From Lachnospiraceae bacterium (GTDB taxonomy: Bacteria; Bacillota; Clostridia; Lachnospirales; Lachnospiraceae), in NCBI GenBank assembly GCA_017437065.1, contig JAFSBX010000131.1, positions 1 through 64,000 on the forward strand: a stretch of DNA of 64,000 nt, read 5' to 3'. Below the pieces are notes generated by a model. It was given only the letters and a program-made list of their open reading frames with translations, made no database searches and was not told where the DNA came from. This document shows, in pieces, positions 1 to 64,000 of this stretch (the stretch's first letter is position 1; every line of letters starts with the position of its first letter). Both the position numbers and the translations under genes were made by a program.

Positions 1-101
1 AATCTAGTAAGACCCCTTGAAGACGACGAGGTAGATAGGATTAAGGTGGAAGTGCAGTAATGTATGGAGCTGATAATTACTAATCGGTCGAGGGCTTATC
101 C
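1..101 (+). rRNA. 23S ribosomal RNA, 3' end (partial)
   Basis: The first ~100 bases match the conserved 3' terminus of bacterial 23S rRNA, including the closing stretch TAATCGGTCGAGGGCTTA near position 81. The gene begins before the window. No 5S rRNA follows in the 100 nt before the first tRNA. The end is placed by analogy with other 23S genes and may be off by a few bases. Confidence 0.9.
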
Positions 102-203
102 TAGTAGAGGTCAGACGAAGAAAACGTCAGGTAGAAGATGTGGAAAAGATATGAAAGATAAAATCAATGTTCGGTTTTGAAGGTACAATTTGTATCTTAA
201 TAA

Positions 204-275
204 TCCTTGATAGCTCAATGGTAGAGCACACGGCTGTTAACCGTGGTGTTGTAGGTTCGAGCCCTACTCAGGGAG
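204..275 (+). tRNA. tRNA-Asn (GTT)
   Basis: Cloverleaf by eye: acceptor arm TCCTTGA pairs with TCAGGGA (268-274), the anticodon loop CTGTTAA carries GTT at 236-238, and a GGTTCGAGCC T-arm is present. The discriminator is G275. It is the first of three tRNAs downstream of the rRNA operon and probably shares its transcript. Confidence 0.95.
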
Positions 276-279
276 TTAA

Positions 280-351
280 GGCTCCATGGTCAAGCGGTTA
301 AGACATCGCCCTTTCACGGCGGTAACACGGGTTCGATTCCCGTTGGAGTCA
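280..351 (+). tRNA. tRNA-Glu (TTC)
   Basis: Acceptor GGCTCCA pairs with TGGAGTC (344-350), the anticodon loop CTTTCAC carries TTC at 313-315, and the T-arm is GGGTTCGATTCCC. It lies four bases after tRNA-Asn, so the two are processed from one precursor. Confidence 0.95.
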
Positions 352-414
352 CTGAATCGATAATTTTCAGATTGTCTGTAGATTATCGTTTTGTTATAAT
401 CAAAAATAGTTTAA

Positions 415-485
415 GGCGCCATGGCCAAGCGGTAAGGCAAAGGTCTGCAACACCTCTATCACCAGTTCGAATCTGGTTGGCGCCT
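415..485 (+). tRNA. tRNA-Cys (GCA)
   Basis: Acceptor GGCGCCA pairs with TGGCGCC (478-484), the anticodon loop CTGCAAC carries GCA at 447-449, and the discriminator is T485 as expected for tRNA-Cys. It is the last tRNA before the terminator at 492. Confidence 0.95.
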
Positions 486-491
486 CTAAAG

Positions 492-522
492 TCCCGAAAA
501 CATTAGTTTTCGGGATTTTTTT
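492..522 (+). terminator. Intrinsic terminator of the rRNA/tRNA operon
   Basis: The stem CCCGAAAAC / GTTTTCGGG with a short loop is followed by a run of T. It lies 7 nt after tRNA-Cys and ends the stable-RNA transcript. Confidence 0.9.
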
Positions 523-542
523 AGAACTTATGTTAATTTAAA

Positions 543-1169
543 TTATTCAATTTCTTGTAAAAAGGCAAGTGGATCGTTATCAGTTGTGTGAATAAAATGC
601 ATCAGCATATAAGAGCACATAATAGCAACTTTTTCTTCTTTTAAGATTCGTTTGCACTCCTCTTTGTCTGCTAAAATAATCTGAATATCTTCACCAGCCT
701 CCTGATGAGCATTAGTAGGTGTACCACTGCAATATCCGTAAATTGTTCCGCAGCTTTCATCAGTCATGCCAACGGTAGTAAAATATGGTTTAGTATAAGC
801 ATTTGAAACGGAAAGTGGTTCAAAATGAAGTCCCGTTTCTTCGTACATTTCCCGTACAGCACAGTCTGTCATATTTTCACCCGGTTCAACAAGTCCTGCC
901 GGAAATTCATAAATATAATCATTAATTGGATAACGAAATTGCCGGATTAGTACAACTTTATCTTTTTTTTCTCCATGTACGGCATAGATAATAACGCCAT
1001 CAGGAGTGTTCTCTTTTGTTGAAATTTTTAAAATATCTATTTGAGGGGCACGGGAAGCAATATAGTATGGGGAAATTTTCCCGTTGCGATGTACGGCCTC
1101 TGCTTCATAGAGATTTAAAAATTTATTATTGGTTTGTTTTTTAATATTTTTAATACGGTTATTGTCCAT
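543..1169 (-). CDS. NUDIX hydrolase, ADP-ribose pyrophosphatase-like
   Basis: 208-aa protein with a complete NUDIX box near residues 92-114: GLVEPGE, then seven residues, then REMYEETG, matching GX5EX7REUXEEXGU. Family members hydrolyse nucleoside diphosphates linked to a second moiety; the N-terminal beta-rich part and overall length resemble ADP-ribose pyrophosphatases, but the substrate cannot be read from the sequence. The start is supported by AAAGGACG upstream on the minus strand. It is a single-gene unit converging on the tRNA terminator and diverging from the acyltransferase at 1336. Confidence 0.85.
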   Translation of the reverse strand: MDNNRIKNIKKQTNNKFLNLYEAEAVHRNGKISPYYIASRAPQIDILKISTKENTPDGVIIYAVHGEKKDKVVLIRQFRYPINDYIYEFPAGLVEPGENMTDCAVREMYEETGLHFEPLSVSNAYTKPYFTTVGMTDESCGTIYGYCSGTPTNAHQEAGEDIQIILADKEECKRILKEEKVAIMCSYMLMHFIHTTDNDPLAFLQEIE

Positions 1170-1335
1170 AAGTTAATCGTCCTTTCAATTTGTTCTTGTA
1201 ATGCTTGTATAATAGTATTATTATGCTTTTGAGGAGAAATGGCAATATACTATTTTTGTAGTATGTATCTTTGACAAAATAGAAAAAAGCAAAAGCTTGT
1301 GGGTAGCAGGAAGCTATCAAAAAGGTAAGGATAGG

Positions 1336-2064
1336 ATGAAAAGATATAATTTATTAGATGATATACGAGGTATTACGCTGATTAGTATGATTTTATATCA
1401 CGCGGTGTGGGATTTAGTGTATATATTTAATCAGGATTGGAAATGGTATCATAGTGATATCGGATATGTGTGGCAGCAAAGTATCTGCTGGGTATTTATA
1501 CTGTTATCGGGATTTTGCTGGCCGTTAGGAAAAAGAAAATGGAAACGGGGTGCAATGGTTTTTGCAGGCGGACTACTTATTACAGTGGTTACAGTGCTGC
1601 TTATGCCGGAAAATCAGGTTATTTTCGGAGTACTTACGCTGATAGGCTCATGTACGTTGATTATGATTCCATTGGATAAGCTGTTGCAAAAATGTAAGCC
1701 GTTGGTTGGAATTGTTATTAGTGCATTTTTATTTGTGGTTTTTCGGAATGTAAATAAAGGATATTTAGGATTTGAAGGGTGGAATTTGGTAAAGCTGCCA
1801 AGAATGTTGTATCAAAATCTGGTGACTACATATTTGGGATTTCCAAAAGCAGGATTTTATTCAACGGATTATTTCTCTATATTGCCGTGGATTTTCTTAT
1901 TTATTACAGGATATTTTTTATATCGGTTTATCCAAGAAAAGTCTATGTTGAGATTTATGGAAAGAAAAGGATTGCGACCGATTGAGTGGTTGGGACGTCA
2001 TTCTTTTGAAATTTATCTTCTTCATCAGCCGTTGTTGTATTTTGGATTAAGTGTATTATTATAG
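1336..2064 (+). CDS. DUF1624/heparan-alpha-glucosaminide acetyltransferase-like membrane protein
   Basis: 242-aa polytopic membrane protein with about seven hydrophobic segments. The N-terminal signature LDDIRGITLISMILYHAVWD resembles the DUF1624/HGSNAT and acyltransferase-3 families, where the early Arg-Gly and His lie in the acetyl-transfer site. A final segment (SFEIYLLHQPLLY) is typical of acyltransferase-3 proteins. The acceptor is unknown; cell-envelope sugar acetylation is an inference. The in-frame ATG at 1297 lacks a ribosome site, whereas ATG 1336 follows AAGGTAAGGATAGG, so 1336 was chosen. Confidence 0.75.
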   Translation: MKRYNLLDDIRGITLISMILYHAVWDLVYIFNQDWKWYHSDIGYVWQQSICWVFILLSGFCWPLGKRKWKRGAMVFAGGLLITVVTVLLMPENQVIFGVLTLIGSCTLIMIPLDKLLQKCKPLVGIVISAFLFVVFRNVNKGYLGFEGWNLVKLPRMLYQNLVTTYLGFPKAGFYSTDYFSILPWIFLFITGYFLYRFIQEKSMLRFMERKGLRPIEWLGRHSFEIYLLHQPLLYFGLSVLL

Positions 2065-2079
2065 AAAACAATAATTACA

Positions 2080-2140
2080 AAAAGGGTACCTTGATAGTAG
2101 AACTGACAAGCAGTTGTGTTTACTATGAAGATACCCTTTT
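2080..2140. terminator. Bidirectional terminator between convergent genes
   Basis: Outer arms AAAAGGGTA (2080-2088) and TACCCTTTT (2132-2140) enclose a weaker inner pairing. There are A/T tracts on both sides and it sits between two convergent genes, so it probably serves both strands. Confidence 0.75.
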
Positions 2141-2155
2141 AGTGATTATTATAAA

Positions 2156-3157
2156 TTAAATGAATAATTGATATATAATCATACCAATCCAGAATATAGA
2201 AAATAAAATCATTCCAACATTCAAAATTACTGCAGAGAAACTCTGTCCTTTCGGAAGTTCGATTTCACCTTTGCTGCAGGTAAATTTTTTGCGGTTTACA
2301 ATGAGCAGAACAGCACCGGCAATAACTATAACAAGTAAAAATAATGCATAAACAACGTAAATTGCGATACCTGTTATATTAGAGGACATAATCTGCATTA
2401 TTTCTTCCGGAGAAGAAGCCTTTTCCAGTGTGGCAGCAATATCCAGATATCCGCTTTTTTCAATAATTGTCTGGCCAAGCGTGGATCCCATAAAGTTTAT
2501 TCCCATATGTATTAAGATTACATGAAGTACATTTCTTGTTTTGGCATAAATAAACGCCAGGAAACATCCTAAAGTAAAAGCATATACAAATTGATTTAAG
2601 TTTCCGTGGAATAATCCAAACATAAAACCGGAAAGTAAAATAGCAACTTTTTCTCCATATTTAGAGGCACGGTCAACCAGAAGTTTACGGAATACAATTT
2701 CTTCTGCAATCGGAGCACAAATGACCATAATAAAGAAAGCAGTTACGGGACTAATCAAGGAAGTAATGTTTACAATGGTATTTTGCACAGGCGCATTTTT
2801 GATTAATCCGATAATATAGGTAATGATTAATCCTACAATGTTACTTAAATAAATGCAGGCATAGCACATAAGGAATGTAATAATCCAGTGTCCTACAGAC
2901 ATTTTTTTCTTTTCTGTAACAGGGGCTGCGGGAACTTGTTTTACCAATAAAATTAAAACAGGTATTCCGATAATATACAAAGGCAGCATTAATGATAGAA
3001 AGTAAGCATCATATCCTATAATAAGGTTTGGGAATATAAGGTTAATAAGCTGTGGGATAAATCTCTGTACTGCGAAAATAACAATACAGCCTAATAGGAA
3101 CATAAGTCCAAGCTTTGAAAAATATTTTTTTGTGTCTTTTTTTAATTCGTTTTCCAT
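2156..3157 (-). CDS. CPBP family intramembrane metalloprotease
   Basis: 333-aa membrane protein with about eight hydrophobic segments. It carries the CPBP (CAAX protease and bacteriocin-processing) motifs in order: EEIVFRK (EExxxR), then MFGLFHG (FxxxH), then HMGINFMG (HxxxN), which bind zinc within the membrane. Relatives handle prenylated proteins, anti-sigma factors or bacteriocin immunity; this one's substrate is unknown. The start follows GGAGG. The gene lies next to a bacteriocin-like RiPP island but reads away from it and has neighbour-like base composition, so an immunity role is only a possibility. Two palindromes upstream suggest regulated expression. Confidence 0.85.
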   Translation of the reverse strand: MENELKKDTKKYFSKLGLMFLLGCIVIFAVQRFIPQLINLIFPNLIIGYDAYFLSLMLPLYIIGIPVLILLVKQVPAAPVTEKKKMSVGHWIITFLMCYACIYLSNIVGLIITYIIGLIKNAPVQNTIVNITSLISPVTAFFIMVICAPIAEEIVFRKLLVDRASKYGEKVAILLSGFMFGLFHGNLNQFVYAFTLGCFLAFIYAKTRNVLHVILIHMGINFMGSTLGQTIIEKSGYLDIAATLEKASSPEEIMQIMSSNITGIAIYVVYALFLLVIVIAGAVLLIVNRKKFTCSKGEIELPKGQSFSAVILNVGMILFSIFWIGMIIYQLFI

Positions 3158-3236
3158 AAAATCCTCCGTTTTTAAGTCCTCTTTTACACATGATAAATAT
3201 TGCTCTTATATAATGAGTTGACTTAGAGTGTTTCGA

Positions 3237-3274
3237 CTCGATATATCGAGCAAAAACATGTCGATACTCGACAT
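3237..3274. promoter_or_regulatory. Two palindromic operator candidates upstream of the CPBP gene
   Basis: CTCGATATATCGAG (3237-3250) is a perfect 14-bp palindrome, and ATGTCGATACTCGACAT (3258-3274) is a perfect palindrome with a 3-nt centre. Both contain TCGA cores, suggesting the same dimeric repressor. The spacing ATGT-N9-ACAT is near the PadR-type ATGT-N8-ACAT pattern, but the regulator is not identified. They lie 80-117 nt upstream of the CPBP start, in a 335-nt gap (3158-3492) that otherwise holds only AT-rich sequence and the leader of the RiPP operon. Confidence 0.6.
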
Positions 3275-3455
3275 AACTTATAGAGACATAATAAATTAGA
3301 TGATAGAAGTTGTCAATAGAAAAATCAGTTTAATTATAAAAATAATAAAAATAAATATTAAAAAAGGAAAATAATTATATTAATTTCTCCAAAAAAAAAG
3401 AATGTAGAATTTTTGATGCTATATTTTTATTGTAATTATGTGATTACATAAGCTA

Positions 3456-3728
3456 TTAAAAACGGGGAAGAAAGAAAAGGAGATATAGCATTATGAAGAA
3501 ACTATTTACTAATCCAGAAGTAATAACTTCACAACAGGTAAATGAAATTGAATTTTCAATAAGTGAAATGGATGCCCCTTCTTTAGTAGGAGGTGGTATT
3601 CCTGCAACTGCAATTATAGCATGTAATAAGCCATTTGGGGCTGCAACAATTGTAACTGTTGGTGGCGCAATTTCATCAATAGGTAGCTAAACGTATTAAT
3701 TAAAAAAATAATGTTTCCCCGTTTTTAA
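3456..3728 (+). repeat. 14-bp perfect inverted repeat bracketing the RiPP precursor gene
   Basis: The left arm TTAAAAACGGGGAA (3456-3469) lies just before the precursor's Shine-Dalgarno site. The right arm TTCCCCGTTTTTAA (3715-3728) lies between the precursor stop and the radical SAM gene. The arms are exact reverse complements, so in the mRNA the whole precursor cistron would form the loop of a long-range stem. The right arm ends in a T-rich tract. Confidence 0.7.
3493..3690 (+). CDS. RiPP precursor peptide with Gly-Gly leader
   Basis: 65-aa peptide preceded by AAAGGAGATATAGCATT. The charged leader (KKLFTNPEV..., residues 1 to about 35) ends in a triple glycine (SLVGGG), the usual cut site of C39 proteases, one of which is encoded downstream. 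The predicted core starts IPATAIIACNKPFGAATI and continues TVGGAISSIGS: hydrophobic, rich in Ala, Ile, Val, Gly, Ser and Thr, with one Cys and no acidic residue. It is the first gene of an operon with two radical SAM enzymes and a PqqD-like protein. A single Cys excludes multi-thioether sactipeptides. Function inferred as a secreted modified peptide (bacteriocin or signal). Confidence 0.85.
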   Translation: MKKLFTNPEVITSQQVNEIEFSISEMDAPSLVGGGIPATAIIACNKPFGAATIVTVGGAISSIGS

Positions 3729-3761
3729 GGCATAGAGTAATGTATGTTTTGGGAGGAATTT

Positions 3762-5195
3762 ATGAACGCAACTGACAAAATTATTTATAACAATAAATTT
3801 AAAACTATTGATTTAAAAGAGAAAGGATATGTAATCATCGATCCGGAAAGCCATATATGGTTAAAAACGTCAGAAACAGGAAAAGATATTCTTGAACGTT
3901 TGAAAGTAGAATGTACATATCAAGAGCTTTTAGAGTATATAAAAGAAATCTATGAGGTTAATGGAAAGGAAATTGAAGAAATTTTGGATGCAACAATTTG
4001 TGATTTCTATGAATATGGTGTTGTAGCTGTGAATGGAGAAATAAGAAATAAAGTTGCTTCATATTATAGAAATGAAGACAGTAATTTACAACAAGTATGG
4101 TTAAATATAACAAATAGATGTAATTTGAGATGCCCCCAATGTTTTGCAGAAACCAGAAATAAGAAACATAATGAGTTATCGTATGGTTATATTCAAAAAT
4201 TTTTTGAAGAAACAAAAGAACTTGAGCTTCATGAAATTATTATTTCTGGTGGTGAACCATGTTTGCATTCAGAATTTCTTAGAATTCTGCAATTAATTAA
4301 ATCAAAAGGAATACGAATTAAAATATTAACTAATGGAAGTATTAGTGATATGGATTCTGAAAAAGTAGATGTAATTTTTAAATTAGTAGATAATATTCAA
4401 GTGTCGTTAGATGGTGTAACAGAGACAACACATGACAAGTTTAGAGGTCAAGGGAGTTTTAGTAAAGTTTTAAAATGTTTGGAAAAGCTAAAAGGTTTTA
4501 AAGGGAACAAAGGAATTGCATATACACCGTTACCAGAAAATATATGTGAGATTGAATCGTTATATGATTTTGCATTAGCATATGAGCTTGATTATATACA
4601 TTTAAATAGACCATCAAGGCCTTCGCAGAGTGATATTTATAGTGATTCTGAATATTTTTTATCAGAAGTTTTTTTTGAGGATATTCTTCAGCAAGTCAAT
4701 TTACTGAGGAGAAAGGAAGCACAAAAACGTGATACTTACCGATCAATGCAAGTAAAACTTCCCACTATAAATGCAACATTTATACCATATAACAATTTAA
4801 TAGATAATGTAAAAAAAGTAAGATGTGCAGCAGGAATTACTACAATTTCAATCATGGAAGATGGCTCTGTTTACCCATGTGTTTCATTATCAACAAATAG
4901 AAAGAGAGATTTTCTGTGTGGAAATATCAAAGAGCAGAATAGTTTAGAGATAATAAAAAGCACAAGGAATAAGATGTTAGAAATGTTTCATGTAGAAAGA
5001 AATAAAAAGTGTAAGAAGTGTAGTTATAAATATTTTTGTGGTGGTGGTTGTCGCGCTGAAGTTGATTTGGTAGGTTGTGATCGAATGTGTAATATATTTA
5101 AGGAGCGTTATAAAGAGTTTTTTGAGCATTTATCATTAAGTAAAGTAAGAGCATTATACAGTTATAGAAAGGAGAAAATTGAGAGTGATACATGA
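3762..5195 (+). CDS. Radical SAM/SPASM RiPP maturase with N-terminal PqqD-like domain
   Basis: 477-aa enzyme. Residues 1 to about 95 look like a PqqD-like RiPP recognition element. The radical SAM CxxxCxxC motif is C120-N-L-R-C-P-Q-C (RCNLRCPQC), followed by a Gly-rich ISGGEPCLH segment. The C-terminal SPASM domain (about residues 360-460) is Cys-rich and includes KKCKKCSYKYFCGGGCRAE, which should bind auxiliary 4Fe-4S clusters. Family members make carbon-centred crosslinks or Cys-to-alpha-carbon thioethers on peptides bound by the recognition element. ATG 3762 sits behind GGGAGG; a longer in-frame ATG at 3744 lies on top of that site. Third element of the RiPP operon after the precursor. Confidence 0.9.
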   Translation: MNATDKIIYNNKFKTIDLKEKGYVIIDPESHIWLKTSETGKDILERLKVECTYQELLEYIKEIYEVNGKEIEEILDATICDFYEYGVVAVNGEIRNKVASYYRNEDSNLQQVWLNITNRCNLRCPQCFAETRNKKHNELSYGYIQKFFEETKELELHEIIISGGEPCLHSEFLRILQLIKSKGIRIKILTNGSISDMDSEKVDVIFKLVDNIQVSLDGVTETTHDKFRGQGSFSKVLKCLEKLKGFKGNKGIAYTPLPENICEIESLYDFALAYELDYIHLNRPSRPSQSDIYSDSEYFLSEVFFEDILQQVNLLRRKEAQKRDTYRSMQVKLPTINATFIPYNNLIDNVKKVRCAAGITTISIMEDGSVYPCVSLSTNRKRDFLCGNIKEQNSLEIIKSTRNKMLEMFHVERNKKCKKCSYKYFCGGGCRAEVDLVGCDRMCNIFKERYKEFFEHLSLSKVRALYSYRKEKIESDT

Positions 5196-5460
5196 TGAAG
5201 AGTGTTTGGGCGTAATGGTATATATGGAAAGCCCGACTGAAAAAGGAATGAAACTTATAACAGCATATAATGAAATATTTGTAAATAATTTTGTGTGTGA
5301 AATTATAGAAAAGATAAAAGAATACGCACCTATACCATTTAGTAAATTGTTAGAGGAAATATATGCGGAGCATCCGCAAAAAAATAAAGATGAAATTTGT
5401 GAAATAATAGAGCACTTGCTTAAACATGAAATTATTGAAACTATGGACGATGTGTGGTAA
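5185..5460 (+). CDS. PqqD-like RiPP recognition protein
   Basis: Small acidic protein (about 91 aa) with the PqqD-like fold pattern: an N-terminal beta-rich half then a two-helix half ending in DEICEIIEHLLKHEIIETM. Free-standing PqqD-like proteins hold the leader peptide and present it to a maturase. There is no ATG in frame. GTG 5185 lies 10 nt after GGAG and TTG 5179 only 4 nt after it, so GTG is preferred. It overlaps the end of the SPASM gene by 11 nt, suggesting translational coupling. Because the SPASM enzyme already carries such a domain, this copy may serve the B12 enzyme that follows. Confidence 0.75.
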   Translation: MIHDEECLGVMVYMESPTEKGMKLITAYNEIFVNNFVCEIIEKIKEYAPIPFSKLLEEIYAEHPQKNKDEICEIIEHLLKHEIIETMDDVW

Positions 5461-5471
5461 GGAGAAAATTT

Positions 5472-6884
5472 ATGAAAGAAGTACTTTTTATTCAGGCATG
5501 TAAACAAGGTAATATAACAGATAAGTATAAAAGTCAGTATCCATATCCGCCGCTTGGATTAATCTCATTATCAAATATGCTAAAAATACATGGAATTAAT
5601 GTAACAATTCGTGATTTGTTTTTAGAGAACATTAGTAAAAGTGAATTCTTAAATTCATTAAAAGAAATATCACATCCCTTATTAATTGGAATTTCAAGTT
5701 ATACTGATTCAATTGAGGTTGCATGTAGTATAGCAAAAGAATGTAAAAAAATATTTCCAAATACCAAAATACTTTTGGGAGGAACGCATGTTACGTTCAT
5801 GTATAAAGACGTGATGGAACAATGCAAAGAAATTGATTTTTGCTGCATTGGAGAAGGAGAGGGGATGATTGTTGAGTTAGTGGAATGCTTATTACATAAT
5901 TCACTTTCATTAAGAGACATTAAAAGTTTGGTTTATAGAGATGATTTGAGTAATGAAATTGTTGCAAATAAAAAGAGGGAATATTTAACTAATCTGGATA
6001 TCTTACCATTTTCGGAGTTTTCAGATTTTATGATAAAGGCTATGCAAAAACATAATAATATAGTTATTGTTAGTAGTAGAGGTTGTCCTGGAGGTTGTAT
6101 CTTCTGTGCATCCAGAGGAATGTCAGGACCAAAATATAGATGTTATTCTGCGGAATATTTGATAAGTTATCTTTTTTACTATCATAAAGTATATAACTTT
6201 CAAACCTATAGCTTTTTGGATGATACATTTACAGCTAATAAACAACGTTTACGTAAATTTGCAGAGTATATTCATAAACTAGAATTTTATTTACGTTTTA
6301 CTTGTAAAAGTCGTGCAGATGTAGTTAATCAAGAAATGGCAGAGCTGTTGGAAAAAATTTGTTGTGTATCAATTCATATCGGTGTAGAAAGTGCTGAAAA
6401 TGCAATATTAAAAGCAATAAATAAGAGAATTGTTTTAGATGATGTGTTTAAGGCAATTAAAATATTAGCAATACATAATATCAGGATAGAATGTACATTT
6501 ATTCTCGGACATCCACAGGATACAGTTGAAACGATGGAAAAAACGCTGATTATGGCTAAAAAATTAAATAATACAGACTTCTCGTTGGCGGTAATAGGAA
6601 TATGTACCCCTTTTCCTGGAACCGATTTATGGAATAGACGTGAAGAATACAGAATGAAGTTTTTAACAAATCGATGGGCAAGGTATGATTTGAGTACACC
6701 AATTTTTGAAACAAGAAATATATCAGCCGAAGATTTAAAAAAAGGGGCATTTTATTTTAATAATGCTTTATTTGATGGAGATAGTTTGCCAGGACTGTCT
6801 AGTAATAAATATGAAGAGTTTAGAGAACAAATTGATACATTAATTAATGAGATTGAGGTGGCAATTGGCAAGCAAACTAAATAG
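5472..6884 (+). CDS. B12-binding-domain radical SAM enzyme
   Basis: 470-aa protein. Residues 1 to about 150 form a Rossmann-like cobalamin-binding domain (YPPLGLISLSNMLK, then LLGGTHVTF and CCIGEGEG). The radical SAM domain has RGCPGGCIFC (CxxxCxxC, near residue 201) and an HIGVESA segment. Family members (BchE/P-methyltransferase type) methylate unactivated carbons or do other radical chemistry; in RiPP clusters they often C-methylate the core. No SPASM domain. ATG 5472 follows AAGGAG just after the previous stop. An operon pairing a SPASM maturase and a B12 enzyme around a single-Cys precursor is unusual. Confidence 0.9.
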   Translation: MKEVLFIQACKQGNITDKYKSQYPYPPLGLISLSNMLKIHGINVTIRDLFLENISKSEFLNSLKEISHPLLIGISSYTDSIEVACSIAKECKKIFPNTKILLGGTHVTFMYKDVMEQCKEIDFCCIGEGEGMIVELVECLLHNSLSLRDIKSLVYRDDLSNEIVANKKREYLTNLDILPFSEFSDFMIKAMQKHNNIVIVSSRGCPGGCIFCASRGMSGPKYRCYSAEYLISYLFYYHKVYNFQTYSFLDDTFTANKQRLRKFAEYIHKLEFYLRFTCKSRADVVNQEMAELLEKICCVSIHIGVESAENAILKAINKRIVLDDVFKAIKILAIHNIRIECTFILGHPQDTVETMEKTLIMAKKLNNTDFSLAVIGICTPFPGTDLWNRREEYRMKFLTNRWARYDLSTPIFETRNISAEDLKKGAFYFNNALFDGDSLPGLSSNKYEEFREQIDTLINEIEVAIGKQTK

Positions 6885-6901
6885 AAAAGGAGCGTAATAA
6901 C

Positions 6902-7096
6902 ATGAATTCATTAAATACAGGAAAAAGAGTAGTGTTAAGAACTAAAAATAATTTATCTTTTGCAGGAAGGATGAATGAGAATATTCATTTAAAAGAAAAA
7001 GAATATGTACATCTTACAACTTGTGAAGAGTCAGGATTTGGAGTGATATGTCCAGTAGAATTTGTTGAAGAAATCATAATTGTAGGTTTGGAGTAA
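6902..7096 (+). CDS. Unrecognised 64-aa protein of the RiPP operon
   Basis: Good ribosome site (AAAAGGAGCG) and tight placement between the B12 radical SAM gene and the protease gene support it as real. The protein alternates short hydrophobic beta-like strands (KRVVLRTK, EYVHLTT, GVICPVEFVEEIIIVG) with charged turns and has two Cys. It lacks a signal peptide, a Gly-Gly motif and membrane segments. It looks like a small beta-barrel; an accessory binding protein or immunity factor are guesses. It does not resemble the precursor at 3493. Confidence 0.7.
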   Translation: MNSLNTGKRVVLRTKNNLSFAGRMNENIHLKEKEYVHLTTCEESGFGVICPVEFVEEIIIVGLE

Positions 7097-7100
7097 AATT

Positions 7101-7733
7101 ATGTTTAAATATGTGTATATAGGGATACTGGCATGGGTTTTTATTCCATTACTTTGTTTCTTTTTGCTACCAGGTATTGGAGCACTTTTCAAAAGTACCA
7201 GAATAAAATTATTTGTAAGAAAAATTATGAGAAGTTGTTTGGGATTGTCACAGGTTCAAACAGGTTATGATGATATATTATATCAATTTGGTAAATTAGA
7301 ATGTGGTGAGATTGCATTGAAAAATGCAATGAGAATGTTAGGAAAAAAAGATGTCTGTAATTTTACTTTGCCAGAAAACAGCTCTATGAAGGATATTTAT
7401 GATGTTGCCGTTAAACATGGCTTTAGTGTAAAAGGAATAAAAGAAACGACACTGCAAAATGTAGATGCGAAAATTAAGGAATCCAATATGAAGGTGTTGA
7501 CTTTGCTTAGAGTGCATTATCCTTTTAATGGATTTTGGGTATATCCAACAAGATTTTTTATGAAATTAATGACATCAAAAGTAGATGCTTTGCATTGGGT
7601 GATTATTGAAAAGGTGACGGACAAATATGTGGAAATAATGGATCCTTACTTTGGATGTATAAGAATATCACATAAAAAATTTGAGGATGTTTGGAATCAC
7701 ATAGTTTTTACTATAAGTGAAGGAAGCAGGTGA
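7101..7733 (+). CDS. Membrane-anchored C39-like leader peptidase
   Basis: 210 aa. Residues 4-30 form a membrane anchor (IGILAWVFIPLLCFFLLPGI). The rest has the layout of a C39 double-glycine peptidase: Gln six residues before Cys in QFGKLECGEIALKNAM, a catalytic His in ALHWVIIEKV, and Asp-Pro in VEIMDPYFG. Most C39 domains are fused to an ABC exporter; here the domain stands alone with its own anchor, and the exporter is encoded next. It should remove the leader of the 65-aa precursor after SLVGGG. The start follows TTGGAG. Confidence 0.8.
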   Translation: MFKYVYIGILAWVFIPLLCFFLLPGIGALFKSTRIKLFVRKIMRSCLGLSQVQTGYDDILYQFGKLECGEIALKNAMRMLGKKDVCNFTLPENSSMKDIYDVAVKHGFSVKGIKETTLQNVDAKIKESNMKVLTLLRVHYPFNGFWVYPTRFFMKLMTSKVDALHWVIIEKVTDKYVEIMDPYFGCIRISHKKFEDVWNHIVFTISEGSR

Positions 7734-7740
7734 TTTATAG

Positions 7741-8469
7741 ATGGTGTATTTAGAAACTTATAAGTTATCGAAAGTTTATAAAAAGAGCAATACTAGAGTG
7801 GAAGGAATAGAGGATGTATCTATGCTTTTTGAGGGCGGTAATATATGTACACTTCTTGGTCCTAATGGATCAGGAAAAACGACACTTATAAAAACATTAT
7901 GTTCTGAAATACAACCGGATAGCGGAGATATTAAGTACATGGGACATTCTATTTTTAAGAATAAGAAAGAAATTCAGCATATAAAAAGGAAAGTTGGATA
8001 TGCTCCGGAAAATCCTTTTTTGTACAGTCGATTAAAAGGAAAAGAGTTTTTGGAGTTTATGGCTTGTATGTATGAGGTTGACTTAAAAAAAGAAAAAGAA
8101 GAACTTAACTATTTGATAAAAGGATTTGAAATGGATAAGCATATGGACAAATTAATTACGGATTATTCTCAAGGAATGGTAAGAAAACTTTCGTTAATAA
8201 TGGCTTTATTGTTTGGTAAAAAAGTTATTATTATGGATGAACCCACTAATGGACTTGATCCAACCAGTTATCTGTTTCTTTTAGAGATTTTAAAACAGTA
8301 TCGCCAAGAAAAGCGGTGTGTATTGCTTTCAACGCATCAGCTTGATATGGCTGAAGAACTTACAGATCATCTTATTTTAGTTTTAGATGGACATATAGTA
8401 TATGATGGAAAACTAACCGAAAAAAAGAATTTAAGAGAACTTTATATGGAAAACATAAGTTTAGCATAA
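7741..8469 (+). CDS. ABC transporter ATP-binding protein (RiPP export or immunity)
   Basis: 242 aa with Walker A GPNGSGKTT (near residue 41), signature motif SQGMVRK, Walker B VIIMDEPTNGLDP and an H-loop STHQ. It belongs to the ABC-2-type exporter/immunity class and pairs with the membrane protein that follows 21 nt downstream. Position behind the protease suggests that it exports the matured peptide or protects the producer from it. Confidence 0.9.
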   Translation: MVYLETYKLSKVYKKSNTRVEGIEDVSMLFEGGNICTLLGPNGSGKTTLIKTLCSEIQPDSGDIKYMGHSIFKNKKEIQHIKRKVGYAPENPFLYSRLKGKEFLEFMACMYEVDLKKEKEELNYLIKGFEMDKHMDKLITDYSQGMVRKLSLIMALLFGKKVIIMDEPTNGLDPTSYLFLLEILKQYRQEKRCVLLSTHQLDMAEELTDHLILVLDGHIVYDGKLTEKKNLRELYMENISLA

Positions 8470-8490
8470 TAAGAATGAAAGGGTAAAAAT

Positions 8491-9888
8491 ATGTATGGAA
8501 TATTAAAAGAAATGTATAGGATAAAGATAATAAGATTTCTTAGAGTAGCAGGAATTCCATATAAATGTAAAGCTAATTTTAAAAGAATACTTAAAGCAGT
8601 AATATTGATGTTATTTGTTATAGGTATTGAGATATATGTATTTATTAATGAACCAATATATGCAAAAAAAAATTTATTGTTAATGATTGATACAAATCTA
8701 CATCTTATTTTTCTCTTTATGGTACTTTGTGGAATTTTTGTGTCGATAAATTGGATGCGGTATGACGAATATGATGAGATACAATTTTTATTATCATTAC
8801 CATTATATAAGGAACAAATTTATAAATATAAAGTATATTCATTGTTAATAGAGTGGGTTGCCTTTATTACATTAATTATGTTACCTTTTTGTATTGATTT
8901 ATATGCAGTTATTCGAATAGGAGCCTATATTGTAATATCGATAGGTGGTTTGTTATTTGGAATTGGAATAGGTGCTAAAGTGCTGTGCTTATTTCAACAG
9001 AGTTTTAAGGTCATATTTGTATGTATTCTGTTTGTATTGATGATTTTAGTGTGTGGATTTAAGTATACTAGATATAGCTGGCGGATAGAGAATGATTTTA
9101 TTTTATATTTGTTAGGAATATTTAGTATAGGAATAGCCTTTAATATAGTTGTACGCAATTTTTATGGTTTATATTCGGATTTATTATATAGAAAGAAAAG
9201 AATTGGGGGAGAAAAAGCAACAAGTATAAGTGGTATAGTTAAAAATAAAGTTCTTGCATTTGTTATTAAAGATTATATTTCCTTTAGCAGGAATAAAAGA
9301 GATTTGTTGAAAACAATGATTCTTTTAGGATGTTTCTTAATAAGTATTAGATTAACTGGTTTTGAGGTCAAAATTGCATATCAATATTTGTTACCATATA
9401 TAGGGTGTAATATATGGATTCTTGATTTGGCAGGTCAGGAAACATATTTTTACCAAATTAACAAGTTGTTAAAAAATGGTTCTAGTTGTGATTATTATTT
9501 AAAAAGGCTTTTATCCGGTTTTGTTGTGGTGCTTCCGATAAGTGTAATATGCGGTAGTGTAATAGAGTTTTTTGAAAAAGGATACATTTCTTTTTTTGAG
9601 CAGATATATGTAATTAGTATAAGTATATTAATGATTTTTTTGAGTGTGGGTATTTCTATCTTATGCAAAAGAGAATCTATAAGTAAATATAATGCTTCTT
9701 TTGGTGTAAATGTGGCTGGACAATTAATTTATTATACAGTTGGTGCTGCATATATGTTTTTGTTTGAAATGGTTTTGCGAGGAAGTAAAATAGCAACAAT
9801 ATTATTTTGTATAACAATGGGAATTAATATATATATTAATTTGTATGTGGTGATTAAGGGCAGATGCAAATACAGGAAAGTTAGATAA
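8491..9888 (+). CDS. ABC-2-like permease of the RiPP cluster
   Basis: 465-aa protein with roughly ten to twelve hydrophobic segments, no catalytic motif, and long Ile/Phe/Tyr-rich stretches. It is the last gene of the RiPP operon and sits beside the ATPase at 7741. I do not recognise a precise family beyond multi-span ABC-2-like permeases. Ribosome site AAAGGGTAAAAAT. Very AT-rich codon use, like the rest of the island. Confidence 0.75.
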   Translation: MYGILKEMYRIKIIRFLRVAGIPYKCKANFKRILKAVILMLFVIGIEIYVFINEPIYAKKNLLLMIDTNLHLIFLFMVLCGIFVSINWMRYDEYDEIQFLLSLPLYKEQIYKYKVYSLLIEWVAFITLIMLPFCIDLYAVIRIGAYIVISIGGLLFGIGIGAKVLCLFQQSFKVIFVCILFVLMILVCGFKYTRYSWRIENDFILYLLGIFSIGIAFNIVVRNFYGLYSDLLYRKKRIGGEKATSISGIVKNKVLAFVIKDYISFSRNKRDLLKTMILLGCFLISIRLTGFEVKIAYQYLLPYIGCNIWILDLAGQETYFYQINKLLKNGSSCDYYLKRLLSGFVVVLPISVICGSVIEFFEKGYISFFEQIYVISISILMIFLSVGISILCKRESISKYNASFGVNVAGQLIYYTVGAAYMFLFEMVLRGSKIATILFCITMGINIYINLYVVIKGRCKYRKVR

Positions 9889-9907
9889 GGATAGTTTAAG
9901 CTTTTGT

Positions 9908-9954
9908 TAACAGATTGCATATTACTGGAAAAATATATTTCTTAATGATATAAT
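9908..9954 (+). promoter_or_regulatory. Promoter region of the agr module
   Basis: A TATAAT -10 box lies at 9949-9954, 42 nt before the regulator start. The -35 position (around 9926) holds TGGAAA, a poor match, so activator dependence is likely. The 9-mer TAACAGATT at 9908-9916 recurs at 12046-12054, upstream of agrD. Whether it is a binding site for the LytTR regulator encoded here is an inference. Confidence 0.5.
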
Positions 9955-9995
9955 TTCAAATAAACATTGTGGATAAATAGTACGGAGCGTAATAA

Positions 9996-10712
9996 ATGAG
10001 AATCGCAATTTGTGATGATGAAAAAACAGTATGTGCAGAACTGGAAAATATGTTAACAGAAATTAGTGGTGAAATTAAATGTCTACTGGATATTGATGTT
10101 TTTTATACAGGAGAGGAACTGGAGACTTTTCTTTTAGATGGAAAAGAATATGAAGTTATTTTTTTAGATATAGAACTCAAGACTAAAACAGGGATGGAAA
10201 TTGGTGCTACTATACGTGATAGGATGAAAAATGAGAGCATTTTTATAGTTTATATTTCAAGTAAATCTACATATGCATTGTCCCTATTTAAGACACGTCC
10301 TTTAGATTTTTTGGTGAAACCGCTTAATAGGCAGGACATAGAAGGAATTATATTAAAAGTTAACGAATTGATAAATAGAAATAATACTTTTTTTGAATTC
10401 AAAATCAGACAAAAAACATATAGACAAAAAATAAAAGATATACTTTATTTTGAAAGCCTTGACAAAAAAGTATATATGGTAACAATAGAAGGAAAAATTG
10501 AATTTTACGGTAAATTATCTGAAATTCAAAAACAAATTAATAGTTTTCAATTTATAACAATACATAAATCGTATTTAATAAATTATCAGTATGTAAAAAG
10601 TTTTGAATATGATAAGGTAATAATGCTGAATAATATTACACTTCCAATTAGTCAGAATAATAGAAACAGCGTCCGACGACAACAAATAGCATTAAGAAAG
10701 GTTTATAGATGA
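9996..10712 (+). CDS. agrA: AgrA-type LytTR response regulator
   Basis: 238 aa. The receiver domain has the acidic pocket ICDDE and the phosphoacceptor Asp58 in VIFLDIE; the C-terminal half (about residues 135-238) is a LytTR DNA-binding domain with FITIHKSYLIN. Such regulators bind pairs of ~9-bp direct repeats two helical turns apart. It is the first gene of an A-C-D-B quorum-sensing module and overlaps the kinase gene by 4 nt (ATGA). Likely targets are its own module and the adjacent RiPP operon. Ribosome site GGAGCG. Confidence 0.9.
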   Translation: MRIAICDDEKTVCAELENMLTEISGEIKCLLDIDVFYTGEELETFLLDGKEYEVIFLDIELKTKTGMEIGATIRDRMKNESIFIVYISSKSTYALSLFKTRPLDFLVKPLNRQDIEGIILKVNELINRNNTFFEFKIRQKTYRQKIKDILYFESLDKKVYMVTIEGKIEFYGKLSEIQKQINSFQFITIHKSYLINYQYVKSFEYDKVIMLNNITLPISQNNRNSVRRQQIALRKVYR

Positions 10713-11995
10713 GTTACAGTGATTTATATAGTACAATTTATTTATTATTAAATATCTTGGGAACATATATCATATATCGTTTTATGAATATCTTTTTTAG
10801 TAATGTTAGAAAACGTGAAGTTGAGATGATTTCATATGTATTTTATTATTGTGTTATTGCATATTTCCATTTATATGTTAACAAAGCATTCATAAATTTA
10901 ATATGTAATGTTGTGTTATTTTTCTTAATAACATGGAATTATAGGAGTACATTCAAGAAAAAGATATTAGTATCACTACTAATTTATTCAATATTATTAG
11001 TGGTTGAAAGTTTTATTGTAATTATTATTTCGATATTGCATCTAGAAAGTGATGATTCTACGCGAATTATTGGATTGGTTGCAATAAAAATTGTATCCTT
11101 AATCTTTGTTCTAATGTTGAATAATGTTAAATATGTTAAGCTTGATATGAAAATTTCGGTGCATATATGGGTTTTGATATTGTTGTTTCCACTGGGCTCA
11201 TTAATTCTATTTGGTATTATTATTGTTGAGCCGACAAAAAATACTATATTATTATCCTTGGGCATTTTACTGGCATTTAATCTACTCATTTTTCATATAT
11301 ATGAGATTATAAATAAGGAGTATTTTGCAGAAATTCAATACAAGGAAAAAAAGAGAGAAGCAGATTTGTTGTATCAAAAAAGCATATTTTATGAAAAGCA
11401 ATTGAATATTTTAAATAGCTTTCAAGAAAAAATACGGATGATAAAACATAATTATGATAACGATGTTTTAGTGTTGGAAAGTCTTATAAAAAATAATGAG
11501 ATGGAAGAAGTAAAAAGATATATCAGTGGGATGATTGTTCACTATGAAGATTATGGAATGTATTCTAATACTGATAATATTGCCATTGACAGTTTGGTGA
11601 ATTACAAATTACAAGTAGCAGAAAAAATGGGAACTGAATTATATATTAATATAAAAGTTCCAGATGTACTTAAAATAGAGAAAAATGATTTGAGTATTAT
11701 TTTAGGATGTTTATTGGACAATGCTATTGAGGCGTTGGAAAAAACAAACGACAGAAGGTTAAGTATTAGTATTCAATATGACAGAAGTATACTTTATATT
11801 AATATAGTGAATAGTTATTCAGGTTGTATAGTAATAGAAAATGGTATTTATCAAACCTCAAAAGAAGATAAGGAAAGTCATGGTCTGGGTTTGATGAGTG
11901 TTCAAAGGGTAATTAATAAGTATCATGGAGAAATGATAATAAACGATGTAGAGGGAGTATTTTCAGTTGATTTGATGATTTATGATAGTTTATGA
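10709..11995 (+). CDS. agrC: AgrC-type sensor histidine kinase (GHKL)
   Basis: 428 aa. About six membrane segments fill residues 1-200, the usual peptide-sensing domain of AgrC proteins. The cytoplasmic half has the phosphorylated-His motif in MIKHNYDND, an N box in GCLLDNAIEALE and a G box HGLGLMSVQRVI, but not the classical HisKA set, as is normal for this family. It should sense the peptide made from agrD and signal to the regulator encoded immediately upstream. Confidence 0.9.
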   Translation: MSYSDLYSTIYLLLNILGTYIIYRFMNIFFSNVRKREVEMISYVFYYCVIAYFHLYVNKAFINLICNVVLFFLITWNYRSTFKKKILVSLLIYSILLVVESFIVIIISILHLESDDSTRIIGLVAIKIVSLIFVLMLNNVKYVKLDMKISVHIWVLILLFPLGSLILFGIIIVEPTKNTILLSLGILLAFNLLIFHIYEIINKEYFAEIQYKEKKREADLLYQKSIFYEKQLNILNSFQEKIRMIKHNYDNDVLVLESLIKNNEMEEVKRYISGMIVHYEDYGMYSNTDNIAIDSLVNYKLQVAEKMGTELYINIKVPDVLKIEKNDLSIILGCLLDNAIEALEKTNDRRLSISIQYDRSILYINIVNSYSGCIVIENGIYQTSKEDKESHGLGLMSVQRVINKYHGEMIINDVEGVFSVDLMIYDSL

Positions 11996-12040
11996 TAGAA
12001 GTGTAAATTTCGGCAAAAAAAAGTATATATTTGGGCATTT

Positions 12041-12085
12041 TAGTATAACAGATTCTGAATTGTAGTATAATTAAAATGCTATAAT
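12041..12085 (+). promoter_or_regulatory. agrDB promoter with 22-bp-spaced direct repeats
   Basis: TAGTATAA occurs at 12041-12048 and again at 12063-12070, exactly 22 bp apart, the spacing bound by LytTR-family regulators. TATAAT boxes lie at 12066-12071 and 12080-12085. TAACAGATT (12046-12054) is shared with the region upstream of agrA. In such AT-rich DNA a chance repeat is possible, so the regulatory reading is tentative. Confidence 0.45.
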
Positions 12086-12128
12086 CTATTTTGAAGAGGC
12101 ACATATTAAAATCAAAGGAGGAATTTGT

Positions 12129-12281
12129 ATGCGTAGGAAAATAGTGTTGAAATTAGCTAATCTTTTAGGGGTGGTGGCAATAGCAATAACATCTTACAGT
12201 GTTAATCAGACTTGTATGTTTTGGGCATATCAACCAGAGTTACCTAAGGGAGCAGATAAATTAAAGAATGAAAATATATGA
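12129..12281 (+). CDS. agrD: AgrD-like cyclic lactone autoinducer precursor
   Basis: 50-aa peptide with a strong AAAGGAGG ribosome site. Residues 1-26 form an amphipathic leader (MRRKIVLKLANLLGVVAIAI). The autoinducer region is VNQTCMFWA and the C-terminal recognition tail is YQPELPKGADKL. The tail resembles the clostridial pattern of Cys plus four residues followed by a QPE-P segment, so a five-residue Cys-Met-Phe-Trp-Ala thiolactone ring is predicted. The gene overlaps agrB by 14 nt. The N-terminal end of the mature signal cannot be fixed from sequence. Confidence 0.9.
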   Translation: MRRKIVLKLANLLGVVAIAITSYSVNQTCMFWAYQPELPKGADKLKNENI

Positions 12282-12837
12282 TACAATAGTAGATTTTATG
12301 ATGCAAAATGAAATTGTATCGCAAGAAGATGCAGAGTTATATAAATTTGGCATAGAACAAGGTGTCATATTTTTAATAAATATTATAACAATGCTACTAA
12401 TAGGTATAGGTATGAACAATTTTTTCTCATGTATAGTAATGTCTTTTACATACATGAACATAAGAAGATACGCAGGAGGATATCATGCTAAGGATATTAA
12501 AGTATGTTTTGTGCTTTCTTCTTTATTAATAATACTAGGTTTATTTTACGTAAAACTATTAAGTTACTGGGTTGGTTTCAAGGTAGTCACAATTCTTTTT
12601 TCTACTGTTATGATTATGGGGTTAGCTCCATATCAAAATACTAATAATCCATTAGATCAAGCTCAGATAATTAGGTATAAGAGTAAAACCAGGAAGAGAT
12701 TCTGTTCTGCACTTATAATTGCATTAATTTTAGAGTTCATAGGTATGAATAACATGAGTGCAACAGTAGTAACGGCTTTATTTCTTATAAGCGTGATGTT
12801 AGCTGTTGGAGCTATAATAGAAAAAGTATGCGTATAA
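12268..12837 (+). CDS. agrB: AgrB-type autoinducer-processing membrane protease
   Basis: 189 aa with four to six membrane segments. The catalytic motif RRYAGGYHA is followed by Cys seven residues after the His (HAKDIKVC), the spacing of His77 and Cys84 in staphylococcal AgrB. AgrB cuts the C-terminal tail of AgrD and closes the thiolactone. ATG 12268 lies inside the end of agrD, so the two are translationally coupled. It ends the AT-rich island; a terminator follows at 12889. Confidence 0.92.
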   Translation: MKIYDTIVDFMMQNEIVSQEDAELYKFGIEQGVIFLINIITMLLIGIGMNNFFSCIVMSFTYMNIRRYAGGYHAKDIKVCFVLSSLLIILGLFYVKLLSYWVGFKVVTILFSTVMIMGLAPYQNTNNPLDQAQIIRYKSKTRKRFCSALIIALILEFIGMNNMSATVVTALFLISVMLAVGAIIEKVCV

Positions 12838-12888
12838 TTATACTGAATTATTACTTGTTTTTGCAAAAAAAGTATGCTAAAGTGGAAA

Positions 12889-12927
12889 TCACCCTCATTT
12901 CACATGTGAAGTGAGAGGTGTTTTTTT
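12889..12927 (+). terminator. Intrinsic terminator after agrB
   Basis: The arms CACC-CTCAtTTCAC and GTGAAgTGAGAGGTG form a long GC-containing hairpin with a 7-T tail at 12921-12927. It ends the agr transcript and marks the right edge of the AT-rich island. Confidence 0.88.
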
Positions 12928-12957
12928 AACTTAATACTTACCTGCGGTCTTCTTTAA

Positions 12958-12982
12958 AAAGGTCATTCGGAAACTGACCTTT
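12958..12982. other. Short hairpin in the leader of the ABC operon
   Basis: AAAGGTCA (12958-12965) and TGACCTTT (12975-12982) form a perfect 8-bp stem with a 9-nt loop. No T tract follows, so it is either an mRNA leader structure or a dyad operator for the ABC-2 genes starting at 13065. Confidence 0.5.
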
Positions 12983-13064
12983 ACTTAAGAAAGCAGAACC
13001 GACTTGGCAAGATATTAGAGTATCAGAGGATTCTCAAAAATATTACTACCAGGAGGAAGCTAAC

Positions 13065-13853
13065 ATGATTGAAATGTCACATGTAAGCAAGACTTACAAA
13101 GTCTCTAAACGTGATGCAGGGGCAGTCTCTGCATTGAAGAGTATATTCCATAGGGAATATGAACAGGTACATGCGTTGAAAGACGTATCTTTTACCATTC
13201 AGGATGGAGAAATGGTGGGCTACATTGGTCCAAACGGAGCCGGAAAAAGCTCAACGATTAAAATCCTTAGTGGTATTCTGACACCGGATGAAGGAAACTG
13301 TCTGATTAATGGGCGGAATCCTTGGAAAGACCGTATCCGGCATGTAAAAGAAATTGGAGTTGTGTTCGGGCAGCGAAGCCAGTTGTGGTGGGATGTGCCG
13401 GTAGCAGATTCCTATGAACTTCTAAAAGATATTTATCGTATTCCAAAAGCAGTTTATGAACAGAATAAGGACGAGCTGACAGAACTTTTGAATTTGGGTG
13501 AGCTGTTGAAAACACCGGCTAGACAGTTGTCGTTGGGACAGCGTATGCGTTGTGAAATTGCAGCCTCTCTTTTACATAGTCCGAAGATTTTATTTCTGGA
13601 TGAGCCGACCATAGGGCTGGATGCAGTTTCTAAGCTGGCTGTTCGTGAATTTATCTTGAAACATAATAAGAATCATAAAACGACAGTAATTCTGACTACT
13701 CATGATATGCAGGATATCGAAGCATTGACAGAGCGAATTATCCTGATTGGTAAAGGGCAGATTTTATTGGATGGTACAATTGAAGATATTAAAGCCGGTA
13801 ATGATAATATGGACGAGGCTTTAGCCACACTTTATCGAAAATTCGAGATTTAG
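13065..13853 (+). CDS. ABC-2 exporter ATP-binding protein
   Basis: 262 aa with Walker A GPNGAGKSS (near residue 53), signature LSLGQRMRCE, Walker B ILFLDEPTIGLD and an H-loop TTHD. The insertion around GQRSQLWWDVPV is typical of the NodI-like ATPases that partner DUF990-type ABC-2 membrane proteins, two of which follow. The exported substrate is unknown. Ribosome site CAGGAGGAAG. Base composition returns to the chromosomal norm here. Confidence 0.9.
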   Translation: MIEMSHVSKTYKVSKRDAGAVSALKSIFHREYEQVHALKDVSFTIQDGEMVGYIGPNGAGKSSTIKILSGILTPDEGNCLINGRNPWKDRIRHVKEIGVVFGQRSQLWWDVPVADSYELLKDIYRIPKAVYEQNKDELTELLNLGELLKTPARQLSLGQRMRCEIAASLLHSPKILFLDEPTIGLDAVSKLAVREFILKHNKNHKTTVILTTHDMQDIEALTERIILIGKGQILLDGTIEDIKAGNDNMDEALATLYRKFEI

Positions 13854-13871
13854 AAAGGGGTGTGGTCAGAT

Positions 13872-14675
13872 ATGAAAAAGTACATTTCTTTTTTCAGGCT
13901 TCGGTTTTCCATGGGACTGCAATACAGGACGGCAGCATTTGCGGGAATTGCCACGCAGTTTATATGGGGATTTATGGAAATATTGATGTTTAAGTCGTTT
14001 TATGAAGCAGAGCCGTCGGCATTTCCAATGACATTACAGGCAACCTGTTCCTATGTGTGGATGCAGCAGGCGTTTTTGACTCTTTTTATGGCATGGGTTT
14101 TGGAGAATGAGATTTTTGATTCTATTGTAAACGGAAATATTTCCTATGAGCTGTGCAGACCTGTAAACGTTTATGATATGTGGTTTGCCAGAAGTACCGC
14201 AAACCGATTTTCAAAGGTGGTTTTAAGGTGCTTTCCGGTTTTGCTTTTCAGTGTATTTTTGCCGGCTCCTTACGGAATGATGGCACCGGTTAGTGGCAGT
14301 GCGTTTGTGTGGTTTCTGATTACACTTATTTTAGGGGCATTTGTAACGATAGCTTTTTGTATGTTAATTTATATGACTTGTTTCTTTACGGTATCTGCGG
14401 TGGGAGTAAGGATGGTTGCAGTGTCTGTTGTGGAGTTTTTTCAAGGTGGGGTAATTCCGATTCCGTTCTTCCCTGAAAATATTCAAAAAATTATGGAGCT
14501 GTTGCCTTTTGCGGCAATGCAGAATGTGGCATTTCGTATTTATAATGGTGACCTTGCGGGGGCTGAGATGAAAAGGGCAGTTGTTTTGCAGGTATTTTGG
14601 CTGGTCGTGTTGGTTACCGTGGGGAAAGCTATGAATCGAATTGCCATGAAAAAGATAGTAGTGCAGGGTGGTTAG
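13872..14675 (+). CDS. ABC-2 permease (ABC2_membrane_6 type), subunit 1
   Basis: 267-aa protein with six predicted membrane segments, beginning MKKYISFFRLRFSMGLQYR. Its N terminus and the conserved VNGNISYELCRPVNVYDMWFA stretch match the DUF990 subunits that act as a heterodimer with a second permease. The frame opens with GTG 13860, but that codon abuts the AAAGGGG site; ATG 13872 is better spaced. The end overlaps an out-of-frame upstream extension of the next gene. Confidence 0.82.
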   Translation: MKKYISFFRLRFSMGLQYRTAAFAGIATQFIWGFMEILMFKSFYEAEPSAFPMTLQATCSYVWMQQAFLTLFMAWVLENEIFDSIVNGNISYELCRPVNVYDMWFARSTANRFSKVVLRCFPVLLFSVFLPAPYGMMAPVSGSAFVWFLITLILGAFVTIAFCMLIYMTCFFTVSAVGVRMVAVSVVEFFQGGVIPIPFFPENIQKIMELLPFAAMQNVAFRIYNGDLAGAEMKRAVVLQVFWLVVLVTVGKAMNRIAMKKIVVQGG

Positions 14676-14701
14676 TACAGGAAAGGAGCGTTTGGGAAGC
14701 T

Positions 14702-15487
14702 ATGATAGACAGTTTGCGGTTATATGCGCATTATTTTAAGATACAGTTTCGGAGTGCAATGGAATATAAGTCATCTTTTATTTTGACTTGTATCGGGCAG
14801 TTTTTGGTGTCTTTTAACGTATTTTTGGGAGTCTTTTTTATGTTTCGGAGATTCCATAGCGTAAATGGGTATACTTACAGTGAGGTCATGCTCTGTTTTG
14901 GAATTACGTTGATGGAATTTTCATTGGCGGAGGCAGTAGCGCGTGGATTTGACATGTTTCCGTCCATGATTTCAAATGGAGTATTTGACCGTATCATGGT
15001 GCGTCCGCGGAATGAAATTTTTCAGGTACTTGGGCAGAAAATTGAGTTTACCAGAGTTGGAAGAATTTTGCAGGCGATTGTGATGTTTTCTTATGGAATT
15101 ATGAAAAGTGAAGTGGATTGGAGCTTTGCTAAAGTGGTGACGGTAATTTTTATGCTGCTTGGCGGAATGGCGTTGTTTTGTGGGATTTTTCTGATATATG
15201 CATCAATTTGCTTTTTTACGTTGGACGGACTGGAAGTTATGAATATACTGACGGACGGGGCAAGAGAATATGGAAAATATCCGGTGGACATTTACGGAAA
15301 AAAAGTGTTGCTTTTATGTACCTTTTTTGTACCGTATGCGTTGGTGCAGTATTATCCGTTACTTTTTCTATTGGAGAAAGGAGCATGGTGGTATGCGCTT
15401 TTACCGGCAGGGGGATTTCTGTTTTTGATTCCGTGTTATGGATTTTGGCGGTTTGGGGTACATCATTATAAGTCGGTGGGGTCGTAA
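14702..15487 (+). CDS. ABC-2 permease (ABC2_membrane_6 type), subunit 2
   Basis: 261-aa membrane protein with about six spans. It shares the layout of the preceding subunit, including a cytoplasmic stretch ISNGVFDRIMVRPRNEIFQVLG equivalent to the first permease's Arg-Pro motif, and a PVDIYGKKVLLL segment. The two permeases and the ATPase form a three-gene exporter. The long frame from 14597 overlaps subunit 1; ATG 14702 is chosen because AAAGGAGCG and GGGAAG lie just upstream. Confidence 0.82.
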   Translation: MIDSLRLYAHYFKIQFRSAMEYKSSFILTCIGQFLVSFNVFLGVFFMFRRFHSVNGYTYSEVMLCFGITLMEFSLAEAVARGFDMFPSMISNGVFDRIMVRPRNEIFQVLGQKIEFTRVGRILQAIVMFSYGIMKSEVDWSFAKVVTVIFMLLGGMALFCGIFLIYASICFFTLDGLEVMNILTDGAREYGKYPVDIYGKKVLLLCTFFVPYALVQYYPLLFLLEKGAWWYALLPAGGFLFLIPCYGFWRFGVHHYKSVGS

Positions 15488-15658
15488 ATAAAAAATTAAG
15501 AAAATATACACAAGCAGATAAGAATTAAATGTTAAACTAGTATACGGACATGTTGATAATTTGATAAATTTCTTGCCTTTTCAAATATTAATGTGTCAAT
15601 ACATTAGCAGTAGAATTGTGTAATTGTGAAAAAAGTAGAAGGGGAAGTCAGAGAATAT

Positions 15659-16432
15659 ATGGAACATAAGATAACATTTGACTGGAATAAAAGCTTAAAG
15701 ATATTTTGTCTTACTGCAGGAGGATTATGCAGTTTTTATTTTTTTATACTTGCGGCGTTTGTGGGGCTTGCTACAAAATTTAATTATATATGGCTGGCGA
15801 TGGGTGTGTGCCTGATCTTATTCGGAGTATTGCTTACAATGAAAAAAATTAAATTATCAAAAGGTATGAGGAAAGTGTTTTGTTTTGTACTGGCAGCAGG
15901 TATGATAATTTTTTTAAATGTAGAAGGATTAATTTTGTCCGGTTTTTTTGAATCCGGCGAGGAAAATCTGGATTATGTGATTGTACTTGGTGCGCATATG
16001 AATGCCAACGGACCAAGCAGTACTTTAAAAGCCAGATTGGACAAGGCAATTGACTATCTGCAGGAGAATCCGGATACAAAGGTGATTGTTTCGGGCGGTC
16101 AGGGAAGCAATGAGCCGATAAGTGAAGCACAAGGCATGAAAAATTACCTTGTACAGAATGGAATTGCCGAGGATAGAATTCTTATGGAAGATAATTCTGT
16201 AAATACAAATCAGAATTTGAAGTTTAGCTCGGAATATATTAATATAGAAGAAGATACGGTCGGAATTGTCACCAGTAATTTTCATATATATAGAAGTGTA
16301 AAGCTTGCCGAAAAGCAGGGCTATGAAAATGTATGCGGAATTGCAGCCAAGTCTCATAATTTTCTTCTGCCGACAAATATGTTGAGGGAGTTTGCGTGTA
16401 TTGTTTATTATGAGGTGACGGGGGCAATATAA
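15659..16432 (+). CDS. YdcF/SanA/ElyC-family protein (DUF218)
   Basis: 258 aa. Three N-terminal hydrophobic segments, then a DUF218 domain with YVIVLGAHMN, the Arg in LKARLDKAIDY, KVIVSGGQGSNEPISEAQ and TSNFHIYRS. Members have envelope-related roles (ElyC, SanA), but the reaction is not established. A GTG at 15626 would give 11 more residues but has no ribosome site; ATG 15659 follows AGAAGGGGAAG. Apparently monocistronic. Confidence 0.82.
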   Translation: MEHKITFDWNKSLKIFCLTAGGLCSFYFFILAAFVGLATKFNYIWLAMGVCLILFGVLLTMKKIKLSKGMRKVFCFVLAAGMIIFLNVEGLILSGFFESGEENLDYVIVLGAHMNANGPSSTLKARLDKAIDYLQENPDTKVIVSGGQGSNEPISEAQGMKNYLVQNGIAEDRILMEDNSVNTNQNLKFSSEYINIEEDTVGIVTSNFHIYRSVKLAEKQGYENVCGIAAKSHNFLLPTNMLREFACIVYYEVTGAI

Positions 16433-16561
16433 GCAGTTTAGTACATTGTAAACTATTTGTTCTATGTAGTATTGCATGGAAAGAGCAGGTTCCGACCGCC
16501 GGAAAAGAGTGATAATAGCAGGAAAATGCAACGGGAATGTTGCGGACGTAGTGTGTGAAAA

Positions 16562-16578
16562 GTCCGCGTGACGCGGAC
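16562..16578 (+). other. GC-rich hairpin just upstream of the sirtuin gene
   Basis: GTCCGCG-TGA-CGCGGAC is a 7-bp perfect stem with a triloop, 26 nt before the sirtuin start. There is no T tract. It may be an mRNA leader element; the surrounding 170 nt show no open frame or RNA family that I recognise. Confidence 0.45.
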
Positions 16579-16604
16579 ATATACAGCACGGAAATGGAGC
16601 GGAT

Positions 16605-17333
16605 ATGGAACAGGAAGAAGCAAAGAAACTGGAAGAATTGAGAAAAATCATTACAGAGAGTAATAATATTGTTTTTTTCGGTGGAGCGGGAGTGTCTACG
16701 GAGAGCGGAATACCGGATTTCAGAAGTGTGGACGGACTTTATAATCAGAAGTATGATTATCCACCGGAAACTATTTTGAGCCATACCTTTTACAGACGTC
16801 ATACGGATGAATTTTACCGGTTTTACAGAGATAAAATGCTGTTTACCGAGGCAGAGCCGAACAAAGCACATTTAAAATTAGCCGAATGGGAAGAACAGGG
16901 GAAATTAAAAGCAGTAATTACACAAAATATTGACGGGCTTCACCAGAAGGCAGGCAGCAAAGAAGTACTGGAGCTGCATGGAAGTGTCTTGAGAAATTAT
17001 TGTGAGAGCTGTGGAAAGTTTCACGATGTGGATTATATTATTTATTCACAAGGTGTTCCGAAGTGTGAATGTGGAGGCGGTGTGAAACCGGATGTGGTTT
17101 TGTATGAAGAAGGGCTTTCACAGGAAACCTTACAAAAATCTGTGGATTATATCAGTAATGCGGATGTTTTGATTATTGGTGGTACATCTCTTGCGGTATA
17201 TCCGGCAGCAGGACTGATTGATTATTATAGAGGAAAAAAATTGATTTTAGTAAACAAAACACCAACACCGAAAGATAAAATGGCAAACTTAGTGGTGTAT
17301 GGAAGTATCGGAGAAATTTTTGGAGCGTTATAA
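16605..17333 (+). CDS. cobB: Sir2-type NAD-dependent protein deacylase
   Basis: 242 aa. NAD-binding motif GAGVSTESGIPDFRS (about residues 27-41), catalytic ITQNIDGLH and ELHGSVLRNYC with the active His, then a zinc site CxxC ... CxC (CESC and CEC). GGTSLAVYPAAG closes the Rossmann fold. It removes acyl groups from lysines with NAD+ consumption. Its stop overlaps the DUF951 start by 1 nt, so the pair is co-expressed. Confidence 0.93.
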   Translation: MEQEEAKKLEELRKIITESNNIVFFGGAGVSTESGIPDFRSVDGLYNQKYDYPPETILSHTFYRRHTDEFYRFYRDKMLFTEAEPNKAHLKLAEWEEQGKLKAVITQNIDGLHQKAGSKEVLELHGSVLRNYCESCGKFHDVDYIIYSQGVPKCECGGGVKPDVVLYEEGLSQETLQKSVDYISNADVLIIGGTSLAVYPAAGLIDYYRGKKLILVNKTPTPKDKMANLVVYGSIGEIFGAL

Positions 17334-17515
17334 TGGATATTAAAGTTGGAAATATTGTCAGATTAAAGAAAAAACATCCTTGCGGAAGCTTTGAATGGGA
17401 GGTGCTTCGTATCGGAGCGGATTTCAGATTGAAATGTACAGGATGCGGACACCAGATTATGATTGCACGCAAATTAGTGGAAAAAAATGTGAAAGAAATC
17501 AAGGAAAAGGCTTGA
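17333..17515 (+). CDS. DUF951 family protein
   Basis: 60-aa basic protein matching DUF951: a VGNIVRLKKKHPCG start, EWEVLRIGADFRLKC in the middle and a CTGCG motif followed by IMIARKLVEK. The Cys residues may bind zinc and the fold looks like a small beta-barrel. In Firmicutes it is commonly encoded next to replication and ribosomal genes, as here. No function is established. It overlaps the sirtuin stop by 1 nt. Confidence 0.85.
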   Translation: MDIKVGNIVRLKKKHPCGSFEWEVLRIGADFRLKCTGCGHQIMIARKLVEKNVKEIKEKA

Positions 17516-17540
17516 AAATCAGTAAAAAACATGGTATAGT
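17512..17540 (+). promoter_or_regulatory. Promoter of the rpsF-ssb-rpsR operon
   Basis: TTGAAA (17512-17517), a 17-nt spacer and TATAGT (17535-17540) form a good sigma-A-type promoter overlapping the end of DUF951. A second TATAAT at 17558-17563 lacks a matching -35 box. Confidence 0.7.
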
Positions 17541-17563
17541 TTTATTTCGTGATATATTATAAT

Positions 17564-17585
17564 CCTTGCTCTCGGTAAGGCGAGG
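17564..17585 (+). promoter_or_regulatory. Hairpin leader of rpsF (possible S6:S18 feedback element)
   Basis: CCTTGC (17564-17569) pairs with GCGAGG (17580-17585), leaving a TCTCGGTAAG loop, 26 nt before the rpsF start. Many bacteria carry a structured rpsF leader bound by the S6:S18 complex to limit expression. Position and the paired element fit, but I cannot verify the consensus by eye. Confidence 0.4.
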
Positions 17586-17611
17586 GCCAGAGACCAAAAG
17601 GAGGTACAAGC

Positions 17612-17899
17612 ATGAACAAATATGAATTAGCCGTTGTGGTTAGCGCAAAAATCGAAGATGATGAAAGAGCTGAAGTATTAAACAAAGTAAAGGCTCTTGT
17701 TGAAAGATTCGGTGGACAGATTACTAACGTTGACGAATGGGGTAAGAAGAGACTTGCTTACGACGTTCAGAAAATGAAAGAAGCTTTCTACTATTTCATT
17801 CAGTTTGATGCAGAATCCACAGTTCCGGCAGAAATCGAAAGCCGTATCCGTATTATGGATAATGTTATCAGATACTTATGCGTTAAAAACGAGGCATAA
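17612..17899 (+). CDS. rpsF: 30S ribosomal protein S6
   Basis: 95 aa, the usual S6 length. It opens MNKYELAVVVSAKIEDDERA, has the internal NVDEWGKKRLAYDVQKMKEAFYY signature and ends IMDNVIRYLCVKNEA. S6 binds S18 and 16S rRNA in the central domain of the small subunit. First gene of the conserved rpsF-ssb-rpsR operon; ribosome site AAAGGAGG. Confidence 0.97.
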   Translation: MNKYELAVVVSAKIEDDERAEVLNKVKALVERFGGQITNVDEWGKKRLAYDVQKMKEAFYYFIQFDAESTVPAEIESRIRIMDNVIRYLCVKNEA

Positions 17900-17923
17900 A
17901 TAGAAAGCGAGAGATAAAGTAGT

Positions 17924-18370
17924 ATGAATAAAGTAATTCTTATGGGCCGCTTAACAAGAGATCCTGAAGTGAGATATTCACAGGGTGAAAATGCAATGGC
18001 AATTGCCAGATATACACTTGCGGTTGACCGCAGAGGAAGCCGTAGTAATAATGGTGACCAGCAGACAGCAGATTTTATCGGTTGTGTTGCATTCGGAAAA
18101 GCAGGTGAATTTGCAGAAAAGTATTTCCGCAAAGGAACTAAAATTGCGATAACAGGTCGTATCCAGACTGGTAGTTATACCAATAAGGATGGCGTGAAAG
18201 TATATACTACTGACGTTGTTGTAGAGGAACAGGAATTTGCTGAAAGCAAAAACAGTTCCGGTGCAGACGGAGGTTTCGGTGGCGGAATGAGCAGACCGGA
18301 GCCGAGTGGTGCAGGTGACGGTTTCATGAATATTCCGGATGGAATTGATGAGGAACTGCCATTTAACTAA
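17924..18370 (+). CDS. ssb: Single-stranded DNA-binding protein
   Basis: 148 aa. The OB-fold occupies residues 1-110 (MNKVILMGRLTRDPEVRYSQ, DFIGCVAFGKAGEFAEKYF, KGTKIAITGRIQTGSY). A Gly/Ser/Asp-rich linker follows, then the acidic tip DEELPFN, which recruits replication and repair partners. It protects unwound DNA at the fork. Its place between rpsF and rpsR is the standard Firmicutes arrangement. Confidence 0.97.
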   Translation: MNKVILMGRLTRDPEVRYSQGENAMAIARYTLAVDRRGSRSNNGDQQTADFIGCVAFGKAGEFAEKYFRKGTKIAITGRIQTGSYTNKDGVKVYTTDVVVEEQEFAESKNSSGADGGFGGGMSRPEPSGAGDGFMNIPDGIDEELPFN

Positions 18371-18398
18371 GATTGAATTTTAGATAGGAGGCATTATC

Positions 18399-18662
18399 AT
18401 GGCTTACAATAAAGCAGAGAAATCTGATTCTCCAATGAGAAAAAGAGGCGGAATGCGCAGAAGAAAAAAAGTTTGTGTATTCTGTGGTAAAGATAACGTA
18501 ATTGATTACAAAGATGTAAATAAATTAAAAAGATATGTATCTGAAAGAGGTAAAATTCTTCCTAGAAGAATTACAGGTAACTGTGCTAAACACCAGAGAG
18601 CTCTTACAGTAGCAATCAAACGTGCTAGACACATTGCTTTAATGCCTTATACATGTGATTAA
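18399..18662 (+). CDS. rpsR: 30S ribosomal protein S18
   Basis: 87 aa, basic, with [19 protein letters not shown] and [20 protein letters not shown] typical of S18. It retains the zinc-ribbon-like CVFC pair plus Cys in GNCAKH, that is, the Cys-containing form. S18 assembles with S6 on the platform of the 30S subunit. Preceded by TAGGAGG and followed by a terminator. Confidence 0.97.
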
Positions 18663-18676
18663 TATGTATTTAGAAG

Positions 18677-18704
18677 ACTGCCGTATTTTTACGGCAGTTT
18701 TTTT
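18677..18704 (+). terminator. Terminator of the rpsF-ssb-rpsR operon
   Basis: ACTGCCGTA (18677-18685) pairs with TACGGCAGT (18690-18698) around a 4-nt loop and is followed by a T run to 18704. It lies 15 nt after the rpsR stop. Confidence 0.93.
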
Positions 18705-18919
18705 GTACATTATTTTACAGTTATTTTACAGTTTTGTATATAAAATGAGAAAACATCCCTTGTTTCTACAAAAGAATTTTATAGCATATTGCCTTGAAAA
18801 ATGGTATACTGTTAAACGTATATGGGATAGATTAAAAACGGTAGCAGAATTCAGCGTGAAAATGTGAATTGTGTAAATCTAAATAAAGTAGCGGATAATA
18901 GAAAGGCATGGTTACAAAA

Positions 18920-20974
18920 ATGAAAAATAGAATTAAGTTAAAGGGAAGACTGAAAACATATTTACAGTTTTCACTTTATTTGGGGGCCTTACTTGTTGCG
19001 GTAAATCTGTGTATATTTTTTCTTAATATACAGGCAGCACTTCTTTTGACCTGCTTTACGGTTTTTTATTTTGCGATTGTACTGGCATTGATGTTCTATA
19101 ATAAGCCTGTAATTATGAATGAGCTTATTAGTTTTGCGACGCAGTATGGGCAGATTCAAAGAAGGCTTTTAAGGGATTTGGCGTTGCCATATGCTTTACT
19201 GGACGATATAGGAAAAGTTATTTGGACAAATAAGGAATTTGAAAGAATTACTCATAAGGAAAAAGGATATTCCAAATCAATTACATCTCTATTTCCGGCG
19301 ATTACCAAGGACAGGCTTCCGGGGGAAGATGAAGTAGAGGAAACAGAGTTTGAAATTGATTATGAAGGCAATAATTACATGGCTCGTCTGAAGAAAATTT
19401 CTTTGAGAGAAATGGCGATAAACAGTGATATTATCGAGGCAGAGGGGTACGAAGGTTATCTGATTGCCATGTATTTATTTGATGAGACTGCACTTAGAAT
19501 TGCTTTGAAAGAGGTAGATGACCAGAGTCTTGCTGTAGGTATGATTTATCTGGATAATTATGAAGAAGCATTGGACAGTGTAGAAGAAGTAAGACGTTCA
19601 CTTTTGATTGCGTTGATTGACCGTAAAGTAAACAAATACATAGCGGCGATGGACGGAATATGTAAAAAACTGGAGAAAGATAAATATTTTATTATTTTGC
19701 GTAAGAAAGCAATTGCACAGTTACAGGAAAGCCGTTTTGATTTATTGGATGATGTAAAAACCGTAAATATCGGTAATGAAATGGCAGTAACAATTAGTAT
19801 GGGTATTGGTCTGGATGGACTGACTTATGCACAGAATTATGAATTTGCAAGAAATGCAATTGACCTTGCATTAGGTCGTGGTGGTGACCAGGCGGTAGTC
19901 AAATCTCCGGAAACTATCACGTATTATGGTGGAAAAAGTCAGCAGGTGGAAAAGAATACTCGTGTAAAAGCAAGGGTTAAGGCACATGCGTTGAAGGAAA
20001 TTATCACAGGTAAAGATAAGGTGTTGATTATGGGACATCGTCTTGCGGATGTGGATAGTTTCGGTGCGGCAGTTGGTATTTACCGAATTGCAAAGACACT
20101 GGACAGAAAAGCTCATATTGTTTTGAATGATATCACAACTTCCGTGCAGCCGTTGGTAGAGATGTTTCAGGATAATCCTGAATATGATGAAGATATGATT
20201 ATCGGAAGTCAGGAAGCAATTGATGCGGCAGGTGGCAATGTGGTACTGGTTGTTGTGGATGTAAATAAGCCTAGTATTACAGAATGTCCGGAATTATTGA
20301 AATATTGTAAATCTATCGTGGTACTGGATCATCACAGACAGGGAACGGAAGTTATTGAAAATGCAACACTTTCCTATGTGGAGGCCTATGCCTCTTCGGC
20401 ATGTGAAATGGTATCTGAAATTTTACAATATATTGGAGAAAATATTAAAATACGTACAGAAGAAGCTGACAGTATGTATGCGGGTATTGTAATTGATACA
20501 AATAACTTTATGACGAAAACCGGTGTGCGTACTTTCGAAGCGGCAGCATTTCTTAGAAGAAGTGGTGCTGATGTAACCAGAGTACGAAAACTGTTTAGGG
20601 AAGATGCAGTGGAATATAAAGCAAAGGCAGATGCAGTCAGTCAGGCGGAGATTTATCGTAATTATTATGCGATTTCCATTTGTATCAATGATGAAGTGCA
20701 GAGTCCTACGATTATCGGGGCACAGGCAGCAAATGAGCTTTTGAATATTAAGGGTATGAGAGCCAGCTTTGTTTTAACAGAATACCAGAATCAGATTTAT
20801 GTGAGTGCACGTTCCATAGACGAAGTAAATGTACAGGTAATTATGGAGAGACTTGGCGGTGGCGGTCATATGAATGTGGCGGGCTGTCAGATGGAAGGAA
20901 CGTCCATTGCAGAAGCAATTGTGGTTATTAAAAACACAATTGACACAATGATTCAGGAAGGCGAGCTGGAATAA
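18920..20974 (+). CDS. gdpP: Cyclic-di-AMP phosphodiesterase GdpP
   Basis: About 684 aa. Two N-terminal membrane helices, a PAS-like sensor region, a degenerate GGDEF-like domain and a C-terminal DHH-DHHA1 phosphodiesterase: MGHRLADVDSFGAAVG, VVDVNKPS, VLDHHRQG and GGGGHMNVAGCQ. It hydrolyses c-di-AMP, which controls potassium and osmolyte balance. ATG 18908 directly abuts GAAAGG; ATG 18920 is chosen for spacing, though the choice is weak. gdpP-rplI-dnaB is a conserved Firmicutes block. Confidence 0.93.
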   Translation: MKNRIKLKGRLKTYLQFSLYLGALLVAVNLCIFFLNIQAALLLTCFTVFYFAIVLALMFYNKPVIMNELISFATQYGQIQRRLLRDLALPYALLDDIGKVIWTNKEFERITHKEKGYSKSITSLFPAITKDRLPGEDEVEETEFEIDYEGNNYMARLKKISLREMAINSDIIEAEGYEGYLIAMYLFDETALRIALKEVDDQSLAVGMIYLDNYEEALDSVEEVRRSLLIALIDRKVNKYIAAMDGICKKLEKDKYFIILRKKAIAQLQESRFDLLDDVKTVNIGNEMAVTISMGIGLDGLTYAQNYEFARNAIDLALGRGGDQAVVKSPETITYYGGKSQQVEKNTRVKARVKAHALKEIITGKDKVLIMGHRLADVDSFGAAVGIYRIAKTLDRKAHIVLNDITTSVQPLVEMFQDNPEYDEDMIIGSQEAIDAAGGNVVLVVVDVNKPSITECPELLKYCKSIVVLDHHRQGTEVIENATLSYVEAYASSACEMVSEILQYIGENIKIRTEEADSMYAGIVIDTNNFMTKTGVRTFEAAAFLRRSGADVTRVRKLFREDAVEYKAKADAVSQAEIYRNYYAISICINDEVQSPTIIGAQAANELLNIKGMRASFVLTEYQNQIYVSARSIDEVNVQVIMERLGGGGHMNVAGCQMEGTSIAEAIVVIKNTIDTMIQEGELE

Positions 20975-21044
20975 AATAAACGACGTAAGAGACTGCAAGG
21001 ATAAGCTTGAATTCACAGACTATGAGAAAGGCAGAGGTTTTAAG

Positions 21045-21491
21045 ATGAAAATTATTTTATTAGAAGACGTAAAATCATTAGGAAAAAAAGGACAGATTAT
21101 TGAAGCTAGTGAAGGATATGCAAGAAACTTTATTCTTCCTAAAAAGCTTGGTGTAGAAGCAACTCCGAAAAATTTAAATGACTTGAAGCTTCAAAAAGCA
21201 AATGCAGATAAAGTGGCTCAGGAACAGTATGATGCAGCAGTTGCTTTTGGTAAAGATTTGGAAACAAAAGAAGTTGTTGTAAAAATGAAAGCCGGAGAAG
21301 GCGGAAAAGTATTCGGTTCCGTATCTTCCAAAGAAATTGCCACAGCTGCGAAAGAACAGTGCGGCATGGAAATTGATAAAAAGAAAATTCAGATGCCGGA
21401 TGCAATTAAAGCATTTGGTACATATGAAGTAACTGTAAAACTTCATCCAAAGGTAACTGCAAAATTGAAAGTAAAGGTGCAGGAAGCGTAA
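21045..21491 (+). CDS. rplI: 50S ribosomal protein L9
   Basis: 148 aa. The N-terminal domain matches L9 closely (MKIILLEDVKSLGKKGQIIE, then GYARNFILPKKLGVEAT), followed by the long connecting helix and a C-terminal domain with GKVFGSVSSKEIA. L9 binds 23S rRNA near the L1 stalk. It lies between gdpP and dnaB, 15 nt before dnaB. Confidence 0.97.
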   Translation: MKIILLEDVKSLGKKGQIIEASEGYARNFILPKKLGVEATPKNLNDLKLQKANADKVAQEQYDAAVAFGKDLETKEVVVKMKAGEGGKVFGSVSSKEIATAAKEQCGMEIDKKKIQMPDAIKAFGTYEVTVKLHPKVTAKLKVKVQEA

Positions 21492-21506
21492 GGAAGGGAT
21501 ACATTT

Positions 21507-22844
21507 ATGGCAGCAATGGAAGAAGCACTCTTAAAAAGAGTATTGCCCCATAGTATTGAAGCGGAACAGTCAGTAATCGGTTCTATGATTATGGATAAAG
21601 AGGCAATCGTAGTTGCTTCGGAAATTTTGTTCGGTGATGACTTTTACAGCAAACAGTATGGTGTTTTATTTGATACGATGGTGGAGCTGAATGATGAAGG
21701 AAGACCGGTAGATTTGGTTACGCTTCAGGATAAGCTGAAAGAAAAGGATGTGCCGCCGGAAGTAAGCAGTCTGGAATTTATCAGAGATTTGATTACTGCG
21801 GTGCCTACGTCCGCTAACATAAAATATTATGCAAACATTGTGGCAGAAAAGGCAACACTTCGTAAGCTGATTAAGCTGAATGAAGAAATTGCAAATACCT
21901 GTTATTTGGGAAAAGAAAGTCTGGAAGTCATTCTGGAAGAAACAGAGAAAAAAATATTTAATCTGGTACAGAAGAGAAATACAGGAGAATTTGTACCTAT
22001 TCGACAGGTTGTTATGAATGCCATGGAAAAGATTGAAACGGCCTCCAAAAACAAAGGTGCCGTAACAGGTATTGCAACCGGATTTATTGATTTGGATTAC
22101 AGAACGGCAGGTATGCAGCCTTCTGACCTGATTCTGGTAGCGGCAAGACCATCTATGGGTAAAACAGCGTTTGTATTAAATATTGCCCAGCATGTGGCAT
22201 TCAAGCTGAATCAGACTGTAGCAATATTCAGTCTGGAAATGTCAAAGGAACAGTTGGTAAACCGTCTGTTCTCTTTGGAATCACGAGTAGATTCCCAACA
22301 TATCCGTACCGGACAGCTTTCTGATGCGGAGTGGGAAAATTTGATTGAAAGTGCCGGAGTTATCGGAAAATCAAATTTGATTATTGATGATACACCGGGT
22401 ATCAGTATTGCGGACTTACGTTCCAAATGTCGTAAGTTTAAGCTGGAACATGATTTGAAAATGATTATTATTGACTACTTGCAGTTGATGTCAGGTAGCG
22501 GACGAAGCGATTCCAGACAGCAGGAAATTTCAGATATTTCCCGTTCTTTGAAGGCTTTGGCGAGAGAGCTTAGTGTACCGGTGATTTCACTGTCACAGCT
22601 CAGCCGTGCGGTAGAACAGAGACCGGATCACAGACCAATGCTTTCCGACCTTCGTGAATCGGGAGCGATTGAGCAGGATGCTGATGTGGTAATGTTTATT
22701 TACCGTGATGATTATTATAATCATGATACGGAACGAAAGGACATTGCGGAAATTATTATTGCCAAGCAGAGAAACGGTCCAATCGGAACGGTAGAATTGG
22801 CATGGTTACCGAATTATACGAAGTTTGCAAATTTGCAGAAATAA
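21507..22844 (+). CDS. dnaB: Replicative DNA helicase
   Basis: 445 aa. The N-terminal DnaB domain (LPHSIEAEQSVIGSMI) binds primase; the RecA-like C-terminal domain has Walker A ARPSMGKTAF, Walker B MIIIDYLQLM, QQEISDISRSLKALARE and LSQLSRAVEQRPDHRPMLSD. It is the hexameric 5'-3' helicase of the replication fork. Length and motifs are standard; no intein. Confidence 0.97.
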   Translation: MAAMEEALLKRVLPHSIEAEQSVIGSMIMDKEAIVVASEILFGDDFYSKQYGVLFDTMVELNDEGRPVDLVTLQDKLKEKDVPPEVSSLEFIRDLITAVPTSANIKYYANIVAEKATLRKLIKLNEEIANTCYLGKESLEVILEETEKKIFNLVQKRNTGEFVPIRQVVMNAMEKIETASKNKGAVTGIATGFIDLDYRTAGMQPSDLILVAARPSMGKTAFVLNIAQHVAFKLNQTVAIFSLEMSKEQLVNRLFSLESRVDSQHIRTGQLSDAEWENLIESAGVIGKSNLIIDDTPGISIADLRSKCRKFKLEHDLKMIIIDYLQLMSGSGRSDSRQQEISDISRSLKALARELSVPVISLSQLSRAVEQRPDHRPMLSDLRESGAIEQDADVVMFIYRDDYYNHDTERKDIAEIIIAKQRNGPIGTVELAWLPNYTKFANLQK

Positions 22845-22933
22845 TGGTAATTATTTTGTAACAGGAAAGATGCAGACAGATAATAAAATATAGTAATTTT
22901 TCAGAGTAAAAGTGTATAAGAGATTTAGATTAC

Positions 22934-22970
22934 AAAAGAGGACAAGCTTAAGTAAGCCTGTTCTCTTTTT
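22934..22970 (+). terminator. Terminator after dnaB
   Basis: AAAAGAGGACAAGCTTA (22934-22950) pairs with TAAGCCTGTTCTCTTTT (22953-22969), with two G-T wobbles, and is followed by T. It closes the gdpP-rplI-dnaB transcript. Confidence 0.85.
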
Positions 22971-23056
22971 ATGTAATAAAAAGTACTCGTATCTAGCGAT
23001 AGGAAAGAAGTATCGTTGCCGGGTAATAATTGTGTAAAAGAAAGAGGGAAAGAAAA

Positions 23057-23773
23057 ATGGAACAGACATACTATTTAATTTCAGATGCAGCAAAACAGGT
23101 GCAGGTGGAATCACATGTATTACGTTATTGGGAAGAGGAATTGGGTCTGCCGATTAAAAGAAATGAATTAGGTCATAGGTTTTACACAGAAGAGGATATT
23201 GAACGCTTTATTAGTATTAAAAGTTTAAAGGAAAAGGGGCTTCAGTTGAAGGCAATAAAACTTGTGTTACAGGATGAAGATAGTTTTGAGCAGGAAGTAG
23301 CTGAAAATCTGGAAGATGGCAGACAAGAGAATGGTAAAAGTATGGGAAAAGAGAATATGGGAAAGAGTAATTTAAAAGAGAATGCCGGACAGGGTACAAA
23401 AAGGGAATCTTATACAGAGGAAAAAGGAAAGAAGATTATTTCTGTTATAACAAAAACGAATGTGGAAGCAGATACGAAAACAGATAAAGTACTTCGGATG
23501 CAGATGCTTATGAGACAAATGATAGCCGAAGCGGTTCGTAATAATAATGAAGAATTATGTGAAAGTCTTAGGGATTCTATTGTGAAAGAATTGGATTATC
23601 AGTTCCGTACGATGGAAGAAAGAGAAGAGGAGAGGGCATCTGTAAGAGATAAAAAAGAAGAGGAACATTATCAGAAAATTGATGAATTGTTGAGAAACAG
23701 ATTCAAACCTCAAAAAGAAATGAAAACGAAGAAACATAAGTTATTTCGTGTAGAAAAACAGAGTAAGCAATAA
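23057..23773 (+). CDS. MerR-type helix-turn-helix protein with C-terminal coiled coil
   Basis: 238 aa. Residues 1-70 are a MerR-like winged helix (YYLISDAAKQVQVESHVLRY, then EELGLPIKRNELGHRFYTEED). A low-complexity Lys/Glu/Gly linker follows (about 85-135), then a predicted coiled coil (LRMQMLMRQMIAEAVRNNNE) and a basic tail. There are no effector-domain Cys residues. The layout resembles RacA-like chromosome-anchoring proteins as much as a classical MerR regulator. GTG 23030 opens the frame, but ATG 23057 follows AGAGGGAAAG. Confidence 0.7.
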   Translation: MEQTYYLISDAAKQVQVESHVLRYWEEELGLPIKRNELGHRFYTEEDIERFISIKSLKEKGLQLKAIKLVLQDEDSFEQEVAENLEDGRQENGKSMGKENMGKSNLKENAGQGTKRESYTEEKGKKIISVITKTNVEADTKTDKVLRMQMLMRQMIAEAVRNNNEELCESLRDSIVKELDYQFRTMEEREEERASVRDKKEEEHYQKIDELLRNRFKPQKEMKTKKHKLFRVEKQSKQ

Positions 23774-23819
23774 TATTAAATCTGAATATATGGAGAATTT
23801 ATAAAATAAATTTATTTAG

Positions 23820-23847
23820 AAGTCTGGCTGCGTGGTCAGACTTTTTT
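23820..23847 (+). terminator. Terminator after the MerR-like gene
   Basis: AAGTCTG (23820-23826) pairs with CAGACTT (23837-23843) around a 10-nt loop, with a T run to 23847. Confidence 0.85.
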
Positions 23848-23872
23848 GTCGATTTTTGAAGATGTAAAATCG

Positions 23873-23931
23873 TTGACGTGTCAGGTTCACTAGTATAGAA
23901 TGTACTTAAGCGATAAGTACATTAAGTACAT
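23873..23931 (+). promoter_or_regulatory. Promoter and GntR-type operator of the lanthipeptide cluster
   Basis: TTGACG (23873-23878), a 17-nt spacer and TAGAAT (23896-23901) form the promoter. The operator TGTACTTA-N5-TAAGTACA (23901-23921) overlaps the start of transcription, and the half-site TAAGTACAT is repeated in tandem at 23914-23922 and 23923-23931. The position just before a YtrA-type GntR gene predicts autorepression of the GntR-DUF4097-ABC transcript. Confidence 0.75.
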
Positions 23932-23994
23932 TGATTATATTATCTATTTTAAGCATAAGATGAAAGTATGTAAGTATATACGATGAGGTACAAT

Positions 23995-24378
23995 ATGGAA
24001 ATAATAATCAGCAGTAATGCAGACAAACCAATTTATGAACAAATAACATCACAAATTAAGGCCATGATAATGTCCGGTGAATTGCAAACGGGAGATCCGA
24101 TTCCATCTATGCGTTCTTTGGCTAAAACGATTCATGTTAGTGTGATTACGGTTCAGAAAGCATATGAAGATTTAGCAAGAGACGGATTTATTGAAACAAC
24201 GATTGGAAGAGGAAGTTTTGTAGCTGCACAGAATAAAGAGTTTATTAGAGAAGAACAACAAAAACAGATTGAGAAGCATTTGATAAAAGCGGTTGATAGT
24301 GCAAAGTGTAATGGAATTAAGTTAGAAAAGTTAACAGAATTACTTTCAATTTTTTATCTGGATGAGGGAGAGGAATAA
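23995..24378 (+). CDS. GntR-family (YtrA-type) transcriptional regulator
   Basis: 127 aa. A winged helix covers residues 6-75 (ADKPIYEQITSQIKAMIMSG, then SMRSLAKTIHVSVITVQKAYEDL, then GRGSFVA) with only a short C-terminal helical tail, the YtrA layout. YtrA-type repressors typically sit in front of ABC transporters and respond to cell-envelope antibiotics. Start ATG 23995 is 9 nt after GAGG; an earlier ATG at 23983 is too close to it. First gene of the second RiPP cluster. Confidence 0.88.
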   Translation: MEIIISSNADKPIYEQITSQIKAMIMSGELQTGDPIPSMRSLAKTIHVSVITVQKAYEDLARDGFIETTIGRGSFVAAQNKEFIREEQQKQIEKHLIKAVDSAKCNGIKLEKLTELLSIFYLDEGEE

Positions 24379-24383
24379 TAAAT

Positions 24384-25169
24384 ATGTTCAAAGTTATTGT
24401 TATTTTATTTGCTTTCATAACGATTTTGGGAGCGACATGCGAGAAGGCCTCTGCGAAGGAAGTTGATCTTAAAGATGGAGTAGCAGTGTTTACGGATATT
24501 AAAAAAATAGAAGCTGACATTACGGATGTTCCTATTACCATTATGGAAAGCGATGTCGAGGAAATTACTGTTACAAGTACAGTGGAAAATACAGGCATTG
24601 GAATTGTGACACAGCCGAAAGTCCGGGAGAAAGGAAACGTACTTCATTTTCATCAGGGGTATATGATTGGTTACGCTACAGAATCTACAGGTGTTGTGAC
24701 AATAGAGATTCCGGAAGGAATGAATGTGGATATTGATATTACATCGGGAAGTGGTGATGTAACCATTGATACATCAGCATCAAATAATATTTCGATAGAT
24801 GCATCTGTAGGAGAAAAAACAGTAACATCAAAAGGCGAAAATCTTGTGATTGAATCAGTCAGTGGTGATATCAATATTTATGGTGGTTTTACAAATACGA
24901 AAATTGATACAGTAAATAGTGATGTAAAAATGCATGCCGACGCTGATACGGAGAAAATATATTATAAGAGTGTTAGCGGTGATGCGGATATATGTGCCGA
25001 TGGAGTAAAGGGATGTAATTTAAAATATAAGTATGCAGGTGGGAAAGCAGATGAATTTTTTGAGATGGAAGAAGATTCAAAAAAGACATTTGATGTAGAG
25101 GGAGATACTGTAGATGGAAGAATAAATATTGTAAATTGTGATGATAACTGCGATGATTTTAGTCAATAG
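24384..25169 (+). CDS. DUF4097-type exported beta-strand protein
   Basis: 261 aa. A signal peptide (MFKVIVILFAFITILGATCEKASA) with a Cys near its end, then a repetitive beta-helix-like region with the DUF4097 putative-adhesin pattern: ITSGSGDVTIDTSASNNISI, SVSGDINIYGG and SVSGDADICADG. The C-terminal tail is very acidic (CDDNCDDFSQ). Such proteins are commonly encoded with GntR and ABC genes. It could act at the membrane with the ABC transporter; the exact role is unknown. Confidence 0.78.
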   Translation: MFKVIVILFAFITILGATCEKASAKEVDLKDGVAVFTDIKKIEADITDVPITIMESDVEEITVTSTVENTGIGIVTQPKVREKGNVLHFHQGYMIGYATESTGVVTIEIPEGMNVDIDITSGSGDVTIDTSASNNISIDASVGEKTVTSKGENLVIESVSGDINIYGGFTNTKIDTVNSDVKMHADADTEKIYYKSVSGDADICADGVKGCNLKYKYAGGKADEFFEMEEDSKKTFDVEGDTVDGRINIVNCDDNCDDFSQ

Positions 25170-25201
25170 GAAGTTTCTGAGTACGAGAAGGGGAGCGAAA
25201 A

Positions 25202-26065
25202 ATGGATTATATCTTAGAAGTACAAAATTTATGTAAAACATATCCTGATAAAAATTTTATGTTAAATAATATATCTTTTGGTGTAAATAAAGGGACGATT
25301 GTCGGGCTGGTAGGAAAAAATGGTGCAGGAAAAAGTACAACAATTAATACCATATTGAACATTATAAATAAAGACAGAGGGGTTATCAAATTATTTGGTA
25401 AAGAGATAAGTGATGCGGAAATTGATGTCCGCAATGATATAGCAGTTGTATTTGATAATATTAATTTTAATGAAGAACTGACGCCTAAAAAGCTTGAAAA
25501 AGTTCTAAGTGAAGTATATAAAAACTGGGATAAAGAAGCGTTTTATCAGTTACTTAGCAGGTTTGATATACCTTACGATAAAAAAATCAAGACGTTTTCC
25601 CGCGGTATGACAATGAAATTATCAATTGGCGTTGCTCTTTCGCATAAGGCAAGGTTGCTGATTTTAGATGAGGCAACAGCAGGACTTGATCCGGTTGTAC
25701 GTGAAGAAATTCTGGATATTTTTCTGGAATTTATCGAAGATGAAAACAATGCAATTTTATTATCTTCACATATTTCAAGTGACCTTGAAAAAGTTGCTGA
25801 TTATATTGTTTTTATCGATAATGGAACGATTATTTTGAATGAAACAAAAGACCGGCTGCTTTATGAGTATGGAATTGTCCGAATGAAACAAAAAGACTTT
25901 GAGAGTTTGGATAAAGCGGAATACATAGCTTTCAGGAAAAGAGGATTACAGTTTGAAGCTTTGGTTTCAAATAAAAAACAATTCGCGAAAAAGTATCCGG
26001 ATGTTGTGGTTGACAATACAACCATAGATGAAATGCTGGCATTGCTTACAAAGGGGGAAAAGTGA
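25202..26065 (+). CDS. ABC transporter ATP-binding protein (YtrB-like)
   Basis: 287 aa. Walker A GKNGAGKSTT (near residue 39), signature FSRGMTMKLS, Walker B LLILDEATAGLDP and H-loop SSHIS, followed by an ~80-aa C-terminal regulatory extension usual in this exporter class. GntR-YtrA plus this ATPase plus a small permease is the standard immunity or stress-export arrangement. Its stop overlaps the permease start by 1 nt. Confidence 0.9.
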   Translation: MDYILEVQNLCKTYPDKNFMLNNISFGVNKGTIVGLVGKNGAGKSTTINTILNIINKDRGVIKLFGKEISDAEIDVRNDIAVVFDNINFNEELTPKKLEKVLSEVYKNWDKEAFYQLLSRFDIPYDKKIKTFSRGMTMKLSIGVALSHKARLLILDEATAGLDPVVREEILDIFLEFIEDENNAILLSSHISSDLEKVADYIVFIDNGTIILNETKDRLLYEYGIVRMKQKDFESLDKAEYIAFRKRGLQFEALVSNKKQFAKKYPDVVVDNTTIDEMLALLTKGEK

Positions 26066-26721
26066 TGAAAGGACTTATAAGACATAATATCTATTCTGTA
26101 GCGGATAAGATGAAACTGACAATCATCATAAATGTAATCGTAACGCTCGCATTTGCCATGGTAGGCATGTTTAACAAAGTAGTTTATTCGTGGGCAGCAG
26201 TTGTTATTTTATTGCAAATTTCAATTTATGCCGTGCAGGCTGTTTCGACATTACAGACAGATGCAAATTCTCAGTGGAATAAGTTTGAAATTACAATGCC
26301 GGTCAGACGAAAAGATGTGATAGGAGCCAGATACATTGGGTTTATATTATGTGGAATTGTTGGTATTATTACAACATTAGTAACAATTGGAGTATTTTAT
26401 TTATTTCAAACAAATGTAAACTTTGAAAGAGTAATATTCAGTGTTACTTTTGGAGTGGTACTTCTATTGTTAGTTCCTGCACTTACCCACCCATTGCTTT
26501 TGATTTTTGGGATAGATAAATCGGAAACAATGTCAGTGATTTCAATTTTTGCAGCAACTGTTTTGTATGTTGGTTCTTCAATGCTGTTTAATCTGGTATT
26601 ACCTGATTTAAGTAATGGGGATCTTATTTTCAGGGGGATGATTATCATTATAAGTGGTATATTGTTTGCAATTTCTTATGTAATTTCCAAACAGCTATAC
26701 CAAAAAAGGGAGCTTAATTAA
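26065..26721 (+). CDS. ABC-2 permease partner of the YtrB-like ATPase
   Basis: 218 aa with six predicted membrane segments. It opens MKGLIRHNIYSVADKMKLTI and includes WNKFEITMPVRRKDVIGARY, a stretch characteristic of the small ABC-2 permeases paired with YtrA-type operons. It probably expels the lanthipeptide or another envelope-active compound. ATG 26065 follows AAAGGGGG; a GTG immediately upstream is also in frame. Confidence 0.85.
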   Translation: MKGLIRHNIYSVADKMKLTIIINVIVTLAFAMVGMFNKVVYSWAAVVILLQISIYAVQAVSTLQTDANSQWNKFEITMPVRRKDVIGARYIGFILCGIVGIITTLVTIGVFYLFQTNVNFERVIFSVTFGVVLLLLVPALTHPLLLIFGIDKSETMSVISIFAATVLYVGSSMLFNLVLPDLSNGDLIFRGMIIIISGILFAISYVISKQLYQKRELN

Positions 26722-26750
26722 TTGTGTTTCAAGGTTAGGAGATGAAGTAA

Positions 26751-29306
26751 GTGAGTTACGATACGATGGGAAAATATTTAAATTATATCCATGCTGATTC
26801 GAACTATTACAAAAGAAGGGTTGCCGTTTCCGAAAAACAATTAGAAGTAGAAGGATTAACGGATGACTGGAAAATAACCGATGATGAAACATGGCGTTTC
26901 TATAATAACAGAAAGAGTCACCTGATGGAACAGGGATGGAAAATCCACATTAGCAGTCGTTATGAAGATATCGAAGAAATGCTGAAAGTAGTAGCAGATA
27001 TTCTGATTCCCATGAAGATATCATTCAAGCATTTGAAATCTAAGGAAATCGTATATTCCTGTTATTCAAAAAATGCGAATCGTCTGGTGGCCGGAAAGTT
27101 CATTACAGTTTATCCTGACGATAAACAATTTTTGCCACTATTGGATACACTATATACACAATTACAACAATTTAAAGATGGTCCTTATATACTTACTGAT
27201 AAGCAGTGGAAGGACAGTAATATCTATTATCGATATGGTGCTTTTGTAAAGATGTTATCCGATAAAAATGAGCTGTGTATTAAAGATCCTACCGGTAAAT
27301 TAATTCCTGATGTAAGAAGTGCGTCTTACTATCTGCCGGAGTTTGTAGTTGAGCCGGAAGAATTGAAAAGGGCAGAAAAAATGTTCAATCCTCCCGCTAA
27401 AAAAGAGAATAAACTGGCAGCCTATGAGATTGAGAAAACAATACGATACTCGAATGCGGGTGGAATTTATTTAGCCAGACGAAAGGATACAAAAAAACAG
27501 TACATAATTAAAGAAGCAAGAAATGCGGTAGGGTTAGATTCAAAGTACAAAACAGCATTAGACAGATTAGAGAATGAAAATCACTTTTTAGATGCAACTT
27601 CCCGGATTGATGGCGTAGTTAAGAAAGTTGATTTCTTCAAAATATGGAAACATACTTTTTTGGTAGAAGAATATGTTGAAGGAGATTCGCTGGCTCAGTG
27701 GATAGCCGGAAATTATCCTTTTACGAAGAAAGATAATGTGGATTTGTACTTTTCCAATTCGTTAAAAATCATGAATGATATTAAAGAAACACTGATTAAA
27801 ATGCATGATGCGGGTGTTTCCATGTGTGACCTGCAGCCACACAATATTCTGATAGATGAGAACTACAATATTAAAATTATTGATTTGGAAACAGCTGCGG
27901 ATGTAGAGGATAAACAAGAGTCCTCTATGGCTACCAAAGGATACTATGATAAAAGAAACGACACCGGCAGGGATAAAGACTGGTATTCATTAAATAGAAT
28001 TTTTCAATATATGCTAATACCAATCGGAGCAGTTTATGATTTCGATATGAAACTTAATACTGTACATTGCCGATGGATTAGGGAACAGTTTGGATCAGCC
28101 AATTTTGAAAAGTTTCTTGAATTTCAAAAGAACACGTTAAAATACATATCAAAATCAAAAGAAATTTTTGAATCTACATATGATGATTGTGTCAAAAACA
28201 ATACGTCCGATATGATGTTGGAGGTAGCAAAAGATAAACTGTTAAAAGGTCTTATTTACAACTGTGATGATACATCGGAGAGTCTGATTAACGGGGATAT
28301 TCGACAGTTTGAATATGATTGTGGGTTATTTAACTTATTAACAGGTGGTTTTGGAGCAATTACAGTCTTAAACAAATATAATTATACTTCACCCATAATT
28401 AAGCAATGGATTGAAAAAACAATACCGGTCATAACAGATAACGAGTATAATCCGGGTCTGTTAACAGGCAGAGCAGGTATTGCATGTACGCTGTTCGAAA
28501 GTGGATATATAAATGAAGCCAAAACACTGATGGAACTCATTATAAAATCCTATGATGCAACAATGCAGGATTTGACATTGCGATCAGGTATTTCAGGTAT
28601 TGGACTGGCTTTGGTGGCTTTTTATAAGGCAACAGATCATAAGGAATATCTGGATGAGGCGGAAAAAATAGCGGCTATAATCGAAGAAAGAATAAAGGAG
28701 GAAGCTCCTTTGGCAACTTCGGATTGGGAAAGCTCTGAGACGGGATTAATTGACGGATATTCGGGAATGTCATTATTATTTTCTGCAATTTACGGATGTA
28801 CAAAAAAGACACAATATTTTGATTTTTCCAAAGAGTTAATATTTATGGATTTAGATAAATCTTTTCAATCTGACAGGGATGGTTCCTTGCAGACGCTGGA
28901 TGCGGACAAGCTGTTACCATATTTGCGGAGCGGTAGTATAGGTATCGGAGTAGCGATAAAGACTTTAAATAATGTGGGTGAGGAACAGGTATACACTGAG
29001 GAGTTGGAATCTATATTAAAAGTCGCGGATTATCGCTGCTGTTACGAGGCGGGCTTTTTGGATGGTATTGGTGGATTTTTTCTATGCCAATGCATAGATC
29101 ACAATAAAAAAGATTATATGGAAAAGGCATATGAGAAATTAAAACTCTTTTTAGTACAGAAGGAGGACAAGCTGTTTCTGCCGGCAAAATATTTTTATAA
29201 ATTATCACTGGATATGTATTCAGGAAGTGCGGGAGTACTGGCAGCAATATATTCAGCAGAGAAAGAAAATCCATTAGGATGGCTTCCTTTAATAGAATGT
29301 CTTTAA
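26751..29306 (+). CDS. Class III lanthipeptide synthetase (LanKC)
   Basis: 851 aa in three domains. Residues 1 to about 215 are the lyase domain. A Ser/Thr-kinase-like domain follows (about 225-480), with YIIKEARN, the catalytic D360-L-Q-P-H-N365 and IIDLETA. The LanC-like cyclase (about 500-851) has GXXG repeats (LTGRAGIACTLF, GLIDGYSGMSLLF, GFLDGIGGFFL) but no zinc-binding CHG motif, the feature that separates class III from class IV. The enzyme phosphorylates and eliminates Ser/Thr, then adds Cys to form lanthionine or labionin. GTG start nine nt after GGAG. Three precursor genes follow. Confidence 0.93.
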   Translation: MSYDTMGKYLNYIHADSNYYKRRVAVSEKQLEVEGLTDDWKITDDETWRFYNNRKSHLMEQGWKIHISSRYEDIEEMLKVVADILIPMKISFKHLKSKEIVYSCYSKNANRLVAGKFITVYPDDKQFLPLLDTLYTQLQQFKDGPYILTDKQWKDSNIYYRYGAFVKMLSDKNELCIKDPTGKLIPDVRSASYYLPEFVVEPEELKRAEKMFNPPAKKENKLAAYEIEKTIRYSNAGGIYLARRKDTKKQYIIKEARNAVGLDSKYKTALDRLENENHFLDATSRIDGVVKKVDFFKIWKHTFLVEEYVEGDSLAQWIAGNYPFTKKDNVDLYFSNSLKIMNDIKETLIKMHDAGVSMCDLQPHNILIDENYNIKIIDLETAADVEDKQESSMATKGYYDKRNDTGRDKDWYSLNRIFQYMLIPIGAVYDFDMKLNTVHCRWIREQFGSANFEKFLEFQKNTLKYISKSKEIFESTYDDCVKNNTSDMMLEVAKDKLLKGLIYNCDDTSESLINGDIRQFEYDCGLFNLLTGGFGAITVLNKYNYTSPIIKQWIEKTIPVITDNEYNPGLLTGRAGIACTLFESGYINEAKTLMELIIKSYDATMQDLTLRSGISGIGLALVAFYKATDHKEYLDEAEKIAAIIEERIKEEAPLATSDWESSETGLIDGYSGMSLLFSAIYGCTKKTQYFDFSKELIFMDLDKSFQSDRDGSLQTLDADKLLPYLRSGSIGIGVAIKTLNNVGEEQVYTEELESILKVADYRCCYEAGFLDGIGGFFLCQCIDHNKKDYMEKAYEKLKLFLVQKEDKLFLPAKYFYKLSLDMYSGSAGVLAAIYSAEKENPLGWLPLIECL

Positions 29307-29380
29307 ACAGGTCATTGTTCGGAAGTATTTCTGAATTGACATAAAATGTTTATATTCAAAGAAAGGAGGAGTACATATTC

Positions 29381-29524
29381 ATGAGTGAAAAAGACATGGT
29401 TCTGGCTTTACAGGAAAATGAACCGGAAGCGACGGCTCTTGGGACGCTTACCATTACGGTAACTATTACAACAAGAGTGACTATTGGCTGGTCAACAGCA
29501 AGTAACAACTGTGACAACGGGTAA
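29381..29524 (+). CDS. Class III lanthipeptide precursor 1 (variant)
   Basis: 47-aa peptide with an AAAGGAGGAG ribosome site. The leader MSEKDMVLALQENEPEATA has the VLxLQ motif recognised by LanKC enzymes. The core contains LGTLTITVTITTRVTIG and then WSTASNNCDNG, in which Ser-Thr-Ala-Ser-Asn-Asn-Cys fits the labionin pattern S-X2-S-X2-C. It differs from the two copies downstream in leader and N-terminal core but keeps the labionin block unchanged. Confidence 0.92.
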   Translation: MSEKDMVLALQENEPEATALGTLTITVTITTRVTIGWSTASNNCDNG

Positions 29525-29577
29525 AACAATTTGTAACTTGTAAAAATGTGTAAAAGGTGATGAAAGGGGAAACAAAT

Positions 29578-29715
29578 ATGAGCGAAAAAGATATGGTTTT
29601 ATCATTACAGGACAATGAGGAAGTAAGCGTAAAAGCTATTCCGATTACAATTACAACAATAACAACAGTAACTATTGGCTGGTCAACAGCAAGCAATAAC
29701 TGCGATAACAAATAA
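29578..29715 (+). CDS. Class III lanthipeptide precursor 2
   Basis: 45 aa, ribosome site AAAGGGGAAA. The leader MSEKDMVLSLQDNEEVSVKA carries the LSLQ recognition motif. The core IPITITTITTVTIG is almost only Ile, Val and Thr, followed by WSTASNNCDNK with the S-X2-S-X2-C labionin motif. It has nine Ser/Thr and one Cys in the core, so several dehydro residues could remain unless they are reduced or left unmodified. Its protein is identical to precursor 3. Confidence 0.93.
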   Translation: MSEKDMVLSLQDNEEVSVKAIPITITTITTVTIGWSTASNNCDNK

Positions 29716-29751
29716 TATAATTTATAAAAAGTGTAAAAGGAGAGAAAAAAT

Positions 29752-29889
29752 ATGAGCGAAAAAGATATGGTTTTATCATTACAGGACAATGAAGAAGTAA
29801 GTGTAAAAGCTATTCCGATTACAATTACAACAATAACAACAGTGACTATCGGCTGGTCAACAGCAAGCAACAATTGCGATAACAAATAA
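29752..29889 (+). CDS. Class III lanthipeptide precursor 3 (identical to precursor 2)
   Basis: 45 aa with the same amino-acid sequence as precursor 2 and only a few synonymous base changes; the two units repeat with a 174-bp period including the untranslated GTGTAAAAGG leader. A recent tandem duplication, probably raising precursor dose. Ribosome site AAAGGAGAG. Followed by a hairpin and the exporter gene. Confidence 0.93.
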   Translation: MSEKDMVLSLQDNEEVSVKAIPITITTITTVTIGWSTASNNCDNK

Positions 29890-29894
29890 TATTA

Positions 29895-29937
29895 ACCCAT
29901 GTCGGAGGCAAAGATTTCTTTGTATTCCGACATGGGT
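29895..29937 (+). other. Intercistronic hairpin after the lanthipeptide precursors
   Basis: ACCCATGTCGGA (29895-29906) and TCCGACATGGGT (29926-29937) form a perfect 12-bp stem. No T tract follows, so full termination is unlikely; a partial terminator or an RNA-stabilising structure that keeps precursor mRNA more abundant than exporter mRNA is more plausible. Confidence 0.75.
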
Positions 29938-29981
29938 ATCATTAGCATGAGATGTTGTTTGTATTCAATGGGAGAAAATCT

Positions 29982-31589
29982 ATGAGGAAATACTTCTTTT
30001 TCTTAAAAAAATATTACAAAAAGCTAATTATATTATCGGTAGTTGTCCTATTTAGTTCTGTAATAAATATAATGCTTACGTTTTTGTCAGGAGCTTATCT
30101 TGATGTTTTGGTTGAAAATGCTACATTGCAGAAATTACTTTTTTTGTGTTTTCTTTTTTTAGGAGCTTCATGTATTAATTTAGTACTGCAATATTTAATA
30201 TCCTATATTATGACACCTACAACTGAAAAGTTGATATTTGATATAAAAACATATTTATTAAAACATCTTAGAAGTATTCCGGTACTGAAATATAAGGAAT
30301 ACAATGTTGCTTATCTTTCTAAGAGAATTGAAGATGATTCACGTATTATCAGTCAGTTTTTTATAGATAATTATATTTCATTAATTATTAAAGGAATCGA
30401 AATTATTACGATATTCATTTTGGTATTTAATATTAACAGTTATGTCAGTGCTTTGATGTTTATATTTTTACCGTTATACTTTATGGTTTATAAAAAAATG
30501 AAAAAGTCTCTTTTTGATAAAAACATGATAGCCAGAGAAAAAAGTAATACGCTATTTCAAGATTATACATATCAATTGGAGTATCTGGAAGAAAGTGTTA
30601 TTAATGCAAATTTTGAAAATGATGACAGAATATTGGAACAAAAGTTTGGTGATTACATAAATAGTATAAACTCCTTAGTTAAAGTAAACAGCAAGCTAAC
30701 CTGTTCTCAAAATTTTATAATAGCAGCTATGAATATTTGTGTATTCATAGTAGGTGGAATCAGTGTTATAAATGGAAATACCACAGTGGGCGGATTATCT
30801 GTTTTGATGTCATATTTTATGCAATTAATAAAAAATATAACATATTATATTCAATTAGGTCAGAAATATCAATCTATTAAAGCTTCGATCCATAGAATTG
30901 ATGAAATACTAAACATTCCTATTACGACAAATGGAACAAATCTGTGTAAAAGTATAGATCATATTGAAGCAAATATCAGTTTTGAAATTTTGAACCAGCA
31001 AATATTGTCAAATGTGATATTTGAATCTGTAACAGGTGATGTTATAGGAATAGTAGGCAACAATGGAAGTGGTAAATCAACATTAACTAAGGTGTTAATG
31101 GGAATCTATGATAGTAATAGTAAAATTGTGATTAATGAGAAAACCAATATGAACGATATAGATCTTTTTTCTATGAGAAGGGATATTATTTCTTATGTTC
31201 CACAGAAAATATCATATCGGGATGTTATGGTTGCGGATGTATTTGGCCAGGAAGGTATACTGATGCATGAGCAATTAATTGAGCTGTTTTCGGGATTAGG
31301 TATTCCGTTTTCGAATGAAGAACTGATTTTTATTCAAAGTAATTGGATGAAAAAAGTAAATGAATTGTCAGGTGGAGACCAGCAGTTTATTTCCATTTTG
31401 CATACAGTTATCAAACAAAAGAAAGTGATTATCTTTGATGAGCCGACAGCAAATTTAGATTTTCAGCGTGTAGAATTTTTTTGTAAAATAATTAATCTTT
31501 TAAAAGTAAACAAAATGATATTTATTATTAGTCATGATAATGAATTGGATAAATTGTTTACCCAAAAGATTAAACTTTCCAAATTATAA
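29982..31589 (+). CDS. ABC exporter with fused membrane and ATPase domains (lanthipeptide export)
   Basis: 535 aa. An N-terminal six-helix membrane domain (starting MRKYFFFLKKYYKKLIILSV) then an ATPase with Walker A GNNGSGKSTL, signature LSGGDQQFI, Walker B VIIFDEPTANLDF and H-loop ISHD. There is no C39 peptidase domain at the N terminus, so it does not remove the leader itself. Position behind the precursors marks it as the peptide exporter. ATG 29982 follows GGGAGAAAA; upstream in-frame codons lie in the hairpin region. Confidence 0.9.
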   Translation: MRKYFFFLKKYYKKLIILSVVVLFSSVINIMLTFLSGAYLDVLVENATLQKLLFLCFLFLGASCINLVLQYLISYIMTPTTEKLIFDIKTYLLKHLRSIPVLKYKEYNVAYLSKRIEDDSRIISQFFIDNYISLIIKGIEIITIFILVFNINSYVSALMFIFLPLYFMVYKKMKKSLFDKNMIAREKSNTLFQDYTYQLEYLEESVINANFENDDRILEQKFGDYINSINSLVKVNSKLTCSQNFIIAAMNICVFIVGGISVINGNTTVGGLSVLMSYFMQLIKNITYYIQLGQKYQSIKASIHRIDEILNIPITTNGTNLCKSIDHIEANISFEILNQQILSNVIFESVTGDVIGIVGNNGSGKSTLTKVLMGIYDSNSKIVINEKTNMNDIDLFSMRRDIISYVPQKISYRDVMVADVFGQEGILMHEQLIELFSGLGIPFSNEELIFIQSNWMKKVNELSGGDQQFISILHTVIKQKKVIIFDEPTANLDFQRVEFFCKIINLLKVNKMIFIISHDNELDKLFTQKIKLSKL

Positions 31590-31593
31590 AATT

Positions 31594-31623
31594 GAGGGAG
31601 AATGCTTTGCACTCTCCCCTTTT
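31594..31623. terminator. Terminator between the lanthipeptide exporter and ferredoxin genes
   Basis: GGGAGA(A)TGC-TTT-GCA(C)TCTCCC followed by CTTTT. It lies between convergent genes, so it may work on both strands. Confidence 0.85.
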
Positions 31624-31648
31624 AAGTACTGCTTAAATTTGAAATTTA

Positions 31649-31819
31649 TTATGCCTGTTCAATTGTACCTGTAGGGCAAGCACCAGCGCAAGAACCACAA
31701 TCGATACATGTATCCGGGTTGATTTCGAATTTTCCATCTCCCATGCTGATTGCACCAACAGGACACTGAGCTTCACAAGCACCACATGCTACACAAGCAT
31801 CACCAATACAATATGCCAT
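31649..31819 (-). CDS. 2[4Fe-4S] ferredoxin
   Basis: 56-aa protein with two classical clusters: CVACGACEAQCP (residues 9-20) and CIDCGSCAGACP (about 38-49), each CxxCxxCxxxCP. This is a clostridial-type low-potential electron carrier. Start ATG 31819 follows AGGAGG. It lies 123 nt downstream of the PFL activase on the same strand; the activase needs reduced ferredoxin or flavodoxin to cleave S-adenosylmethionine, so the pairing may be functional. Confidence 0.95.
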   Translation of the reverse strand: MAYCIGDACVACGACEAQCPVGAISMGDGKFEINPDTCIDCGSCAGACPTGTIEQA

Positions 31820-31942
31820 ACTAATATCCTCCTTGTATTTACCAAAATATTTGATATAAATTTATCAATATCTAGAAACTATTTTAATATAAAACTTGTT
31901 TGAAAACAAGTAAAAATCAAAAAAAGATAAGGAAATTATTGA

Positions 31943-32701
31943 TTAAATTCCCAATTCTTCACGGCGTTTTCTGATACCATTAAGAATTACCTGCTTTTTC
32001 TCGACTACAGCGTCCTTTTCCATGGCAGGGATGCCTTTCAGTTTATAGTTCATACCAAGTTTTTCGTACTTGGTTTCACCCATGGTGTGATATGGGAGTA
32101 CATCAAGAGCCTTTAAATTCTTAAGTTTTCCGATAAAGTAACCAAGCTTATATAAATATTCATCATCATCCGTAATCGTTGGAACGACTACATGACGTAT
32201 CCAAACAGGTACATTTTTTTCGTCAAGATACTCTGCAAAGGCGAGAATACCTTCGTTTGGCTGAGCGGTCAGTTCTTTATGTTTCTCGGAATCAATATGT
32301 TTGATGTCCAGCATCACGAGGTCTGTCAGAGTCATTAAATGGTCTAATTTTGCCAGCCATTCAGGACTATTTGTTGTTTTGTATGCGATACCGGAAGAAT
32401 CGATACAAGTATGAATGTCTTTTTCTTTAGCAAGTGTAAATAATTCAATAAGAAAATCTACCTGCATGAGTGGTTCGCCACCGGTAACAGTAATACCGCC
32501 ACCTCTGTAAAAACTTTTGTTACGTTCATATTGTTCAATAATGTAAGAGGGTTCCATTTCTGTGCCGCCATTCATTTCCCATGTATCAGGGTTGTGGCAG
32601 TAAGCACAGCGCATAGGACAGCCTTGTACAAAAACAACGAAGCGCACGCCGGGACCGTCTACAGTTCCAAAACTCTCAAGTGAATGTATTCTACCTTTCA
32701 T
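31943..32701 (-). CDS. pflA: Pyruvate formate-lyase activating enzyme
   Basis: About 252 aa. Opens MKGRIHSLESFGTVDGPGVR, then the radical SAM motif CPMRCAYC (CxxxCxxC), then ITVTGGEPLMQ and VWIRHVVVPTITD. It installs the glycyl radical on pyruvate formate-lyase using S-adenosylmethionine. ATG 32701 gives better spacing from AAAGG than ATG 32707. The target enzyme is encoded about 11 kb away (43763-46310), not adjacent as in many bacteria. Confidence 0.95.
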   Translation of the reverse strand: MKGRIHSLESFGTVDGPGVRFVVFVQGCPMRCAYCHNPDTWEMNGGTEMEPSYIIEQYERNKSFYRGGGITVTGGEPLMQVDFLIELFTLAKEKDIHTCIDSSGIAYKTTNSPEWLAKLDHLMTLTDLVMLDIKHIDSEKHKELTAQPNEGILAFAEYLDEKNVPVWIRHVVVPTITDDDEYLYKLGYFIGKLKNLKALDVLPYHTMGETKYEKLGMNYKLKGIPAMEKDAVVEKKQVILNGIRKRREELGI

Positions 32702-32815
32702 AATCATAAACCTTTCTATCTATAATGTCTAAGTATACTATTCACAGATAGAAAAAGCCAGTGATGGCTTAGAAAAAATACAATGTTTTTTATGAAAAAT
32801 AATGGTAATAAAATT

Positions 32816-32863
32816 AAAAAGGTGTCATATTTTTAGATTTTTCTAAAAATATGACACCTTTTT
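32816..32863. terminator. 22-bp perfect hairpin in a divergent intergenic region
   Basis: The left arm begins AAAAAGGTGTCATATTTT and the right arm (32842-32863) is its exact complement, with a 4-nt T loop and a T or A tract on each side. It has the form of a bidirectional intrinsic terminator but lies between two divergent promoters (pflA and the GH16 gene), so it may insulate, attenuate a leader or end a small RNA. Confidence 0.7.
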
Positions 32864-32926
32864 AAAAATACAGAACTCAAAAGTTTTGTTAAAAAATTAT
32901 AAAATCATATACGTGAAAAAGATTAT

Positions 32927-32965
32927 AGTAGGCAAAACAACCAATTGCCTGCTTCTTTTATTTTA
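32927..32965 (+). terminator. Terminator-like hairpin in the GH16 leader
   Basis: AGTAGGCAA (32927-32935) pairs with TTGCCTGCT (32945-32953) and is followed by a T-rich tract, ending just 6 nt before the AAAGGAGG ribosome site. It could act as an attenuator or could hide the ribosome site. No regulator is evident. Confidence 0.5.
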
Positions 32966-32982
32966 TTAAAGGAGGAAAAATG

Positions 32983-35900
32983 ATGGGAAAAAACAGAACT
33001 TACATCAAACGTTTGTTGACATTTGTACTTTGTGCAGCAATGGTATTCACTTCATTGAATATACCATCTGTAACAGTACAGGCTGCTCAGGATATTGCGA
33101 TTTCTGAGACAATTAGTGAAGAAACACAGCAACAGACGGAAGCAGAAGAATCAACCCAGTCACAAGAAACGACGGTTGAGGAAACAGTAACACAGACAGA
33201 AACAGAGGAGGCAACTCAGTCAACGGAAACAGAGGCAGAATCAACAGAAGTAGCAACGGAAGTTGAAGAAGTAACTTTGCCGGAGGAAACTGAGGTTGAA
33301 GAAACGGAAACAACAACGGAAGTTGAAGAAACATTAACTGAGGTTGAAGAGACAACAACCGAAGTGATAGAGACAGAAGTTGAAACGGAAGTTATAGAAA
33401 TAGAAGAAACTCTGACAGAAGAAGAGACAGAGGAAGCTGAATTTGGAATTAGCGGTGAAGTAGTTGCTTTAGATACAGCAGAAACAGAAGTAATTATTTC
33501 CGAGCAGCAGAATCAGGCATTTGTAGGTAATGCTGTTACATTAACATATGTGGCTAATACAGAGGATTTTGCTTTTGGTACGGATTATACTGTAAAAGTT
33601 AATGGAACAGATGCGAAGGATAAAGTGACAGTTAATGATTCAACTATCACATTGGATAGCAGTTTGTTCACATCTGAGGGAGTATATACAATTTTATTTG
33701 AAAAAGCAGGATGTGTAATTTCACCTGTATATCAGAAGGTATATGCGAACGGCAGTACGGATGAATGGAATCTGGTATGGTATGATGAATTTGCCGGAAA
33801 TGCACTTGATACAAGCAAATGGGATTACCAGACAGGAAACGGTTCTGCATACGGAATTTCAGGATGGGGTAATGAAGAAGAGCAGTATTATACAGATTCT
33901 ACAGAGAATACATCTGTAGGTGATGGTACTTTAACAATTACTGCCAAGAAAGATGGAAAATATGAAGGAAGTAATTATACTTCTGCAAGATTACGTACAG
34001 TAGTAGAAGAACTGGATGCTAATGGAAATGCTAAAACAGGTACACCGTTAAAAATCGGAACTTACGGTAAAATTGAAGCAAAAATGAAATTACCGGCAGG
34101 AAAAGGTGTATGGCCGGCATTCTGGATGCTTCCACATGATTCTGAATACGGTTCATGGGCTACATCCGGTGAAATTGATATTATGGAAGCGAGAGGTCGT
34201 TTAACTAACACTGTATGCGGTACAATTCATTACGGCGGTGTATGGCCAAATAACGTACATAACGGCAAAGACTATTATTTTGCTGAAGGAGACAGTTTTG
34301 AAGAGTATCATATCTATACAGTAGAATGGGATCCTACAGAAATCAGATGGTATGTTGACGGAGAAGAGTATAGCGCTATTTCCAACTGGTATGCAGAAGC
34401 CGGTGAAGAAGGAAATTATCCGTTCCCGGCACCTTTTGATGAAGATTTCTATATTCTTTTAAACCTTGCCGTGGGAGGAACCTTTGATTCAGTTGCTTCA
34501 GAAGACGTTGAAGTAGATGAAAACGGTGTGTCCATGGATGTGGATTATGTCAGATGGTATCAGAGAGATCAGGAGGTTTATGATAACTGGGAAATTACAG
34601 GGCCTACAATTGAAAAAGATGAAACAGAAACAGCAGACGAATTACTTGCTAAAACAGATGAAAACGGTAATTTTATAAAAGACGGTAACTTTACTGAAAT
34701 GAATACAACTCCATATACGGCAGATGGAAGTTGGGAAATCAAAGACGGTTACTGGGCAGCATTACTTATTCCGGGGAATGGAGCAGGTGAAGCTGCATGG
34801 TCTAAAGTAGATAATAACGGAAAGAATTATTTGAAAGTAGAAGTAACAGAGGCAGGAAGCCAGACATATTCCTCACAGATGTTACAGTACTTACCGATGG
34901 TAAAAGGATATTCTTATGAAATATCTTATTCTGCTTATACAGACACACTGGCTACAAAAGCAGATGTATCTTTGAAAATCGGTGGAGATAATGATAACGG
35001 ATGGGCAGTTTATTCAGGAAATTATACAGATGAATTAACTACCACTCCTACAACTTACACGCATAAGTTTACAATGACAGGTGAAACAGATGCTACAGCG
35101 AGATTTGAATTTAACCTTGCAACTTCAGAAGGTAATGTATATCTCAGTGACGTATCTGTGAAACTTACAGAAATTAACGAAAATGATGGTGAAGATGATG
35201 CGAAAAAGCCATTGTCTGATGGAAACCATGTATATAACGGTGAGTTTAATATCGGTATGGACAGCCTGTTATACTGGCACTGGACAGGAAATGATGATGT
35301 TGCAAAAGTTGCAGTAGGAAAAGAAGACGGAAACCGCGTAGCACAGGTAAAAGCAACAGCAGAAAGTCCTGTATCTGTTTGGCAGTTAGGTATGAATTTG
35401 CTTCAGAAGGATGCTTATGAGTTAACTTTTGATGTAAATAGTGAAGCAGCACAGAATATTGGAGTAGCATTTACAAGTGCAGACGGACAAACAACTTATT
35501 ATACCGAAAATAAAGCTGTACAGGCAGGAAAATCTACAGTTACAATTAAATTTACACAGCCGGAAGGTAAAACAGATGAAGCAGCAAAAATGATGTTTAC
35601 ATTTGCAGGAAATGCTTCTTTGGACAATGTGAAGTTAATTCGTAAAACAAACAGTAACGTAGACTTTAGTTCCATGGAAATTTGGCCTATTTATAATGGT
35701 GATTTCTTTAATGGAAAAGACGGATGGAATATCTGGAGTCAGGATGGCTGCGGTATTGGTTCCGAAGTAAATGCAGACGGACAGTTAGAAACAAAAGTGA
35801 CAATTGTCGGAGGTGCTGCATTCTATTCAGCGGGAATCCAGTCTGCCGGCATGAAACTGAATAAAGGAATTAACTATAGAGTTAAATTTGATTATGATAT

Positions 35901-38900
35901 TCCTTCTGAAAAAACATATAAAATCGAATTAGCAGGTGTACAGAGAGACATTACATTACCTGCCGGAAAAGGTACTTATGTCAGTGAGCCGTTTACAGGA
36001 GCAGGTAATACAATGTTTACATTGTATCTTGGACCGGTTCAGGCAGCAGAATATACAATATTATTAGATAATGTAGAAGTTTATATTGATCCGGACAGCC
36101 TGACAGTGCCGGAAGGTTATGCAAAACCGGTAAGTCTTGCTCAGGATGGTGAAGGAAATACAGTAGATGGTGCAGTTGTAAAATATTCTGAAAATACAGC
36201 ATGGGAAGCGGCAGCAAATAAAGAATATTATATCAATGGAACAAAAGTTAGTGATACAAATGTAGTTGTAGATAAAGAAAATAATTTAATTAAATTAGAT
36301 GTTTCCTGTTTTGCAAAAGCAGGCAGCTATACATTTGCAGTTGCAGCAGATGGATTTACTACAACAAAAGCAATTACATTAACAGTCATGGATGCAGCAG
36401 ATACCAACAAATTATTGAATGGTAATTTCTCTGATGGAACAAATTCATGGGGATTCTGGACAGATCCGAGTTGTTCAACGAATGCATTTACCGTAGAAGA
36501 TGGAGTAGCAAAGGTTTACCACCATTACAATATCGGTAATGCATGGGATTTACAGCTCTTCCAGGAAGGCTTAGCATACGAAGCAGGTGATTATGTTCTT
36601 AGCTTTGATGCGTGGGCAGATGTAGAAAGACCGATTAACTTGCGTTTACAAAATGGAAATGATGCAGTGGCAGGTACAGACAATTATGTACTTCTTTCCA
36701 CTACAAAACCGCAGAAGTCCTACACATTTTTATTAAGGAATTTGAATGCAAACCAAAATGTGAAATTAAACTTCCAAATGGGTAGTATGACTTTTAATGG
36801 TGTACCGGCATTAAACGATGGAGCAAATCCTTATAATATTTATTTTGATAATATCATATTACGTCCGGCAGAAGAAAGTGATTATGACACTATGCCGGGA
36901 GTCATTGCAACACCGGGATCGGCAACCATAGGCGAGGATGTTGAAGTAACTTATACAGAGGCATTCAGCAAATGGAAAAATGCGGAAAAAACAGTTTATG
37001 TAAATGGAAAAGCCGTAGCTAATGATAAGGTGACAGCAACAGACAACGGTTTGACAATTGACAAGAGTGTATTTACAGCTACCGGAATTGGCAGATATGA
37101 GATTTATATTATTGCAGAGGGCTTTGACAAGACAAATTCTGTTTATAAGAATGTAATTGATTTAGACGGCAACCATATTTTTGACGGTGACTTGAGTAAG
37201 CAGGGTGCTTGGGAAATCATTGACGAAAATAAAGAAGGTTTAAGTGCAGGTGTTATTGAAAATGGTGAATACAAATTAGACTATAATGCCGGATATTATA
37301 GAGACGACTGGAAGTGTTGGGTAGACTGGTCCTCACAGTTAAAACAAAGCAATATTTCATTGGACGCAGGAACGAGTTATGTGCTTCGCTTTGATGCAGA
37401 AACAAACCTTGCCGGCGGACGTGATATCAATATTGAAATGAGCGGACAGGGTAAGACAGCCGTATCACTTACAGAAGAGAGAGGTACTTATGAAGTACAG
37501 TTCGATAATGCACAGGCTATAGATAATTTCTATATTACATTCCTCGTAGGACCGGTTGGAGAAAAACTTCAGCAGAACGATGGAAACAATGCTTGTGTTG
37601 TACCTCATACATTAACAATTGACAATATCTCTTTGACAGTAGCAGGAGAAGAGAAAGAAGGCTTAAGAGTAAGTCCTATTCCAAATCAGACATATACAGG
37701 TAAGGCAATTAAACCGGAACTGACTGTATTTGATGGTTATAAACGTCTGAGTGCAGGAAAAGATTACACAGTAACTTTTAAAAATAACAAAAATAAAGGT
37801 ACAGCTAAAGTTACCGTAAAAGGAAAAGGTAACTATGCAGGTACAGCTACAACAGAATTTGAAATCGTACAGAAAAATGTAGCAGATGAAGATATTGTAC
37901 TTATTTACAAAGATAAACTGGTAGAAACTACCAAAAATCAGAAGCCGTTATCCAAAGTAACTTATAATGGAAAATCCTTAACCGGCAAAGAGTATAAGGT
38001 AGAGTACTTCCAGCTTGCAGACGGAGAAGTACCGGAAGATGCAAAAGCTTTGTCACAGGTGAAAAAAGCAGGTACTTATCAGATGGTAATTACCGGAAAA
38101 GGTAACTTTACAGGCAGCAGAAGTGAAACAATTACGGTATATCCAAAGAACTCTGTGAAGGATATGAGCAAGCTGAAGGTAAAATTCAAAAAGGTAGACA
38201 GCAAAGGTAACGTAAGCTGGGCAAACAGCTATAGCGTAGTATGGGATGGCACTTTCCAGACACCGGAAATTGCAGTATTCGATGGAAACAAAATGGTGGA
38301 AGCAGCTAACTACATTGTGGAATATGATCCGGTAAGCTGTAACAAGGTAGGAACTGCTAGCATTAAAGTCACCGGTGTCATGACAGAAACCGAGGATGGC
38401 ATCAGCGGATATATCGGAAGCACAACCAAGACTTTCAAAATTAATGCGACCAAGCTTTCTAATGTAGCAGAAATTGATGCTACAAAATGGAAAAAGACAG
38501 TAAGCATTGATGAAGTAACAGGATTTGCTGTGCAGGAAAGTAACATGTTGAAGCTGAAAGCCGGAAAAGTGGATGAAAACTTTGGTGAAGGCAGTGCTTA
38601 TACAGTAAGCTATACAAAGAACAATAAAGCGGGAACTGCAACCGTTATCTACAAAGGAATCGGAAAGTACAACGGCACAATTAAAAAGACCTTTAGTGTA
38701 GCTGCTATCTCTTTATTTGAAAAGAATAAGAGTGGTGCATATGTTCCGGTAGAGGGCGTAGAAGTTAACGTAGAAGAAAGTGTACAATTTGTTCAGAAGG
38801 GAAGCAAAGCAGCGGTAACAGTAATCTACAAAGGCATTATTTTGGAAGAAGGAAAAGACTATAAGCTGACCTACAAGAACAACAAAGCAGTAACAACAGC

Positions 38901-39552
38901 AAAGACAAAAGAAAATAAGAAACCACAGGTAACAATTACCGGTATCAATGGTTACAAAGGAAAAATGACAGTCAAGTTTGTAATTGAACCAACAGATTTG
39001 TCAACCTTAAGTATCGTATCAAAAGATGTGGCATACCAGAACAAGAAAGGTAAATTCATGTCTGCACCGGTAGTAACAGACTTATACGGAAGCAAACTGA
39101 AAGCAGGAAGAGATTATACTGTAAAATATTACTTAGGTACTGAGGAAAATGCACCGGAAGTAACGAAACAGGATGTAGTAGATGCGAACGAAATAATTAA
39201 GGTAGTAGTAACAGCAAAAGAAAACGGCAACTATATCGGAAGCATTGAAACCTCCTATGTGGTAGTAATTCAGGATATTTCCAAAGCGAAGGTAACAGTA
39301 AAATCAAAACCTTACACTGGAAAAGCGATTACACTTACCCCGGAGGATTTCACAACCATTAAGGTAGGAGATACCAAGCTGGTAGAAGGAAAACATTATG
39401 TAATCGTAGAAGACAGCTATGTAAATAACATCAACAAAGGAAAAGCCAGTGTAATCATTAGAGGTGTTAATAATTACGGTGGAGAAAAGAAAGTAACCTT
39501 CACAATTACAAGCCGTCCAATGTCATGGGTTCAGAATCTTTTCAAATGGTAA
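32983..39552 (+). CDS. Very large secreted GH16 beta-glucanase with CBMs and C-terminal repeats
   Basis: 2,189 aa. Signal peptide (RLLTFVLCAAMVFTSLNIPS), then a ~115-aa Glu/Thr low-complexity linker, then an Ig-like module. The GH16 catalytic domain (about residues 265-535) has the active-site motif EIDIMEARG near residue 397, with nucleophile and acid/base Glu. About five CBM4/9-like modules follow (each starting like NGDFFNGKDGWNIW), interleaved with two more Ig-like modules, then about six bacterial surface repeats (YTGKAIKPELTVFDGY, KDYTVTFKNNKNKGTAKVT). It ends MSWVQNLFKW with no LPXTG signal. It should degrade beta-1,3/1,4-glucan (laminarin, lichenan) outside the cell. ATG 32983 is better spaced than 32980. 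Confidence 0.92.
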   Translation: MGKNRTYIKRLLTFVLCAAMVFTSLNIPSVTVQAAQDIAISETISEETQQQTEAEESTQSQETTVEETVTQTETEEATQSTETEAESTEVATEVEEVTLPEETEVEETETTTEVEETLTEVEETTTEVIETEVETEVIEIEETLTEEETEEAEFGISGEVVALDTAETEVIISEQQNQAFVGNAVTLTYVANTEDFAFGTDYTVKVNGTDAKDKVTVNDSTITLDSSLFTSEGVYTILFEKAGCVISPVYQKVYANGSTDEWNLVWYDEFAGNALDTSKWDYQTGNGSAYGISGWGNEEEQYYTDSTENTSVGDGTLTITAKKDGKYEGSNYTSARLRTVVEELDANGNAKTGTPLKIGTYGKIEAKMKLPAGKGVWPAFWMLPHDSEYGSWATSGEIDIMEARGRLTNTVCGTIHYGGVWPNNVHNGKDYYFAEGDSFEEYHIYTVEWDPTEIRWYVDGEEYSAISNWYAEAGEEGNYPFPAPFDEDFYILLNLAVGGTFDSVASEDVEVDENGVSMDVDYVRWYQRDQEVYDNWEITGPTIEKDETETADELLAKTDENGNFIKDGNFTEMNTTPYTADGSWEIKDGYWAALLIPGNGAGEAAWSKVDNNGKNYLKVEVTEAGSQTYSSQMLQYLPMVKGYSYEISYSAYTDTLATKADVSLKIGGDNDNGWAVYSGNYTDELTTTPTTYTHKFTMTGETDATARFEFNLATSEGNVYLSDVSVKLTEINENDGEDDAKKPLSDGNHVYNGEFNIGMDSLLYWHWTGNDDVAKVAVGKEDGNRVAQVKATAESPVSVWQLGMNLLQKDAYELTFDVNSEAAQNIGVAFTSADGQTTYYTENKAVQAGKSTVTIKFTQPEGKTDEAAKMMFTFAGNASLDNVKLIRKTNSNVDFSSMEIWPIYNGDFFNGKDGWNIWSQDGCGIGSEVNADGQLETKVTIVGGAAFYSAGIQSAGMKLNKGINYRVKFDYDIPSEKTYKIELAGVQRDITLPAGKGTYVSEPFTGAGNTMFTLYLGPVQAAEYTILLDNVEVYIDPDSLTVPEGYAKPVSLAQDGEGNTVDGAVVKYSENTAWEAAANKEYYINGTKVSDTNVVVDKENNLIKLDVSCFAKAGSYTFAVAADGFTTTKAITLTVMDAADTNKLLNGNFSDGTNSWGFWTDPSCSTNAFTVEDGVAKVYHHYNIGNAWDLQLFQEGLAYEAGDYVLSFDAWADVERPINLRLQNGNDAVAGTDNYVLLSTTKPQKSYTFLLRNLNANQNVKLNFQMGSMTFNGVPALNDGANPYNIYFDNIILRPAEESDYDTMPGVIATPGSATIGEDVEVTYTEAFSKWKNAEKTVYVNGKAVANDKVTATDNGLTIDKSVFTATGIGRYEIYIIAEGFDKTNSVYKNVIDLDGNHIFDGDLSKQGAWEIIDENKEGLSAGVIENGEYKLDYNAGYYRDDWKCWVDWSSQLKQSNISLDAGTSYVLRFDAETNLAGGRDINIEMSGQGKTAVSLTEERGTYEVQFDNAQAIDNFYITFLVGPVGEKLQQNDGNNACVVPHTLTIDNISLTVAGEEKEGLRVSPIPNQTYTGKAIKPELTVFDGYKRLSAGKDYTVTFKNNKNKGTAKVTVKGKGNYAGTATTEFEIVQKNVADEDIVLIYKDKLVETTKNQKPLSKVTYNGKSLTGKEYKVEYFQLADGEVPEDAKALSQVKKAGTYQMVITGKGNFTGSRSETITVYPKNSVKDMSKLKVKFKKVDSKGNVSWANSYSVVWDGTFQTPEIAVFDGNKMVEAANYIVEYDPVSCNKVGTASIKVTGVMTETEDGISGYIGSTTKTFKINATKLSNVAEIDATKWKKTVSIDEVTGFAVQESNMLKLKAGKVDENFGEGSAYTVSYTKNNKAGTATVIYKGIGKYNGTIKKTFSVAAISLFEKNKSGAYVPVEGVEVNVEESVQFVQKGSKAAVTVIYKGIILEEGKDYKLTYKNNKAVTTAKTKENKKPQVTITGINGYKGKMTVKFVIEPTDLSTLSIVSKDVAYQNKKGKFMSAPVVTDLYGSKLKAGRDYTVKYYLGTEENAPEVTKQDVVDANEIIKVVVTAKENGNYIGSIETSYVVVIQDISKAKVTVKSKPYTGKAITLTPEDFTTIKVGDTKLVEGKHYVIVEDSYVNNINKGKASVIIRGVNNYGGEKKVTFTITSRPMSWVQNLFKW

Positions 39553-39598
39553 TTGTTTAAATTTAATGTGAAATATTAACATGAAAAGAGTAAGATAA

Positions 39599-39635
39599 AA
39601 AAGAAGCAGATGAGCAATCATCTGCTTCTTTTTTG
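39599..39635 (+). terminator. Terminator after the GH16 gene
   Basis: AAGAAGCAGATGA (39601-39613) pairs with TCATCTGCTTCTT (39618-39630) around a 4-nt loop, followed by T to 39634. The remaining 200 nt to the next gene are AT-rich and include a TATAAT at 39780-39785 that may belong to the chemoreceptor promoter. Confidence 0.92.
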
Positions 39636-39837
39636 GATAGTCAAAGTTTTGTAGACAAATGAATAAAAAGAAATGGTGAAGATATGTTAACAATTTTGTA
39701 TAAAAATGGAATATAGTTAAAAGATACAAAAAAATAGTTTAAGTATATAAAAAATAGTGCAAAAACAACAATAAAATGATATAATTATCATATGATGATG
39801 ACATATACATTGTTAACACAATTAAGGAGGGGTCCGT

Positions 39838-41547
39838 ATGAAGTTGAATTTAAAAGGGATGAAAATCCAGCAACGATTAACTGTAGGATTTAGAATCACA
39901 CTTATAATTGCCAGTCTGGCATCTGTTATTGCACTTGTGGTTGTATTTATTATGACAAGCCAGTATGATCGAACACTTACATATTACGCTTTTCCACAAG
40001 GGGATATAGCTCTTGCGATGAATGAATTTGCAGAAGTGCGAAGTGCTACGCGAGCGGTTATCGGTTATGAAGAACAGTCGGCAATTGATACGACCATGGT
40101 ACAGCACGAAGAAGCAGTTGCAGAACTGGAGCGTCTGATGGCAGTTGTAGAGCCTACTATGGTAACAAAAGAAGGGAAAGAGGCTTTTGCGGCAATTGAG
40201 GATGCACTTGTAAAGTATTATGAAGTAGAGGCGAGAGTACTTGAAATAGGAGCAACTACAGATCAGGAATTATGTACACAGGCGCAGGAAATAGCGATAA
40301 ATGAGTTGACACCTGTATATGATGCAGTAGATGATGCCTTTACAGCATTAATGAAAATTAATGTAGAAAAGGGTGATGGTACGCAGGCACTTTTGGATAC
40401 TTTACGATTTATACTTGCCGGAGTGATTATAATTGTAATTGCAGTTGCTGCGGTAGTTTCTAATCAAATCGGTACTTCGATTGCCAAAAGTATAGGAAAG
40501 CCAATTAGAGTTTTGGTGGAACGATTAGGTGCATTTGGAGAAGGAGACCTTTCATCAGAATTTCCGGCGGTACAAGGGAAAGATGAAATTGGGGATATAG
40601 CAAGGGCATGTGAATCTATGGCCAAAAAACTGAGTGTGATTATTTCTGATGCAGATCGATTGTTGGGTGAGATGGCAAATGGTAATTTCTATATTGCAAC
40701 AGATTGTGAAGATGCATATACAGGCGAATTTAATGGCTTGCTTATGGGCATGAGAAAGATGAACAGACAGATGGATGCAACTTTAAAGGAAATCAATGGT
40801 GCATCGGAAATGGTATCAAGTGGGGCATCAAACCTTGCGGAAGGTTCACAGGCTTTGGCAGAAGGTGCAACGGATCAGGCGGCATCTATCGAAGAAGTAC
40901 AGGCTACAATTGATTCTGTAACGGATGGTCTGGAGAAAACAGTAGAACAGATTGATGAAGCATACACAGAAGCACAGAGATGTGTTCTTGAGGCAGAAAG
41001 AAGCCATGATGAGATGGAAACTATGAAAGAAGCTATGAGACGCATAGATGAGACATCTCAAAAGATTGGAAATATTATCGGAGAAATTGAAGATATTGCC
41101 AGTCAGACCAATTTGCTTTCTTTAAATGCGGCAATTGAGGCAGCCAGAGCAGGAGATGCAGGAAGAGGATTTGCGGTAGTAGCAGACCAGATTCGTAGTC
41201 TGGCTGAGCAAAGTGCAGAATCAGCAGTAAATACAAGGCAGTTAATTGAAGATTCTATCAACGAAGTAGCTAAAGGTAATGAGGTTACGGAAAGAACAGC
41301 AAAGGTACTTGAGACAGTTGTTGACTCTATCCGTGTTATAGCAGATACATCAAAGGTGTTGAGTGAAAATTCAGAAGCACAGGTACAGGCAATGGAACAG
41401 GCAGTGGCCGGTATTTCAAGAATTTCCGAAGTTGTTCAATCGAACTCTGCTACTGCGGAAGAAACATCTGCTACAAGTGAAGAGTTATCTGCACAGGCTA
41501 TCTCAATGAATGAATTAGTTGGAAGATTTAAGTTGAGACAAGAATAA
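39838..41547 (+). CDS. Methyl-accepting chemotaxis protein
   Basis: 569 aa. N-terminal membrane helix (about 20-42), a four-helix-bundle-type extracellular sensor (about 43-195), a second helix ([17 protein letters not shown]), a HAMP segment and a long signalling coiled coil with the conserved tip [20 protein letters not shown] and [18 protein letters not shown]. No other chemotaxis gene is in the window. Its position after a secreted glucanase may hint at sugar sensing, but the ligand is unknown. Ribosome site AAGGAGGGG. Confidence 0.93.
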
Positions 41548-41558
41548 TGATAAAAAAT

Positions 41559-41600
41559 AAGGGGCTGCACTAATTTAGAAATTAGTGAACAGCCCTTTCT
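41559..41600 (+). terminator. Terminator after the chemoreceptor gene
   Basis: AAGGGGCTG and CAGCCCTTT arms enclose an inner ACTAATT/AATTAGT stem, giving a long hairpin followed by a T-containing stretch. Confidence 0.85.
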
Positions 41601-41754
41601 TAGATATGTGACTCTGTAGTGAATAGAAGTTTTTTATGATACCTGAATTGTAATAGAAAATATGAAAAATATATTTTTAAATTCGCAGAAAAGTGGTATG
41701 CTTTTAGGAGTGTAGTATTATCGAATACAAAAGAGATGATAGGGAGAAAAGAGA

Positions 41755-42675
41755 GTGAATATTGTATCAATTATAGTACCTTGTTACAATGAGGAAGAGT
41801 CAATTGGGTATTTTTATAAAGCAATATGCGAAATAGAAGAAAAGCTGGAAGATGCTCAACTGGAGCTTGTATTTGTAGATGACGGTTCAAAAGACAATAC
41901 TTATGATAAATTGTGCGAGTTACATGAAAGTGATAAAAGAGTAAAATGTATCTCTTTTTCCAGAAATTTTGGAAAAGAAGCAGCAATATTTTCCGGACTT
42001 CGTGCCGGAGAAGGGGATTGTTTTGTGGTAATGGATGCAGATTTGCAGCATCCACCTGAAACGATTATTGAAATGTATGATTGTTGGAAACAGGGCTATG
42101 AAGTTGTAGAGGGAATAAAGAAAAGCAGAGGAAAAGAATCCGGGCTTCATAAGTGGTTTGCCGGTATGTTTTATGATATTATCAGCAGTGCAACGCATAT
42201 GGATATGCGCAATTCTTCGGATTTTAAGTTAATGGACAAAAAAGTAGTAAAGGAACTTTGTTCTTTGACAGAGAAAAATACATTTTTTAGAGCTCTTGCA
42301 TATTGGGTAGGATTTAAAAGTACTTCCGTATCTTATGAAGTGTGTGAACGAGTTGCCGGAACGACGAAATGGTCTTACTGGAAACTTGGAAAATATGCAA
42401 TAAGGAATATTACGTCTTTTACTAATGTACCATTACAGATTATTAGTATTTTAGGCATAATTTTTCTGATTATTGGAGCAATATTAGGAATTGATGCAAT
42501 TGTAAGTGTGGCTCGCGGTTTGGCAGTAGGAGGGTATCCCACACTGTTACTTTTGATTGTGATTTCTACGGGAGCTATTATGTTGAGTCTGGGGATTATT
42601 GGAGTGTATATTTCTAAAATTTATGATGAAATTAAAAACAGACCGCAATACATTATCCGAGACAGTAAAAAGTAA
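41755..42675 (+). CDS. Family 2 glycosyltransferase (GtrB/DPM1-like) with two membrane helices
   Basis: 306 aa. GT-A domain with VSIIVPCYNEEESI, VFVDDGSKDNT, FSRNFGKEAA and MDADLQHPPE (DxD-type metal site), then two C-terminal membrane helices (ISILGIIFLIIGAILGI and LLLLIVISTGAIMLSLGII). Such enzymes attach a sugar to undecaprenyl or dolichyl phosphate for envelope glycan decoration. GTG start behind GGGAGAAAAG. The deacetylase downstream may act on the same glycan; this is inference. Confidence 0.9.
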   Translation: MNIVSIIVPCYNEEESIGYFYKAICEIEEKLEDAQLELVFVDDGSKDNTYDKLCELHESDKRVKCISFSRNFGKEAAIFSGLRAGEGDCFVVMDADLQHPPETIIEMYDCWKQGYEVVEGIKKSRGKESGLHKWFAGMFYDIISSATHMDMRNSSDFKLMDKKVVKELCSLTEKNTFFRALAYWVGFKSTSVSYEVCERVAGTTKWSYWKLGKYAIRNITSFTNVPLQIISILGIIFLIIGAILGIDAIVSVARGLAVGGYPTLLLLIVISTGAIMLSLGIIGVYISKIYDEIKNRPQYIIRDSKK

Positions 42676-42740
42676 TAAGTGTAATGTTTTGTTCTATACC
42701 AGAAAATGGATATAGAACAAAAGAGGGAGAGAAAATATAT

Positions 42741-43649
42741 ATGAAAACAAGAGAGTGGTTCGATGTTCATGCCGATGATTATGGCGTTTCTTTAAATGGG
42801 GCAGAAGATATTCTGCAATGTATAAAAGAGGGGGCATTGGATAGTTTTAGTGTGATTACAAATATGTCCTGCTTTGATAAATGCGTGGAACGGTATAGTC
42901 AGGAAAAAGGAAAGTTCGTTAAGAAGCCCCTTATTACAGTGCATTTGAATATTATGGATGGAAAACCGCTTTTAAAGGCAGAAGAAGTTCCGGATTTGGT
43001 GGATGAGGATGGTTTTTTTATACTTACATGGGGAAAACTGCTTTTCTTAAATTATAGTATAGGGAAAAAAAAGAAATGTGTGAAAGAGCAATTGAAAAAA
43101 GAATTTTTGGCTCAGATAGAGATGGTGGAAAAATCCTTTGGAGTACGGGAAATTCGTTTAGACAGTCATCAGCATCCGCATATGATTCCATTTGTGTTTG
43201 ATGTTCTTATGGAAATATGTGATGAGAAAAATGGAAAGGTAACTTTTGTGCGAGTAGCAAAGGAACCACTATTACCGTTTATTTTATGCGGCTCATTATA
43301 TTTGACATATAATTTGGCTAATTTGGTTAAGAATTTACTGTTAAATATATATTCCGTGGGAGCAATAAAAAAGCTTAGGAAAAAAGGATTGCCTTACGAA
43401 TTAATGTGGGGACTTGTGATGAGCGGATATATGGATGAAAAACGCATAAAGAAATTACTTCTTCTGATGCAACGTTCAACAATGAAGAAGAAAAAGAAAT
43501 TAGAAATTCTGTTTCATCCGGGACTCATGCTTGAAAAAGAAAAAACGGAGGAATATAGAAAAGAAGGGTTTTATAAATTTTATTGTAGTGAGAACAGACT
43601 GGAAGAAAAGAAAGCAGTGATGAGTTTGAAAAATTTGTTGAAAAATTAA
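42741..43649 (+). CDS. YdjC/ChbG-family carbohydrate deacetylase
   Basis: 302 aa. Opens MKTREWFDVHADDYGVS with the metal-binding Asp-Asp motif; LITVHLNIMDGKPL and RLDSHQHPHMIPFVF supply the metal-binding His residues. Members deacetylate N-acetylated sugars such as chitobiose. The first 19 codons of the longest frame overlap a region without a ribosome site; ATG 42741 follows GAGGGAGAG. Placed 65 nt after the glycosyltransferase and likely co-transcribed with it. Confidence 0.88.
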   Translation: MKTREWFDVHADDYGVSLNGAEDILQCIKEGALDSFSVITNMSCFDKCVERYSQEKGKFVKKPLITVHLNIMDGKPLLKAEEVPDLVDEDGFFILTWGKLLFLNYSIGKKKKCVKEQLKKEFLAQIEMVEKSFGVREIRLDSHQHPHMIPFVFDVLMEICDEKNGKVTFVRVAKEPLLPFILCGSLYLTYNLANLVKNLLLNIYSVGAIKKLRKKGLPYELMWGLVMSGYMDEKRIKKLLLLMQRSTMKKKKKLEILFHPGLMLEKEKTEEYRKEGFYKFYCSENRLEEKKAVMSLKNLLKN

Positions 43650-43683
43650 TATTAAATGATTGACTGATATTACAATAAATTAT

Positions 43684-43719
43684 AAAAAAGCTGATTGGAA
43701 TTTCCAACCAGCTTTTTTT
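43684..43719. terminator. Bidirectional terminator between YdjC and PFL genes
   Basis: AAAAAAGCTG-TTGGAA and TTCCAA-CAGCTTTTTT arms form a strong hairpin with A and T tracts on both sides, between convergent transcripts. Confidence 0.9.
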
Positions 43720-43762
43720 GTTGTCGTCTATGACACTTATTTCAAATTAACATCTAAAAATA

Positions 43763-44005
43763 TTAGATAGATTCATGGAATGTACGGGAAATAACGTCTG
43801 CCTGCTGTTCTGGTGTTAATTTGATGAAGTTAACAGCGTACCCGGATACACGAATTGTTAACTGAGGATAGTTCTCAGGATTTTTCTGTGCATCTAATAA
43901 CGTATCTCTGTTAAGAACGTTTACGTTAAGGTGATGTCCGCCTTTTACTGCGTAACCATCTAATAATGAAACCAAGTTATCTACTTGAGCTGTGCTTGCT
44001 GCCAT
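43763..44005 (-). CDS. grcA: Stand-alone glycyl radical domain of pyruvate formate-lyase (GrcA-like)
   Basis: 80 aa. It corresponds to the C-terminal glycyl-radical domain of a normal [23 protein letters not shown], then [13 protein letters not shown] with the radical Gly in RVSGY, then [14 protein letters not shown]. Start ATG 44005 lies 8 nt after GGAGG; the upstream 24 codons of the longest frame cover the ribosome site and are not coding. The large catalytic part ends exactly where this piece would begin. It is therefore the missing radical domain, or a spare part like the GrcA repair protein. Confidence 0.9.
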
Positions 44006-44036
44006 AGTTATATACCTCCATATAATTTTATTGTTA

Positions 44037-44240
44037 TTATTGATAATCGTCCAAACCTTGTTCCAAGGTAGGAACACTACAAGCTAACGGAGTGCGGGAA
44101 CAATCCGTGCATCCTAAAGTTTGAACTGATTTATCTTTTGTGCTGTCAGAATCATAATCGATGTTGACATGTCCAACACCATTTGCCATACCGGCATCCA
44201 ACATTTTCACTAAATCATCAATCATTGCTTTATCATCCAT
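44037..44240 (-). CDS. 67-aa Cys-containing protein between PFL pieces (degenerate glycyl-radical-domain relative)
   Basis: Own ribosome site (AGGAAGGAGC) and 30-nt gaps on both sides. Residues 6-30 ([20 protein letters not shown]) align with [20 protein letters not shown] of the 80-aa neighbour (matching D-x-LV-x-x-LD, G, H and N). The second half has no RVSGY motif but has three Cys in [15 protein letters not shown]. It looks like a duplicated radical-domain fragment whose radical loop was replaced. Function unknown; electron transfer, assembly or regulation of PFL are guesses. Confidence 0.75.
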
Positions 44241-44270
44241 AGTAGTGCTCCTTCCTAATGGGTTTTTTAA

Positions 44271-46310
44271 TTATTTATTTAAGTCAAGTTCAATATCGCC
44301 TGCGAATACCTGATCTTCTTTACCAAGAGCACCCGGAATAATTGTAAATGTATTAGAAATACCATCCTGTGCATCTTTGAATGGAAGCTTGGATACAGAA
44401 GAAAGGGATGCTACTGCACCATGAGTATCACGACCATGCATTGGGTTAGCACCCGGAGCAAATGGCTGACCTTTCTTACGTCCGTCAGGTGTGTTACCTG
44501 TAGCCTTACCATATGTTACGTTAGATGTAATAGTAAGGATAGATGTTGTAGGAACACCATTTCTGTAAGTATGATGTCTTCTGATTGCTGTCATAAATTT
44601 GTGAACGATTTCCTGAGCGATTAAGTCTACGCGGTCATCATCGTTACCATATTTAGGGAAGTCACCTGTTGTCTTGAAGTCAACGATGATTCCGTCTTCA
44701 TCACGAATAACTTCTACTTTAGCATATTTAATAGCTGATAAGGAGTCAGCTACGATAGAAAGTCCTGCAACACCTGTAGCGAAGTAACGTTTTACATCTC
44801 TGTCATGAAGTGCCATTTCAGCTCTTTCATAGCAGTATTTGTCATGCATGTAGTGGATGATGTTCAATGTATTAACGTATACATCTGCCTGCCATTCAAC
44901 CATATCCATGAATTTCTGCATTACATCATCATAATCAAGAACGTCGCCTTCAACTGCACGGTATCTTGGTCCAACCTGTTTCTTTGTTACTTCGTCAACA
45001 CCGCCGTTTAAAGCGTAAAGTAAACATTTAGCAAGGTTAGCACGAGCGCCGAAGAACTGCATTTCTTTACCGATTACCATGGAAGATACACAGCAAGCAA
45101 TACCGTAGTCATCACCATGTGTTGCTCTCATAAGGTCATCGTTTTCGTACTGGATGGAAGAAGACTGGATAGACATCTTAGCACAGTATCTCTTGAAGTT
45201 TTCAGGAAGTCTTGTAGACCAGAGAACTGTTAAGTTCGGTTCCGGTGAAGCTCCTAAGTTTGTTAATGTGTGTAAGTAACGGAAGGACATCTTAGATACT
45301 AATGGACGTCCGTCAACACCAACACCACCGATGGATTCTGTTACCCATACCGGGTCACCAGCGAAGATCTGGTTGTATTCAGGTGTACGAGCAAATTTGA
45401 TGCAACGTAATTTCATGATGAAGTGATCAACGAATTCCTGAATCTGTTCTTCTGTAAATGTTCCGTTAGCTAAGTCTCTTTCAGCGTAGCAGTCGATGAA
45501 TGTGGATGTACGTCCGAGGGACATAGCAGCACCATTCTGCTCTTTAACTGCACATAAGTATCCGAAGTAAGTAGCCTGAATAGCTTCTTTTACGTTTGTA
45601 GCAGGTCTTGCGATGTCACATCCGTAGGAAGCAGCCATTTCTTTCATCTGTTTAAGAGCTACGATCTGTTCGGAGATTTCTTCACGAAGACGGATAACGT
45701 CATCTGTCATAACACGTCCTGTGGAATCTTTCTGCTCTAATTTATCTTCGATAAGTCTGTCAATACCATATAAAGCAACACGTCTGTAGTCACCGATGAT
45801 ACGTCCACGTCCGTAAGCATCCGGAAGACCTGTGATGATGTGTGAAGAACGGCAAGCTCTCATTTCTGCATTGTAAGCATCGAAACATCCTGCATTGTGT
45901 GTTTTTCTATGTGTAGAGAAGAACTCACTGATTTCAGGATCTACTTCATATCCGTTATCAGAGCAAGCTTTTTCTGCCATTCTGATACCGCCGTATGGCT
46001 GTAAAGAACGTTTGAAAGGTTTGTCTGTCTGGAAACCAACGATAGTTTCTTTGTCTTTGTCTAAGTATCCGGGACCGTGAGAAGTAATTGTAGAAATTAC
46101 TTTTGTGTCCATATCAAGAACACCGCCTGCTTCACGTTCTTTTTTCTGTAAATCAAGTACCTGTGCCCACAAATCTTTTGTGTTCTGTGTAGCATCAGCT
46201 AAGAATGATTCATCTCCATCATATGGATGGTAGTTTTTCTGAATGAAATCACGAACATTGATTTCACTTTCCCATTTTCCGCCTACAAAATCTTTCCATT
46301 CTGGTCTCAT
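44271..46310 (-). CDS. pflB: Pyruvate formate-lyase large subunit lacking the C-terminal glycyl radical domain
   Basis: 679 aa, about 80 short of the usual ~750. Typical PFL motifs are present: the [20 protein letters not shown] region, the catalytic Cys pair in GIACCVSSM, and the final [20 protein letters not shown]. It stops there, where conventional PFL continues into the Gly-radical domain. The first codon follows AGGAGG. With the 67-aa and 80-aa genes downstream it forms a three-gene operon that should reconstitute PFL, which splits pyruvate into formate and acetyl-CoA. Confidence 0.95.
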
Positions 46311-46379
46311 TTTGAAATAGCCTCCTATAAATTTGAAATTAGATTAATATATTACATGGATTCCGCAAGAAATCCGAAC

Positions 46380-46457
46380 ACCGTTAAACGGTATTGTGTG
46401 CATTAAATATGCTAATCTTTGTAAATCATTATAGGGTATTTCATCGACAAACGTCAA
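46380..46457 (-). promoter_or_regulatory. pflB promoter and leader palindrome
   Basis: Read on the minus strand: TTGACG (46452-46457), an 18-nt spacer, TATAAT (46428-46433), a strong sigma-A-type promoter. Downstream in the leader, ACCGTT-A-AACGGT (46380-46392) is a perfect 13-nt dyad and possible operator. No Rex-type site is seen. The 412-nt gap 46311-46722 also holds the forward promoter listed next. Confidence 0.7.
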
Positions 46458-46552
46458 GTAAGGCAGTGTACTTTTTTCTATACAAAAGGGTGATGTTTTG
46501 TATGTTTTTAGAAATGAATAATTTAAGATGCAAAACTCTTTAAAATATATTT

Positions 46553-46596
46553 TGTTCGTAAAATACTTGAATAAACGAACATAGTTGTTTTATAAT
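46553..46596 (+). promoter_or_regulatory. Promoter and inverted repeat of the HTH/HipA-like pair
   Basis: TTGAAT (46567-46572), an 18-nt spacer and TATAAT (46591-46596) form a forward promoter. TGTTCGT (46553-46559) and ACGAACA (46575-46581) are an inverted repeat with a 15-nt spacer that surrounds the -35 box. This fits autorepression by the HTH protein encoded at 46723. A ~120-nt leader follows. Confidence 0.55.
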
Positions 46597-46722
46597 AAAT
46601 ATAGATTTTGACACGATTTTTTACAGATAAAACGTAACTATTTAGGATAGGTCGAAGCACTTGTTGCTGAGACCGTAAGAACATGATTCAGGGGTGCAAA
46701 AAACTTAGGGGAGGTGTCCTGT

Positions 46723-47448
46723 ATGACAGAAAGAGAAAAGATGCAGGAGATGGAGATTGAACGATTGAAAAGAAAATTACAGAAAATGTCGGAGGCATAT
46801 CAAAAAAAGGCGGCGGAGCTGGAAGCTTTGAAAAATGAAAATATGAAAAGGAACAGAAGAAAGAGGGGAAGACCCGTAATTGATGAAAAAAAGAGGGTGC
46901 AGATTCTTTCTTTATGTCAAATGGGAAATACGATGCGTGAAATAGCAGGAAAAACGGAAGTGGCGTTGAGTACGGTTCATAAAGTTATTGCAGAAGCGTC
47001 CAAGGAGTCAAGGGCTGTTTATGTATACATGAACCGAAAAGAGCCGGCAACCATTATTGATACAATCGAATTAACCGGTAAAGTAAGAATAGAAAATATT
47101 ACGGATGATATGTTAAGCCGAGCCTTTGGGGTAGAGGAAAAGCCTGATTGGGGAGACTTCCGCCAGTTTATGGAAGATAGATGTATGCCGCGTACCCGCT
47201 ATGGTGTGGAGGAAGAACTGAAAAGCATGGGAATTGACAGTTATGATCCATTTTTAATTATTGAGAAAACGGACGGACGTGTTTATGGTGACGGACAATG
47301 GTTAAAGAAAATGCCGATTGACTGGATTGTTCAGTATGATGAAATTGTAAAACAGAAGGATGAAGGACAAGGGAAGAAACAAAAGTTGAAAAGACTTATT
47401 CAGGAAAACCAAGAAATAAAAGGATATATTGAAAAATACTGTGAATGA
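46723..47448 (+). CDS. HTH protein partnered with a HipA-like kinase
   Basis: 241 aa. Coiled-coil N terminus (about 1-45), a basic RRKRGRPVIDEKK stretch, a resolvase-like helix-turn-helix (ILSLCQMGNTMREIAGKTEV, then ALSTVHKVI), and a C-terminal domain with RAFGVEEKPDWGDFRQFMED, RCMPRTRYG and YDPFLIIEKTDGR. That last block is familiar from genes paired with HipA-like kinases and may be the contact domain. ATG 46723 follows GGGGAGG. It overlaps nothing and sits 10 nt before the kinase gene. Confidence 0.75.
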   Translation: MTEREKMQEMEIERLKRKLQKMSEAYQKKAAELEALKNENMKRNRRKRGRPVIDEKKRVQILSLCQMGNTMREIAGKTEVALSTVHKVIAEASKESRAVYVYMNRKEPATIIDTIELTGKVRIENITDDMLSRAFGVEEKPDWGDFRQFMEDRCMPRTRYGVEEELKSMGIDSYDPFLIIEKTDGRVYGDGQWLKKMPIDWIVQYDEIVKQKDEGQGKKQKLKRLIQENQEIKGYIEKYCE

Positions 47449-47458
47449 AGGAGTAACC

Positions 47459-48274
47459 ATGATAAATATAGAAAATTTACCACCAGCACAGGGAGAAAAA
47501 ATAAATACATCTTCAAAAGGAAATCAGAACAAGTGGTTTTATCAGAACCGCTGGTATAAACAGGATGGTCTGGGATACGAAGCGTTGTCGGAAGTTCTGG
47601 TATCCAGGCTGCTTGAAAAAACAAATGTTGGAAACTATGTTCCATATCGCTTTGAGATATTGGAAAATCAAGGTCGGCAGTTTTGCGGCTGTGTGTCGGA
47701 GAATTTTATGAAACAGGAGGATGAACGTCTTATCTCGATTGAACGTCTGGTGCAGGCATATTATAGGGAAAGTGCAGCAGAAATGACAGCGGGAATTGCG
47801 GATATACAAGAGAGAATTAAATGTATTGAAGATGTGGTTAGTAAAATTACGGGACTAAAGGATTTTGGCATTTATTTAAAAAAAATAATTACAATTGATG
47901 CGTTGTTTTTTAATGAAGACAGACATTTTCACAACATAGCGGTTGTGCAAAGAAAGGATGGTTCTTTTCGGGAGTGCCCTATTTTTGATAATGGTGCAGC
48001 TCTTTTTTCTGATATAAAACATGATTACCCGTTGCATTTATCGGTTGCTGATTGTGTGAGACGTATCAAAGCAAAGCCTTTTGCAATGGATTTTGATGAG
48101 CAGCTTGATGCCTGTGACATTCTTTATGGTGATTTTAGGTTCAGGGCGACGTTTACCATGGATGATGTAGAAAGGTGTGTTAAGGAATTTGAGGGGATAT
48201 ACAACACGGAAATTCTTGAACGTGTCAGAAATACTATGCGACAGCAAATGCGAAAATATTCCTATTTGTTTTAA
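47459..48274 (+). CDS. HipA-like protein kinase
   Basis: 271 aa. The C-terminal half has the HipA catalytic pattern: DALFFNEDRHFHNIAVV (Asp in N-x-D-R-H, Asn in the metal loop) and PIFDNGAALFSD (DFG-equivalent). An N-terminal region with QNKWFYQNRWYKQDGLGYEA recalls the HipA nucleotide-binding segment, but it lacks the full HipA N-domain. HipA kinases phosphorylate GltX or other targets and cause growth arrest; partner HTH proteins restrain them. ATG 47459 follows AAGGAG. Confidence 0.82.
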   Translation: MINIENLPPAQGEKINTSSKGNQNKWFYQNRWYKQDGLGYEALSEVLVSRLLEKTNVGNYVPYRFEILENQGRQFCGCVSENFMKQEDERLISIERLVQAYYRESAAEMTAGIADIQERIKCIEDVVSKITGLKDFGIYLKKIITIDALFFNEDRHFHNIAVVQRKDGSFRECPIFDNGAALFSDIKHDYPLHLSVADCVRRIKAKPFAMDFDEQLDACDILYGDFRFRATFTMDDVERCVKEFEGIYNTEILERVRNTMRQQMRKYSYLF

Positions 48275-48404
48275 GTTATAAGTTAGGAAAATCGGAAAAA
48301 CAATGAATAACTTGCCAGAAACAAGGGAAAGTATTATACTAAGAAATGGTGGTTTGAACGCCGTAAAGCAATATAATGATTTAGTTGATATAAGGAGGTT
48401 TATC

Positions 48405-48596
48405 ATGGCAGATATAACAAAAGAAATGACAATCGGAGAAATTTTAAGAGCATATCCTAATGCAGCACCGGTTTTAATGGAAGCAGGTATGCATTGTTTA
48501 GGATGTCCTTCCGCACAGGGAGAAAGCTTAGAAGAAGCTGTTATGGTTCATGGCATGAATATTGATGATTTAATGGCTAAGCTTACAGCATTATAA
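48405..48596 (+). CDS. DUF1858 domain protein
   Basis: 63 aa with the DUF1858 pattern: [20 protein letters not shown], then [18 protein letters not shown]. The CxxC pair could form a disulfide or bind a metal; the domain is often found with hybrid cluster or redox proteins. The long frame from 48303 is not supported; ATG 48405 follows AAGGAGG. Function unknown. Confidence 0.88.
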
Positions 48597-48635
48597 TTAT
48601 AGGATTGAAAGATATCAGTAACGCTTCTGAGCGGT

Positions 48636-48669
48636 GCAGAGTGTATGAGGTATATGCTCTGCTTTTTTT
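48636..48669 (+). terminator. Terminator after the DUF1858 gene
   Basis: GCAGAG (48636-48641) pairs with CTCTGC (48657-48662), with partial inner pairing, and a 7-T tail follows. The tail overlaps the upstream end of the next gene's ribosome-site region. Confidence 0.75.
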
Positions 48670-48689
48670 ATTTTAACGAGGGGATGAGA

Positions 48690-49331
48690 ATGGGAAAAAT
48701 TAGAATCCAGATTACAAAAGGTTATATAATAACACTACTATTTCTTGTTTTTGGTTTATTTAATTTTTTTAATGGAATGAAAGCATACTATGATTCGAAG
48801 AATGCGGTTTTATTGTCGGAATTGAAATTTGATGAATGCGCTGAGGGGCAGTATGTGTGTGGAAGTATAGAATCGTATGTTGTGAAAAGGTTAGAGACTA
48901 AATATTTTGGGAATAGTGGTACATTGATAACTGCAATGGGGACAGAATATAATTTTTATACAATTCCCACCGCGGATAATAAATATATCAGAATCATGAT
49001 AAGGGATAAATCTGACACAGATGCATTAGAGGAATTTGTTCGGGGGCAGGGAGAAGGTGTGTATATTGAAGGGGAAATTGTGAAATCAGCTTTACCGTTG
49101 AACTACGGGTGGTATAAAGGGGTAGAAGGTTGGGAGAATAAGGTATTAGAGGAAATAGTGCATCCAAACTATGTTATAAAAGAAATAGATTTCAGTAAAA
49201 AAATGAAGCAAGTGTATATAGGTATTGTTTTGATGCTGGGTGCAGTCGGCTGTTTTATATTGTCAGGTGGTATAGAGGATTTTGTGATATTTGAAAAAAA
49301 TGAGGCTGAGAATTCAGTACTATCTGATTAA
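48690..49331 (+). CDS. Unrecognised membrane protein with two transmembrane segments
   Basis: 213 aa. A membrane helix near the N terminus (GYIITLLFLVFGLFNFFNG), an extracellular or cytoplasmic domain of ~130 aa with mixed beta-strands (EYNFYTIPTADNKYIRIMIR), and a second helix near the end (VYIGIVLMLGAVGCFILSGG). No enzyme motif is visible and I do not recognise the family. ATG 48690 gives good spacing from GAGGGG. It stands alone between two terminators. Confidence 0.7.
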   Translation: MGKIRIQITKGYIITLLFLVFGLFNFFNGMKAYYDSKNAVLLSELKFDECAEGQYVCGSIESYVVKRLETKYFGNSGTLITAMGTEYNFYTIPTADNKYIRIMIRDKSDTDALEEFVRGQGEGVYIEGEIVKSALPLNYGWYKGVEGWENKVLEEIVHPNYVIKEIDFSKKMKQVYIGIVLMLGAVGCFILSGGIEDFVIFEKNEAENSVLSD

Positions 49332-49351
49332 TACAATATTTGGAAATACAT

Positions 49352-49395
49352 AAAAGGACAAAGCGAGGAAGTAGTTTCCAGGCTCTGTCCTTTTT
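49352..49395. terminator. Bidirectional terminator between the membrane-protein and mecA genes
   Basis: AAAAGGACA(A)AGC and GCT(C)TGTCCTTTT arms with a 17-nt loop, T and A tracts on each side, between convergent genes. Confidence 0.85.
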
Positions 49396-49398
49396 GTG

Positions 49399-50157
49399 TT
49401 AAATTTCTGCTAATGCCTGTAAAGCAGAATCTTTGATCAAAGGTGTAAAATGTTCTTCCAGATAAGCTTCGCTTGCAGAAGAAAAACGCTCCAGTGTACC
49501 ATATTCAGAAAGGATATTACAAATTTTGTTGTATTCTTCCGGTGTATGGTCGCCTTTAGCTAATGTTAACAGATAAGAATCCGTTGTTTCATTTTTATAC
49601 AATGAATTAGATTCGTGATAATTATTATTGACTATGTGTGCAAGACGAATTAACTCATGCAACGTATGGAAAGAAAAAACCCGTATAAGACTCTTAGCCG
49701 CCGGAGTCTCTTTTTTTGATGTCTGCACGGGCTTTGAATCTTTTTCATCTTTGGAAAAATCAGAATTCAAAGTATCTTCATGAATTCTCTTGAATAAATC
49801 AAGGACTTCATCCGCCCCTTCGACAAGCTCATCAAGCAAATCATCTGTATCGTCATCGCCATCATGTATGGAAGGCGCAAATTTTGAGAAACGTGTATCC
49901 AGTTCTTCCGGATCTTCTACCTTAGTAATAATTAACACGATACATTCAGAATTCAAAGGGATAGCTTCAATCATAAGCGGAATGTCTTCAGCTTCAAATC
50001 CGAACTCGAAAGCTGCCTGTTGCATCATGTCACGGAATAAGCTTTTCGCTTTTTCTGTTCCGTATGCAAGTTCACTGATTTTCAGCTCACGGTCTGCTAA
50101 ATCCTCTCTGGTCAGAGTACAACGAATCTGATGGTCATTTACTTTTTCTATTTTCAT
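49399..50157 (-). CDS. mecA: Adaptor protein MecA
   Basis: 252 aa. N-terminal substrate-binding domain MKIEKVNDHQIRCTLTREDL, then ELAYGTEKAKSLFRDMMQQA; an acidic linker (HDGDDDTDDLLDELVEGAD); and a C-terminal ClpC-binding domain with VFSFHTLHELIRLAHIV. MecA brings substrates to the ClpCP protease, for example the competence factor ComK in Bacillus. Its length is typical. Upstream is a long gene-less region. Confidence 0.93.
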   Translation of the reverse strand: MKIEKVNDHQIRCTLTREDLADRELKISELAYGTEKAKSLFRDMMQQAAFEFGFEAEDIPLMIEAIPLNSECIVLIITKVEDPEELDTRFSKFAPSIHDGDDDTDDLLDELVEGADEVLDLFKRIHEDTLNSDFSKDEKDSKPVQTSKKETPAAKSLIRVFSFHTLHELIRLAHIVNNNYHESNSLYKNETTDSYLLTLAKGDHTPEEYNKICNILSEYGTLERFSSASEAYLEEHFTPLIKDSALQALAEI

Positions 50158-50331
50158 GCTATCACATCCTTACTATATATATGATACTGCACAGATTAAG
50201 TTTGGTTCCTTTCATCTGTGAGCTGTTGAATATATTTGGTGTTTAAAGTATCTTATACTTTTCCGTCTTTTTAGTCAATAGTAGAGGAAAAGTGTTTAAA
50301 AAAATTTTATATATTTTTTTACAAATAAAGC

Positions 50332-50360
50332 TTGCAATATCCGGAAACAGCGAATATAAT
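50332..50360 (+). promoter_or_regulatory. Strong promoter inside the 643-nt gene-less gap
   Basis: TTGCAA (50332-50337), a 17-nt spacer, TATAAT (50355-50360). The first downstream open frame begins 440 nt later, so this promoter most likely drives a non-coding RNA. Confidence 0.75.
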
Positions 50361-50366
50361 ACAATG

Positions 50367-50678
50367 CAGAGATACCTTTCGGATAATCAGCATCGAAAGG
50401 AGGCTTTATAGAAGTATACGCAGTACGGACGTTATCCGTGTATTTTATATTTCAATTTTAATCTTTAAACTTATCTGTCCTTAGGACATATCGAAATCCT
50501 TATTACCCAATGATTTTTTAAATTGATAGAAGAATAAAAATAAGGAAATCTTGCAAGCATATTAATGCGCGTGGTCAATGGTCAAAGATTAATTTTCCAA
50601 ATATTTATCAGACTTATAATTCAAAAATTTATTTTATCGGGAATACTATATTTGTATTTGTATGTCCGGGTATCTCTT
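50367..50678 (+). ncRNA. Candidate structured non-coding RNA (~310 nt), class unassigned
   Basis: The 5' end AGAGATACC (50368-50376) is an exact complement of GGTATCTCT (50669-50677), closing a ~310-nt RNA. Inside are CTTTCG/CGAAAG (50376-50399), ACGGA/TCCGT (50425-50439), TGTCC-TTA-GGACA (50476-50488) and TCCTTATT/AATAAGGA arms. The loop GGATAA (50381-50386) could pair with TTATCC (50432-50437) as a pseudoknot competing with the ACGGA stem. No tmRNA, RNase P or SRP signature is present. A raiA-type or other known large RNA is possible. No clear terminator was found after the 3' arm. Confidence 0.6.
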
Positions 50679-50800
50679 GAACTCTATTAGTATTATCGGC
50701 ATTTTTCCATGAATCTATAATGGTAATACAAACTAAATATATCGCGAAATCTCCTTTTTGGAAAAGTTTGTATAAAAAATAACAGGGGGATGATACATAT

Positions 50801-51013
50801 ATGCTTTCAGAGGAAACAGAAGAAAATATGAGAAAAAATCTGGAAAAAGCAGTGCAGAGAGGTGCCAGTCTTTATCTGGAGGGAGTAAGGAGCACGCCGG
50901 AAGCTATTGTAAGATATTGCGTTAATGAAGAAATGTCTTATATGCCGGATTATGTATGGAATAACGAAGGAAAATTGACGGAAGTCAGATATGACAAAAT
51001 CAGGCACACGTAG
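50801..51013 (+). CDS. Unrecognised 70-aa acidic/basic small protein
   Basis: 70 aa with a GGGGGATGATAC ribosome site. The sequence is helical and charged in the first half (EETEENMRKNLEKAVQRG), then VRYCVNEEMSYMPDYVWN, and ends in KIRHT. No signal peptide, membrane segment or known motif. It follows the ncRNA region and precedes a 200-nt gap with the next gene's promoter. It may be a genuine small protein; I do not recognise it. Confidence 0.6.
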   Translation: MLSEETEENMRKNLEKAVQRGASLYLEGVRSTPEAIVRYCVNEEMSYMPDYVWNNEGKLTEVRYDKIRHT

Positions 51014-51215
51014 GCGGAAGAAGAAATAAGGTAAATTCTGCTCAAACTAAAGTTAGGAAATAGAGAGCGGCCCCTCTTGTATGATAATAAATGTGCAGAA
51101 AGTGCCGGAAAAATGTAAAAAAAGTACGGTGTTGGCTTGAAAAATGTCAAAATTGGTAATGACGATAAGAAAATAGTTTGTTATAATAGAGGGCGGTCAG
51201 AAAGGAGCTGGATTA

Positions 51216-52901
51216 ATGAAAAAAGCGATTCCGGTTATCATTGCGATTGCCCTCATTATTATAGTAGGTGTAGCATACATTGGTATGAAATTTTTGGGAA
51301 GATATACATATTCGGAAGAATATGCGGATTTAAACGAATATTATGCAGTAAGTGGAGAAGAAACCGCTATAGTGTTGCAGGATGAGATTGTAGAGGAGAA
51401 AGCATTACTGCGTGACGGCAGTTATTATTTTGATTATGCAACGGTTCGTAAATACTTTAACGACCGTTTTTATGTGGATAAAACAGAAGGATTATTATTG
51501 TATACAACGGCAGTGGATACGATACGAACAGAAATTGGAAGCAACATTTATGTAAAAGATGGTATGGCTGAGGAAGAAAGCTATGTACTTTCTTTTTATG
51601 AAGGAGAAACGTTGTATCTGGCGGCAGACTATGTGAAGAAGTTTTCTAATTATTCCTATGAAGCATTTGCAAAGCCGAATCGTTTACAGGTGTATACGGA
51701 ATGGGGAGAAATTCAGACAGCCCAAATTAAAAAAGATACGTCAGTACGTTATCAGGGTGGTGTGAAAAGTGATATTTTAAAAGATGTTTATGCAGACGAT
51801 ACGGTGACGGTTTTGGAAGAGATGGAGAATTGGTCAAAGGTCAAAACGGCAGATGCAGTAATCGGTTATGTAGAAAATAAGCGTCTTTACGGAAAAACAA
51901 CGACGGAACAGATTCCGATAACAGACTATGTAGAGCCGGAGTATACAAGCCTTACAAGAGATTATAAAATTAATCTGGCATGGCATCAGGTATGGTCGGC
52001 GGATGCTAACAGTACACTGGATGAGATGATGGCGGCAACAAAAACTGTGAATGTGATTTCACCTACATGGTTTTCGCTTTCCGATAATGAAGGAAATTTT
52101 ACTAATATTGCATCAACTTCCTATGTACAAAGGGCACATGATATGGGATTGGAAGTATGGGCGTTGATTGATAATTTTAGTACGGAAATTGACACAAAAA
52201 CAATTCTTTCATCAACAACTAAAAGAGCATATTTGATTAATAATCTTGTTCAGACGGTAAAAGATTATGGTATTGACGGAATCAATATTGACTTTGAGCA
52301 GGTTGCCATGGATGCAGGCGATGATTATATTCAATTTATCAGGGAACTTTCGGTTGTATGTCGTAAAGAAGGAATTGTACTTTCGGTAGATAATTACGTT
52401 CCTACTGCATATACCGCTCATTATAACAGAAAAGAACAGGGATTGTTTGCAGACTATGTGATTATCATGGGATATGACGAATATTATGCGGGCAGTCCGG
52501 AAGCGGGACCGGTTTCTTCCATAGAATATGTAGAAAACGGAATTGCGGATACCGTAGAGGTAGTACCGGCGAATAAAGTAATTAATGCCGTACCGTTTTA
52601 TACAAGGGTATGGAAAACCACAAACGGAACGCTGGACAGTGAGGCGGTATCCATGGATGTGGCAACGCAGTTTATTGCGAATAACGGAATTGAGACTTAT
52701 TGGAATGAAACAACCTGTCACAATTACGGAGAAGCGCAAATAGGAGATGTGTTCTATCAGGTTTGGCTGGAAGATACACAGGCATTACAGGATAAATTGA
52801 ATGTAATGAAAAAGTACAATCTTGGTGGTGTTGCAGAATGGAAACTGGGACTGGAAAATGCAGCAGCATGGGATTTAATTGCAAATTATATGAATGAATA
52901 A
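51216..52901 (+). CDS. Membrane-anchored GH18 glycosidase with SH3-like domain
   Basis: 561 aa. An uncleaved N-terminal anchor (AIPVIIAIALIIIVGVAYIG), a copper-amine-oxidase-N-like region, an SH3b domain (about 165-225: TSVRYQGGVKSDILK, EMENWSKVKT), then a GH18 barrel with the catalytic DGINIDFEQV motif (DxxDxDxE) and VIIMGYDEYY. Relatives (YaaH/CwlJ-associated and LysM glucosaminidases) act on peptidoglycan, often during sporulation or germination. Likely an exported wall-remodelling glucosaminidase. Ribosome site AAAGGAGC. Confidence 0.9.
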   Translation: MKKAIPVIIAIALIIIVGVAYIGMKFLGRYTYSEEYADLNEYYAVSGEETAIVLQDEIVEEKALLRDGSYYFDYATVRKYFNDRFYVDKTEGLLLYTTAVDTIRTEIGSNIYVKDGMAEEESYVLSFYEGETLYLAADYVKKFSNYSYEAFAKPNRLQVYTEWGEIQTAQIKKDTSVRYQGGVKSDILKDVYADDTVTVLEEMENWSKVKTADAVIGYVENKRLYGKTTTEQIPITDYVEPEYTSLTRDYKINLAWHQVWSADANSTLDEMMAATKTVNVISPTWFSLSDNEGNFTNIASTSYVQRAHDMGLEVWALIDNFSTEIDTKTILSSTTKRAYLINNLVQTVKDYGIDGINIDFEQVAMDAGDDYIQFIRELSVVCRKEGIVLSVDNYVPTAYTAHYNRKEQGLFADYVIIMGYDEYYAGSPEAGPVSSIEYVENGIADTVEVVPANKVINAVPFYTRVWKTTNGTLDSEAVSMDVATQFIANNGIETYWNETTCHNYGEAQIGDVFYQVWLEDTQALQDKLNVMKKYNLGGVAEWKLGLENAAAWDLIANYMNE

Positions 52902-52909
52902 AAATAGAG

Positions 52910-52945
52910 ACCATCATGGGAGTGAATTCCTGTGGTGGTTTTTTT
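52910..52945 (+). terminator. Terminator after the GH18 gene
   Basis: ACCATCATGGGA (52910-52921) pairs with TCCTGTGGTGGT (52928-52939), allowing G-T pairs, followed by T to 52945. Confidence 0.88.
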
Positions 52946-53027
52946 GTAATAGGAAAGTTGAGGTATATTGGACAGCTTGTAGTTAATATCTTAGTAGAAA
53001 TTAGTAGTTGGTTATAAGAGGTCGATA

Positions 53028-53729
53028 GTGCGGGAAAGAGGGCAGCTGATTGTAAAAATAAGTGTATTGGTATTATGTATTATTTCAGTGGTATATGCAG
53101 GAAAGGAAATGATATGGAAAGCGGGTTCGGATAGTGTGAAGGAAACGAGGGAGAAGTATTGCGTAGTAATTGATGCAGGTCATGGCGGTTTTGACCCGGG
53201 AAAAGTCGGAGTTAATGGTGCACTGGAAAAGGATATTAATCTGGCAATTGCGAAGAAAGTGAAACAGTTTTTGGAAGCGGAAGATGTTGAAGTTATCATG
53301 ACAAGGGAAACGGAAGCAGGACTATATGAGGAGACTGATTCCAATAAAAAAGTGCAGGATATGAAAAAGCGAATTACAATTATCGAAGAAACAGTGCCGG
53401 ATGTTACGGTTAGTATCCATCAGAACAGTTATCATGAAGAATACGTGCATGGTGCGCAGGTATTTTATTATACAGGCAGTGCGGAGGGGGAACAGTTTGC
53501 GAAGATTTTGCAAAACAGATTGATAGAGGGAGTGGATAAAGATAATACCCGCGTGGAAAAGGCGAATAACAGTTATTACCTGTTGAAAAAGACATCTACG
53601 CCGATTGTGATTGTGGAATGTGGGTTTTTGTCTAACAGGGAAGAAGCAGATGCACTGGCAAATGAACTGTATCAGGAAAAGCTGGCTTGGGCGATTCACT
53701 TGGGTATATTGCAATATTTAAATCAGTAA
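53028..53729 (+). CDS. cwlD: N-acetylmuramoyl-L-alanine amidase (CwlD-like)
   Basis: 233 aa. An N-terminal signal anchor (IVKISVLVLCIISVVYAGK) then an Amidase_3 domain with VVIDAGHGGFDPG (zinc His), KDINLAIAKK, SIHQNSYHE (second His) and IVIVECGFLSNREEAD (catalytic Glu). Length and layout match CwlD, which trims peptide stems to make muramic-lactam in spore cortex. GTG start behind AGAGG. Together with the GH18 and SleB-like genes it suggests a sporulation-capable organism. Confidence 0.88.
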   Translation: MRERGQLIVKISVLVLCIISVVYAGKEMIWKAGSDSVKETREKYCVVIDAGHGGFDPGKVGVNGALEKDINLAIAKKVKQFLEAEDVEVIMTRETEAGLYEETDSNKKVQDMKKRITIIEETVPDVTVSIHQNSYHEEYVHGAQVFYYTGSAEGEQFAKILQNRLIEGVDKDNTRVEKANNSYYLLKKTSTPIVIVECGFLSNREEADALANELYQEKLAWAIHLGILQYLNQ

Positions 53730-53867
53730 AAGAATGTTATTGAAAATGTTTGCGAAAATGTTTGTAAGTACATACTTTCCATAAAAATAGGAGTGTGTTA
53801 TACTAAGCATGCAAAATTACGTCTGCATAGGTCAAATGTAATGAAAAGAGTGAAAGAAGAACCGAAT

Positions 53868-54920
53868 ATGGAAACAAAATTTTCTGTAATAGATGAAAAA
53901 AATATAGATAAAGAGGCAATTGCACAGGCAGGACAGATTTTAAAGGAAGGCGGTCTTGTTGCATTTCCAACGGAAACGGTTTATGGTCTTGGTGGGGATG
54001 CGCTGAATAAGGAGTCATCAAGAAAAATTTATGCGGCCAAGGGACGTCCTTCTGATAATCCTCTGATTGTGCATATTGCAGAGCTGGATAAATTGGAAGC
54101 AATCGTACAGGAAATTCCGGAATCAGCTAAAAAACTGGCGAAAGAGTACTGGCCCGGTCCCTTGACGATGATATTGAAAAAATCGCAGTTGGTTCCAATG
54201 GAAACAACGGGAGGGCTTCAGACAGTAGCAGTCAGAATGCCGAATCATCAGGTAGCGTTGGAACTTATTAAGGCAGCAGGAGGGTATGTTGCGGCTCCCA
54301 GTGCCAATACATCGGGAAAACCAAGTCCTACGTTGGCATGTTTTGTAAAAGAAGACATGGATGGCAGAATTGACATGATTCTGGATGGTGGTCAGGTAGG
54401 AATCGGACTGGAATCTACGATTGTGGATTTGACGGAGGAAATGCCAATCATTTTAAGGCCGGGATATGTTACGAAGGAAATGTTGGAGAAGACTTTGGGC
54501 ATTCCGGTGGCATCAGATCGTACCATGATGCATGCAGACTGTAAGGAAGCTCCCAAGGCACCGGGAATGAAATACAGACATTATGCACCGAAGGGTGATT
54601 TGACGATTATAACAGGTGAAGAACAAAGTGTAGTGGAACGAATAAATTGTCTGACGAAAAGCATGCGGGAAAAAGGTGAAAAAGTAGGCATTATCGGTAC
54701 AGACGAAACAATAGCAAAGTATCACGCCGATAGTGTGAAAAGTGCCGGAAACCGTAAGGAAGAGGAAACAATAGCGAGAGAATTGTATCGTATTCTCAGG
54801 GAATTTGATGATGAAGGAATTACTGTAATTTATTCAGAAGGTTTTGCAGAAGACGGCATTGGACAGGCAATCATGAACCGGTTGTTAAAGGCAGCAGGAC
54901 ATCATGTAGAGAACGTATGA
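53868..54920 (+). CDS. Threonylcarbamoyl-AMP synthase (Sua5/YwlC type)
   Basis: About 350 aa. YrdC domain: GGLVAFPTETVYGLGGDA, then KGRPSDNPLIVHI, then SANTSGKPSPT; a C-terminal Sua5 domain follows (PGMKYRHYAPKGDLTII). It makes threonylcarbamoyl-AMP for t6A37 of tRNAs reading ANN codons. The frame opens at GTG 53793, but a TATACT promoter-like box sits in that stretch; ATG 53868 (AGAAG upstream) or ATG 53841 are the probable starts, neither with a strong ribosome site. Confidence 0.92.
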   Translation: METKFSVIDEKNIDKEAIAQAGQILKEGGLVAFPTETVYGLGGDALNKESSRKIYAAKGRPSDNPLIVHIAELDKLEAIVQEIPESAKKLAKEYWPGPLTMILKKSQLVPMETTGGLQTVAVRMPNHQVALELIKAAGGYVAAPSANTSGKPSPTLACFVKEDMDGRIDMILDGGQVGIGLESTIVDLTEEMPIILRPGYVTKEMLEKTLGIPVASDRTMMHADCKEAPKAPGMKYRHYAPKGDLTIITGEEQSVVERINCLTKSMREKGEKVGIIGTDETIAKYHADSVKSAGNRKEEETIARELYRILREFDDEGITVIYSEGFAEDGIGQAIMNRLLKAAGHHVENV

Positions 54921-55020
54921 AAAGAACCGGAGTTTGAAGAAGTAGCAACGAAATAATACAAATGTGGAAAATTGATACAAAAAAAGAGCAAAAAAAATTA
55001 AATTAATGGAGGAAAAGAAG

Positions 55021-55455
55021 ATGATAGCATTAGGATGTGACCATGGTGGTTTTGATTTAAAACAGGAGGTAATTAAGTATTTAGAGCAGAACAACATTGC
55101 TTATAAAGATTTTGGATGTATGGACAAGCAGTCCTGTGATTATCCGGAATTTGGACGTGCAGCAGCAAAGGCTGTAGCAGACGGTACATGTGAAAAAGGT
55201 ATTGTAATTTGTACAACGGGAATTGGTATTTCTATTTCCGCAAACAAAATTGCTGGGGTACGTTGTGCTCTTTGTTCGGACACACTTTCAGCAAAAATGA
55301 CAAGATTGCATAATGATGCAAATGTACTTGCGATGGGTGCAGGAATTGTAGGAACAAATCTGGCGCTTGATATTGTGGAAACTTTCCTGAATACGGAATT
55401 TTCAGGGGAAGAAAGACACCAGAGAAGAATTGATTTGATTGAGGCGGAAAACTAA
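55021..55455 (+). CDS. rpiB: Ribose-5-phosphate isomerase B
   Basis: 144 aa, the usual RpiB length. MIALGCDHGGFDLK carries the conserved Asp-His substrate site; CTTGIGISISANKI contains the catalytic Cys loop; HNDANVLAMGAG completes the family pattern. Converts ribose-5-phosphate and ribulose-5-phosphate in the pentose pathway. ATG 55021 follows GGAGG; an ATG at 55006 overlaps that site. Confidence 0.95.
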   Translation: MIALGCDHGGFDLKQEVIKYLEQNNIAYKDFGCMDKQSCDYPEFGRAAAKAVADGTCEKGIVICTTGIGISISANKIAGVRCALCSDTLSAKMTRLHNDANVLAMGAGIVGTNLALDIVETFLNTEFSGEERHQRRIDLIEAEN

Positions 55456-55483
55456 TTTTACAAAAGAAGAAGGTAGAAACGAA

Positions 55484-55969
55484 ATGATGAAAAGGCAGGA
55501 TTATATATCATGGGATGAGTATTTCATGGGAGTTTCCATGCTTTCGGGGATGCGTTCAAAGGATCCGAATACACAGGTGGGAGCATGCATTGTAAGTGAG
55601 GATAATAAAATACTTTCCATGGGGTATAACGGATTTCCTAAGGGATGTTCCGACGATGAGTTCCCATGGGCAAGAGAAGGAGAAAATCCTTTGGAGACAA
55701 AATACCCGTTTGTGACTCACAGTGAGTTGAATGCCATTTTGAATTACAGAGGTGGCAGTTTAGAGGGTGCAAAAATTTATGTTTCACTGTTCCCGTGCAA
55801 TGACTGTGCGAAAGCGATTATTCAGGCGGGAATTAAAACAGTTGTGTATGACAGTGATAAATATGCGGATTTGCCGGCGACAAAAGCATCAAAAAGAATG
55901 TTGGATGCTGCCGGTGTGAGATATTATCAGTATCAGCACACAGGAAGAAAAGTAACATTAGATATGTAG
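55484..55969 (+). CDS. Deoxycytidylate deaminase family protein
   Basis: 161 aa. The cytidine-deaminase zinc site is visible as THSELNAIL (His and catalytic Glu) and SLFPCNDCAKAI (two Cys), preceded by DPNTQVGACIV and YNGFPKGCSDDEFPW. dCMP deaminases make dUMP for thymidylate synthesis. The start codon overlaps the preceding gene region; ATG 55484 has AGAAGG upstream. Located between rpiB and the wall hydrolase. Confidence 0.92.
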   Translation: MMKRQDYISWDEYFMGVSMLSGMRSKDPNTQVGACIVSEDNKILSMGYNGFPKGCSDDEFPWAREGENPLETKYPFVTHSELNAILNYRGGSLEGAKIYVSLFPCNDCAKAIIQAGIKTVVYDSDKYADLPATKASKRMLDAAGVRYYQYQHTGRKVTLDM

Positions 55970-56031
55970 AACTGACTGCAGGATGAGTGTGGAAGAAAAC
56001 GGAAAGAGAAAGGCAGGTGAAGTAGGTGAGC

Positions 56032-57183
56032 ATGAAAAACAGACAGAAAATTTCGGTAATATTGGTAATAGTGTTGCTGCTTGCTGCGGTTCCACTTACT
56101 TCTTATGCCACTACAACGCAGGAAAAATTAAATCAGGCGGAGCAGGAAAAAAAAGATACCGAAGAAAAGCTGGAAGACAAGCAGGAAGATATAGATGGGT
56201 TAAAGCAGGAGCAGAATACTTTAAAAGGCGAGCTGTCTAATCTGAATAATCAGCTGAGTGAGGTCAGTACGAATCTTTCGGATTTGGAAGAGGATATTTC
56301 TACAAAAGAATTGGAGATTGAAGTAACGGAACAGGCATTGGCAGAAGCTATGCAGATAGAAGAAGAACAGTATACTGCCATGAAAAAAAGAATCCAGTTT
56401 ATGTATGAACGCAGGGACTTTATGCTTATGGAAATGTTACTGGAAGCAGGAAGTTTCGGAGATTTTTTGAATTTTAACGATTATATTGAGAAACTGTCGG
56501 AATATGATAAAAAGATGCTGGATGAGTATCAGGCGACAATTGTTACGATAGAAGAAGAAGAAGCCAGATTGAGAGAAGAAAAGGCAGAACTGGAAAATCT
56601 GAAAGCACAGGCAGAGGCAGAGAAAAGTCGTGTGGCAGGATTGGTAAGTACGACATCTAACAATATTGCAGCATATTCAAATCAGATATCTGATGCGGAA
56701 GCGGAAGCATTAGCGTATGAACAGCAGATAAAAGAACAGGAAGAAAATATTGAGTATCTGAAAAAGAAGCTGGCGGAAGAAATTGCCATGTCACAGCTGG
56801 CAGCGAACTCTGCAAGACGTAATATTTCGGAGGTAACATTTGCGGATGGTGACAGATATCTGCTTGCAAACCTGATATATTGCGAAGCGGGTGGAGAGCC
56901 TTATGAAGGACAGGTTGCGGTAGGTGCTGTTGTTATCAACAGGGTACTTAGTTCAGTATATCCGGATACGGTAGTTGGTGTGATTTATCAGAATAAGCAG
57001 TTTTCGCCGGTTGCCAGTGGTCGTCTTGCACTTGCATTGGCAGAAGGAAGAGCAACGGAAAGCTGTTACAGGGCGGCGGATGAAGCTATGGCAGGAGTGA
57101 CAAACGTAGGGAATTGCGTGTATTTCAGAACGCCAATAGAAGGTCTGACAGGGATTAGAATAGGTGGACATATTTTTTACTAA
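56032..57183 (+). CDS. Coiled-coil (CwlO-like) and SleB-type cell wall hydrolase fusion
   Basis: 383 aa. Signal peptide (KISVILVIVLLLAAVPLTSY), then two long coiled coils (about 25-250, for example KLNQAEQEKKDTEEKLEDK) as in CwlO/PcsB-type hydrolases, then a SleB/Hydrolase_2 catalytic domain (YLLANLIYCEAGGEPYEGQ, GAVVINRVLSS and GVIYQNKQFSPV). The Glu in CEAGGEP is the presumed catalytic residue. Such a domain usually follows LysM or spore-cortex binding modules, so the coiled-coil pairing is less common. ATG 56032 chosen; GTG 56026 is two codons upstream. Confidence 0.88.
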   Translation: MKNRQKISVILVIVLLLAAVPLTSYATTTQEKLNQAEQEKKDTEEKLEDKQEDIDGLKQEQNTLKGELSNLNNQLSEVSTNLSDLEEDISTKELEIEVTEQALAEAMQIEEEQYTAMKKRIQFMYERRDFMLMEMLLEAGSFGDFLNFNDYIEKLSEYDKKMLDEYQATIVTIEEEEARLREEKAELENLKAQAEAEKSRVAGLVSTTSNNIAAYSNQISDAEAEALAYEQQIKEQEENIEYLKKKLAEEIAMSQLAANSARRNISEVTFADGDRYLLANLIYCEAGGEPYEGQVAVGAVVINRVLSSVYPDTVVGVIYQNKQFSPVASGRLALALAEGRATESCYRAADEAMAGVTNVGNCVYFRTPIEGLTGIRIGGHIFY

Positions 57184-57212
57184 AGTGGATAATATATAAA
57201 TTCAGATAAAAT

Positions 57213-57242
57213 AAAATGGGAGGCATTAAGCTTCCCATTTTT
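57213..57242. terminator. Bidirectional terminator overlapping the DUF402 stop
   Basis: AAAATGGGAGGC (57213-57224) pairs with GCTTCCCATTTT (57230-57241). The DUF402 stop codon lies in its loop, so the two convergent genes share one hairpin. Confidence 0.88.
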
Positions 57243-57705
57243 CAATATTTGCTTTTAAATTATCAAATTCACCGGCATAAATTAAGCCAAGTAAGTGGTT
57301 CAGACGTCTTAAGGAAAGAACAATCAGTTGTTCGGATAAATTATGCTGTTCCAGTATATCGGCAAGCTCGTCCAAATCAACGACTCTGACAAATCCGTCC
57401 GGTTCAATAATCACATCGGCAAGAAGGTCTGTGGCGGTTAAGGAATGTTCTTCTTCATTGTAATCATAGTCTACAATGTCACAATACCAGCACATCAGGG
57501 AGTTATCTTCCCGATAAAATTTACTGATTTTAAATCCTTCTTTTAGAAAAAAACAGGAATATCCGTGATGTAAATCCTTTTTCGGTTTCAGGGTATTCCA
57601 TTTGGTAATAATAAATTCCTCATTTGCGGAGAGAATAATATCATCCTTCAGCAAAACACATTCGTTAGGAATAATTCGTTTACGAAAAAGCTTTAAATTC
57701 GGCAT
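57226..57705 (-). CDS. DUF402 domain protein (possible nucleotide phosphatase)
   Basis: 159 aa with the DUF402 pattern: LMCWYCDIVDYDYN, TATDLLADVIIEPDGFVRVV and DLDELADILEQHNLS. DUF402 proteins (Ntdp and FomD relatives) hydrolyse nucleoside di- or triphosphates, using conserved Asp residues in DLLADV-like and VVDLDEL motifs. The first 16 codons of the open frame contain the GGAGG site; ATG 57705 is the likely start. Confidence 0.85.
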   Translation of the reverse strand: MPNLKLFRKRIIPNECVLLKDDIILSANEEFIITKWNTLKPKKDLHHGYSCFFLKEGFKISKFYREDNSLMCWYCDIVDYDYNEEEHSLTATDLLADVIIEPDGFVRVVDLDELADILEQHNLSEQLIVLSLRRLNHLLGLIYAGEFDNLKANIEKWEA

Positions 57706-57772
57706 AATCATCCTCCTTTTCAAAATCTTACTATTGCATGAAAGAAAAGTCAACGGAAATGTCTGATTTTAC

Positions 57773-57801
57773 TAGACAATATTGTCGAAAATAGTTATAA
57801 T
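57773..57801 (+). promoter_or_regulatory. Promoter of the atp operon with a 12-bp palindrome
   Basis: TAGACA (57773-57778), a 17-nt spacer and TATAAT (57796-57801). GACAATATTGTC (57775-57786) is a perfect palindrome overlapping the -35 box, a possible repressor or activator site. Confidence 0.65.
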
Positions 57802-57866
57802 TTACTATGTGACATCGAAGTTTTTAGGAAAATATTTACAGCAAAAAATTAGAAAGGAAACGGCAT

Positions 57867-58124
57867 GTGAAATTAAATAATTCAGTATATCAGTCATTAG
57901 CATTAATAACACAATTTTCGATAAATATGCTGGTTCCTATTTTTTTATGCTCTTTTATCGGATGGTATGCTGATGATAAATTAGGAACTTCATTTTGGTT
58001 TGTTGTGCTGTTCTTTGTGGGGGCGTTAGCGGGTTTTCGAAATGTATATATTCTGGCGAAAAAGATATACAGTCAGAAAGAAGGGAAACATGGTTATGAA
58101 AGAGAAAATCGCAGACGTAAATAA
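57867..58124 (+). CDS. atpZ: AtpZ/AtpI-like accessory membrane protein
   Basis: 85 aa with two membrane helices (FSINMLVPIFLCSFIGWYAD and FWFVVLFFVGALAGFRNVYI) and a basic tail. Its place as the first gene of the F-ATPase operon and its two-helix form identify the AtpZ group, which associates with AtpI in assembly or ion transport. GTG start with AAAGGAAACGG upstream. Its end overlaps the next gene by 29 nt. Confidence 0.82.
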   Translation: MKLNNSVYQSLALITQFSINMLVPIFLCSFIGWYADDKLGTSFWFVVLFFVGALAGFRNVYILAKKIYSQKEGKHGYERENRRRK

Positions 58125-58512
58125 AACGCTTTTAGAGTTATTAGCAGGGATTTTTATTTATGGGATAATTTGTCAGGTTGTTGGTTTTGTACTGGTTGAG
58201 GACAGATTTTCTTACAGCACCGGATTATGGATTGGGATTATCACGGCAATTGCAGCAGCCATTCATATATGGAAAAGTCTTGACCGTGCTTTGGATTTTG
58301 ACGAGGGTACGGCAGGAAAAAAGATGCAGGCACAAAGTGTGATACGTTATGTTATCATTGTGATTATTATGGGACTTACCATGATAAACGGAGTGACGAA
58401 TCCGTTAGCAGCCTTTTTAGGCATTATGGGATTGAAAGTAGCGGCATATTTACAGCCGTTTACTCATAAATTATTAATCAGATTTTTTAGAGGAAAAAAA
58501 CCTGAAAGTTAA
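58096..58512 (+). CDS. AtpI-like membrane protein of the atp operon
   Basis: 138 aa with about four membrane segments (LELLAGIFIYGIICQVVGFV, GLWIGIITAIAAAIHIW, VIRYVIIVIIMGLTMI and LAAFLGIMGLKVAAYL). AtpI-type proteins support c-ring assembly. ATG 58090 also fits but has poorer spacing from AGAAGG than 58096. Overlaps the upstream gene and is followed by atpB after 12 nt. Confidence 0.8.
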   Translation: MKEKIADVNKTLLELLAGIFIYGIICQVVGFVLVEDRFSYSTGLWIGIITAIAAAIHIWKSLDRALDFDEGTAGKKMQAQSVIRYVIIVIIMGLTMINGVTNPLAAFLGIMGLKVAAYLQPFTHKLLIRFFRGKKPES

Positions 58513-58524
58513 GGAGGTGAACGT

Positions 58525-59256
58525 ATGGAGCAGGGTATTTTGTTATCCGCCGATAATCTGGACTTTATGATTCATGGTGTCTTCTCTTATGAAATATTTG
58601 GACAGACCGTATGGATAACAACATCGCATGTTTGCATTCTTATTGTAATGCTCGTCCTGATGGGATTCGCTTTAGCGGCAAACAGGGCAATGAAACGTGC
58701 AACAGAAGTGCCCGGGACATTCCAAAATGTTGTCGAACTGATTGTGGAAATGCTTGATAATATGGCAAATGGTGTAATGGGGAAATATGCAGTGGCATTT
58801 AGGAACTACATCGGAACCATCTTTATTTTTATCCTTGTCAGCAATATATCAGGTATCTTCGGACTCAGACCGCCTACAGCGGATTACGGTACAACGCTGG
58901 CGCTTGGTCTTTTGTCCTTTACAATCATCCATTTTGTTCAGTTTAAGCACAATTCGCTGAAATCAATCTGGGTTGATATGTGTTCTCCACTGCCACCATG
59001 GTTACCGATTTGGTTTGTGATTAACCTGATTGGTGAGATTGCAGTACCGATTTCTTTATCACTGCGTTTGTTTGCAAACGTATTATCGGGAACTGTTATG
59101 ATGGCATTAGTCTACGGATTATTAGGATGGGTGGCAACTATCTGGCCGGCAGCACTCCATGTGTATTTTGATTTGTTCTCAGGAGCAATTCAGACCTATG
59201 TATTCTGTATGTTAACAATGACGTATATTAAAAATGCGTATCCGGCAGAATCTTAA
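58525..59256 (+). CDS. atpB: F0F1 ATP synthase subunit a
   Basis: 243 aa with five to six membrane helices. The conserved Arg is in PISLSLRLFANVLSGTVMM, which contacts the c-ring and drives ion passage. FILVSNISGIFGLRPPTADY and the SGAIQTYVFCMLTMTYI end are typical. Ribosome site AAGGAGGTGA. Confidence 0.96.
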   Translation: MEQGILLSADNLDFMIHGVFSYEIFGQTVWITTSHVCILIVMLVLMGFALAANRAMKRATEVPGTFQNVVELIVEMLDNMANGVMGKYAVAFRNYIGTIFIFILVSNISGIFGLRPPTADYGTTLALGLLSFTIIHFVQFKHNSLKSIWVDMCSPLPPWLPIWFVINLIGEIAVPISLSLRLFANVLSGTVMMALVYGLLGWVATIWPAALHVYFDLFSGAIQTYVFCMLTMTYIKNAYPAES

Positions 59257-59285
59257 CAGACAATTGAATAATATTATATTTTTAG

Positions 59286-59549
<264 letters not shown>

Positions 59550-59601
59550 TTCAAAGTGCCGGTATGGCAGACGGTAATAAAGAAAAGAAAGGAGGCAGGA
59601 G

Positions 59602-60104
59602 ATGGAGAGACTTTTTAATTTGGACTTTCAGCTGATCACCGATGCTTCATTGATGATTATTGCGATATTTGTGCTGTTTTTGTTCCTGTCATATTTCTTA
59701 TTCAATCCGGCTCGTAAGATGCTGGAAAGCAGAAAAGAAAAGATTAAAAATGAACTGGATGCAGCAGAAAAAGACATGGCTGATGCCAAGGATTTAAAGC
59801 TGGAATACGAAGCAAAATTAAAAGAAATTAATAAAGAAGCCGAAGAAATTTTAAGCGATGCAAGAAAGAAAGCACTTGCAAATGCTGCTAAAATCGAAGC
59901 AGATGCAAAAGAAGAAGCAGCAAGAATTATGGAAAGAGCAAGACAGGAAGCAGAGCTTGAAAAACAGAAGGCTGCAGATGATGTTAAGAGAGAAATGGTT
60001 TCCATCGCATCGTTAATGGCAGGCAAGGTTGTCGCTGCTTCTATCGATACCACGGTGCAGGAAAGCCTGATTAACGAAACTTTGAAGGAAATAGGTGAAA
60101 GCAC

Positions 60105-60117
<13 letters not shown>
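59602..60117 (+). CDS. atpF: F0F1 ATP synthase subunit b
   Basis: 171 aa. One N-terminal membrane helix (MIIAIFVLFLFLSYFLFNPA) then a long charged coiled coil (KNELDAAEKDMADAKDLKLE) that forms the peripheral stalk. Its end overlaps the start of atpH by 13 nt. Ribosome site AAAGGAGGCAGG. Confidence 0.95.
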
Positions 60118-62181
<2,064 letters not shown>

Positions 62182-62202
62182 CAGGAAAGGTTAGGTGACA
62201 GT

Positions 62203-63063
62203 ATGGCGTCAATGCGCGATATCAAAAGACGTAAGGGTAGTATTCAAAGTACCCAGCAGATTACCAAAGCCATGAAACTTGTTTCTACTGTTAAGCTGCA
62301 GAGAGCAAAAGGACGTGCGGAGAAATCAAAATCCTATTTTGAATGCATGTATGAAACCGTAACTTCCATGCTTGCGAAGACAGGAAATCTGGAACATAAA
62401 TATTTGAAAGCAGGAGATTCCCGGAAGAAAGCAGTAATTCTGATTACTTCTAACCGAGGACTTGCAGGAGGATATAACTCCAACGTAATCAAACTGATTA
62501 CACAGGGAGATTTTAAGAAAGAAGATTTAGCTATTTATGCAGTGGGTGGTAAAGGTAGAGATACTTTGAGCCGCTACGGCTATGATGTGAAGGCAGACTA
62601 TTCCGATTGCATTGAGGAACCGGCATATGTGGATGCAATGAATATCAGCAAAGAGCTGCTTAATGGCTTTGCAGCAGGTGAATTCGGAGAGATTTATCTG
62701 GCGTATACTTCTTTTAAGAATACGGTAAGCCATGAGCCGAAGCTGTTAAAACTGTTACCCGTAGAAATAGAAGAAACGGAAGCAGAAGATGATAAAACAA
62801 GCAAGGCGCTGATGAGCTTTGAACCGGAAGATGATCAGGCACTTGACCTGATTATTCCGAAATATATAACCAGTCTGATTTTCGGAGCTATGGTAGAGTC
62901 AGCAGCAAGTGAAAACGGTGCCAGAATGCAGGCAATGGATTCAGCAACAAGCAATGCTGAAGAAATGATAGGTAATCTGACCCTTATGTACAATAGAGCA
63001 CGTCAGGGCTCTATTACACAAGAGTTGACCGAAATTATTGCAGGTGCTAATGCGATTTCGTAA
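62203..63063 (+). CDS. atpG: F0F1 ATP synthase subunit gamma
   Basis: 286 aa. Begins MASMRDIKRRKGSIQSTQQI then TKAMKLVSTVKLQ, with the ITSNRGLAGGYNSNV motif and the conserved C-terminal SENGARMQAMDSATSNAEEM. Central rotating shaft of F1. Ribosome site AAAGGTTAGGTG. Confidence 0.97.
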   Translation: MASMRDIKRRKGSIQSTQQITKAMKLVSTVKLQRAKGRAEKSKSYFECMYETVTSMLAKTGNLEHKYLKAGDSRKKAVILITSNRGLAGGYNSNVIKLITQGDFKKEDLAIYAVGGKGRDTLSRYGYDVKADYSDCIEEPAYVDAMNISKELLNGFAAGEFGEIYLAYTSFKNTVSHEPKLLKLLPVEIEETEAEDDKTSKALMSFEPEDDQALDLIIPKYITSLIFGAMVESAASENGARMQAMDSATSNAEEMIGNLTLMYNRARQGSITQELTEIIAGANAIS

Positions 63064-63104
63064 GTAAAGTACCTGAAAAACAGAGCGAAAAGATGAAAGG
63101 ATAA

Positions 63105-64000
<896 letters not shown>

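Follow-up and report, generated by a model that had tools for sequence, protein, structure and literature searches.

The DNA stretch analysed here (hereafter the window) is 64,000 nt long and comes from a host described as a gut-type bacterium carrying an inserted gene cassette. The earlier note had described a block of twelve genes, and all 12 were found at their places on the + strand. With one correction, to the PqqD-like protein, their identities, motifs and order were confirmed by Pfam, NCBIfam, motif checks and homologues. The features are as follows:

3326..12848, no strand: inserted cassette with ends placed to within about 20 bp, missing in the same-genus genome G031
3493..3690, +: precursor peptide with a Gly-Gly leader and one core Cys, 45% identical to the precursor at 13381-13623 of locus L058
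3762..5195, +: RRE-radical SAM-SPASM enzyme, SkfB/CteB-like (Pfam; NCBIfam StsB; profile A1)
5179..5460, +: free-standing RRE-like (PqqD-like) protein starting at TTG (homologues; neighbours of the AlphaFold2 model)
5472..6884, +: B12-binding radical SAM enzyme (Pfam; 50% identical to L058; tree)
6902..7096, +: 64-aa candidate partner of the B12 enzyme, with a predicted Sm-like beta-barrel fold
7101..7733, +: C39 leader peptidase, stand-alone and anchored in the membrane (Pfam, 7.3e-8)
7741..8469, +: ABC transporter ATPase (Pfam)
8491..9888, +: ABC transporter permease (place and homologues)
9996..10712, +: agrA-type response regulator with LytTR domain (Pfam)
10709..11995, +: agrC-type histidine kinase (Pfam HATPase_c_5)
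12037..12070, +: direct repeat ATTTTAGTATAA / ATTGTAGTATAA with a 22-bp period, LytTR-site-like, before agrD
12129..12281, +: agrD signal precursor (TIGR04223)
12268..12837, +: agrB processing protease (PF04647, 6.6e-31)
12894..12915, +: terminator-like hairpin closing the block, in the conserved flank outside the insert

The RiPP genes and the agr genes lie in one common insert of about 9.5 kb. Its flanks (2484-3325 and 12849-15536) align to positions 631-1463 and 1510-4155 of locus L119, and its GC content is 28.5% (3326-12846) versus 37.3% for the remaining window. The empty site is present in one (G031) of the two other genomes of the genus; the second, G349, is uninformative since the left-flank gene had no match there. 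The palindrome at 3258-3274 belongs to the conserved flank. So does the CPBP protease gene at 2156-3157, which was rejected as a cluster member for this reason. One cluster of L035 has a CPBP protease inside.

Radical SAM enzymes in a conserved operon

The SPASM enzyme, whose best start by Shine-Dalgarno placement is 3762, scores above the cut-offs of Pfam PqqD, Radical_SAM and SPASM and carries the motifs CNLRCPQC and CX2CX5CX3C. It is thus an RRE-bearing SPASM radical SAM maturase of the kind found in sactipeptide and ranthipeptide systems. The NCBIfam model StsB scores 129 bits, below its cut-off, and none of the best 25 of 84 NCBIfam models reached cut-off. A profile built from this enzyme and three relatives of genus g394 (A1) matches SkfB (6efn) at 1.4e-23.

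The B12 enzyme (best start 5472, also by Shine-Dalgarno placement) has both expected domains, B12-binding (8e-21) and Radical_SAM (1.8e-19), and a canonical CxxxCxxC motif in the form CPGGCIFC. Among the best 25 of 31 NCBIfam models, none reached cut-off. TIGR03975, the model for RiPP radical SAM C-methyltransferases, gave 87.3 bits against a cut-off of 281.85.

Between the two enzymes lies the protein that the earlier note called a free PqqD-like protein. The gene stands, but Pfam finds no PqqD match, only Lant_dehydr_N at E 0.056. Its AlphaFold2 model is moderate (pLDDT 68.5). The nearest solved structures include McbB, ThcOx, TigE, PbtF and PqqD at ranks 1, 2, 7, 13 and 17, whose matched parts we take to be RREs; other winged helices are also among the neighbours and no E-value is significant (best 0.13). 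This moderate model suggests an RRE-like protein. It matches its L058 counterpart at E 5.2e-7. A similar protein is encoded directly ahead of the B12 gene in L035, L036, L054 and L058, and is detected by profile in L066 and L067.

The 65-aa precursor is preceded by a strong ribosome-binding site (aaaaggagat) and has no Pfam or NCBIfam match to large nitrile-hydratase-like or Nif11 leaders. Its single Cys is conserved in the core peptides of both the window and L058. Further downstream, the C39 protein has a hydrophobic N-terminus, and its catalytic residues Q62, C68, H165 and D181 are conserved between the window copy and two homologues. The permease matches no Pfam or NCBIfam family above cut-off, and of 57 other loci only L058/L060 and L059 gave phmmer homologues of it.

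In L058/L060, a MAG of another class (UBA5509), seven genes follow a homologous precursor in the window order: SPASM radical SAM, RRE-like protein, B12 radical SAM, small protein, C39 protease, ABC ATPase and permease. Since this order recurs in another class, it is beyond chance and defines a conserved RiPP operon. This bears out the proposal that the precursor and both radical enzymes belong together. The full operon is known in these two genomes only. At E 1e-40, the SPASM query found its own genome alone among 397 genomes of the family, with up to four candidates scored per genome. At 1e-15 it matched 79 of 392 genomes of the order, with G561, G548 and G470 clearly ahead of the others at 1e-45 or below. 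The query gave nothing confirmed in viral contigs or in the first scan of genome contigs, and in plasmids only matches below 60% identity and without 80% coverage.

A small protein gene that accompanies one clade of B12 enzymes

The most informative part of the locus was missed by the earlier note, which listed it as a small unknown protein. The gene is real and its product has no Pfam match, either in the window or in the L035 and L067 copies. This 64-aa protein constitutes a separate family with members in 16 genomes. Its gene lies at most 36 bp from a B12 radical SAM gene in 15 of them. Counted by enzyme, 2-36 bp separate it from 16 B12 radical SAM genes in 15 loci, one partner gene of L053 being paired twice. 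A weak match in L068 (E 0.015) was correctly placed and was counted. A 797-aa protein of L052 was rejected as a second B12 enzyme, having no Pfam hit.

All 16 partnered enzymes fall in one clade of 19 rows (support 97/79, the latter marginally short of 80), and the remaining three rows are additional enzyme copies from clusters where the partner is present anyway. Partner and enzyme distances are correlated (Mantel r 0.71, n 16, none of 2000 permutations as high; r 0.62, n 14, one of 2000 as high when L037 and L074 are dropped). Since the permutations ignore phylogeny, this indicates co-inheritance, not contact. Profile searches with the partner itself found six partner genes in five other genomes at E < 1e-7, five of them beside a B12 radical SAM gene; one search matched 13 genomes, nine of them at E 0.0019 to 0.01. 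Moreover, the partner occurs in loci where a SPASM homologue was not found (L052, L053, L068, L069, L070 and L074) and therefore goes with the B12 enzyme. A point against this pairing is genome G1399 (L059, L120), where partner, protease and transporter are present and no radical SAM gene was found in about 30 kb. The profile gave nothing confirmed in viral contigs and no match in plasmids; two plasmid B12 radical SAM neighbourhoods (Rhizobium, Azoarcus) had no partner by profile.

The protein is predicted to fold as an Sm/LSm-like barrel, being small, all-beta and of five to six strands. A dedicated Sm-like subunit of the B12 enzyme would fit this distribution. That the protein would instead be an Hfq-like RNA-binding regulator is the least probable of the alternatives considered here: YaeO, Gemin6 and Hfq are among its fold neighbours, but it stays with a single enzyme clade while precursor types and hosts vary, some clusters have two copies or a longer form, and no LSm chain is listed among its sequence matches with E values of 1 or less.

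Proposed pathway and its alternatives

We consider, with a probability of about one half, that the insert is a RiPP cassette combining a SPASM crosslink, modification by the B12 enzyme with its Sm-like partner, C39 cleavage, ABC export or immunity and agr timing. The precursor would be bound at its leader by two RRE domains, that of the SPASM enzyme and the free one. The SkfB/CteB-like enzyme would install one radical crosslink, for which the single conserved Cys is the most likely starting point. The B12 enzyme with its dedicated 64-aa subunit would act on the aliphatic stretch GAATIVTVGGAI, C-methylation being the most likely change. Cleavage after Gly-Gly would be the task of the anchored C39 protease, and the ABC pair would serve export or immunity. 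In the window copy, the linked agr genes would probably time expression by cell density.

Quorum control, which the earlier note had proposed, is plausible. The window holds AgrA, AgrC, AgrD and AgrB; the predicted thiolactone ring of AgrD is CMFWA before YQPELP, a placement presumed from known AgrD sequences. The module starts 107 bp after the permease, on the same strand and in the insert that is missing from the sister genome. Control goes no further than plausible because a LytTR-like repeat precedes agrD and none above chance precedes the precursor, where the best score, 17 of 24, is also the one that 200 mononucleotide shuffles gave most often. LytTR sites have such a direct-repeat layout. 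The module may also be a passenger at an insertion hot spot, which we hold to be a real if lesser possibility: none of the 57 other loci shows an agr homologue, and the genome holds 12 AgrC-like matches, window copy included. The shared strand and insert argue against this, as does the control by Agr of LanM-like genes beside agr in Clostridium acetobutylicum (PMC10301443).

It is rather unlikely that the B12 enzyme crosslinks or oxidises the peptide instead of methylating it. Its best named NCBIfam models are BchE (175 bits) and the crosslinking enzyme ApyD (148 bits), both below cut-off. BchE forms a ring and non-methylating B12 radical SAM enzymes are known (PMC13331322), and PbsB crosslinks tyrosines (PMC12026744). 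However, an aromatic crosslink is unlikely since Tyr and Trp are absent from the core and its lone Phe is missing from that of L058.

Less likely still is a polytheonamide-like route, in which epimerisation of residues by the SPASM enzyme and C-methylation of the aliphatic stretch by the B12 enzyme would yield a membrane-active helix. RiPPs with a radical SAM epimerase and a B12 methyltransferase are known (PMC8326336, PMC5682303). Candidate precursors with Gly/Ala/Val/Ile-rich stretches occur in 11 of 15 partnered loci, under a filter that itself required such stretches. Furthermore, L062 encodes a protein homologous to the SPASM enzyme (224 bits; Pfam Radical_SAM and PqqD, no SPASM domain) with two candidate precursors, both Cys-free, so related enzymes need not form thioethers. 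Against this route, one Cys is conserved in both cores and the epimerase YydG matches the SPASM family profile less well than SkfB does, PoyD lying outside this comparison. In addition, PoyB and PoyC have an unconventional Cx7Cx2C motif (PMC5682303), absent from the window enzyme with its CPGGCIFC. L063, with a Cys-free precursor, does not count as another SPASM case, Pfam finding a PqqD domain alone, which makes this route slightly less likely. Clusters without SPASM enzyme in L053, L069 and L074 carry Cys in their precursors; a rule tying SPASM to precursor Cys, compared by eye, was not clean.

Relation to known systems

The claim of an unrecognised RiPP class is supported insofar as neither radical enzyme reached an NCBIfam cut-off among those best models and the small protein has no Pfam match. 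In the PMC literature, with subscription journals mostly outside it, no listed match described the operon or the Sm-like partner, judged by title and abstract opening, and term searches of PMC4289311 and PMC4573289 gave no hit for B12, cobalamin, SPASM or agr. We tentatively propose an undescribed class in which a B12 enzyme needs an Sm-fold subunit to act on aliphatic tails. The pair would serve as a module in clusters of the SPASM and lanthipeptide (LanM-type) kinds and in others with a glycosyltransferase and, here, in a private quorum-sensing cassette.

Like sactipeptide and ranthipeptide systems (SkfB, CteB, StsB), the window has an RRE-radical SAM-SPASM enzyme with CX2CX5CX3C and a hydrophobic, bacteriocin-like core. 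In contrast, it has one core Cys, adds the B12 enzyme and Sm-like partner, and has a stand-alone C39 protease with a separate ABC transporter. It resembles proteusins in combining two kinds of radical SAM enzyme with an aliphatic core, but the leader is a short Gly-Gly one, without the large nitrile-hydratase-like part, and the B12 enzyme is canonical in its motif. ApyD and PbsB belong to the same superfamily and RiPP context, whereas the ApyD model stays below cut-off, no MNIO is found among the twelve genes and the core lacks Tyr. Clavusporin-type clusters also pair a B12 enzyme with a dedicated second protein, DUF5825, and this pair is reported to C-methylate (PMC12257519). The window partner differs in having no Pfam match and a predicted 64-aa Sm-like barrel.

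If this reading is true, the Sm-like gene is a searchable marker for radical-modified peptides in Clostridia and perhaps beyond. An Sm-type barrel would serve a peptide-modifying enzyme, which would help to explain what B12 radical SAM enzymes need for acting on unactivated peptide carbons. The agr genes are complete as in other agr systems, but their order is A-C-D-B and they lie inside a RiPP insert. If the reading holds, control of a peptide by a cell-density switch inherited along with it could be tested here.

A conserved RiPP operon and its relatives

The twelve genes described in the earlier note are present in the window, on one strand and in the order claimed (domain assignments from Pfam and NCBIfam):

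3493-12837, forward strand: precursor, RRE-radical SAM-SPASM protein (SPASM enzyme), stand-alone PqqD-like (RRE-like) protein, B12-binding radical SAM enzyme (B12-rSAM), 64-aa protein (6902-7096), C39 protease, ABC ATPase, ABC permease, agrA, agrC, agrD, agrB

The gene previously assigned to a free PqqD-like protein exists, but Pfam detects no PqqD-like match in its product; RREs are among the solved structures nearest to its model (of moderate quality), with no match significant.

This cluster is a real, conserved RiPP operon. A MAG of another class (UBA5509; G1095) keeps the complete seven-gene order, with identities to the window of 50% for the B12-rSAM, 48% for the 64-aa (Sm-like) protein, 42% for the ABC ATPase, 35% for the SPASM enzyme, 34% for the C39 protease, 22% for the permease and 18% for the RRE-like protein (E 5e-7). 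The two precursors are 45% identical and share the leader motif EMD.P..VGG and the core motif IIxC...xGAATxVTVGxAI. Among the 392 genomes of the order sample, three members of a single genus, one of them under the name Vallitalea, have a full-length SPASM homologue adjoining a B12-rSAM and a 64-aa homologue. The 64-aa profile matches 4/391 genomes of the class sample (E<1e-7) and 3/378 of the phylum sample (E 0.001), own genome counted in both; G1095 is among the latter. Another genome (G1399) retains only the Sm-like protein, C39, ABC and permease genes (L059 6934-11270), without the radical SAM genes and next to what seem by eye to be transposase fragments; this is apparently a decayed operon. 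The same locus carries a gene for a Gly-Gly leader peptide (13927-14145) with a weak Bacteriocin_IIc match, under cut-off, and a second C39-type transporter nearby.

No named family among those listed by the Pfam and NCBIfam searches covers the operon as a whole. What is new is a variant among known radical SAM RiPP systems, of which the new family of the 64-aa protein, hereafter the partner, is the most informative part.

A candidate Sm-like partner of the B12 enzyme

When genome contigs were scanned a second time, now using B12 enzymes as queries, 49 loci were obtained, nine of which were positive with the partner profile (L060, L061, L066, L067, L068 (weak), L069, L070, L074 and L085), two of them from genomes already counted. 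In total, the family was found in 16 genomes and lies at most 36 bp from a B12-rSAM gene in 15 of them; since many loci were retrieved via the B12 enzyme, the less biased figure is that of partner genes found through their own profile, five of six of which adjoin a B12-rSAM. The partner is about twice as long in L068 and L070, and two partner genes stand in tandem in L069 and L074.

A tree built from 62 B12 enzymes (>150 bits, 380-560 residues, repeats L060 and L085 omitted) places all 16 partnered enzymes within one group of 19 (support 97/79), itself nested in a group of 24 (98/95). The partner label requires four changes on this tree, against a mean of 14.3 when shuffled, and the distances of the two proteins are correlated. 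The partner is predicted to fold as an all-beta barrel (pLDDT 89.2) with YaeO, Gemin6 and Hfq as structural neighbours, from which alone the function of this modelled protein cannot be read.

The pair co-occurs with SPASM enzymes, glycosyltransferases (L053, L070) and a LanM-type synthetase. The latter (DUF4135, LANC_like) belongs to a lanthipeptide-type cluster containing a B12-rSAM (L052 1913-11378), together with the partner, a C39 ABC transporter and a candidate precursor ending in CPTTKCTSQCNS, an ending typical of the beta peptides of two-peptide lantibiotics. Furthermore, an Acetobacteraceae MAG encodes a SPASM-enzyme homologue, two B12-rSAMs, an RRE-like gene and the partner (L061 4416-9232), so the family extends beyond Bacillota if this bin is right.

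Candidate precursors and putative chemistry

In its arrangement, the SPASM enzyme is of the SkfB/CteB type, and the single conserved Cys of the precursor suggests one thioether. This remains uncertain because L062 pairs a homologous enzyme with candidate precursors lacking Cys.

Gly/Ala/Val/Ile-rich candidate precursors accompany 11 of the 15 partnered loci (window, L035, L036, L037, L053, L058, L066, L067, L068, L069 and L074), a count that is not a test since the filter itself demanded such a stretch. L061 and L070 yielded no candidates, and those of L052 and L054, chosen by eye, failed the filter. By analogy with PoyC, which is reported to methylate valine (PMC5682303), the stretch would be the substrate of the B12 enzyme; alternatively, the chemistry of this enzyme may be BchE-like or crosslinking. 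Short candidate precursor genes also stand in rows in L069 (8528-9055) and L074 (8790-9061), with tails such as GGAALVVAGVGLAVAVAT. Other candidates near B12-rSAMs end in IPGP(V/A)IPG or PLPGPT (L062 9164-9559, L071 8410-8595, L054 11618-11755).

The empty site and the agr genes

A same-genus genome (G031) has the same flanks with none of the twelve genes in between: window 2484-3325 and 12849-15536 align to neighbouring stretches separated by 46 bp. In a second same-genus genome searched, the left-flank gene had no match. GC content is 28.5% in the cluster stretch and 37.3% in the rest of the window. The RiPP and agr genes thus probably form one block, inserted in the window genome or else lost in G031, although two events at a single site may account for the same arrangement. 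Neither a recombinase nor a target repeat came to notice in passing. For the window's own genome, completeness is 99.98% and contamination 5.58%, and the contig is assigned to the genus because its flanks are conserved with G031. The flank contains a palindrome, ATGTCGATACTCGACAT (3258-3274), found in G031 with one change. Elsewhere, the window holds an open reading frame of 2190 aa (32980-39552).

Quorum control, as proposed earlier, is plausible only from the linkage to agr. Two 12-base repeats, 22 bp apart, lie upstream of agrD and look like a LytTR site. However, no repeat above chance was found upstream of the precursor, and the 57 other loci scanned (some short) contained no homologues of the window agr genes at E 0.001. 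A LanM-type gene is reported to be under Agr control in Clostridium acetobutylicum (PMC10301443). No RiPP genes occur within the stretch read on another contig of the window's own genome (L121 1883-5343), which by eye carries a second agr-like set consisting of a response regulator, a kinase, an AgrB-like and an AgrD-like protein.
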